A stretch of DNA of 32,280 nt from Bacillota bacterium (GTDB lineage: Bacteria > Bacillota > Sulfobacillia > Sulfobacillales > Sulfobacillaceae), in NCBI GenBank assembly GCA_021841025.1, contig JAKBWA010000030.1:1-32280 (forward strand), in the 5' to 3' direction. The position numbers and the translations under genes were made by a program. Numbering within the stretch: the first letter of the stretch is position 1; each line of letters begins with the position of its first letter. This document shows, in pieces, positions 1-32,280 of the stretch. The notes below the pieces were generated by a model, which did no database searches, was not told where the DNA came from, and worked only from the letters and a program-made list of their open reading frames with translations.

Positions 1-3
1 ACG

Positions 4-939
4 TTATTTGTATCTAACCAAAATCTCTTCGAAAGTATCCTCGTGACTTCGAAACCAGCCGTCACCATACTGCTTAAGAAACTTGGTGCCATCCAAAATA
101 AGAGGCGTGTCCCAAAGATACCGCGTTTCACGAAATCCTCGTGCATCAGAATTGATGAATCCCAAAACCCATACGGTTAAAGGGCCAATCACCCGCAACC
201 GTATAGGTTTCAAGCTTATCCTTTGAGCCAAATGATAGGCGTCTAAGCCTGTTATGGCTTTGGGTCCAGGAATATGCCAAAGTTGTCCATATGATTCCGA
301 ATTTGCAACCAACGCCAACAGCACACCGGCAGCGTCTCGGACATGAACAAACTGATGAGGAAGGGTGGGATTGCCGAACCAACTCAGAGTTCCCGATTCC
401 AAACTCGAAAATGGTTCAATGCCTGGACCGTAAAAATCAGGGTATCGCGTCACCATGACGGTATGCCCCGACGACATTGCCTGGAATAAAAGCTTCTCCA
501 CACTTACACGAATTCTCCCTTTTTCGCTTATGGGTCGGCGCAATGCATCTTCAGGCACAGGATTTGTTGCAGGCCGGCCATAACAATACACATTGTCGAC
601 ATAGATATAGGGTCTTGGCGCATCGTCCAAAGCTCTTATAGTTTCGCTAATCATGTTCGGATACCCGGACCAATTATCATAGCGCTGATTTCTTGCATCG
701 ATAACCCAATCGACCTTTTCAAATACCGGGCGAAGTCTGTCGTGCTGCCCCAGACCTACTTCTTGAAGTTCAAGTCCTGGGTATAAAACCATGTCCCTCA
801 GAGCTTCTTCCAGACGCTTATGATTTCGACCTGTGGCCACTACTCCATATCCTTGTTGCAACGCTTCTCGAATTAGAGAGCGCCCTAACCTCCCCGTCGC
901 TCCAAGGATAAGGAGACGAGGGGTAAAAGATTTGGACAT
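4..939 (-). CDS. NAD(P)-dependent epimerase/dehydratase-like protein (extended SDR)
   Basis: A 311-residue protein with an N-terminal Rossmann motif, GATGRLGRSL at residues 13-22, typical of the atypical/extended SDR (NmrA/epimerase) group. Such proteins bind NAD(P) and act on sugar nucleotides or small carbonyl compounds; the substrate here cannot be told. The start is ATG with a strong GAGGAGG upstream, and the stop (TAA) lies at the window edge, so the gene is complete. It lies 56 bp downstream of a TetR gene on the same strand, and the gap holds a copy of the motif found at the TetR promoter. It is therefore probably co-transcribed with the regulator and controlled by it. The fold is confident; the specific activity is unknown. 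Confidence 0.8.
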   Translation of the reverse strand: MSKSFTPRLLILGATGRLGRSLIREALQQGYGVVATGRNHKRLEEALRDMVLYPGLELQEVGLGQHDRLRPVFEKVDWVIDARNQRYDNWSGYPNMISETIRALDDAPRPYIYVDNVYCYGRPATNPVPEDALRRPISEKGRIRVSVEKLLFQAMSSGHTVMVTRYPDFYGPGIEPFSSLESGTLSWFGNPTLPHQFVHVRDAAGVLLALVANSESYGQLWHIPGPKAITGLDAYHLAQRISLKPIRLRVIGPLTVWVLGFINSDARGFRETRYLWDTPLILDGTKFLKQYGDGWFRSHEDTFEEILVRYK

Positions 940-964
940 TAAGAAGCCTCCTCATTCATCTGTC

Positions 965-977
965 CGATCGTTCGGTC
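965..977. promoter_or_regulatory. Second copy of the putative TetR operator
   Basis: CGATCGTTCGGTC here repeats exactly the 13 bases at 1595-1607 in front of the TetR gene. It sits in the 56-bp gap just upstream of the epimerase. Inferred to be a second binding site of the neighbouring TetR protein. Confidence 0.5.
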
Positions 978-995
978 GTCGACGGCGAAAAATTT

Positions 996-1574
996 TTACT
1001 CTCTCTTCAAGATCTTCGAACATAGAACCAATACTTGATTAATTCGCAATTGTATCGCTTCATCATCCAGAGGATCCTGCCCATCTACAATCGCGTGATT
1101 GATAACGGCTTGGCAATACCCTATCAATGTCTCATTAGGCCAAGGCCGGATACTTTCTCCTTCTTCCCGAGCTTGTTGAAGCAATTGCTCCGCAATTCGA
1201 TTACCCTCGATTACCTGAGATTCCAATTGCGAATCACGAAGAAAGGCGTCCTGATGTTGACGAACGAAGCAAAACCGGTAGGCGACCCGGTGGTTTAGGC
1301 CCCATTCCGCAAGACTCTTGGCCACTTTTAGCAGACGACTCCATGCAGACTCCTCAGGTTCAGCGAGGGCATGCTGGATCACCTCATGTTCCGCTTGGAT
1401 AATATCCATAAATATGGCGCGAGCCAGGTCTTCTTTCCCTGCAAAGTGCGCATACAGGCTAGACTTGGTGGAAAATCCTGCGGCTTTCCGGATATCTTCC
1501 ATCCCCGTCCCGTTGTACCCTGTTTGGTCAAACAATTGTAGAGCAGCGTCCATAATCCGGCGACGCGAATCCAT
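996..1574 (-). CDS. TetR/AcrR-family transcriptional regulator
   Basis: About 192 residues. The N-terminal helix-turn-helix is typical of TetR: RRRIMDAALQLFDQTGYNG, then MEDIRKAAGFSTKSSLYAHF with the family's Y-x-HF ending. The C-terminal part is the usual variable ligand-binding helical domain. I choose the ATG at 1574 over the TTG one codon earlier because GGAGGG then has a 6-base spacing. A near-consensus promoter lies directly upstream with a perfect 12-bp palindrome at the expected transcription start, so autorepression is likely. It is probably co-transcribed with the downstream epimerase. The ligand is unknown. Confidence 0.88.
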   Translation of the reverse strand: MDSRRRIMDAALQLFDQTGYNGTGMEDIRKAAGFSTKSSLYAHFAGKEDLARAIFMDIIQAEHEVIQHALAEPEESAWSRLLKVAKSLAEWGLNHRVAYRFCFVRQHQDAFLRDSQLESQVIEGNRIAEQLLQQAREEGESIRPWPNETLIGYCQAVINHAIVDGQDPLDDEAIQLRINQVLVLCSKILKRE

Positions 1575-1591
1575 CAATTACCCTCCCTAAA

Positions 1592-1607
1592 GAACGATCG
1601 TTCGGTC
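1592..1607. promoter_or_regulatory. Putative TetR operator at its own promoter
   Basis: GAACGATCGTTC (1592-1603) is a perfect 12-bp palindrome extended by GGTC. It lies 7 bp downstream of the TetR -10 box, over the expected transcription start, which is a usual repressor position. Thirteen of its bases recur at 965-977. Confidence 0.6.
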
Positions 1608-1613
1608 TTAACA

Positions 1614-1642
1614 ATATTACCAACCGTTTATCCGGATGTCAA
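1614..1642 (-). promoter_or_regulatory. Sigma-A promoter of the TetR-epimerase unit
   Basis: On the minus strand: TTGACA (1642-1637), 17-bp spacer, TAATAT (1619-1614). This is a nearly ideal housekeeping promoter pointing into the TetR gene. Confidence 0.75.
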
Positions 1643-1696
1643 ATCTTTTGCAATTGCCAAAGAGGATACGTTGCAATTTCTCCTGGCAAGAATCGC

Positions 1697-1835
1697 TATA
1701 ATAGAAGTTGGCTGCGTCAGCCAGAGATTCTAGAAAGTGAACATGAATCTCATCTTCGGATTTTTGCCGGCAATGACCTCGGCCTTACACGCTGCTGTTG
1801 CCATGATTGTCCTATTGAGTATTCATTTCCCATAG
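1697..1835 (+). other. TATAAT box, short hairpin and possible 30-residue hydrophobic peptide
   Basis: TATAAT at 1697-1702 is followed at once by the inverted repeat TGGCTG-cgt-CAGCCA (1709-1723). From 1743 an ATG opens a 30-codon frame ending in TAG at 1833-1835. It encodes a mostly hydrophobic peptide (MNLIFGFLPAMTSALHAA, then VAMIVLLSIHFP), compatible with one membrane segment. There is no good ribosome-binding site (AGAAAGTG only) and no good -35 at proper spacing. It could be a small membrane peptide, a leader peptide or chance. Confidence 0.2.
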
Positions 1836-2400
1836 ACTTCTCGGTCGTAAATGTTCTGAAGGAATGGCAATGGCCTACACAACAAACCATCCCATCCTGT
1901 TCAGCATCCCTCCACTTGATATTTGGAAACGTCCAGCATCACGACTTTTGAAAATGTTGAACTAAAGCTGGTGCTTCGACGAACTGTCCGCTTTTGGCTA
2001 CATCGTTCCCGTTATCCTCTTAAACACCCACCGAAATATTTCTCAGAAGAGACAAATGCAGACTTGACATATGAAATAAAATTCGTGATATTTAAGTCGT
2101 CACATAACAGCAAATTCACTGCCCCCCCGCGCAATACCGATACAAAATACGATACCGGAACCCAGAAAGGATTGTTTTTAATGCTCCGATCTAACCCAGG
2201 GCAAGACCTCAAACTGAGTTTTAGCTTTAGGCCCCATTTCGGCAGAGAAGAGCACAATGAATTCCTCTCACTCTTATCAACTTTAGGGTCCTGGTTTTAC
2301 GAAGAGAGGTTCTGTGAGCAAACGGGTGGAGCTTAAGTCGGCATCGACACTTCGTTATAGACACAGAAGAATGACGACCGTACGGGAGGAGATTAGACCA
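1836..2400. other. Intergenic region upstream of the LysR gene
   Basis: No convincing gene is seen in these 565 bases. A long TTG-initiated plus-strand frame (1923-2336) has no ribosome-binding site and a composition unlike a folded protein. The region holds a candidate plus-strand promoter (2064-2092) and the small palindrome GAAATATTTC at 2033-2042. The latter resembles the core of the larger palindrome upstream of dabB. Confidence 0.5.
2064..2092 (+). promoter_or_regulatory. Candidate promoter for the LysR gene
   Basis: TTGACA (2064-2069), 17 bp, GATATT (2087-2092). It implies an untranslated leader of about 300 bases before the LysR start. The sequence CTTGACATATGA around its -35 recurs at the promoter of the DUF6671 gene (4444-4455). 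Confidence 0.4.
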
Positions 2401-3417
2401 ATGCCTTTTTCAGAGTACACATTTAACCTACATCAGTTGCAGGTATTTCGAACAGTAGCTCGCCGAATGAGCTTTTCCCGAGCCGCAGAAGACATGATAT
2501 TGAGCCAGCCGGCTGTGTCCATGCACATCAAGAATTTGGAAAAAGCAGTGGGACTGCCGTTATTCGAAAAAATTGGGCGCCGCATTCGCTTGACCGAGGC
2601 AGGTAACGAACTTCTACACCATGCCCACCGCCTATTTACGGTTCTTCAAGAAGCTTCTGAATCCATGGCGCAGCTAAGAGGCGGCGATGAGGGACACTTA
2701 AGGATCGCCGCAGATACCACCGCAGGAGTATATGTGGTGCCGGAATACCTAGGACTCTTTCGCCGGTCCTTTCCTCGGGTTGACATTAATCTCGACGTAA
2801 CGAACCGTGCGACGGTTTTAGAGCGCCTCCTCCTAAGGGAAGTGGATTTGGCAGTCATAGGACAATTCCCGACGGAAAAAGAACTCGTGGCCATACCTTT
2901 TCTCGTTAATGAGCTGGTGATTATTGCCTGGCCTGAGCATCCTCTGGCCAAACACCGTCAGATCCCTTTGGCTTCTGTGGCTCGAGAGCTGTTCCTAATG
3001 CGAGAAGAAGGATCAGGCACGCGCGCCACCCAGGAAAAATTCTTTGCAGAAGCCGGGTTAACCATTCAGAGAGGAATGGAATTAGCCAGCAACAGTGCCA
3101 TTAAACAGGCTGTAGCCAATGCCTTGGGCATTGCAGTCGTTCCTAAACGCTCTATTGAGTTGGAACTTGAAACAGGACAACTCGTCATTTTGGATGTCCA
3201 AGGGTTTCCGCGCATTCGGCATTGGCACATTGTACAAATCCGTGAGAGATTTCTTCCCCCTCCCGCGGTCCATTTCAAAATGTTGGTCTTGGAAAATCCT
3301 GACGGATTATGGCAAGGCAAAAGACAAAAGACTGAGGCCCTATTCTCTCAGTGTGACACCACACAGTGTCAGCTGGACGAACGCGAGGCCGCATTAGAGG
3401 GATCTAGTGAAAGTTAA
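2401..3417 (+). CDS. LysR-family transcriptional regulator, CbbR-like
   Basis: The start is placed at ATG 2401, which has GGGAGGAG 9-10 bases upstream; an open frame extends further up but lacks a better start. The product is about 338 residues. The N-terminal winged HTH (residues 10-68) contains FSRAAEDMILSQPAVSMHI and LFEKIGRRIRLTEAG, the hallmark of LysR regulators. The effector domain (ADTTAGVYVVPEYLGLFRR, then VDLAVIGQFP) resembles the CbbR branch that controls CO2-fixation genes. The C-terminal 40 residues are a polar extension beyond the usual fold. The nearest autotrophy-related target is dabBA, 5.6 kb downstream. That it regulates dabBA is inference; the family call is firm. Confidence 0.88.
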   Translation: MPFSEYTFNLHQLQVFRTVARRMSFSRAAEDMILSQPAVSMHIKNLEKAVGLPLFEKIGRRIRLTEAGNELLHHAHRLFTVLQEASESMAQLRGGDEGHLRIAADTTAGVYVVPEYLGLFRRSFPRVDINLDVTNRATVLERLLLREVDLAVIGQFPTEKELVAIPFLVNELVIIAWPEHPLAKHRQIPLASVARELFLMREEGSGTRATQEKFFAEAGLTIQRGMELASNSAIKQAVANALGIAVVPKRSIELELETGQLVILDVQGFPRIRHWHIVQIRERFLPPPAVHFKMLVLENPDGLWQGKRQKTEALFSQCDTTQCQLDEREAALEGSSES

Positions 3418-3773
3418 TTCTTCCCCCCAAAAACAATCCGGCTCCCTTTTCCCTAAGGGGATGTTTGTGTCTTGAATTCCTGGAAGGATAACGATTCACC
3501 CCATCTATTATCTTTAGCTTATCAATACTTTCGCACTTTAGTATTAGTCAATTGTTGAAATTGTTGATACGCTTTTACTGTGAACTTTCATCAATATCAA
3601 AAAGCACTGTCGTCCATATCACTGACTGGCCAGAAATGGCCCTAACCAGGAAATTTCGAGATAAGACCTTCCGATTACCAAATGTTCCTCTTCATTAACG
3701 AAAGAATTCTATTGTCGGATTTAAATGTCATTTCATGAGTGTTGTTCTCTCATCATAAGGAGGTGAAATATCC
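3418..3773. other. Intergenic region between the LysR and PsiE-like genes
   Basis: 356 AT-rich bases with no gene. They contain a short GGCCA-GAAA-TGGCC hairpin with a GNRA-type loop (3628-3641), the inverted pair AATAC/GTATT near 3525-3545, and a tandem TTGTTGAAA/TTGTTGAT repeat just after it. No clean terminator with a T-run follows the LysR gene, and no near-consensus promoter was found for the next gene. Confidence 0.45.
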
Positions 3774-4250
3774 ATGTTCCTGTCTCCCGCAACTTCCGCC
3801 TCGTCTCTGTCCTTTGTTCGTTCGTGGGTAGCCAGGATACTGATTTGGGGAATTGATATTTTGTATTTCACAGCGATTCTCGGTATTTTTCTCTTGGCTA
3901 TACACGTGATTGGCACCGTCTTTTATCATCTCAGCCTTTCACACCAGTCGACCTATGCCATTTTGTTGACCGTCTTAAATCCCATCTTGTTATTGATAAT
4001 GCTAGCGGAACTTCTGTACACCATTGCTTCGGCTATCGAAACGCACATGGTGCCGCTTCGGCAGCTCATAGCGCTACTGTGGATGGCACTCGTACGCCAT
4101 GCCGTCATCATGACCCAGACCGCGCCGTCTTTGGCTACCCCCAATGCCGCCGCAACTCTGGCGGGGCTTATGGTTCTTAGCTTGTGGCTCGGCAAATGGA
4201 CCCACCATCACCAAACTTCTACGTCATGGGATCCACCCGAAGTCCAATGA
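3774..4250 (+). CDS. PsiE-like small membrane protein
   Basis: 158 residues, ATG preceded by AAGGAGGTG at ideal spacing. Four hydrophobic segments are visible, roughly residues 20-48, 60-82, 90-112 and 125-142. The stretch LAELLYTIASAIETHMVP followed by ALVRHAVIMT matches the pattern of the PsiE (phosphate-starvation-inducible E) family, in which a short loop after a TM helix reads E-L-L-x-T-x-x-x-x-x-x-x-H. The function of that family is not established. The gene stands alone between the LysR and DUF6671 genes, and no Pho box was recognised. Membrane location is confident; family assignment is by pattern only. Confidence 0.6.
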   Translation: MFLSPATSASSLSFVRSWVARILIWGIDILYFTAILGIFLLAIHVIGTVFYHLSLSHQSTYAILLTVLNPILLLIMLAELLYTIASAIETHMVPLRQLIALLWMALVRHAVIMTQTAPSLATPNAAATLAGLMVLSLWLGKWTHHHQTSTSWDPPEVQ

Positions 4251-4330
4251 AAAAGTCTCCCCTTTCTCTTGCAACTACCGGTGGAGGCTTTGATCCACCC
4301 TTCACCAGAAGGCTTTAGGCGACGACATTA

Positions 4331-4411
4331 AGTGATTCCAAAGATCACTACGGTGTAGGAATAGCCCCAGGGGAATCATAGCAACGACGTGCAACGGTGA
4401 TCTAAGATCAC
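4331..4411. repeat. Pair of GTGATC-type inverted repeats upstream of the DUF6671 promoter
   Basis: AGTGAT-tccaaag-ATCACT (4331-4349) and the perfect 15-base palindrome GTGATCTAAGATCAC (4397-4411) share AGATCACT. Both precede the promoter at 4445, at about -125 and -70 relative to its start. Possible regulator sites; no known factor is assigned. Confidence 0.4.
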
Positions 4412-4444
4412 TCAGCAGGAATTTGACAAAGGCACGTGTTTGGC

Positions 4445-4480
4445 TTGACATATGATGATTGTTTCGCGACAATTATGTCG
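4445..4480 (+). promoter_or_regulatory. Promoter of the DUF6671 gene with overlapping inverted repeat
   Basis: TTGACA (4445-4450), 17 bp, GACAAT (4468-4473). The inverted repeat CGACA-atta-TGTCG (4467-4480) overlaps the -10 box and could be a repressor site. Because this promoter covers the ATG at 4452, the true coding start must lie further down. Confidence 0.5.
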
Positions 4481-4559
4481 TAACATCAATTATAGGGGGT
4501 TGCCTTTTCCCCCGGAACATGCCATTTTCAGTATTCGTGCAAGAAGAGGCGAGAATAAC

Positions 4560-5432
4560 GTGGCTCAAGACACTCTTAAATCCCATCCTTATTATGGCCG
4601 TACAGTGACTTTGGCCACAAAACATGGTAAAGAAACAGTTCTGGGTCCTCCGCTGAAAGCCGCTGTTGGCTTGATGATGGATGTACCCGAAGATCTTGAC
4701 ACCGATCGGTTGGGAACGTTTACGGGTGAAGTACCCCGGATTGGCAGTGCCAGGGCAACAGCACTCAAAAAAGCCAGGTGGGGAATGGCTATCACGGGGC
4801 GTCTTTTAGGGTTGGCTTCCGAAGGCAGTTTCGGGCCTGATCCTGAGTTGTTGTTTGTGCCAACATCCCACGAATTGTTAGCCTTCGTGGATGATGGTTG
4901 GGGTATCGAAGTCATTGAACAACTCATTGACCCAAATACCAATTATTCTCATCACGCTGGAAAAAGCCTCGACGACTTAGAGGACTTTCTGATCCAGGCT
5001 AAATTTCCGTCACATGGACTGATTGTCCGGCCCAACTCCGGATTAATGCCTGATCTCTTGTTCAAAGGCATTACGGATACCGAGGCGCTTCGTCGTACAC
5101 TTAAGACGTGCGCCTCAGCGTCCGAAGACGGGATGGCCCATGTCGAAACCGATATGCGGGCCTTTATGAACCCCACTAGGCGTAAGGTCCTCGGAAAAGT
5201 GGCACACAACTTGGGACGTCGGCTAAGGACATTATGCCCCCAGTGCAAAGCCCCGGGGTGGGGGATGGTTGATGTGATTAAAGGCCTTCCCTGTGAATGG
5301 TGCGGAGCAGAAACCTTGTTGACCCATAAGGAAGTTTATGGATGTCCCGCATGCGATTATGTGGAGAATCATCCGCGCCGAGATGGTCTGTCAAACGCTC
5401 CGGCATCCAATTGTCCCTACTGCAATCCCTAA
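4560..5432 (+). CDS. DUF6671-family protein with double zinc-ribbon tail
   Basis: I place the start at GTG 4560 (AGAGGCGAG about 7 bases upstream); the in-frame ATG at 4452 lies inside the promoter. The product is 290 residues. The body carries the conserved pattern of the DUF6671 family: LATKHGKE, GLASEGSFGPDPE, LLAFVDDG and TNYSHH. The tail has four CxxC pairs at residues 226/229, 245/248, 262/265 and 285/288, enough for two zinc ribbons. No catalytic activity is established for the family. The next gene on the same strand encodes a beta-carbonic-anhydrase-like protein 94 bp downstream, so the two may form one transcription unit. Regulation is suggested by inverted repeats at the promoter. 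Confidence 0.72.
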   Translation: MAQDTLKSHPYYGRTVTLATKHGKETVLGPPLKAAVGLMMDVPEDLDTDRLGTFTGEVPRIGSARATALKKARWGMAITGRLLGLASEGSFGPDPELLFVPTSHELLAFVDDGWGIEVIEQLIDPNTNYSHHAGKSLDDLEDFLIQAKFPSHGLIVRPNSGLMPDLLFKGITDTEALRRTLKTCASASEDGMAHVETDMRAFMNPTRRKVLGKVAHNLGRRLRTLCPQCKAPGWGMVDVIKGLPCEWCGAETLLTHKEVYGCPACDYVENHPRRDGLSNAPASNCPYCNP

Positions 5433-5526
5433 AACATTTCGACCGCATCCAATTTTCACCCAGCCGAGAGAACGAGATCAGATTTCAGAAGACTAGAAGA
5501 CTACAGGAAGAAGGGTTTCAGAGAAC

Positions 5527-6108
5527 ATGACTATAAACACCCAAGCCCGCTACAATACCAATATGTCCGCTATAGACGCAAGCTCCTCTCCGTCCTCTTT
5601 GTTTTCCTCTTCACCCTCGCACTCTCCTCGCTCCCTCATAGTGGGAGGGCTGTGGCCAGAGCATGAAAAAATAGTCGAAGAGCAATTGGAATGCCTCAAT
5701 CAAACGCTGTGGATTCGATGCGAAAGCGGCTTGTTATGGGATCCCTATGGATCTTTAATGCGCACTTTGTTAATGAGCCTCTTGCGTTTTCCCACCATTA
5801 AGACTGTTTACGTCGTTGCCGAAACTGCAGGACCTAACTCAACTTCTTCTTCAGGTCACAACAGCCCCGAGAGGAATCTCGCGCCTTTGGTGCCTCCGAA
5901 GACCCTAAACACCATCCGTTTTCTGTTGCAATATTATGGCATCAATCCAGACGATTGGCTGCGTGCTGACGACTCATCTGCGCCCCTTTATGTGGCTCAG
6001 AGCCTGCGCGTGATACGGCGTCATCCTCTTTTGCCCCAAAGGGTCACCGTTAAGGGATTTTTTCTAAAGGAGCCGGAGGGCATATTAAATCCCATTGAAG
6101 AAGAGTGA
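5527..6108 (+). CDS. Beta-carbonic-anhydrase-like protein lacking zinc ligands
   Basis: 193 residues from ATG 5527; the ribosome-binding site is weak, and ATG 5563 is an alternative. Residues 1-35 are Ser/Pro-rich and likely disordered. LWIRCESGLLWDPYGSLMRT and then LLRFPTIKTVYVVAE fit the beta-CA segment after the first zinc motif (IRNAGG, then a helix, then the strand before HTDCG). The end, SLRVIRRHPLLPQRVTVKGF, fits the beta-CA C-terminus (LR-HP-xx-V-x-GF). The positions of CxDxR and HxxC read as unrelated residues (VGGLWPEH and AETAGP), so zinc catalysis appears lost. It may be a structural or regulatory relative. The similarity is my reading by eye, not a search result. Confidence 0.5.
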   Translation: MTINTQARYNTNMSAIDASSSPSSLFSSSPSHSPRSLIVGGLWPEHEKIVEEQLECLNQTLWIRCESGLLWDPYGSLMRTLLMSLLRFPTIKTVYVVAETAGPNSTSSSGHNSPERNLAPLVPPKTLNTIRFLLQYYGINPDDWLRADDSSAPLYVAQSLRVIRRHPLLPQRVTVKGFFLKEPEGILNPIEEE

Positions 6109-6337
6109 GAATATGACCATTCACTTACGCAGATTAATAGGATCACTCCTGAGCGGAATGAGATCCCAAATGGCAAGAGTTTTGTCATTCCGGCCTAAGA
6201 TTTTCCCCACTCACGCACGCGCTCCCCCTGTTCTTTGTGAGGCCACAATGGTCGGGGCTTGTTCATTCATTCGTAGATTCTGACGCATCATTCGCAGTTT
6301 ATGAGACTATAGGCGGATAAATATGGGAGGATTTATC

Positions 6338-6958
6338 GTGACGTTATTTTATATGGTCCGCCACGGAGAAACCGAATGGAGCCGTGATGGCAACCGGTAC
6401 TGCGGGCGCACCGATATCCCTTTGACGGAAATGGGCACTTTGCAGGCAACGCTCTTGGCAGCTTTGCTGCACAAAGTTCCCTTCGACAAAGCTGTAGTGT
6501 CCTCGTTAAAAAGAGCCCGAGACACCGCTTTGCCCATCGTCAACCGAATTGGTATCGAAATGCAGATTGATCCGCGGTTACAAGAAATCGATTTTGGCGA
6601 GTGGGAAGGATTGACCCAAACAGAAATTGAAACGACCTTTCCCGGAGAATGGAATGCCTGGACCCGAGATCCGTTGAAGACGCAAGCCGGGAGTATGGGC
6701 GAAAGGGGCCAGGAAGTTTTCGACCGCATGACGGAAGTGCTCGCGGAGTATAGCCGTTACCAACACGTATTAATTGTCTCACACACCACAGCTATGCGCA
6801 TCATGATGGCTGGCACTTTGGGCATGCCCTTTCGTAATTACCGCAGGCTTGAAATTAACCCTGCCGATGTTTATGTGCTGAATATGAATAGCATGGCTGA
6901 AGTCAAGTGGAAAGCTCTAAACTGGCTGACAACCCCGCTTGGGGTCCCTCCGACTTAA
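6338..6958 (+). CDS. Histidine phosphatase family protein (phosphoglycerate mutase-like)
   Basis: About 206 residues. GTG at 6338 is preferred because GGGAGG lies 7 bases upstream; ATG 6323 in the same frame is an alternative with a weaker AGGCGG. The catalytic motif is MVRHGETEW (RHG at residues 8-10, His9 being the phosphorylated residue), with the second histidine in IVSHTTAMRI (His149). The acid region LQEIDFGEWEGL is typical of CobC/PhoE/GpmB-type enzymes. Members dephosphorylate sugar phosphates, alpha-ribazole phosphate or other small phosphoesters, and the substrate cannot be read from sequence. It stands alone, 230 bp from the preceding gene. Confidence 0.85.
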   Translation: MTLFYMVRHGETEWSRDGNRYCGRTDIPLTEMGTLQATLLAALLHKVPFDKAVVSSLKRARDTALPIVNRIGIEMQIDPRLQEIDFGEWEGLTQTEIETTFPGEWNAWTRDPLKTQAGSMGERGQEVFDRMTEVLAEYSRYQHVLIVSHTTAMRIMMAGTLGMPFRNYRRLEINPADVYVLNMNSMAEVKWKALNWLTTPLGVPPT

Positions 6959-7011
6959 GCTTCGGCACAACTTCAACAAGACATGGTGAAAGCATGGTAA
7001 TAAAGATGCAG

Positions 7012-7049
7012 GAACAAAACAAAAGGAGCTGGCATCTCGTGTCGGCTCC
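7012..7049 (-). terminator. Possible terminator of the winged-helix regulator gene
   Basis: GGAGC/GCTCC hairpin arms (7025-7029 and 7045-7049) are followed on the minus strand by TTTTGTTTTGTTC. The minus-strand stem has two A-C mismatches above 5 bp, while the plus-strand RNA pairs better but lacks a T-run. Direction is therefore uncertain. Confidence 0.35.
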
Positions 7050-7134
7050 CTCAGTTCCTCTGATTGATCTGGCCACAGAATAACGCTTTAACCCATAAAA
7101 AATAGCCGTGCTCCAATTTTCACTGTCCACGACC

Positions 7135-7416
7135 TTAACGCATATAAGCAAAAAGTTCCAGCAAATCCTTAATCGCCCGTCCTTCTTGCTGAGGGTGGCG
7201 CATGGGACGGTCGGGATGAATTTCATAACGGTTTTGGCGGCCATCCCGAAACCGGGTAATGTAGCCCGTTTCTTCTAAATCATCCAATATGCGCTGTACG
7301 GCTCTCTCCGTAATCCCCACAACCTCAGCAATATCTCTGGCCGTCATACGCCCTCCATTGCGGGCCAGACATAATAACACTTGAGAGTGATTAGTCAGAA
7401 AAGTCCATTCAGCCAT
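7135..7416 (-). CDS. Small winged helix-turn-helix transcriptional regulator
   Basis: 93 residues from ATG 7416 with AGGGGGCGG upstream. The pattern is a compact wHTH of the MarR/ArsR style: a first helix (HSQVLLCLARNGG), a helix-turn-helix (MTARDIAEVVGITERAVQRIL), then a recognition helix and wing (DDLEETGYITRFRDGRQNRY). The C-terminus is short and basic/acidic mixed, with no recognisable ligand domain. The gene is isolated, with an opposing phosphatase gene upstream in coordinates and a gene desert on its 5' side. Targets are unknown. Confidence 0.75.
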   Translation of the reverse strand: MAEWTFLTNHSQVLLCLARNGGRMTARDIAEVVGITERAVQRILDDLEETGYITRFRDGRQNRYEIHPDRPMRHPQQEGRAIKDLLELFAYMR

Positions 7417-7438
7417 CGTAACCGCCCCCTATGCACTA

Positions 7439-7467
7439 AATATGACACGAATTTCATGATCAAGCAA
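7439..7467 (-). promoter_or_regulatory. Candidate promoter of the winged-helix gene
   Basis: On the minus strand: TTGCTT (7467-7462), 17 bp, CATATT (7444-7439), about 23 bases before the start codon. Moderate match to sigma-A consensus. Confidence 0.35.
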
Positions 7468-7623
7468 TCCATGAACCCACGTTATTCCAGATAGTATAGG
7501 CAATTTTCATTACATAAAATTTTTCGAAACAGAATGGCTTTCCCGTGGTCAAAACTCCTTTTAAAGGGTTGCTGTTATTGACTTGGCGGACTTTCAACAA
7601 TCCCCTGACGCACTGAACGCAAT

Positions 7624-7827
7624 CCTCTCTTAGAGGTACGGCATTAGCGTGACCGTAAGCACGGAGTTTCTCCTATACATAATGAATAGCGAGTTATCGG
7701 AAGACCGAAAGAGAACAAAAAGTCTCGGAGGTGGCACACACCGAGGCTTCGGATAACTCTATTGGACTAAACCGCGATCGATCGGCGACCGCTATGGGTA
7801 ATCAATCGCGATACCCTCCACGGGTAT
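7624..7827. other. Hairpin-dense non-coding block (possible structured RNA)
   Basis: Successive inverted repeats fill about 200 bases: CCTCT/AGAGG (7624-7636), TACGG/CCGTA (7637-7657), and GAGTTATC/GATAACTC (7691-7698 with 7752-7759) enclosing CTCGG/CCGAG (7724-7728 with 7741-7745). CGCGATCGAT/ATCAATCGCG with one mismatch (7773-7782 with 7801-7810) and ATACCC/GGGTAT (7811-7827) follow. No open frame or known RNA motif was recognised. Individual short stems can arise by chance. Confidence 0.3.
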
Positions 7828-8865
7828 GCAGCAATATATCGCACGACACAACATGTTTCTGGCATTACGCAGAGAGGTATTTCGATAATATTTCATGGTG
7901 CTAACCTTCTTCCACCTAGCTCCGTCGCCGCCACCAAGCCTAATCCATTATACGATCACCAACCCCGGCTTTCGCAAGAAGGGAAAATGTTTGCATCCAG
8001 ATCACGGAAGTGTTTAGACCACCGCGAAGCGGTTTCGTCCAACAAACATAATACGAACCCTAAAGAGATAGCGTAATGTGCCACGAGATGGAGTTTTTGA
8101 AAACCCCGCAGTAGGGACACGAAACTGACCGGTTTCGAATAACCAATAAATGGCATATAGGGCTTCCCTTACCGAAACACGCAGATGTCCAGTACAGCAG
8201 TGAGCGATTAAACCGCCCCCATACTCTAAATCTCCTCATTTAATAAAGTCACCAAAGAAAGTCAAAGTCTTATTGCAAAGGGGTAAGGCTTGAGAATTCT
8301 TCTCTCGGTGGGGTATAAAACACCCTATTGAGTATCCGAGAAGGGTCCAGACAGTAACCATTCTTAATGACCAAAGTGGGGAAAATGGATGGCTAAACTG
8401 TCCTCTTTATTTGGCATCCACATCTTGGTCCCAGGATACGCAAACGTGACGCGGACACTCGCGCTATGGTATTTCGCTTGGCAATGCAGCACATTGGGGC
8501 GTGCAGACTAAATCGCGCTCCACGGTTAAAATTTCCCCGTAAAACCCAGAGCTCCGCACCTCTCCTGCACGATCTCACCGCGTCACCAACCCAATAAGTG
8601 TTTGTAGTTTTTCTGGCCTGCGTGGCCTACGTTCTCTCTAGGCGCTTGGTACTGCCGCCAGCACCCCACTCCAATCACCTAAGCATCAAGCTGCGGCGCA
8701 AAATCGGCAATTCCTGTCGCGCTACATACTCACCGGGATAGCGAACTTCCTCCTCAAGCGAACACTGTCGGGCACTTTTTTGCGGCCGTCACTCTTCCAG
8801 ATCAGACATATTTGAAGATACCGATCGGACGCTCTTTGCTGCTCCGGTCCAAGCCGTGTTTTTTC
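7828..8865. other. Gene desert upstream of dabB
   Basis: No supported gene in about 1 kb. Short minus-strand frames exist (for example 7956-8156), and one minus-strand stretch near 8100-8120 reads RCPYCG. That could be the zinc-finger start of a decayed transposase, but no continuous homology can be followed. The region may be a graveyard of an old element or long regulatory DNA. Confidence 0.4.
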
Positions 8866-8887
8866 TCCCGAAAAATATTTTTCGGGA
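8866..8887. promoter_or_regulatory. 22-bp perfect palindrome upstream of the dabBA promoter
   Basis: The half-site TCCCGAAAAAT is followed immediately by its exact complement, with no mismatches. It ends 3 bp before the -35 box, centred near -50 relative to the expected transcription start, which suits an activator. No T-run follows on either strand, so it does not look like a terminator. A short relative (GAAATATTTC, 2033-2042) lies upstream of the LysR gene. Confidence 0.6.
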
Positions 8888-8890
8888 TCA

Positions 8891-8919
8891 TTGCAACTCC
8901 TGAGCGTCCAGTGTATAAT
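8891..8919 (+). promoter_or_regulatory. Sigma-A promoter of dabBA
   Basis: TTGCAA (8891-8896), 17-bp spacer, TATAAT (8914-8919): a strong housekeeping promoter giving a leader of about 120 bases before dabB. Confidence 0.75.
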
Positions 8920-9049
8920 CACATACGACATAAAATTCATGAATGATATGACATATGTACCATGAGTGTGACCTCCCTGCAGTGGCTCCTTCCCTGTGAA
9001 CCACATGGCAATCCTGGTAGCGACTGACTTATAGAAAGGTGGTAGTGCT

Positions 9050-10711
9050 ATGCCGGCATTAGTCAGCATCACGGCTCTCTTAATGCTTGTTTTACCGTGG
9101 CCCCTTCTTCTTACGGGGCTTGTCTTAGGCAGTGCAGCGAATCGCCATGTTGGGCTGATCAAGAAAGTTACCCGCATCTCAGCCGGGTTTGCCTTAAGCA
9201 CGGCTGTTCTCGCTACAGCAACAGATCTTTGGGGATGGAATGCGTCGAAAACCGTCTTGTCTTTTCCCCTGCCCTGGCATCTGGGGGCTTTTGCCTTCAA
9301 TGTGGATGTCAATACGCTAAGTATCATCATGATGTTGTTAGTGGCTTTGGTGGGATTCGTGGTGGTTCGCTACGCGTCCACGTATATGGAAGGAGATGCC
9401 CATGAAGGAGCCTTTCACCGTTGGCTTGCCCTAACGGTGGGCGCGTTCTTAGTCGTGATTACAGCGGGCAATGTATGGGAGTTTTTCCTCTTCTGGGTGG
9501 CAACCAGTTTGTTGTTGCATAACCTGCTGGCCTTCTATCGCGACCGCCCGCTGGCGTTGATTGCAGCCCGTAAGAAGTATATCCTCCACCGTATATCCGA
9601 TCTTTGCCTTTTCATTGCGCTAATATTGATTGTGCATACACTGAATACGTCCCAATTTAATCACATCATGCCTGCGGTATCTAAAATCTCAGGCCCTCTT
9701 CCACAAAGCTTAGAAATTGCCAGTGCTCTTTTGGTAGTAGCAGCCGTCCTTAAAAGCGCCCAAGTACCGTTTCATGGATGGCTCATTCAAGTGATGGAAG
9801 CGCCCACTCCTGTCTCCGCCTTATTGCATGCGGGTATCATTTATACGGGTACGTTCCTGCTGCTGCGAATGGTTGCTATTCTCTCGCGAGCTTTTTGGGC
9901 TCAAGACCTGCTCATAATCGTCGGCCTCTTTTCAATTGCCACAGCGTCTCTCATGATGATGACAGCCACCAATATTAAAGGATCGCTGGCCTATTCCACC
10001 ACGGCCCAAATGGGATTTATGTTAATGGAAATTGGTCTGGGCCTTTATCCTCTGGCCGTGCTTCACATTATTTCCCACTCCGTGTATAAAGCTCATGCAT
10101 TTTTGTCCTCCGGCAGTACCGTGGAATATTTCCGCTGGCCATCTTTGCCCCACGCCACTTCGGTTCTGTCTCTGGGCAAAATGGCAGCGAGCTGGGTCTT
10201 GGCCACAGTCATTGTGATGTTCACCGGCTGGATTCTTGACGTTCCTTTTTCCCACAACCTCCCCATCACCGTCATGGCAGTGATTTTAGGGGTAGCTCTC
10301 TCGCAATTAATTTACTCTGCCACAAGCCCGGAGCCAATGCACGTTCCCTGGGTTTTAGGGATCTCGGTAGCTATGAGTGGCCTTATTGCCACGTTATACT
10401 TCCTGTTAGGCTCCTGGTTTATGACGCTCTTTCACTTTCCCGAGATGGCCTTGGCCCGAGGAGCAGGGCAAGAGATCTTGTTAGGACTCACTGTAGCTAT
10501 ATTTTTCAGCCTGTTACTGATTCAGCAAATGCTGCCCAAACTCCTGACCCGTCCTCTCTTTCAAGCGCTCTTCGTGCATCTTTATAACGACTTGTATATC
10601 GATATGGTCTTCACCCGCTGGATTCAAAGATTTTCCCCAGGAAAGAAGGCAGCAGCATCACCTGCTCTCTTTGAAGAAGACCAACAACTCGAGGAGGTCC
10701 GGTCATTATGA
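9050..10711 (+). CDS. dabB: DabB: membrane subunit of the DAB inorganic-carbon accumulation complex
   Basis: 553 residues, ATG 9050 with AAAGGTGG upstream. The protein is highly hydrophobic, with many membrane helices, and belongs to the proton-translocating NADH dehydrogenase subunit 5/L (Proton_antipo_M) fold. The core motif LKSAQVPFHGWL places Lys235 and His242 in the ion path, followed by PTPVSALLHAGIIYTGT. In DAB systems this subunit couples a cation gradient to the cytoplasmic DabA, driving CO2 hydration and bicarbonate build-up. Its stop overlaps the dabA start by four bases (ATGA), so translation is coupled. The direct dabA partnership separates it from respiratory NuoL. Control is by the promoter and palindrome at 8866-8919. 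Confidence 0.93.
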   Translation: MPALVSITALLMLVLPWPLLLTGLVLGSAANRHVGLIKKVTRISAGFALSTAVLATATDLWGWNASKTVLSFPLPWHLGAFAFNVDVNTLSIIMMLLVALVGFVVVRYASTYMEGDAHEGAFHRWLALTVGAFLVVITAGNVWEFFLFWVATSLLLHNLLAFYRDRPLALIAARKKYILHRISDLCLFIALILIVHTLNTSQFNHIMPAVSKISGPLPQSLEIASALLVVAAVLKSAQVPFHGWLIQVMEAPTPVSALLHAGIIYTGTFLLLRMVAILSRAFWAQDLLIIVGLFSIATASLMMMTATNIKGSLAYSTTAQMGFMLMEIGLGLYPLAVLHIISHSVYKAHAFLSSGSTVEYFRWPSLPHATSVLSLGKMAASWVLATVIVMFTGWILDVPFSHNLPITVMAVILGVALSQLIYSATSPEPMHVPWVLGISVAMSGLIATLYFLLGSWFMTLFHFPEMALARGAGQEILLGLTVAIFFSLLLIQQMLPKLLTRPLFQALFVHLYNDLYIDMVFTRWIQRFSPGKKAAASPALFEEDQQLEEVRSL

Positions 10712-13179
10712 GTACAACCAATCTTTCCCACTTAGACATCACATCCACGGTACAATCGGCATGCAAACGCCTTGCACCCTTGTGGCCTCTAAAAAATTTC
10801 GTGGCGGTTAATCCCTACATGGGATTAAGTGATCTGCCGTTCTGGAAAGCTCATCAACTGCAAAAACGGGTAAGCGGGTCAGGGTTGTGCATGCCTCCTT
10901 CCTATTATTATGACCAAATTGCCAAGGGGAGAATCACCCGAGACGATTTGCAAGATGCGCTGAAGGAATTGGAAAGTCCCTGGGACATCAACAAATTCGA
11001 GCAAATTCTGTTCCAACGTCCCTCTCTTTCAGAAATCTCCGTAAAACTTCTAAGCGATATTCTTAATGAGAACTCCCAGGGAGACGATTGGTCCGGCTTC
11101 GTGACGGAACGGATCAGCCGATATTGTGCCGCCTATTTCGACCAGGGCCAGGCTCTGTGGCCCCTGCCTTGGAAAGACACTTCACTTTATCCAGGTTGGC
11201 TGGAATTTATGCGTTTTGATAAGACATCTAAGGTGATGGGCCTGAACAACCTCAACCAGGTCGTGCCCGCCTTCCCCAATAAGGCGCAGGATCTGATTGC
11301 CTTGGCACTTCAAGAACTGCCCATACCTCTCGAAGTGGTTGACGATTATCTCTATGCCGCGCTCTTGAGTGTGGGCGGCTGGGCCGGATGGACACAGTAC
11401 CTGGACTGGCAGGCACGGCAAAAGAAGAGCCATGATGATTCGACCCAGGATCTTTTGGCTATCCGGTTGGCTTGGGAACTCGTCCTCTATCGACTGTTGG
11501 GCAATGAAAAAATTGAAGAAGATTGGCACAACCGCTTAGCCCTTTTAGCCAAACCCTTAAGCACGGCCCATATCAAACACGACATCGACGCCGTGTTGCA
11601 AACGGCATTAGAAATCGGATATCAGAAAGAATTGATAGCTGAACTGACGCGCACCCAGACTGTCATTTCCAATGCCAGAGCAGATGTTCAAGCGGTATTT
11701 TGCATTGATGTGCGCTCCGAAGTGTATCGACGGGCTTTGGAAATGGTGGCGCCTTCAGTTCAAACCCGCGGATTTGCCGGTTTTTTTGGCATTCCCATGG
11801 AATATCTGCCACTGGGATCTCATGAGGCCAATAAGCATCTTCCAATTTTCTTTAATGCCTCCTACCGGATAAAAGAAGGATTGGCTCATGCCCCTAGCAC
11901 GGAAGTGAACAAAGCCATTCACAAAAGACACATTCGCTTGCGCACACTGAAGGCTTGGAAAATTTTTAAGACGTCAGCGGCATCGTGCTTCGCCTTTGTG
12001 GAGGCCACAGGTTTCTTATCAGCGCCGAAGCTCATTTTAGACAGCATGGGCTGGACTCGTCCTGTTCCTCATCCCAAACACGCAGGACTACCCAAAGGGG
12101 CCGTCCTGCATTTAGGCCCAGTGTTGACCGATCACGAATTACCCTCATCCTCAAAGACAGAACTCAGGGGCATTGCCGAAGACGAGCGTCCTGGCGCTGC
12201 CCAATTTGTTTTACAAAACATGGGGCTTACCCGGGATTTTCCCCGGCTCGTTGTATTTGTCGGCCACAAAAGCACGACGGTAAATAACCCGCAGGCCACG
12301 GCTTTAGATTGCGGAGCCTGTGGCGGTCAATCGGGAGAAGCCAGCGCTAGGCTCGCTGCAGCGTTGCTAAATGATCCCGCCACGCGCCGTGGACTGATGG
12401 ACAAAGGCATTGTCATTCCCGACGATACGCATTTTATGGCAGCTTTGCATGACACCGCTACGGACGAAGTGGAACTTTTTGAACATGACGTCCCGTCTTC
12501 CCACAAAGAAGACGTTCTCCTTTTTCGCCAGTGGACCCAATCGGCTGGACAGATTGCGCGCATGGAGCGGGCAGCATCTTTAGGCGTCGGCGATTTACCC
12601 GAACCCGCTGTTCATCAAACCATAAAGCACCGAATCCAGAACTGGGCCCAACTTCGCCCAGAATGGGCCTTAGCGGGCAATGCAGCCTTTGTTGCCGCCC
12701 CTAGAAGCCGCACGCAACATCGGAATTTGTCAGGCCGCGTTTTTCTTCATGATTACGACTGGCGCCACGATACGGATTTTTCCACGCTAGAGTTAATCAT
12801 GACGGCGCCTTTGATAGTGGCCCAGTGGATCAACATGCAGTACTATGGCTCGGTGGTGAACAACCGCCGTTTTGGAAGCGGAAACAAAGTGCTGCATAAC
12901 GTGGTAGGCGGATCGATTGGCGTTTTGGAAGGTAACGGCGGCGATCTGCGGGTGGGATTGGCGCTGCAATCCCTTTCCAATGGACGCGAATGGATGCATG
13001 AGCCCTTACGATTGACCGTGGTTATCGCAGCACCCCAAGAAGCCATTGATAGTGTCATTGCCAACCACCAACAGGTACGGGAATTGGTTGACAATGCCTG
13101 GATCCATTTGTTTCAGCTTGAGGATAAGGGTCATATCAGCCAAAGGCGTCAAGACACAACATGGCAGTTGGTCCGCTAA
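10708..13179 (+). CDS. dabA: DabA: zinc-containing subunit of the DAB complex (DUF2309)
   Basis: 823 residues, full length for the family. The beta-carbonic-anhydrase-like zinc site is intact: Cys332 and Asp334 in FCIDVRSE, His520 in VFVGHKS, and Cys535 in DCGACGG. The N-terminus FVAVNPYMGLSDLPFW is the conserved DUF2309 opening. DabA with DabB forms an energised carbonic-anhydrase-like machine that traps CO2 as bicarbonate for carbon fixation. The start overlaps the dabB stop (ATGA). No clear terminator follows. The 3' end (12783-13179) is repeated 11.5 kb downstream in the same orientation, and this copy is the intact one. Confidence 0.95.
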   Translation: MSTTNLSHLDITSTVQSACKRLAPLWPLKNFVAVNPYMGLSDLPFWKAHQLQKRVSGSGLCMPPSYYYDQIAKGRITRDDLQDALKELESPWDINKFEQILFQRPSLSEISVKLLSDILNENSQGDDWSGFVTERISRYCAAYFDQGQALWPLPWKDTSLYPGWLEFMRFDKTSKVMGLNNLNQVVPAFPNKAQDLIALALQELPIPLEVVDDYLYAALLSVGGWAGWTQYLDWQARQKKSHDDSTQDLLAIRLAWELVLYRLLGNEKIEEDWHNRLALLAKPLSTAHIKHDIDAVLQTALEIGYQKELIAELTRTQTVISNARADVQAVFCIDVRSEVYRRALEMVAPSVQTRGFAGFFGIPMEYLPLGSHEANKHLPIFFNASYRIKEGLAHAPSTEVNKAIHKRHIRLRTLKAWKIFKTSAASCFAFVEATGFLSAPKLILDSMGWTRPVPHPKHAGLPKGAVLHLGPVLTDHELPSSSKTELRGIAEDERPGAAQFVLQNMGLTRDFPRLVVFVGHKSTTVNNPQATALDCGACGGQSGEASARLAAALLNDPATRRGLMDKGIVIPDDTHFMAALHDTATDEVELFEHDVPSSHKEDVLLFRQWTQSAGQIARMERAASLGVGDLPEPAVHQTIKHRIQNWAQLRPEWALAGNAAFVAAPRSRTQHRNLSGRVFLHDYDWRHDTDFSTLELIMTAPLIVAQWINMQYYGSVVNNRRFGSGNKVLHNVVGGSIGVLEGNGGDLRVGLALQSLSNGREWMHEPLRLTVVIAAPQEAIDSVIANHQQVRELVDNAWIHLFQLEDKGHISQRRQDTTWQLVR
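12783..13179 (+). repeat. Direct repeat, left copy (3' end of dabA)
   Basis: Aligns without gaps to 24299-24695. I count eight mismatches in 397 bases, with the last roughly 200 bases identical. A further homologous block (12020-12240 with 24078-24296) lies upstream in both copies. The two copies bracket the catabolic operon. Confidence 0.9.
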
Positions 13180-13869
13180 ATAGTCAGATTTCGAGAAAAG
13201 CTAACAGGATCCGAAACATCACCAAGATCAGACATTGGAAGTCTTGAACGTCTGATTTGGAAAATCACTGGGAAGATATTCTTTTCGAAAGGTTCGCGTT
13301 GACTTTGACGACATTTGGCGATTTTACAGGAGTCAGCTGGTCCCGAGTCAGAGACGAATACCGGTGATCTAGAACAACTTTGGCGAATAAGGAAAGAGGC
13401 ACTGTCACGATGGCACTAACATCGAAGGCAATACCGCGGCGAATAGCGTTACGAACCCATTCATTGCCATGGTCATCAGATTGTAAGATTCTGCCACCAT
13501 TTCATGGAGATTTTGATTGGCATGAGAAAACGTCATCCTATCACTCATGCAGGACACTCATCAACGCATCAGAGAACGACTCGGGATCACAGCTCGATAA
13601 CGTATGTCAGGAGGCGGTGTGACGATTTTCCAAGTGCACTCCGCAAGACGGATCAAACTGGGAAGACGGCGACTTTGGCAAACGTTGGGTGGCTACGGTC
13701 ATAGTCAGGATTGCCCCGGGGTCGAATCGACTGTTGTTCAGTTGTCGTTGCTGTTTGGTGGCGAAGTCAAAGTAAGGGCATCTAACCACCAAACAATATG
13801 CTTTGATCCCTTTAGGGCGCGGTATTTAGCCGCAGGCCACTGAAACCCCGCCCCGCGCCCTTAGGCCGT
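13180..13869. other. Intergenic region between convergent dabA and amidohydrolase genes
   Basis: 690 bases with no supported gene; small plus-strand frames (13380-13843) lack ribosome-binding sites and family features. It holds three inverted repeats: ATCAGAC/GTCTGAT (13227-13233 with 13250-13256), TGTTTGGTGG/CCACCAAACA (13752-13761 with 13786-13795) and AGGGCGCGG/CCGCGCCCT (13814-13822 with 13853-13861). The last two could form terminator-like structures for the minus-strand operon, but neither has a T-run. GGTGATCTAGAACAA (about 13363-13377) has a close match after the dabA remnant near 24780. Confidence 0.5.
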
Positions 13870-15183
13870 TTACAAAATATTAGCCCGATCCGCTACCCGC
13901 CTTATGGCCTTCTCTGCTTGTCCAATGACCCGCTCCTCATCAAGTGTTAACAGCCGGTCGTCTTGATAGAGTACCCGGCCTGCAACCATGGTCATGGAGA
14001 CGTCGTCACTTCTAGCCTGGTATACGATTTGACTGTATGGATCGCTATACACCATCGGTTGATGGTGGACCCCCTTTTGGCTGACCATAATCAGGTCCGC
14101 CTCTTTTCCCACCTCAATGCTACCGATCCGGTCGTCTAGTCCAAGGATTTTGGCCCCACCAAAGGTCGCCTGAGTCAAGGTCGTTCGCGCGAGCATGGAC
14201 TTTGCGCCAAACAACGGTTTTTGCAGTAAAGCGGCTAAGCGCATTTCTTCAAATCCATCCAAGCGGTTGTTACATGGTGCCCCATCCGCGCTGATTCCAA
14301 AGCTGATCCCCTGTTCTTGCCAGGTGGATATCGGAGCTACCCCCGATGCCAGTTTCAGATTGGACGAAGGACAGTGAACCAACCCCACCTGATAGTCTCG
14401 GACGATCGTCAACTCGTCCTTCGTCAGCCACACACCGTGGGCGGCCATCAAACGACCCCGAGTTAGCCCCATCGCATGAAGATGATGCATGGGCAACAAG
14501 CCTTTATGCGCCAATATTTCTTGAACCTCGCGCTGACTTTCCGCCACATGGGTATGGACGATAAGGTGACGTCGTCCAGCTTCCTCTGCCACCAAACGCC
14601 ACAAATCATCGGTCACCGACAGGGCAAATCGGGGGGCCAATCCATACTGAATGCGGCCTCTGTCAAATCCGTGCCAAGCTGCTGCTAAATCTAAACTTTC
14701 TTTTAGAGCCGACTCCGTTGGCTCGTATAGAAGCGGATGAGGCTCATCCATTAAGCATTTACCTGCGATGGCACGTATTCCACTCTGGGCCAACGCGTGA
14801 AAAGCGCCCTCCGTATGGGACACTGTCTCCATGTCCAAAATGGTGGTCGTGCCCGACCGCAGAAGCTCAGCGATGCCCAGTTGGGCCGAAACGTGTACCG
14901 AATCGAAATCATGGGCCGCTTCAAGCGGCCAGATCCTCGTCTTGAGCCAGTCAAGCAAGTCCAAATCGTCGCCCATGCCCCGAAATAGGGTTTGGCAAAG
15001 GTGAACATGGGGTTGAACTAATCCTGGCAACACATATTGATTCTGGGCCTGAATGACGACATCGGCCGTCTTTTCCCACGGCCCGATATGGACAATATAG
15101 GACTCGTCAATCCACACATCGGCTTGAACCACGCGGTAGGCCGGATCCATAGTAATAACCGTTCCCCCGGTAATTTGAATCAT
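13870..15183 (-). CDS. Amidohydrolase, AtzA/TrzN/guanine-deaminase-type aminohydrolase
   Basis: 437 residues. I choose ATG 15183 because AAGGTGG lies 7 bases upstream; two earlier in-frame ATGs fit worse. It is a metal-dependent amidohydrolase of the deaminase branch: PHVHL (His59, His61), HTHVAES (His212, Glu215), AAHGVWL (His249) and SADGAPCNN (Asp300). This set occurs in chlorohydrolases, S-adenosylhomocysteine deaminases, 8-oxoguanine deaminase and related enzymes that deaminate or dechlorinate N-heterocycles. Being last in an operon with a hydroxylase and a ring-opening hydrolase, it likely deaminates the substrate or an intermediate, for example an aminopyrimidine. The exact substrate is inference. 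Confidence 0.85.
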   Translation of the reverse strand: MIQITGGTVITMDPAYRVVQADVWIDESYIVHIGPWEKTADVVIQAQNQYVLPGLVQPHVHLCQTLFRGMGDDLDLLDWLKTRIWPLEAAHDFDSVHVSAQLGIAELLRSGTTTILDMETVSHTEGAFHALAQSGIRAIAGKCLMDEPHPLLYEPTESALKESLDLAAAWHGFDRGRIQYGLAPRFALSVTDDLWRLVAEEAGRRHLIVHTHVAESQREVQEILAHKGLLPMHHLHAMGLTRGRLMAAHGVWLTKDELTIVRDYQVGLVHCPSSNLKLASGVAPISTWQEQGISFGISADGAPCNNRLDGFEEMRLAALLQKPLFGAKSMLARTTLTQATFGGAKILGLDDRIGSIEVGKEADLIMVSQKGVHHQPMVYSDPYSQIVYQARSDDVSMTMVAGRVLYQDDRLLTLDEERVIGQAEKAIRRVADRANIL

Positions 15184-15261
15184 GACCATCCCACCTTTGG
15201 TTCCCATTGCCCTCAGCTATCCTGTACAGGGTAGCTTCATGATCCTAAAACTTGCATTAGC

Positions 15262-16464
15262 CTAAAAGATCGCTTTGTCAGATGGCCTGAAGTGTCCTTC
15301 ATCCCAATCGGCAATCCAGTCTAGCAAACTTTCATCGAGCCCCCGATTAGCTAAAATGGACACCCCCATCGGCAGCCCTTGCCACTGGGACAGTGGCAGA
15401 CTCACCTGAACCGCCCCACTGAGTCCAGCCAAAGCCGTCATGCGCAGTACCCGGTCTCGAAAAGCATTTAAGAACGGCACTGGCGTATTGCAAAGAGGGG
15501 CAATGCCTGGAGCAGTTGGCATAATCACTACCGTATCATCGCGCAAAATATCGTCGAAAAATTGTAACCAACTGTCCACCCGACCACGCCAATAATCACG
15601 ATCGGAGGACGAGATGGTTCCGGTCCACAAAAACCGTTCTTGAACCCCTGGCCCAAAGCGGGGCTGAACATCCGTAATCCATGTTCCAAAATTTTGCCAA
15701 ATCTCGTAACCCTGCAAAATACGAAAGGCTTGCATCCACTGATCGAGTCCGTCGGGCGCTATTTCCATCTGCCGGGTCAGGGGAAAGGCCGATGCTAAAG
15801 AATGAATCGCCCCGACCAAGGGCTCTTTGACCGCGTCATCGACCAAGTCCAACATATCGGTCGCAATTATGGCACAGCGCAAGCGGCCTGGTTTGGAAGA
15901 ACCTTGAAGCAGGACACCCCCGATGGTTTTGAGAAGAGATGGAGAGCGTGTAAACCAACCGACCGTATCAAAACTTTGGGCCAGCGGGATGACTCCGGTA
16001 AGGTTGGTGCGACCATGACTCGGGCGAATGCCATAAATCCCGCAATAGCTGGAAGGAATGCGGATCGATCCGCCCGTATCGGTGCCAATGGCGAAATCAA
16101 CCAGTCCTCCGGCCACGGACACCGCAGATCCGCTGGAGGATCCGCCTGGAATGCGGTCCGGCGCCACCGGATTAATGGGTGTGCCATAATGCACATTTTG
16201 GCCATTGAGGCCATACATCAACTCATCGGTATGGGTTTTTCCGGTCAACGTCGCGCCCGCCCTTCGCAGTGCTTCGATAACGTGAGCCGTTTCACTCGCT
16301 GGCGTGTGGGTTGCCAACCAATCCGGATTACCCCCGCTAGTCACTTGCCCTCGCACTGCAAAGGCCTCTTTGGCCGCGAATTTTAGGCCGGCAAGCGGGC
16401 CACCGGATACTGCCGGAAGCACCAAGGCTGGATCATAAAATGCTTGAAGTGTGTCGTCGACCAT
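15262..16464 (-). CDS. Amidase signature family enzyme (AtzE/ureidomalonase-like role)
   Basis: 400 residues, ATG 16464, three bases after the stop of the preceding FAH-fold gene; the ribosome-binding site lies inside that gene's last codons. The Ser-cisSer-Lys triad is visible: Lys32 (FAAKEAF), the glycine-serine loop PGGSSSGSA (Ser109-113), and nucleophile Ser133 in GTDTGGSIRIP. The family hydrolyses amides. In barbiturate breakdown an amidase-type ureidomalonase gives malonate and urea, and in cyanurate breakdown AtzE- and AtzF-type amidases act on carboxybiuret and allophanate. Position next to a ring-opening amidohydrolase supports such a role but does not decide between them. At 400 residues it lacks a C-terminal extension. 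Confidence 0.85.
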   Translation of the reverse strand: MVDDTLQAFYDPALVLPAVSGGPLAGLKFAAKEAFAVRGQVTSGGNPDWLATHTPASETAHVIEALRRAGATLTGKTHTDELMYGLNGQNVHYGTPINPVAPDRIPGGSSSGSAVSVAGGLVDFAIGTDTGGSIRIPSSYCGIYGIRPSHGRTNLTGVIPLAQSFDTVGWFTRSPSLLKTIGGVLLQGSSKPGRLRCAIIATDMLDLVDDAVKEPLVGAIHSLASAFPLTRQMEIAPDGLDQWMQAFRILQGYEIWQNFGTWITDVQPRFGPGVQERFLWTGTISSSDRDYWRGRVDSWLQFFDDILRDDTVVIMPTAPGIAPLCNTPVPFLNAFRDRVLRMTALAGLSGAVQVSLPLSQWQGLPMGVSILANRGLDESLLDWIADWDEGHFRPSDKAIF

Positions 16465-16467
16465 GTT

Positions 16468-17337
16468 TCAACCCCCCTCATTCCTATTCCCCGCTTGCAC
16501 CACGTTGTGTAATTGTCCCAACCCGGTGCCTTGTATCACACAGTCATCCCCAATTTGCAAAAATCTTGGAGGATTGCGGGTAAAACCCACCCCCCCGGGG
16601 GTCCCCGTCAAAATCATGTCACCGGTTTCAAGCGGCACCACTGCCGACAAATCTTCAATCAGGACCGGTATGTCAAAAAGCAAGTCCTGGGTGTGACCCG
16701 TTTGCACCATCTCGCCATTGATCCGCGTGGTGAGACAAATACCGCCGCTCGGCCACTCGTCTGGTGTCAGCAACCAGGGTCCGCAGGCCCCCGTGCCGAT
16801 GAAGTTCTTGCCCAAAGTCCATTGTGGTCCCCGGAATTGATAATCTCGCACCGATGCGTCATTAAATAAGGTGATTCCCGATATCATTCCGGGGGCATCG
16901 TCACGACAGGTGCCATAGGTTGGCTGGCCTATGACCACGGCCACCTCGCCTTCCCAATCCAACTGGGGGGACTGTTCAGGCATCAAGAGGGGCTCCTCAT
17001 GCGCCACCAGGGTGTGCACGCCTCGTTCAAACCATACCGGATGCGAAGGTCGATCCAGCGGAGTCGTCTTGACGTGGAGCAAATAATTGAGACCGACTCC
17101 GAAAATGCGCCGAGGTCTTACCGGCGTCGCCCATTTGAGACTCTTGGCCGATCGCAGAGCATGGCGGGGTGCCTTTTGGAGGGCATCTTGGGCCGCATTC
17201 CACAGCGGGCTAAAGTAAAGGGCGCTCGCTCCGCCCGAGATATTAATCCCAACACGAGTCAAATCCACCAGGGTGTCCTCGCTTAGAAAGGCTGCTAAAT
17301 GCCGACCATGGTCCTCCCAAAACTCTACCAGGCGCAT
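16468..17337 (-). CDS. Fumarylacetoacetate hydrolase (FAH) family protein, operon paralogue 1
   Basis: 289 residues from ATG 17337 (MRLVEFWEDHG), with GGAGG 7 bases upstream. A longer frame starting at 17424 would run deep into the upstream gene and lacks a site. The start overlaps the ring-opening amidohydrolase end by 13 bases. Family motifs: GVGLNYLLHV, the metal-binding LDWEGEVAVVIG (ExE), FNDASVRDYQ (Asp) and LTGTPGGVGFTR near the end. FAH-fold enzymes cleave or decarboxylate beta-keto acids or hydrolyse C-C bonds in a Mg/Mn-dependent way. Its step in this operon is unknown; acting on a malonate-like or ureido acid product is a guess. Confidence 0.85.
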   Translation of the reverse strand: MRLVEFWEDHGRHLAAFLSEDTLVDLTRVGINISGGASALYFSPLWNAAQDALQKAPRHALRSAKSLKWATPVRPRRIFGVGLNYLLHVKTTPLDRPSHPVWFERGVHTLVAHEEPLLMPEQSPQLDWEGEVAVVIGQPTYGTCRDDAPGMISGITLFNDASVRDYQFRGPQWTLGKNFIGTGACGPWLLTPDEWPSGGICLTTRINGEMVQTGHTQDLLFDIPVLIEDLSAVVPLETGDMILTGTPGGVGFTRNPPRFLQIGDDCVIQGTGLGQLHNVVQAGNRNEGG

Positions 17338-18407
17338 GATCGGTCCTCCACAACCCGCGCAATGGCGGCCACCGGGCCTCCGCCTAAGGGTCCATGGTGC
17401 TCGGCTCGGGTTGACACATAACAAGCGGGAAGGCCCGTTGCGGCCGCAAGCACCGAACCGACTACACAGCGAGCGTATCGCATGTCTTGCACGTCATCGT
17501 CGGTCAACATGGTATGACGATGTCCCCGCACGAAGCCCAAAGGATTGGCTTCCGCCTTGGCAAATACCGCCATCAAGCGTTCAGCCCTATGTGACATCAA
17601 AGGCACTTGCGAGCCTAAACCCAGGCTTTGCAAAAGACGTCGTACGGTTTCAAGATCGATGGGATCGGCCATCACCTCGTGTTGCATAATAAGGTCTCCC
17701 TGCCAATAGGGAGAATTGCCGAAGAGCGTAATCTCTGAGCGCCTCAAGCCGGGTTTGGCCGATGTGTTGGCGACCCCCGAGTAGAGGGAGAAATCATGGC
17801 CAATGGCTTGATCGTTCACGGCCTCCTCCGCCACCTCTCCTATGGCCACCGCTACCCCTAGGGCCGAGGCTGCACGAGAATACACCATGTTATTGCGCAT
17901 CGCGTCCGCTTCTGGCAAAATGGCCCCTTTGATTTGCACCATGTGCACGTCAGACGGCAAAATCTTTGCTTCTTGCATCAATGTTTTTACCACCCGAGCG
18001 GTTTCCTCCACCATGGCTCTTCGTCCAACTTCTTCGGCATCAAACGGACGGGTATAGCCCACGGTCACCGCCAACCGGGGCGGTCCCACTGGGGCCCGAG
18101 ATATCTGTCCCGTACGCCATATGACGACATAGTGGGGCGTTACCACCCCTTCCGTTCCTCCCGAAAACGAGAAAACGATACGGTCTTCCACTTCGTGGGA
18201 CGAGAGGCCCAAAGGGCCACAAAGAACATCTGAAAATGCCCGTACAGCCAGTTCGCGCGAAAAGTCATTGCGTCCGCCATTGCCTTCGGTTTTTCCGATA
18301 ATGGCACAGATATCGTGGGCACGAAAGGTTCCCTTTGCCAGACCAGACACCACCCCCTCCACGTCCGATGGTCCCTTGGCGTCAAAACGTTGGATATACG
18401 TTTGCAC
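17325..18407 (-). CDS. Ring-opening amidohydrolase (barbiturase / cyanuric acid hydrolase family)
   Basis: 360 residues, the usual family length. The start is GTG 18407, directly after the preceding gene's stop, with AAGGTG 9 bases upstream. The threefold-repeat family shows its markers: IIGKTEGNGGRNDF, FSFSGGTEGVVTPHYV, MVQIKGAI and, near the end, STRAEHHGPLGGGPVAA. These Ser-Lys hydrolases open cyanuric acid or barbituric acid rings. The xanthine-dehydrogenase-type genes upstream favour barbiturase, since a Mo-hydroxylase can turn uracil into barbiturate, but cyanurate cannot be excluded. It is translationally coupled on both sides. Confidence 0.9.
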   Translation of the reverse strand: MQTYIQRFDAKGPSDVEGVVSGLAKGTFRAHDICAIIGKTEGNGGRNDFSRELAVRAFSDVLCGPLGLSSHEVEDRIVFSFSGGTEGVVTPHYVVIWRTGQISRAPVGPPRLAVTVGYTRPFDAEEVGRRAMVEETARVVKTLMQEAKILPSDVHMVQIKGAILPEADAMRNNMVYSRAASALGVAVAIGEVAEEAVNDQAIGHDFSLYSGVANTSAKPGLRRSEITLFGNSPYWQGDLIMQHEVMADPIDLETVRRLLQSLGLGSQVPLMSHRAERLMAVFAKAEANPLGFVRGHRHTMLTDDDVQDMRYARCVVGSVLAAATGLPACYVSTRAEHHGPLGGGPVAAIARVVEDRSCAW

Positions 18408-18971
18408 CTACATCAACACCTTCAGTTTTTTTCCGGTGCACTTGAGAATGTCGACCTTGAATACATCGCCGTGAGCCATTTCGCTGGCACTGGATTGACT
18501 GGCCAAGGCCGCCACCACTTCTTCAGAATTTATGGTAAAAATGGTCACAGGGTTGGTCACCGCCATCGGAAAATCGTGCCACACCCGCTGAAAGAGCATG
18601 ACCCCATGACCTGGCTCAAAGCGAAAGGCTTCGACCTCTGATAGGTCGGGCACGGTGGAGTTAGGCTCCGGCTTGCCTAACACCATCACGTACGGCTGGT
18701 TCCCCATCCCAATAAATACTTGGGTCAGGATACTATGATACTCTAGCCAATCTACTTCCGACGACCGCTGCGATATGCGGGCGGTACGAATGACCGGCCG
18801 GCCATGACAGACAAAGTCGAGATTGTCCCCTTCTTCTACGCTGCCTTGATAAAAGGGAATGGTTAACCCGGGCCGATAGACTTGATTGCCTAACATCACC
18901 CCGTAAGGCATAAGACGCTCCACCGTTGCCTCCACAACCGGCACTTCAATGTAAGAAAGCTGCGTCGTCAC
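18408..18971 (-). CDS. Ureidoglycolate lyase (AllA)-like protein
   Basis: 187 residues, GTG 18971 with TAGGAGG 7 bases upstream. The middle part fits the ureidoglycolate lyase family: WLEYHSILTQVFIGMG corresponds to the family's LERH..SQ-F-P pattern, PYVMVLGKP follows, and FEPGHGVMLFQRVWHDFP corresponds to GqGV..x-G-WH. AllA releases urea from ureidoglycolate. Here the next gene opens a ureido-ring, so a lyase or hydrolase acting on an analogous ureido acid is plausible. The N-terminal 45 residues are less typical. The stop is immediately followed by the GTG of the ring-opening enzyme. Family call by motif reading; substrate unknown. Confidence 0.65.
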   Translation of the reverse strand: MTTQLSYIEVPVVEATVERLMPYGVMLGNQVYRPGLTIPFYQGSVEEGDNLDFVCHGRPVIRTARISQRSSEVDWLEYHSILTQVFIGMGNQPYVMVLGKPEPNSTVPDLSEVEAFRFEPGHGVMLFQRVWHDFPMAVTNPVTIFTINSEEVVAALASQSSASEMAHGDVFKVDILKCTGKKLKVLM

Positions 18972-19026
18972 CGTTTATCCTCCTACCTCAAATTTCTCTC
19001 GTCTTTCCTTATCTTGCCTTTTCTTC

Positions 19027-21201
19027 CTAATCTTGTTGTTTGATAAGTTCGCAAGTGGCCCACGACTTTTGGGACTGGGCCATCTGCTGCCACACCTTTT
19101 GGGCCGTGATAGGCAGGTCCCGGACGCGTACCCCGACGGCATCATAAATGGCGTTGGCAATCGCCGGGGCCACCGGCGCCACCGCCACCTCCCCAGCCGA
19201 TTTGGCCCCCATCGGTCCATCAGGATCGGGCGTATCGGTGAGGATAACCGTAATGGGGGGCATTTCCATGGCCGACAGATAGGCGTAATCTCGAAGACTT
19301 TGTGTGAGAACATGGCCCTCATCACTGACATGGACTTCCTCACACAACGCATAGCCTAACCCCTGGGCCAAAGCGCCCTCGATTTGTCCCTGAACCGCTA
19401 TCGGATTGATGGGATGCCCCACATCCACCCCGGCCACCAGCCGTTGGACCGTGACTTGGCCGATGTCTGAGTCCACATGGACGTGAGCGACCAAAACGGC
19501 AACGGGTGCGGGTGACTGCTCCGGTGCGGCGACCCCTAGACCTACAACTGGTCGTCGATGCGGTCCATAGAAACTGGCCTCTGCCAATTCCTCTATCGTA
19601 TACCCGCCCCATGGGCCCTGTGATTTCGAACGCCATGGTAAGATGTCAACCAAATCCTGCAATTGCCGCTTGACCTGTTGAGCCGCCTTCTGGGCAGCCG
19701 ATCCGGTCACGAACGTGGTTGACGACGCGTAGGTTCCATAATCAAATGCCTCGAGATCGGTATCCCCGGGCACGATGCGAATGCCACGCGGCGATATGCC
19801 CACGGCGTCGGCCACGATTGAGCGCAGTACTTCTCGTGCGCCCTGGCCCATGTCAACCGCCCCCGTCGTCACCCATAGCATCCCATCTTCTTGTAGCACT
19901 ACACGGACCATGGCCAGTTCCGCTTGCGGCACCCCGCTAGCCTGCATGCTAAGAGCCAATCCTAGACCTTCATTTAGACCGCGAGGTGCGGACCATTCGG
20001 CCGCATCCAGACATTTTTGAATTAAATCCTGAATGGGGTCCCCACGAAACACCCGTCTACGGTCGTTGATCGGATCGAGCACATCGAGGGGGTCCCCTTC
20101 CTGCATTAAAGAGCCTATGCGCAGGGCTGCCGGATCCATCCCCATGCGACGCGCCACTTCATCCCAGTGGGTTTCTACGGCCATCGCTCCTTGCGGGCCT
20201 CCGTAACCCCGAAATGCTCCCGCTACCGGCCCCACCGCGTAGCGTACCTGGCCGTCAAATTCATAACGAGGGCATCGATAAAACGGCAATGTCTTCAGCG
20301 CCATGTTATGGGCCACGCTCGACCCATGACCACCGTAGGGACCCGTAATCACATCGACTTCGAGATGCATCGCGGAGAGGTTCTGCCCATTCCATAGGCT
20401 TGCGACCCGAAGGGTCGCTGAATGACGAGTGCGGCCCAATAAAAACTCTTGTCGGCGAGATAATTGCATCTTCACCACTCGGCCCGTCAACCGAGCCAAC
20501 AAGGCAACCCAAGGTTCGACGATGACCTCTTGCTTACTACCAAAACCGCCGCCCACGTCGGTCGCAACCACCCGAATTTGGGAGGCTGGGCACTCAAGCG
20601 CCCGGGCCACAATGCGGCGAACATGGTATGGTACCTGGGTGGTCGTCCAAAGCACCAAACGGCCACCCGGTTCGATCATGGCCATGCTGGCATGGGGCTC
20701 TAGTTGCAGGTGGCTCTGCCGCTGAACCGTCACCATGGTGCCGTCTCCTGCTATGGGCCCCATGGATTCTCCGATATGAGTCGACCACCGGGCCAACACA
20801 TTATCGGGGCACGACGCGTGCAGAGGGCCGTCAAGCCCATGGTATTCCACTATCGCCCGATCCAAACAACGCCTTAAGTCATCCTGCGTTTGGGCCGCAA
20901 TCAAGGCCACCGGCTCTCCCATATACCGAACCACCCGATTGATAATCGCCATATCATAGGGAGATGGCTCTTTATGAGGCTGACCAGCAGTGGTAAATCG
21001 AGTAGCCGGAACCTCGGTGGCCGTGACCACCGCGTGGATTCCGGGCAACCCGCGCAGTTCCTCCAGGTTTGTCACATGAGGCACGGCGGGTACCCGGTGT
21101 GCCTCGAGCACACCGGCTACCAATCCCGGGGTACGATCGATCCAATCTACCGCATAGCGGGCTTGAGCACTTAAACTCCAACGCCGTTCCACACGTTCCA
21201 T
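19027..21201 (-). CDS. Xanthine dehydrogenase-type molybdopterin-binding large subunit
   Basis: 724 residues. ATG 21201 follows the FAD-subunit stop by two bases, and GGAGGAGG lies in that subunit's last codons. Moco-binding motifs are clear: ATDVGGGFGSK, AGAFRGYGGPQG, GAVDMGQGAREV, and GAKSAGEVAVAPVAPAI, whose Glu is the catalytic base. Enzymes of this family hydroxylate N-heterocycles with water as oxygen source, in a complex with 2Fe-2S and FAD subunits, both encoded directly upstream. With the ring-opening amidohydrolase downstream, oxidation of uracil/thymine or a similar ring to a barbiturate-like product is the best guess. No dedicated XdhC or cofactor-maturation gene is seen in the window. 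Confidence 0.93.
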   Translation of the reverse strand: MERVERRWSLSAQARYAVDWIDRTPGLVAGVLEAHRVPAVPHVTNLEELRGLPGIHAVVTATEVPATRFTTAGQPHKEPSPYDMAIINRVVRYMGEPVALIAAQTQDDLRRCLDRAIVEYHGLDGPLHASCPDNVLARWSTHIGESMGPIAGDGTMVTVQRQSHLQLEPHASMAMIEPGGRLVLWTTTQVPYHVRRIVARALECPASQIRVVATDVGGGFGSKQEVIVEPWVALLARLTGRVVKMQLSRRQEFLLGRTRHSATLRVASLWNGQNLSAMHLEVDVITGPYGGHGSSVAHNMALKTLPFYRCPRYEFDGQVRYAVGPVAGAFRGYGGPQGAMAVETHWDEVARRMGMDPAALRIGSLMQEGDPLDVLDPINDRRRVFRGDPIQDLIQKCLDAAEWSAPRGLNEGLGLALSMQASGVPQAELAMVRVVLQEDGMLWVTTGAVDMGQGAREVLRSIVADAVGISPRGIRIVPGDTDLEAFDYGTYASSTTFVTGSAAQKAAQQVKRQLQDLVDILPWRSKSQGPWGGYTIEELAEASFYGPHRRPVVGLGVAAPEQSPAPVAVLVAHVHVDSDIGQVTVQRLVAGVDVGHPINPIAVQGQIEGALAQGLGYALCEEVHVSDEGHVLTQSLRDYAYLSAMEMPPITVILTDTPDPDGPMGAKSAGEVAVAPVAPAIANAIYDAVGVRVRDLPITAQKVWQQMAQSQKSWATCELIKQQD

Positions 21202-21203
21202 TT

Positions 21204-22028
21204 TTATGCCTCCTCCAACGAGGATTCAAAAAACCCAGATTGCGTCTTGAGCAAACGTTCCAGGACAACGCCAGCTACGTGTGCGCGATATGCCGCCGAC
21301 GCTCGAAAATCGTCGATAGGCACCCACCCCATTTGCTGAAAGGCTTGCCACTGCGCCCTGATTTTCGTGGCCAAATCCAGAGGTTTGGAGCAGACAGACA
21401 GATGGCAGGGGATCTCAAACACGCCAGATATCACCATTTGGACGTGTATTTGACCATTCGCTACAGACTGTTGCCAAGAGACTGCCCCGTTGACAATACT
21501 GCCGTTAAGACGCGCTTTGGTGATTTTTTCAAAGACCATTCGTCGGCGCTTTGTCGAGCGCGGAATTCGAAGCGCCAACCACACCCGGTTCGCACCGTAT
21601 AACGGTCCTTCATACTCCAGTAACATCCAGCGAGGTTGCGGATCTTCACGAGACATCACCAAAACCTCGGTTCCAAGAAGACGCATCATGGGATACAAAT
21701 CGGACGTCGGCTCCCGATTGGCCAGTCTCCCTGCGACCGTGGCTAAGTTGCGCAAAACAGGCGTACCCAATCTGTTCAAACCATCCGCCAGTCCCGGGAC
21801 GTGGTTTTTGGCCCATGCCTGCAAGTGGGTTAAGGTCACCACCGGTCCCAATTGCCAGCGGGAGGGATACTCAACAATTTGGTTCGCATCGGGAAATCTG
21901 CGGATGTCAACGACTTTCTCAACCGGATTCTCGTCACCCAATAACCCCGTACCGCCACCAATTACACGATACCCTTGAACAAGAGCCGATTGCAGCTCAT
22001 CGAGCGTAGATGCCTCAATCCACTGCAA
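21204..22028 (-). CDS. Xanthine dehydrogenase-type FAD-binding medium subunit
   Basis: 274 residues. The start is taken as TTG 22028 (AGGGATGAAGG just upstream), overlapping the small subunit by 14 bases; no ATG or GTG is available nearby. FAD motifs of the CO-dehydrogenase-flavoprotein fold are present: IGGGTGLLGDE, then TPVLRNLATVAGRLANREP, and the C-terminal SAAYRAHVAGVVLERLL. It passes electrons from the Mo and Fe-S subunits to an acceptor. Position between the other two subunits and tight overlaps indicate a fixed-stoichiometry operon. Confidence 0.88.
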   Translation of the reverse strand: MQWIEASTLDELQSALVQGYRVIGGGTGLLGDENPVEKVVDIRRFPDANQIVEYPSRWQLGPVVTLTHLQAWAKNHVPGLADGLNRLGTPVLRNLATVAGRLANREPTSDLYPMMRLLGTEVLVMSREDPQPRWMLLEYEGPLYGANRVWLALRIPRSTKRRRMVFEKITKARLNGSIVNGAVSWQQSVANGQIHVQMVISGVFEIPCHLSVCSKPLDLATKIRAQWQAFQQMGWVPIDDFRASAAYRAHVAGVVLERLLKTQSGFFESSLEEA

Positions 22029-22506
22029 CCTTCATCCCTGCTTTCCTTTGCAACACTTTCATGGCAGCGCGCACCGATGCATAATGTCCTGTACACCGGC
22101 AGAGGTGGCTGACAAGCGATTCCCGCACGACGTTTTCATCGACTGGGTCCTGAGATAACACGTGGTGTAACGACAACAGTATGCCGGGCGTACAATATCC
22201 ACACTGCGCAGCCCCTTCTTCGACAAAAGCGTCTTGTAGATCTCGCATAAGGGGATCGGTCTCCAGCCCTTCGTAGGTCGTAATAGCCGCGCCGTCTAGA
22301 CGTACAGTTAGCATGAGACAACTGGGCACCAGACCTACCCCCTCTTGGCTCACCACACAGGCACCGCAATGCCCGGTACCGCATCCGTAACGCGCACCAT
22401 AAAGATCCATCTTTGTCCTGAGGGTGTCTAGCAATCGTTCATCGGCAGGTACAGTGACGGTTTTTAACTTCCCATTGACGGCCAATTGAACACGGTGTGT
22501 GTGCAT
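22015..22506 (-). CDS. Xanthine dehydrogenase-type 2Fe-2S small subunit
   Basis: 163 residues, ATG 22506 with AAAGGAGGTGG upstream. Two [2Fe-2S] clusters: the plant-ferredoxin type with Cys42, Cys47 and Cys50 (CGTGHCGAC) and Cys63, and the helical domain with Cys102/Cys105 (QCGYCTPG) and Cys136/Cys138 (LCRCTGHY). All eight ligands are present. It is the first intact gene of the operon. Upstream lies a broken permease gene whose promoter (23745-23773) is probably the operon's original start. No better promoter was found in the 157 bases directly upstream. Confidence 0.93.
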   Translation of the reverse strand: MHTHRVQLAVNGKLKTVTVPADERLLDTLRTKMDLYGARYGCGTGHCGACVVSQEGVGLVPSCLMLTVRLDGAAITTYEGLETDPLMRDLQDAFVEEGAAQCGYCTPGILLSLHHVLSQDPVDENVVRESLVSHLCRCTGHYASVRAAMKVLQRKAGMKVAVD

Positions 22507-22663
22507 TAGTCGCCACCTCCTTTACCTGAGTGCCAAATCTCTTGCCCATGATATCCTTTAAAAAGTAAAAAGATGGCAGACAGGGTTTCCCATCAGTCCT
22601 CATTCTGTATCTTCGATGATCAGTTGCCGGCAGATCTCAAATTCCATTCCCGCTAGGGCAAAC

Positions 22664-23665
22664 TCATGTCGCCGTATGTCTTTTGTAGTACCATGCATGC
22701 CAAAGCCCTGCCACTAGGTTTCCGGTGTAAGAACTTAGGCCCATGCCGCCCAAAAGACTTGACAAAAAGGACTTATCCACAGTGCGGCATCGACCGTCCA
22801 CAAACCAATAAAGGCGGGATCCGACGAAGATGGCCATTGCAGACCAATTCCAGCCGTCTTGAAACCAATACGTAGTCTCTGGCGAAAACAGAACCAAACT
22901 CTTCGAATCATATTTTCCGCCAGACATCCAATGATTGACGGTAAACATCGCCCTCCATTAGCCTATGACCAATACCGACAAGCTTAAAAAGTTAATGAAG
23001 AACGTAAGGAAATCAGGGAGTAAATGAAGAGAGCATCCAAGGCGACTAGAATCGATACGGCAGCCTCTAAAATGGTCGATCGGCAACGTTGAATGTGAAA
23101 TACAATGGACAAGAAAACTCCTAGCAAAACTAGACGTATTGAGGTGATTGGCGACAATTTGGCCAAGAATCGTGACCGTCAAACATAGCAGCACATCCCT
23201 AGTGAGGCAACGCCGCCATGATGGCTCCCGCAGGATTTTGAGCGTACATCTTGGGTCGATCATGGTGCCTAATAATACACCGAGTGCCAATACCGCAATG
23301 GCGGCAATGCCTGCGCCATGCCCTGTCTATTGGACATTTGTTTGCCGTCCGTGTTATCGGCATGTAGCGGGTATAGTCTGACGCACAGTAGGTCCCGATC
23401 TCACTTTGGGTCCCTGCAGGCTGGCCCATCCTAAGATGACAAAATACCGCATACTATGCCTATACACCCAGAGATTGCCACAAGCTTAGCCCCATCTGCA
23501 TAAAAATGGGAATCCACTAAAGGTCAATTGACCTGCCAACCATACCCAAAAAACCTCTTTAGTTTAGGTTTGCCATGCCGAGCTTTCCCATCAATGAGAT
23601 CAATACCATGTTTTTCTACATGGAATTCCACATCTCCGGTGCGGCCCCCTATTTACTCCAGTCAT
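22664..23665 (-). pseudogene. NCS1 (purine/cytosine-type) permease, frameshifted and internally deleted
   Basis: The start survives: ATG 23665 with AGGAGGGGG just upstream and a good promoter behind it. In shifting frames one can read the N-terminal signature VEKHGIDLIDGKARHGKP (about 23570-23640), the permease motif ASDYTRYMP (about 23360-23390), and GIAAIAVLALGVLLGT (about 23270-23320). Then come DGWNWSAMAIFVGSRLYW (about 22800-22860) and SSYTGNLVAGLWHAWYY before TGA 22664. These follow the NCS1/purine-cytosine permease order, but the middle (roughly the helices between the N-terminal signature and SDYTRY) is missing and several frameshifts and stops occur. The intact gene would have imported the substrate of the operon below it. 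The transporter may now be elsewhere in the genome. Confidence 0.75.
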
Positions 23666-23744
23666 TTCCCCCTCCTTGCATTTGTATACCTTCAGTTTCT
23701 TGTTCCTGACACTAATGATGCCTAAATGTAAGTTTCCAAATAAA

Positions 23745-23773
23745 TTCTACAAAATATATGTAAGGTTTTCAAT
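23745..23773 (-). promoter_or_regulatory. Promoter in front of the broken permease and catabolic operon
   Basis: On the minus strand: TTGAAA (23773-23768), 17 bp, TAGAAT (23750-23745), in an AT-rich stretch about 80 bases before the permease start codon. Probably still transcribes through the pseudogene into the hydroxylase genes. Confidence 0.6.
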
Positions 23774-24077
23774 ACGAAATAAATTTATTAGACACATATA
23801 CAAACGTAACCTATCGGGATAGAAAATACACACGAATGTAATCTGCCAAGACATACACCGAAGGGATTTACGGAGTAATCGCAGAGTTCGACCATGCGTA
23901 CGCCAATTTTAAGTTTTGGTGCCCGTGATCTTCCGAATCAGTCCCATCTCACGTGACCAGAGCTTCCCGGCTATCCCCCAGAACACAGCGAATCCCATCA
24001 CCTGGGGTCATCTCCATGTCGAGACCGTGATTGCCCACAAGGCGAACTACCCGCTTTGTCGCGAACTTCACCTTCTT
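23774..24077. other. Intergenic region between the permease promoter and the dabA remnant
   Basis: About 300 bases, AT-rich up to 23900, then G+C like the neighbours. No supported gene. On the minus strand, around 23920-24000, a hydrophobic stretch VMGFAVFWGIAGKLW followed by basic residues and a stop could be the tail of another lost membrane protein, but it is too short to assign. Confidence 0.35.
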
Positions 24078-24695
24078 CAGCGCCGAAGCTCATTTTAGAC
24101 AGCATGAGCTGGACTCGTCCTGTTCCTCATCCCAAACACGCAGGACTACCCAAAGAGACCGTTCTGGATTTAGCCCAGTATTGACCGATCACGAATTATC
24201 CTCACCCTCAAAGACAGAATCAGGGGCATTGCCGAAGACGAGTGCCCTGGCGCTGCCCAATTTGTTTTACAAAACATGGGGCTTACCCGGGATTTTCTCA
24301 CGCTAGAGTTTATTACAACGGCGCCTTTGATAGTGGCCCAGTGGATCAACATGCAGTCCTATGGCTCGGCGGTGAACAACCGCCGTTTTGGAAGCGGAAA
24401 CAAAGTGCTGCATAACGTGGTAGGCGGATCGATTGGCGTTTTGGAAGGTAACGGCAGCGATCTGCGGGTGGGATTGGCGCTGCAATCCTTTTCCAATGGA
24501 CGCGAATGGATGCATGAGCCCTTACGATTGACCGTGGTTATCGCAGCACCCCAAGAAGCCATTGATAGTGTCATTGCCAACCACCAACAGGTACGGGAAT
24601 TGGTTGACAATGCCTGGATCCATTTGTTTCAGCTTGAGGATAAGGGTCATATCAGCCAAAGGCGTCAAGACACAACATGGCAGTTGGTCCGCTAA
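24078..24695 (+). pseudogene. Truncated, internally deleted second copy of dabA 3' region
   Basis: Two blocks match dabA: 24078-24296 with 12020-12240 (ten mismatches, two single-base deletions near 24172 and 24220) and 24299-24695 with 12783-13179 (eight mismatches, no gaps). Between them 540 bp of the parent is missing; the break falls in GATTTTC, which occurs at both parental ends (12235 and 12775), as expected for deletion between short repeats. The missing part includes zinc ligands His520 and Cys535, and there is no 5' two-thirds, so the copy cannot encode a DAB subunit. It ends at the same TAA as dabA. Weak matches to the parental downstream region continue past the stop. Confidence 0.92.
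24299..24695 (+). repeat. Direct repeat, right copy (3' end of dabA)
   Basis: Partner of 12783-13179, same orientation, 11,516 bp apart. Together they flank the whole catabolic operon and its promoter. Confidence 0.9.
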
Positions 24696-25073
24696 ATAGT
24701 CATGATGACAGGTGTCCCCTTTCGAACAAGCCACGAGATCCGGAAAGTTACCAAGGCAAGCCCTGGAATGCGTTAACGGGTGATCTAGGACAATCTGAAC
24801 AGACGTGGCGTACCGGGGGTATTCATGATGCTGTCGTGCTCGTTGTTCTTCTTCCTAGAACCATCGTGGACACACCCTTTCTCCCAGGATGTCCTACGCC
24901 CTCGGCTCCTCTTATCCTCATAGAATTACGGCTTCATCCCTCAATCTCTACACCGTCAACGTGCGTGCTTTTACAAAAACCATGTGCCAAACCCGCTTTC
25001 AGGAGTTTGTGCCCGTATCCGCTTCTGACAGCAGACACAATTAGCGCAACCCTTCTTAACGGTGGTCATGATC
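24696..25073. other. Intergenic region after the dabA remnant
   Basis: No supported gene. The first 100 bases carry short matches to the DNA after dabA: ATCCGGAAAG-TTACCAAG against ATCCGAAACA-TCACCAAG, and GGTGATCTAGGACAA against GGTGATCTAGAACAA. The duplication therefore extended past the gene end before decay. A plus-strand frame to 25144 lacks a start site and any family pattern. Confidence 0.45.
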
Positions 25074-25112
25074 AAAAAATGTACGCGCTGTTTTATGTCC
25101 TGAACAGCGCGT
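25074..25112 (-). terminator. Rho-independent terminator of the MFS transporter gene
   Basis: A perfect 10-bp stem, ACGCGCTGTT with AACAGCGCGT (25083-25092 with 25103-25112), and a 10-base loop are followed on the minus strand by six T (25079-25074). It lies 29 bp after the MFS stop codon. Confidence 0.85.
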
Positions 25113-25140
25113 CCGTCATTTATTTTCTCACCGGTGTTTC

Positions 25141-26502
25141 CTAGATTGATTCTAATGCCCGACCTTCCGTCTTTGGCCCCCAAATTCCGCCCACTACAAC
25201 CAGGTAAATAAACATCAAGCCGAGCATCCATGCCACGGGTGTAAATCCTAAGGCTTTCGTCATGGTTGGGAGAAATAAGCTCCACAAACCCAGCCCCACT
25301 CGCATAATGGACCACAGGAAACCTTGTGCTGTATTACGAATTTCGGTTGGAAACAATTCAACCGACCAGATCCGAAGCAGTGGCCACAGACCAATCCCCT
25401 GGCCAATGCCAAACAGCAGTACGTTCAGTATAGCCACCGTGGGATTGGAAATAGGGAAAAAGACCAACAACAAGAAAGCTGCAGAACATAGCAGGGCACT
25501 AATGGCAAAAAGCAGGCGACGATTAATCCGATCATTAAACGGTATAAACACTACAAGCAGTCCTACGATGGCTGACGCGAACCACAAAATTTCCAAAGAA
25601 TCCGAGGATGCCGTGGAATGTGCACCCAAGGTGTGGAAAATATATGGCAAAAAGAAGCCATATGTTCCTGCGGGAATCCCCCAAAGCAGATAGAGGGGAA
25701 TAATGAACAGGAGCCGTTTTCCAAATCGCCGACTAAAAAGCTCGCCAAAACCACCTTTGGCCAATGTGGGATTAGAGGGCTGGGATTCAGGCCTTGGCGC
25801 AGAACTAGTATTTTGAGTCAGCTGAGCAACAGCCTCATCGACTTTCTCGGGATGTCCTTGGTTATACAACCAACGCGGTGATTCTAATAATGAACGCCGC
25901 AGAAACCATGCAACCACTGCCACGATAAACAAGCTGCCAAACACTAGACGTACGCCGGCAATCCCTAATGGAGCAAACAATAAAGACAATAATAAAATGA
26001 CAATCGGACCAATGTACCAGAAGACATTGGTCAAGGCCATCAACTTGCCGCGAGACCTACGAGGTGCAAATTCGGCAATTAAAGACCATGACGTCGGAAC
26101 ATCCGCTCCGACAGCCAAACCCATCACCATATATCCGACGATAAGCATTGATGCGTTGACGGCGGCAATGACCACTAACACCCCAAGGGCATAAATTAGA
26201 AGGTCTACGCTGTAGATAAACTTTCTCCCAAACCGATCACCCAGTCTTCCAGCAATCAAGGCGCCCACAGCCGTGGAAATCCCATTCGCGCTAAAAGCTG
26301 CAATCAAACCTATTAATGACGGGCTTAAATGATATAAGGCCACCCACATGGCTAAGGAAGCACCTCCCGCAACTATGGACCCTGCGTCCAGGTAATCACC
26401 CAGCGCCGCGATTAAGGTCCATCGCCAATGAATACTCTTAAGTTGAGCATCATCAAGTGCGACAAACTCACTCCCACTGCTAGAATTTGCTGATTGTTTC
26501 AT
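25141..26502 (-). CDS. MFS transporter, sugar-porter type (probable L-rhamnose uptake)
   Basis: 453 residues from ATG 26502 (AAAGGGGA upstream); a start at 26535 lacks a site. Twelve hydrophobic segments; the loop 2-3 motif is GRLGDRFGRKFIY, and the sugar-porter mark after helix 6 reads LLESPRWLYNQG. The N-terminal stretch HWRWTLIAALGDYLDAGSIV is typical of proton-coupled MFS sugar/organic acid carriers. It has its own promoter overlapped by an 18-bp palindrome and its own terminator, next to the rhamnose catabolic genes. Import of L-rhamnose or a related deoxy-sugar or aldonate is inferred from context. Confidence 0.82.
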   Translation of the reverse strand: MKQSANSSSGSEFVALDDAQLKSIHWRWTLIAALGDYLDAGSIVAGGASLAMWVALYHLSPSLIGLIAAFSANGISTAVGALIAGRLGDRFGRKFIYSVDLLIYALGVLVVIAAVNASMLIVGYMVMGLAVGADVPTSWSLIAEFAPRRSRGKLMALTNVFWYIGPIVILLLSLLFAPLGIAGVRLVFGSLFIVAVVAWFLRRSLLESPRWLYNQGHPEKVDEAVAQLTQNTSSAPRPESQPSNPTLAKGGFGELFSRRFGKRLLFIIPLYLLWGIPAGTYGFFLPYIFHTLGAHSTASSDSLEILWFASAIVGLLVVFIPFNDRINRRLLFAISALLCSAAFLLLVFFPISNPTVAILNVLLFGIGQGIGLWPLLRIWSVELFPTEIRNTAQGFLWSIMRVGLGLWSLFLPTMTKALGFTPVAWMLGLMFIYLVVVGGIWGPKTEGRALESI

Positions 26503-26600
26503 AATGTTTCCCCTTTCTGTTATTTGCTGCGACAAGATCGCCGCTAGCTGTTAAAATGTGCGATTCCGCCATATTCTTCGCACCGTGATCTCTCTCAATG

Positions 26601-26634
26601 AGTTCTCATATGAGAACTAGATTTCACACGTCAA
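26601..26634 (-). promoter_or_regulatory. MFS promoter with overlapping 18-bp palindromic operator
   Basis: On the minus strand: TTGACG (26634-26629), 18 bp, TATGAG (26610-26605). The perfect palindrome AGTTCTCATATGAGAACT (26601-26618) covers the -10 box, a classical repressor position. Similar bases (ATATGA, AACTA, AGTTC) recur downstream of the promoter at 32172-32194. Confidence 0.65.
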
Positions 26635-26946
26635 TCCCTCTTATTCTGCATCAGGAACCGTAATTCCTGCTCACCAAACCGTCCATCGTGCATTTTTGCT
26701 CCCTGGCCGGCTCTGATCAAATCCATAATCCCCCCTTCAAGACTCACAACCAGATGATCACGAGCGCCAGAGTCTCGAAGGAACCATCCATGCCAATCTT
26801 GTGTCCTTTTGCCTCGCTAATCCTAAAGACTCAATTTGTGTGCTGCACCCCAGGTCCTGCTTATGTCCAGAACCTGGGCAAAGCGGGGATTTGAGTAAGC
26901 CGCGTGTTGTTCCTTCACACAACTCCATGCCCTGCCCCCTTAGGCG
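26635..26946. other. Intergenic region between the MFS promoter and the mutarotase gene
   Basis: About 310 bases with no supported gene. No clear T-tailed terminator was found after the mutarotase gene; only weak GTTGT/ACAAC pairing near 26905-26925 is visible. Confidence 0.4.
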
Positions 26947-27261
26947 CTAAGAATTCGCTTCGAAATGAAACACCTCTGGAAGAGTTTCTGTGGTTTGTCC
27001 CTCACCAATCGGAACCAAGATGTCTGACATATAATCCTGCCATTTGGCATTGATTTCCGCCTCGTTAATGATCTGCAGCGTCTCTTCGGGATTATCCATC
27101 TCCATGTACGCAAACAACGTCGTGCCATCCAGAAAGATACTATATGTTTTCACCCCAGCTTTCTGAAAAACTTGGAGCAGTTCAGGATAGACGGATCGGT
27201 GGCGACGCACATATTCGTCTTCGGTTCCGGATTTCATCCTCAATTTGAATGCATAACGCAT
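26947..27261 (-). CDS. rhaM: L-rhamnose mutarotase (RhaM/RhaU family)
   Basis: 104 residues from ATG 27261, exactly the usual RhaM length. AGGGAG lies 3 bases upstream, a little close; ATG 27273 is the alternative. Family pattern: MRYAFKLRMKSGTEDEYVRRH with Tyr17 and His21 matching the active-site pair, then YSIFLDGTTLFAYMEMD, WQDYMSDI and EVFHFEA. The enzyme interconverts alpha and beta anomers of L-rhamnose, supplying the form used by the dehydrogenase. An open frame continues 156 bases upstream but has no family similarity. It is last in the rhamnose operon. Confidence 0.88.
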   Translation of the reverse strand: MRYAFKLRMKSGTEDEYVRRHRSVYPELLQVFQKAGVKTYSIFLDGTTLFAYMEMDNPEETLQIINEAEINAKWQDYMSDILVPIGEGQTTETLPEVFHFEANS

Positions 27262-27321
27262 GATCTCCCTCATTTCTTTTCCCCGTATTCGGGATTCGGA
27301 TAGGTACACGAAGACTCCTTG

Positions 27322-27335
27322 CCACAAATTTGTGG
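27322..27335. promoter_or_regulatory. 14-bp perfect palindrome in the rhmD-rhaM gap
   Basis: CCACAAATTTGTGG lies in the 168-base gap between the dehydratase and mutarotase genes, where the other operon genes are tightly packed. It could be a binding site or an RNA processing hairpin; no T-run follows. Confidence 0.3.
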
Positions 27336-27429
27336 GGGACATCCTCGTCGTGCAGGCCAAATAGAACCGGACGGATCCCCAGAACAGAGGGTCCAGAATG
27401 GTGACGTCTAGTGGCATAGCGTTCTGTCA

Positions 27430-28623
27430 TCATGACAAAGACTCTCCTTGATGCCAGTTAACACGCCGGAGCAAATCCCGGTTCAATTCGACTCCAAATC
27501 CTGGGCGGTCACTTAAGGTTAACGTTCCGTGAACGGGTATCGGTTCTTTTTCCAACAGCGGGGAAAACATCGGCACCACCTCCGATGCATCAGGATGCAT
27601 CATGAGAAACTCGGAAAAGGGGCTGTTCGTGCGACTGATCACAAAGTGATAGCTATAGACACTCGACCCGTGTGGAATGACCCAGGCTCCGTAGGCATCC
27701 GCCAAAGCCGAAATTTTCAACAGTTCCGTTAGTCCGCCACACCACGTGACATCGGGTTGAATAAAATCTGCGGCCCCGGCTTCCAACAGGCTTTTGAAAC
27801 CCCACCGCGTGGCTTCGTGCTCTCCCGTACTCACCAACATTTTTCCTTGCATCGCCTGCCGGAAAGCCTGGTAGGCCCAAATGTCATCAGGAGAAAAACA
27901 CTCTTCCATCCATTTCGGATGATACGGTGCCAACCGATTGGCCAATTCGATGGCATACGGAACGTCAAGGGCCATCCAGCAATCATACATCAACCAAAAA
28001 TCGTCTCCCACCCGCTCCCGCATACTCCGAAAGCGCCGCACATTTTCCCGCAGACCTTCTTCACCCGACGCGGGTCCAAAAGCCAGGGGCAATTTTCCAC
28101 CGATAAATCCCATCTGTTGAGCCAGGTCGGGGCGAGGACCCGTGGCATAAAATATCAAGCTTTCCCGAACCGCACCGCCAATCATGGCATACACCGGCTC
28201 TTCCCGAAGGCGCCCCAGGACATCCCAAAGAGCTAAATCGACGGCAGAAATGGCATTCAAGACCAATCCCTTGCGTCCATAGAAGAGGGTCGAGCGGTAC
28301 ATTTGATCCCAGATTTTTTCGATGTCCCATGGGGTTTGCCCTATCACAAATCGTGCCAAATGCTTTTCCACAATCCAGGCAGCCGGAGGTCCCCCTGTAC
28401 TCACACCAAAGCCAATCGTCCCATCTCGTGTCTCAATTTCTACCACTAAGGATCCTAAGACATTTATGCCCCAGGCAGTGCGTGTCGCACGGTAGGCCGG
28501 ATAGGCCGACATTGGCGTGGCAATTTCCCCGACAATCCAGTGCTCGGCAGCTTGCGCATGGTAATCGCCACCCCCTTGCGCTACGATATAGGCCCGCATT
28601 GCCACAATCTCATGCTTTTTCAT
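27430..28623 (-). CDS. rhmD: L-rhamnonate dehydratase (enolase superfamily)
   Basis: 397 residues, ATG 28623 with GGAGG 9 bases upstream, 16 bases after the SDR stop. It follows the RhmD sequence closely: N-terminal GGGDYHAQAAEHWI, WGINVLGSLVVEIE, FYATGPRPDLAQQMGFIGGK, SPFSEFLMM and PGFGVELNRD. Metal ligands Asp214 (MYDCWM), Glu240 (WMEEC) and Glu268 (STGEHE) and the catalytic His318 (VIPHGSS) with Asp291 (QPDV) are present. It dehydrates L-rhamnonate to 2-keto-3-deoxy-L-rhamnonate in the cytoplasm. This gene identifies the operon's sugar as L-rhamnose, or possibly a stereochemically related deoxy-sugar. Confidence 0.92.
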   Translation of the reverse strand: MKKHEIVAMRAYIVAQGGGDYHAQAAEHWIVGEIATPMSAYPAYRATRTAWGINVLGSLVVEIETRDGTIGFGVSTGGPPAAWIVEKHLARFVIGQTPWDIEKIWDQMYRSTLFYGRKGLVLNAISAVDLALWDVLGRLREEPVYAMIGGAVRESLIFYATGPRPDLAQQMGFIGGKLPLAFGPASGEEGLRENVRRFRSMRERVGDDFWLMYDCWMALDVPYAIELANRLAPYHPKWMEECFSPDDIWAYQAFRQAMQGKMLVSTGEHEATRWGFKSLLEAGAADFIQPDVTWCGGLTELLKISALADAYGAWVIPHGSSVYSYHFVISRTNSPFSEFLMMHPDASEVVPMFSPLLEKEPIPVHGTLTLSDRPGFGVELNRDLLRRVNWHQGESLS

Positions 28624-28639
28624 CCTCTGCCGCCTCCTT

Positions 28640-29401
28640 CTACTGCAAATTCACAAACAACCCGCCATCGACTAAAATATCGGCGCCAGTGATATAGGCG
28701 GCATCGTCAGAGGCCAAAAACGCGGCCACGCCAGCAATATCGGCGGGATCTCCGAGTCTTCCCAAGGGAATGCGATGGACATCCCGTGCCAGCACTTGTT
28801 CATCTTGGTAGTGGTCTCGATTGATATCGGTTAAAATGGACCCGGGAAGAATCGAATTGCAGGTAATGCCATAAGGGCCCAACACAATAGCTAACGATTG
28901 CATTAAGGACCGAATTCCTGCTTTGGTCGGGGTATAGGCCGTTTGAAGACTGCCGCCGACTAAGGCGGAAATAGAACTTAAGCTAATAATACGACCCCCA
29001 TGGCCATGATCGCGCATGATCCGCGATGCGGCCTGAGAGCACAAAAAAGCCCCCTTGAGATTGATCTGGTGCACCGAATCCCAAATAGCCTCAGTGAGAT
29101 CAAACCAGTTCACAAACGGACAAATTCCGGCATTGTTGACCAAGATGTCCACGGTACCAAACGCTTTCAGTGTCTGCTGAAACAACTCCTGCACAGCAGA
29201 TGCTTTGGACACATCGGCCGACACGGAGAATGCTTGACCCCCAGTGTCCACAATCTTTTCCACGACAGCATGGGCTGCCTCGGATTCGTCCGGATGATCT
29301 ATCACCACATGGGCCCCTTCAGCCGCTAATCGCAAGGCAATAGCCCGGCCAATGCCGCGTGAAGCTCCTGTCACCACCGCTACCTTTCCCATTAACGTCA
29401 C
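28640..29401 (-). CDS. L-rhamnose 1-dehydrogenase (short-chain dehydrogenase)
   Basis: 253 residues; GTG 29401 is preferred (AGGGAGGGG 6 bases upstream), with ATG 29392 as the alternative. Classical SDR: cofactor motif TGASRGIG (residues 11-18), NNAG (89-92), Ser143, and Tyr156-x3-Lys160 in AYTPTKAG. The stretch SSISALVGGSLQTAYTPTKA and the ending ILVDGGLFVNLQ are those of L-rhamnose 1-dehydrogenases of the non-phosphorylating pathway, rather than generic SDRs. It oxidises L-rhamnose to the lactone with NAD(P). Cofactor preference cannot be read securely. Co-transcribed with rhmD. Confidence 0.85.
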   Translation of the reverse strand: MTLMGKVAVVTGASRGIGRAIALRLAAEGAHVVIDHPDESEAAHAVVEKIVDTGGQAFSVSADVSKASAVQELFQQTLKAFGTVDILVNNAGICPFVNWFDLTEAIWDSVHQINLKGAFLCSQAASRIMRDHGHGGRIISLSSISALVGGSLQTAYTPTKAGIRSLMQSLAIVLGPYGITCNSILPGSILTDINRDHYQDEQVLARDVHRIPLGRLGDPADIAGVAAFLASDDAAYITGADILVDGGLFVNLQ

Positions 29402-29440
29402 GGTTTTCCCCTCCCTTTGTCTCCACCGTTCTTTGTTCTT

Positions 29441-30331
29441 TTAGGATTGCCACTCTCCTATGAGAGTGGTTAATTCTCCCAGACCTTCCACGCTGACCGA
29501 GATCTTCTCCCCGGACTTGAGCCACTGTCTTTGGGCAGGGGGCTGCCCCAATATGACGCCTTCTGGCGTTCCCGTAAAGATGACATCTCCCGGTTCTAGC
29601 GTGATGTAGCGGGAGATGTAACTAATGAGATATGCACAAGAAAAAATCATTTGCCGCGTATTGGAATGCTGGACTTCAATTCCATTGCGGCGCCCCACAA
29701 TTTCCAACTGATCAGGATGCTGAATCTCATCGACGGTCACCATATAGGGACCCATCGGGCCAAAACCATCCGCTGTCTTGCCCAATAACCACTGATTCGT
29801 CCGAAATTGCAAGTCGCGCGCCGACAAATCGTTTCCGTTGCAATAGCCCGCCACATACTCCAAAGCGGCCGATTCCGCCACATTTTTCGCCCGGCGTCCC
29901 ATAATCATCACCAGTTCGGCCTCATAATCCATCTCTCGTGCATCCGTAGGCGGATGCACTGCCATTCCTGGTCCTAAGACCGCATTGCCGTACTTGTTAA
30001 AGAATACCGGGTATTCAGGAATGTCCATCTGAGACTCTGTCACATGCGGGCGATAATTCAGGCCGACACAAAGAATCTTGCTCGGTTGAGGCACCGGTGC
30101 CAACGTCACATCTGGCACCCGCTCCGTCTTGATTCCCTGTTTCTGAGCCCAAATCCACCATGAGTGGACTAAATCCCGAGAATGTTCCAAATCGGCCAAA
30201 TAACGCATCATTGTCCACTCCTGATCCCCATGACCAAGAAGGGCCGCAACATCACTGACCCGAAGAGGCCCGTGATCCGTCATCCACCATAGCTGTTCAC
30301 GGCCATCTAACAACCCGCTGAGTAAACGCAA
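29441..30331 (-). CDS. 2,4-diketo-3-deoxy-L-rhamnonate hydrolase (FAH family)
   Basis: 296 residues. The start is TTG 30331 with GGGGGAG 6 bases upstream; the nearby ATG is out of frame, and the N-terminus MRLLSGLLDG fits the family. FAH motifs: CVGLNYRPHV, MDYEAELVMIMG (ExE metal site), GNDLSARDLQFR (Asp) and FTGTPEGVILGQ. In the diketo-hydrolase route it splits 2,4-diketo-3-deoxy-L-rhamnonate into pyruvate and L-lactate. The pathway context makes this more specific than a generic FAH call. It is not closely similar to the FAH protein at 16468-17337 outside the motifs. Confidence 0.85.
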   Translation of the reverse strand: MRLLSGLLDGREQLWWMTDHGPLRVSDVAALLGHGDQEWTMMRYLADLEHSRDLVHSWWIWAQKQGIKTERVPDVTLAPVPQPSKILCVGLNYRPHVTESQMDIPEYPVFFNKYGNAVLGPGMAVHPPTDAREMDYEAELVMIMGRRAKNVAESAALEYVAGYCNGNDLSARDLQFRTNQWLLGKTADGFGPMGPYMVTVDEIQHPDQLEIVGRRNGIEVQHSNTRQMIFSCAYLISYISRYITLEPGDVIFTGTPEGVILGQPPAQRQWLKSGEKISVSVEGLGELTTLIGEWQS

Positions 30332-30347
30332 TGCCTTCTCCCCCGTT

Positions 30348-31343
30348 TCATACAGTCAACACAATTTTCGCAAATCTCGCCTCGGGCGATGCTTGTTCGG
30401 CAAAGGCGGCATCTCCGTCTTCCAGAGGACGAATATCCAGCCAGTCCCGACTTTGTGGAAAGGCTTGACCGGCATTGACTAAATCTACCGCCCGTTGAAA
30501 TTCGCTATCCGTGTAACAAAAACTCCCGCGAATATCAATTTCGTCGCGCACCACCGCATTGCCTGCGAGTCCCGTAGGGTTTTCGTGCAAGCCAATCCAC
30601 ACCGCACAGCCACCGCGCCGCAGCACTTTGACACTGAGAGCCCGGGTATCGGAAAATCCCACTGCATCGATGACTCGATCGAGTCTCTGGCCCATCGCCT
30701 CATGATTTATCCGGTCAGGGGTCAGGGTATCGGTGGCCCCCCATTCCTGGGCCAATTCTAATCGATGCACATTGGTATCCACCGCCACGACACGGGACGC
30801 CCCGGCTCTACGCAGGATACGCATGACCATCAAGCCAATAATCCCCGCACCAATCACCATGGCCTCATCCCCGATCTCAACCTGGGCTAAACCCACCGCA
30901 CGCACTCCACAGGCATAAGGCTCCACAAGCGCACCATCCACGATGTCCCCGATGGGATAACACTGAGATGCGGGGACTGCCACCCACTCAGCAAAAGCGC
31001 CGGGAAAGTCAATGCCAATGATCCGGCGCGAAAGGCATCTTTGCCGATTTCCTTGCCGGCAATGGCGACATTGGCCACAACTGACCAAAGGGTTCGCCGT
31101 CACGACCTCCCCCACTGCGAGCTGGGTTACCCCCTCTCCCAATCGGGCGACCGTTCCTGAAAACTCATGCCCCATAATTAACGGCGGATGTCTGAGCTCA
31201 TTGTGACCCAAATATCCGGCAATCTCTGATCCACAAATGGCTGCCCCGCCCACCTGCAACAATACCCATCCCGGAACCAGTTCTGGTTCCCTGGCCTCCC
31301 TAATGGCCATGACGTTAGGCGCCGTCCATGTTAGGGTTTTCAC
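30348..31343 (-). CDS. MDR-family zinc dehydrogenase, probable 2-keto-3-deoxy-L-rhamnonate dehydrogenase
   Basis: 331 residues, GTG 31343 with AAGGAGG 8 bases upstream; it overlaps the upstream stop by four bases (GTGA). Zinc alcohol dehydrogenase architecture: catalytic-zinc Cys37 (AAICGSE) and His59-Glu60 (MGHEFSG), structural-zinc Cys89, Cys92, Cys95 and Cys103 ([15 protein letters not shown]), and the NAD motif VIGAGIIGL (residues 163-171). A 2-keto-3-deoxy-L-rhamnonate dehydrogenase of this superfamily is known from Sulfobacillus thermosulfidooxidans, and that activity is the missing step between the dehydratase and the diketo-acid hydrolase here. The role is by context and memory of that work. 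Confidence 0.85.
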
Positions 31344-32158
31344 GGTTTTTGCCTCCTTTGAGCCGATGATAGTGCGGCTGCGCCGATGTCCTGGCCTGGC
31401 GGAAACCGGGTCGCCGTATCCGGATCATAGGGGGAAACCAGTATTTCGGCCTCCCGCCTAAGCCTGTCATAGGCCCTGCGGCACTCCGCCATGCTTTCTT
31501 GTATCCCCAGGGGATGGTTGCGTTCCACGTTGGCGTAATAAAACATCACGTCGCTAAACCCCACAATCCCCCCTGCACTCTCAATGAACACGGCTAAAGA
31601 ACTGCGATGATGCGTCCCCATCCATGCCGTGCGTATCCCCGGCACAACCACCTCCTCATCATCCAGAAGGTGCACGCGCTGTTCAGTCCATGCCTCAAAA
31701 ATCAGATAGCGGAGCAAATGATCGGGGACGGCCATATGTCTTCGCGAATCATAATACCGGGGCGCCAGCAGATCCTCCCATCCCGTGCGCGAGATGGCAA
31801 TCGTTGCGCTGGGAAATCTGTCAATATTGCCTAGCGCATACGCTTGAAGCGGAGTCACTATTACCATGTCCACAGCATCGAAAGAAATTCCATGACGGGC
31901 TAACACCGCGTCGATCTGTTGGTCGGCTGTTACGGTCATGTGGGCTGGCTCTCCCAACTCATCGCGCCATACGGCATTCATTCGGTCCAAGTAATCTAAT
32001 GGCGGTCCGCAATTCACCAAGATTGTTTTTCCTTGTCCCCGGATAATCAGCATATAAATGTGCAACGACAACCACTGCTCAAAATGCGACATCCAAAAGA
32101 TTTCTGGCCCGGGAACCCTCCCCAGATCCGCCACCTGCTCGACCCATACCTGATACAT
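31340..32158 (-). CDS. Metallo-beta-lactamase-fold protein with degenerate metal site (lactonase position)
   Basis: 272 residues, ATG 32158 with GAGGTGATGTC upstream; first gene of the rhamnose operon. The fold resembles AHL-lactonase-type MBL proteins: [17 protein letters not shown] (residues 35-51), then [13 protein letters not shown] where the family has the T-H-x-H-x-D-H motif. All four ligands are replaced (Pro103, Gln105, Tyr107, Ala108). The later histidine (GTHHRSS, 183-184) and aspartate (GFSDVMF, 203) remain. In the pathway a lactonase should open L-rhamnonolactone, and no other lactonase gene is present in the window. Either the protein works without a normal metal site, has another role, or the lactone opens spontaneously or by an enzyme elsewhere. 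Confidence 0.72.
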
Positions 32159-32171
32159 GACATCACCTCAA

Positions 32172-32194
32172 TTCATCTATATGAACTATAGTTC
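32172..32194. promoter_or_regulatory. Putative operator of the rhamnose operon
   Basis: The perfect palindrome GAACTATAGTTC (32183-32194) overlaps the inverted repeat TTCAT-ctat-ATGAA (32172-32185) in the leader of the operon, downstream of the promoter. It resembles the palindrome at the MFS promoter, so both could bind one regulator, which is not encoded in the window. Confidence 0.5.
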
Positions 32195-32219
32195 CTAATC
32201 TCTCTATAAAACTTCTCTA

Positions 32220-32248
32220 TTTATCGCAAATTTCCTCCCTCGAGTCAA
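32220..32248 (-). promoter_or_regulatory. Candidate promoter of the rhamnose operon
   Basis: On the minus strand: TTGACT (32248-32243), 17 bp, GATAAA (32225-32220), about 60 bases before the first start codon. Confidence 0.5.
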
Positions 32249-32280
32249 AAACTTTTCAAGAAATATAATGAATTTTTGGC

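Follow-up and report, generated by a model that had tools for sequence, protein, structure and literature searches.

A decayed partial copy of dabA at the scarred edge of a probably acquired nucleobase-catabolism operon in a Sulfobacillaceae contig

Why should the end of a carbon-uptake gene recur, in the same orientation, beyond a catabolic operon? In the window considered here (the whole stretch of DNA that was analysed, 32,280 bases, which is the complete contig C117 of a 118-contig draft), the 397 bases at 12783-13179 that end at the dabA stop are found again at 24299-24695 on the same strand. A sequence-only reading of this DNA had counted eight mismatches by eye, and alignment of both copies confirms exactly eight substitutions, at 12795, 12798, 12800, 12801, 12842, 12854, 12940 and 12973. 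By blastn the copies match over 413 bp at 97.6%, which is far more than chance would give, and the identity continues for 7 bases beyond the stop, to 13186 and 24702. In that reading, the one full and one truncated copy were what single-crossover integration of a DNA circle carrying a dabA fragment would leave, and everything between them was an operon that homologous recombination could excise.

The full-length copy (copy 1) is part of a dab locus. Its dabB gene (9050-10711, + strand) is intact, with matches to Proton_antipo_M and Proton_antipo_N, and the dabB-dabA pair is conserved in relatives. The dabA gene itself (10708-13179, +) matches PF10070 with 873.7 bits and carries the zinc-site motifs FCIDVR (11698), VGHK (12259) and DCGACGG (12307). 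The zinc-site residues given in the DAB2 structure paper are His524, Cys539 and Cys351/Asp353/Arg355 (PMC13144422), and by motif match these correspond to VGHK, DCGACGG and FCIDVR, respectively. In the dabA tree the gene groups within its genus, together with the related genome G003 (support 0.997). To the left, the gene order over 2314-10711 is lysR, a small membrane protein, DUF6671, orf5527, a phosphoglycerate-mutase-like gene and dabB, followed by dabA; part or all of this order is common to the dab loci of G003 and G001.

The second copy is longer than the 397-base repeat. It spans 24077-24702 (+) and corresponds to dabA 12019-12241 joined to 12782-13186. The left block, 24077-24297, is 94.6% identical to dabA 12019-12241 and has two 1-base deletions relative to it, which are two frameshifts. 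Between the two blocks a 540-bp stretch of dabA has been deleted, and the junction sits at the microhomology GGATTTT. Both VGHK and DCGACGG lie inside the deleted stretch, leaving copy 2 without the zinc-site His and Cys, while FCIDVR is upstream of the region that copy 2 covers, the 5' half of dabA being absent. An open frame of 139 amino acids for the dabA C-terminus survives (24276-24695). With dabA homology present and both the reading frame and the catalytic residues lost, copy 2 is, judged from its alignment, a pseudogene, an ordinary gene remnant rather than a clean truncated end, and it is not likely to function as a DAB subunit. Left of 24077 no further dabA or dabB sequence was found; here the copy adjoins the interior of an IS4-family fragment. 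Of the layout originally described, the direct orientation and the completeness of one copy stand, but the truncated copy has an internal deletion and frameshifts, and on the left it abuts an insertion sequence remnant.

The substitutions also tell the two copies apart. At the 19 positions where they differ, the outgroup dabA sequences mostly share the base of copy 1 in 13 cases and that of copy 2 in 3, and they are undecided in another 3. At seven sites all eight outgroup sequences match copy 1 (one locus enters this set twice, as C21 and as G001:C57), and all seven of the changes in copy 2 alter the protein. The differences between the outgroups and copy 2 thus have the pattern that relaxed constraint would be expected to leave. 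Since the outgroups mostly side with copy 1 and the protein-changing sites are in copy 2, it is copy 2 that is drifting, with copy 1 slightly changed as well. Every difference between the copies is located 5' of 12974, and from there on they form a perfect direct repeat of 213 bp, at 12974-13186 and 24490-24702 (both +). A difference-free run of this length has a p of about 0.006 under an even spread. A sign of donor origin for the tail of copy 1 was looked for and not found: followed along the gene, the identity of dabA to its relatives does not break at 12974.

Past the stop, the similarity drops abruptly. The 3' flank of copy 1 (13189-13266, +) and that of copy 2 (24720-24795, +) are related at 68% over 79 columns, with a z of about 8 relative to shuffled versions of the near flank, compared to 95-100% for the coding copies. 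Because the coding parts and the flanks disagree in this way, and one of the copies is dead, a single event without later gene conversion does not explain both. Probably the flanks diverged first, and recombination later made the coding ends alike. Relatives were compared to decide which of the two flanks is ancestral; their dabA 3' flanks have no similarity to the flanks in the window and do not align with them. In G003, which has the closest dabA, the contig ends about 0.9 kb beyond the gene, and the gene downstream of its dabA was not found in the present genome.

A much greater divergence in the flanks than in the coding copies would also be expected if copy 2 were left over from a second dab locus, a tandem or paralogous duplicate that was there before the operon inserted between the two, with gene conversion keeping the coding parts alike. 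Genomes with two dab loci do occur, S. benefaciens AMDSBA1 being one where both are found in a single genome. We nevertheless regard this as quite unlikely: no dabB and no more of dabA was found beyond the left edge of copy 2, and copy 2 looks less decayed than the transporter pseudogene at the near end of the operon (see below).

The identical tail of 213 bases could alternatively be an assembly collapse. The draft is a mixed assembly, since two of its contigs are near-identical to S. benefaciens AMDSBA1 while another is not: C21 (L020, L062) matches AMDSBA1 contigs (L016, L061) over about 19 kb at 99.4-99.7%, and C92 (L175) matches one (L176) over 13.6 kb at 99.97%, whereas most matches of C116 (L021) to AMDSBA1 are only 64-80% identical. 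C21 and C92 may be mis-binned contigs or may reflect very recent transfer. The dab locus on C21 was considered as a true paralogue of this organism and dropped, C21 being 99.7% identical to an AMDSBA1 contig. As the window is a whole contig of a draft that contains foreign contigs, misassembly at the 213-bp repeat is possible, either by joining two sequences through the identical stretch or by filling the tail of copy 2 with reads from copy 1, and the abrupt stop of the exact run at 13186/24702 is consistent with this. The 5' part of copy 2, however, has substitutions, indels and a deletion of its own, in a pattern of decay that looks biological, so the source does contain a second dabA sequence. 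An artefact is highly unlikely to account for the arrangement.

The interval between the copies contains eight intact catabolic genes (13870-22506, − strand), assigned by profile and family, whose order is the same in the genomes G008 and G011. They encode an amidohydrolase, an amidase, an FAA hydrolase, a ring-opening amidohydrolase of the barbiturase/AtzD family, a ureidoglycolate-lyase-like protein and three molybdenum hydroxylase subunits. The first gene of the operon, an NCS1 transporter, is a pseudogene (22622-23649, −) that carries about 20 indels and has lost some 400 bp in a deletion; the gene is intact in G008 (L052 14922-16391) and G011. By family membership only, a molybdenum hydroxylase, a barbiturase-family enzyme and an amidase occur together, and this composition would fit oxidative pyrimidine breakdown or a similar N-heterocycle pathway. 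With the known oxidative pyrimidine operon (uracil to barbiturate to ureidomalonate) it shares these three enzymes and the remnant of an NCS1 gene. It differs in that the ring-opening enzyme scores best with cyanuric acid hydrolases, that it also includes an FAA hydrolase and a ureidoglycolate-lyase-like protein, and that NCS1 is dead. The concatenated operon proteins group with G008, which belongs to another genus (support 1.0), and the GC content of the operon genes is 53-59%, compared to 50-51% for the genes on the dab side and 49% for contig C116. As the operon proteins group outside the genus, dabA groups inside it, and the GC content of the operon is higher, the operon was likely acquired horizontally. 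By indel count the NCS1 pseudogene is more decayed than copy 2 of dabA, and the operon is therefore not clearly younger than the dabA remnant.

Not everything between the copies is operon, as had been proposed. The claim holds for the intact genes; NCS1 is a pseudogene, and both borders (13267-13725 and 23883-24077) are remnants of repeats. Between copy 1 of dabA and the operon is a mosaic of three pieces that match elsewhere: 13267-13365 and 13374-13428 are found in G003, and 13429-13725 is found on another contig of this genome (G000:C107) and partly in G003. The last piece is a remnant of two adjacent small genes (L173 382-1470 and L172 1637-2203) that have no match in Pfam, NCBIfam or PHROGs. 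On the other side, the 195 bp at 23883-24077 (−) are a piece from inside an IS4-family insertion sequence, with copies in G003 that are 77-79% identical. Nine places in G003 match this piece, seven of them over nearly its whole length, which makes it part of a multicopy element, and the intact-looking copies there carry a DDE transposase. In G003 the element is about 1.5 kb long (L161 1738-3280, L163 1997-3442), its inverted ends contain TTATCCCCAGTTT, and it has what look like target duplications of 8-9 bp.

We lean, with a little more than even confidence, towards the view that copy 2 is a dead dabA relic from a local rearrangement at the scarred edge of the acquired nucleobase operon. In such a course of events, a duplicate bearing dabA, either local or brought by the operon donor, would have ended up between the operon and the rhamnose cluster. 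Insertion of an IS element and a deletion would then have taken away its 5' part, with decay afterwards, and gene conversion with the functional dabA would have evened out the coding segment, its last 213 bases most recently of all. The flanks would have retained an older divergence, which leaves them 68% alike. The structure of copy 2, the pattern of relaxed constraint, the IS4-family edge, the NCS1 pseudogene and the identical tail followed by a sharp drop all argue for this. Weighing against it are the short flank match of only 79 columns, the possible assembly collapse of the tail, and the lack of an intermediate in relatives, which were searched for an empty or filled site and gave no dabA beside a rhamnose cluster, no informative site and no intermediate. 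A decaying partial duplication at an IS-scarred operon edge would likewise show truncation, internal deletion, frameshifts, catalytic loss, an IS fragment and a second pseudogene; what sets the present case apart is that copy 2 ends in 213 bases that still match the functional gene perfectly, next to a flank at 68%. The case shows an acquired operon stitched into a chromosome among IS debris and gene remnants.

Single-crossover integration, as first suggested, is possible and compatible with the gross layout, but it is not required by the data and not specifically supported by them. In this account the operon would have arrived on a non-replicating circle, together with a 3' piece of the dabA of a related strain, and decay, IS insertion and gene conversion would have come later. 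The window resembles such a Campbell-type integrant in that a full copy and a 5'-truncated one stand in direct orientation on either side of an operon that looks foreign, and the 3' flanks are related yet diverged, as the flanks of donor and recipient would be. A truncated copy that is contiguous and co-extensive is not found, although later decay could have produced the 540-bp deletion and the two frameshifts. On its left, copy 2 joins the inside of an IS fragment, and the coding identity of 95-100% disagrees with the 68% of the flanks. The operon and the fragment would have had to arrive jointly, whereas decay has gone further in NCS1 than in copy 2; the two could be reconciled if the transporter gene was dead on arrival or if copy 2 has been refreshed. 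No gene typical of a circle or vector was found in the interval: a search for an integrase, relaxase or replication gene between the copies gave none, the intact genes there being metabolic, and no tRNA or Rfam element was found in or beside it, so the interval does not qualify as an integrative element (ICE, prophage or tRNA-associated island). Taking these points together, we consider the circle unlikely.

A perfect direct repeat of 213 bp is long enough for homologous recombination, and excision of the operon across the repeat in the window would be possible in principle. It is most improbable, though conceivable, that the operon is still mobile, with the dabA ends exchanging sequence and the 11.5-kb interval occasionally leaving as a circle and re-entering. 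If this were true, excision would leave an intact dabA beside the rhamnose locus, and the carbon-uptake gene would be a home-made attachment site for a catabolic operon. Excision, if shown, would make this an instance, in an acidophile, of a catabolic operon that is gained and lost by recombination at an ordinary gene.

It is worth noting that a convergent gene set of nucleobase type also follows dabA in the S. benefaciens-type dab locus (L020 8051-19000, L062, L016). This set consists of an amidohydrolase, a polysaccharide-deacetylase family protein, a PucR regulator, a molybdenum hydroxylase and NCS1, and it is not orthologous to the operon in the window (28-34% identity). There are only two cases of dabA followed by a nucleobase set, in effect one sequence besides the window, and the genes next to other dab loci are different. 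Beyond copy 2, an MFS gene and a non-phosphorylative L-rhamnose cluster (25141-32158, −) were identified from profile matches, including an L-rhamnonate dehydratase above the curated cut-off and a rhamnose-dehydrogenase-like SDR. The MFS gene adjoins the rhamnonate dehydratase also in G025 and in G029-G031, which are of another family.

Follow-up and report, generated by a model that had tools for sequence, protein, structure and literature searches.

A metallo-beta-lactamase-fold protein without canonical di-zinc ligands in a rhamnose operon: a candidate L-rhamnono-lactonase

Introduction

How is the lactone intermediate of L-rhamnose degradation opened if the gene in the lactonase slot of the operon encodes a protein of the metallo-beta-lactamase (MBL) fold from which the canonical di-zinc ligands are missing? 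This question is raised by a gene at positions 31340..32158 on the minus strand of the window, the whole stretch of DNA analysed here, which is an entire contig (G000:C117) of 32,280 bases. The predicted product of 272 amino acids, termed X in the following, is a candidate L-rhamnono-lactonase. LRA2 and the COG3618 lactonases, which carry out the pathway step proposed for X, have the amidohydrolase fold. LRA2, the usual rhamnonolactonase, is named in the pertinent part of PMC5674754, and PMC6336799 has a COG3618 fuconolactonase among its references.

Several other genes of the window lie apart from this operon. A DUF6671 protein is encoded at 4452-5432 (plus strand), and two overlapping genes at 9050-13179 (plus strand) encode a Proton_antipo_M protein and DabA (PF10070, 874 bits), corresponding to a DAB-type inorganic carbon pump. 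The minus strand at 13870-22506 carries genes for an amidohydrolase, an amidase, an AtzD/TrzD ring-opening amidohydrolase and a molybdenum hydroxylase with its FAD subunit, a cluster looking like one for the degradation of an N-heterocycle, e.g., a barbiturate or cyanurate-like compound.

The rhamnose operon and its linkage to X

The X gene starts with ATG, with the Shine-Dalgarno-like stretch GAGGTGAT a short way upstream, and its last four bases, GTGA, are shared with the next gene, which begins with GTG at 31343; the good start and overlap reported in a first-pass annotation of this DNA are therefore borne out. Its upstream neighbour is missing because the contig, and with it the window, ends 122 bases away. 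The next gene (30348..31343, minus strand, as are all operon genes of the window) encodes an MDR protein of the zinc-type alcohol dehydrogenase family, which by analogy would be a 2-keto-3-deoxy-L-rhamnonate 4-dehydrogenase; PMC5674754, drawing on Bae 2015, describes such an MDR-type KDRDH from Sulfobacillus thermosulfidooxidans. It is followed by genes for an LRA6-like FAH-family hydrolase (29441..30331; 2,4-didehydro-3-deoxy-L-rhamnonate hydrolase; PF01557; NF053535, 212 bits with a cut-off of 500), an LRA1-like L-rhamnose 1-dehydrogenase of the SDR type (28640..29401; NF053807, 345 bits with a cut-off of 400), the L-rhamnonate dehydratase LRA3 of the enolase superfamily (27430..28623; NF011968, 640 bits, above the cut-off of 393), a RhaM-like L-rhamnose mutarotase (26947..27417; PF05336, 81 bits, above its cut-off) and, by domain match, an MFS transporter of the sugar/acid type (25141..26535). 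The names LRA1 and FAH denote best matches, since both models score below their curated cut-offs. The operon of the window supplies the remaining steps of the diketo-hydrolase rhamnose pathway, in which the lactonase is the only step without a conventional gene.

The homologue search covered 61 genomes, namely that of the window and 60 relatives. Of the 42 genomes in the order, 23 carry X, 24 have a strong match to LRA1 and 22 have both. All 22, the window included, have X on the strand of LRA1 and upstream of that gene, in agreement with the earlier placement of X in the lactonase slot among rhamnose genes. The co-occurrence across the 42 genomes has a Fisher p of 1e-8; the genomes are related and the events are not independent. 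LRA1 without X is found in two of the 24 genomes (G007:C65 and G037:C170), where the contigs end before X would come, and X without LRA1 in one of the 23 (G002), where X lies on a contig of 4,487 bases. Counted at an identity of at least 45% and within the stretch read, the neighbours in the 22 genomes (window included) comprise LRA3 in all 22, MDR in 21 and FAH in nine. A role of X as a stand-in for FAH is ruled out, as X is present both in the nine genomes with FAH and in the 13 in which FAH was not found in the stretch read. The two families of the order arrange these genes differently, yet X stays with LRA1 and LRA3 in both.

Additional genes accompany the operon in some relatives. In locus L022, an IclR-family regulator gene lies upstream of X, and CCG, LutB-like and LUD genes follow LRA3, fitting the L-lactate product of the pathway. 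In genome G029, a second enolase-superfamily dehydratase and a DHDPS-family aldolase are encoded between X and MDR (L043:2212-4277, plus strand), an insert which suggests an aldolase branch of the rhamnose pathway.

Fold of X

X belongs to the AHL-lactonase branch of the MBL fold. The profile of X aligns with those of its canonical relatives in hhalign at a probability of 100 (E 6.7e-40), and its search against solved structures retrieves the lactonase 8x78 (E 4e-13) and AiiA (E 8.9e-7). An AlphaFold model built from a three-sequence alignment is of moderate confidence, with a mean pLDDT of 69.7 and a pTM of 0.78; its confidence is lowest at residues 16-28, 132-145 and 208-220, which include family-specific residues. 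In a Foldseek search with this model, the nearest solved folds are MBL lactonases, and VIA likewise places MBL lactonases nearest, with a Z of 19.9 over 235 residues (rmsd 3.5). The alpha-beta-beta-alpha fold spans nearly the full length of the predicted model. These results uphold the fold assigned in the first-pass annotation.

Family models describe X poorly. No Pfam model, PF04909 among them, matches it even at an E of 1, and the NCBIfam equivalogs of the AHL lactonases AiiA, AttM and YtnP score 28, 28 and 21 bits, all below the respective cut-offs of 375, 390 and 425. X is a real conserved family without a Pfam model or an NCBIfam model above cut-off, and the function proposed below is deduced from its gene context. 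While LRA2-type L-rhamnono-gamma-lactonases and COG3618 proteins act at the same pathway step as that proposed for X, their fold is unrelated, X having no PF04909 match and the MBL fold instead.

Metal-motif residues

The residues of X were compared in an alignment of 26 open proteins, composed of the protein of the window, 21 operon orthologues, an extra copy in genome G030 (L042) and the paralogues L026, L045 and L046. The homologue L036 was left out because of an internal stop; its motif likewise reads TPLQAYA. The canonical set consists of eight MBL relatives, seven of which belong to the same order and the eighth to the class. At the place of motif 2, X reads T102-P-L-Q-A-Y-A-L-G110, and the codons of T102 to A108 (31835..31855, minus strand) encode TPLQAYA in 26 of 26 members of the X alignment, whereas THLHxDH is found in eight of eight canonical proteins. 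Thus, all HxHxDH ligands are lost, as first noted from the window alone, and PxQxYA stands in their place in the whole family.

Two further losses lie beyond HxHxDH. The histidine of motif 5 is replaced by Tyr244 (codons of Y244-D-P246 at 31421..31429, minus strand; Tyr in 26/26 X, His in 8/8 canonical), and the aspartate of motif 1 by Asn49 (codon at 32012..32014, minus strand; Asn in 26/26, Asp in 8/8). Conversely, the motif-3 and motif-4 ligand positions are kept. His183, within H183-H-R-S-S187 (31598..31612, minus strand), and Asp203 (31550..31552, minus strand) are present in all 34 rows, while position 184 is His in the X rows and Thr in the canonical ones. The proposed anchors of a rebuilt site, His183, His184 and Asp203, are accordingly retained in all 26 X rows. 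Across the seven ligand positions, X has P, Q, Y, A, H, D and Y (26/26) as opposed to H, H, D, H, H, D and H in the canonical proteins (8/8), meaning that five of the seven metal ligands are replaced in addition to the motif-1 aspartate.

These eight positions are all among the 56 of 272 columns which are invariant in the X alignment, for which the hypergeometric P is 2e-6, neighbouring positions not being independent. Of the invariant residues, 19 are specific to X. Fixed differences between X (n=26) and the canonical proteins (n=8) are found in nine columns (49, 103, 105, 107, 108, 126, 184, 186 and 244), a number which is an upper bound because the canonical set is small and was picked from hits of X. 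Except for column 126, they lie on or next to the metal motifs. A misplaced motif is ruled out by three alignments and the PDB profile alignment; the profile alignments with the canonical relatives, AiiA and 8x78 set TPLQAYA on THLHxDH or its counterpart, and none of the alignments made sets it elsewhere. Homologues with the P-x-Q-x-Y-A variant next to rhamnose genes, which the first-pass annotation proposed to look for, occur in the 22 genomes with X and LRA1. None of these 22 retains HxHxDH in the same operon context, the finding which would have marked X as recently inactivated.

Descent, selection and taxonomic range

The aligned members come from two families of the order, and the identity of the 25 others to X of the window ranges from 42 to 79%. 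They form one clade (branch support 100/100) on a stem of 3.03 changes per column, a length to be read with caution as long branches meet there. The dN/dS (NG86) of X in six pairs is 0.06-0.15. X is under purifying selection, and the replacement of its motif is old and fixed. Recent decay is ruled out by the replacements common to 26 of 26 members and by dN/dS values below 0.16.

Among the samples searched, X is seen only in this bacterial order. In a sample of the phylum (398 genomes), the sole match to the X profile is the window's own gene, and of 154 genomes of the class, 25 match at E 1e-20, every one in this order. Two of these matches (L049 in G007 and L048 in G041) are canonical THLHYDH proteins, leaving 23 genomes with X. 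The viral contigs searched yielded no match. Plasmid records contain 20 matches, compared by identity, which is at most 29%. Of two whose surroundings were inspected, the one from Nonomuraea lies in an unannotated stretch, and the one from Acidiphilium is an MBL protein encoded between MFS and SDR genes. A profile search of genome contigs returned one locus, L021 from a Bacillota MAG, matching the contig of L026. This MAG and the MDR-type KDRDH of Sulfobacillus suggest that the genome of the window is close to that genus.

Other lactonases, paralogues and canonical relatives

Conventional lactonases were sought in the vicinity of the operon. SMP-30 lactonases (PF08450) have no match in the genome of the window and none on X-bearing contigs in the order; this candidate for a lactonase beside the operon was rejected, as its matches sit on contigs other than those of X. 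PF04909 proteins are present in 42 of 42 genomes of the order, so that an unlinked gene may provide a lactonase. In the genome of the window, the one full-length PF04909 protein is encoded on another contig, beside an open reading frame not recognised as a sugar gene. On contigs with X, the PF04909 genes among the matches listed lie about 11 kb (G040), 13.6 kb (G038) and 21.5 kb (G006) from X, and weaker matches may lie closer.

The paralogues L026, L045 and L046 lie in clusters with a class-V aminotransferase, an SDR and an enolase-superfamily dehydratase in the same stretch. In L026 (9226-10847, minus strand), X and a paralogue which is 48% identical to the protein of the window stand in tandem, both with TPLQAYA. 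The X-paralogue clusters with class-V aminotransferases and SDRs also encode proteins of 841 and 898 amino acids (L026:12996-15521 and L045:5926-8622, both minus strand), which have no Pfam or NCBIfam match.

Among the MBL relatives, an SDR gene, identified by similarity to LRA1, adjoins the MBL gene or lies at most two genes off in L047, L049, L051, L053 and L054, whose motifs were read, as well as in L052 and L055, and within about 1.2 kb in L048, while none is so placed in L050 and L056. The canonical relative L049 lies in a run of SDR, dehydratase, MBL and MFS genes. The proximity of MBL and SDR genes seems to be a local habit, consistent with lactone opening.

Proposed role and mechanism

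From sequence and context, X is somewhat more probably than otherwise an L-rhamnono-lactonase whose active site has been rebuilt and would be metal-free or hold one tyrosine-bound metal. In the proposed pathway, LRA1 would oxidise L-rhamnose to L-rhamnono-lactone, which X would open to L-rhamnonate, both the catalysis and the substrate being putative. LRA3 would then dehydrate L-rhamnonate, the MDR enzyme would oxidise the 2-keto-3-deoxy product, and the FAH hydrolase would split the product of MDR into pyruvate and L-lactate. In relatives such as L022, LutABC-like proteins would oxidise the latter.

Within the site, His183 may act together with Asp203 as a general base on water. Tyr107 and Tyr244, which occupy the places of the Asp and His ligands of the second zinc in AiiA, could hold the carbonyl and the oxyanion, while Gln105, His184, Arg185, Ser186 and other invariant residues may hold the sugar hydroxyls. 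The fixed Tyr107 and Tyr244 favour such a rebuilt site. By residue count, we take the catalytic Tyr194 of AiiA to align with Phe206 of X, and the mechanism of AiiA is therefore not simply transferable. Alternatively, one metal might be held by Tyr107, Tyr244, Asp203 and His183. The ferric ion of transferrin is bound by two tyrosines, one aspartate and one histidine, and because these four residues of X make up a transferrin-type ligand set, an MBL-fold lactonase with a mononuclear tyrosinate-iron(III) site is conceivable, if something of a long shot; the alternative to it is a fully metal-free MBL-fold hydrolase.

Discussion

The AHL-lactonase branch (AiiA, AiiB, GcL and 8x78) resembles X in a fold of nearly full length, in the order of the motifs and in the positions of His183 and Asp203, whereas X has PxQxYA for HxHxDH, Tyr for the motif-5 His and Asn for the motif-1 Asp. 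That these differences stem from sequencing error or from the recent inactivation of an ordinary zinc lactonase is practically out of the question. The internal stop of L036, from genome G002, does mark a broken or mis-assembled homologue, but the same replacements recur in all 26 open homologues from two families, with low dN/dS in all six pairs. A weightier doubt concerns catalysis itself, which may have been lost together with the metals, since the conventional chemistry of the fold uses them. Sugar lactones also undergo spontaneous hydrolysis, so that the lactonase slot need not be filled. X could be a pseudoenzyme with a non-catalytic binding or scaffold function, e.g., a partner of LRA1 or MDR which channels the lactone, or a ligand-binding modulator, and its constant company with LRA1 and LRA3 despite the changed gene order suits such a partner. 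This reading is unlikely, though it carries appreciable weight. Known pseudo-MBLs have as a rule lost motif 2 and show no metal, as in the excerpts of PMC4819959, where CPSF100, in which no metal was seen, and INTS9 are inactive partners of active MBLs, and of PMC11144196, where the N-terminal domain of ELAC2, an inactive partner of an active MBL, is without the motif-2 ligands. X shares with them the MBL fold and the loss of metal ligands, but it stands alone as a single-domain protein, is encoded in a metabolic operon and has fixed replacements, and no active MBL partner was recognised among the annotated open reading frames of the stretches scanned. Moreover, the replacements show no drift, being P, Q, Y, A, H, D, Y and N in 26/26, and the operon would be left without a lactonase gene if X were a pseudoenzyme.

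X might also catalyse another reaction on the same intermediates, such as the interconversion of 1,4- and 1,5-lactones or another isomerisation, with the opening being spontaneous or due to an unlinked enzyme. The heavily remodelled site and the long stem fit changed chemistry, and the family is not tied to one sugar because its paralogues adjoin class-V aminotransferase genes. This is nevertheless rather improbable, given that the window already has a RhaM mutarotase gene, that no other pathway step there is without a gene, and that the distribution of FAH among the 22 genomes does not make X its substitute. Less probable still is a sugar-sensing regulator or co-regulator, a role also raised in the first-pass annotation; X is the first operon gene in many genomes and is conserved with the operon, but an IclR-family regulator gene already lies upstream of X in L022, which makes this role less likely, and Pfam and NCBIfam find no DNA-binding domain in a protein nearly wholly covered by the MBL fold.

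For the favoured lactonase role, UlaG offers a parallel by description: the pertinent text of PMC3219644 presents a Mn-dependent MBL-fold L-ascorbate-6-phosphate lactonase, i.e., an MBL fold acting on a sugar-like lactone within a catabolic regulon, which is metal-dependent while X lacks those ligands. In the open-licence literature, a scope outside which lie Bae 2015 and Reinhardt 2019, which may name the gene, neither a metal-less MBL lactonase nor a Sulfobacillus rhamnonolactonase was found.

A metal site is the hallmark of the MBL superfamily, and the X clade has exchanged five of the seven ligands for one fixed set yet stays locked in its operon. Either catalysis has outlasted the di-metal site here, which would be a rare case, or X is a pseudoenzyme of metabolism that strong selection maintains. 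X would also be a candidate for the lactonase with which this order degrades rhamnose.
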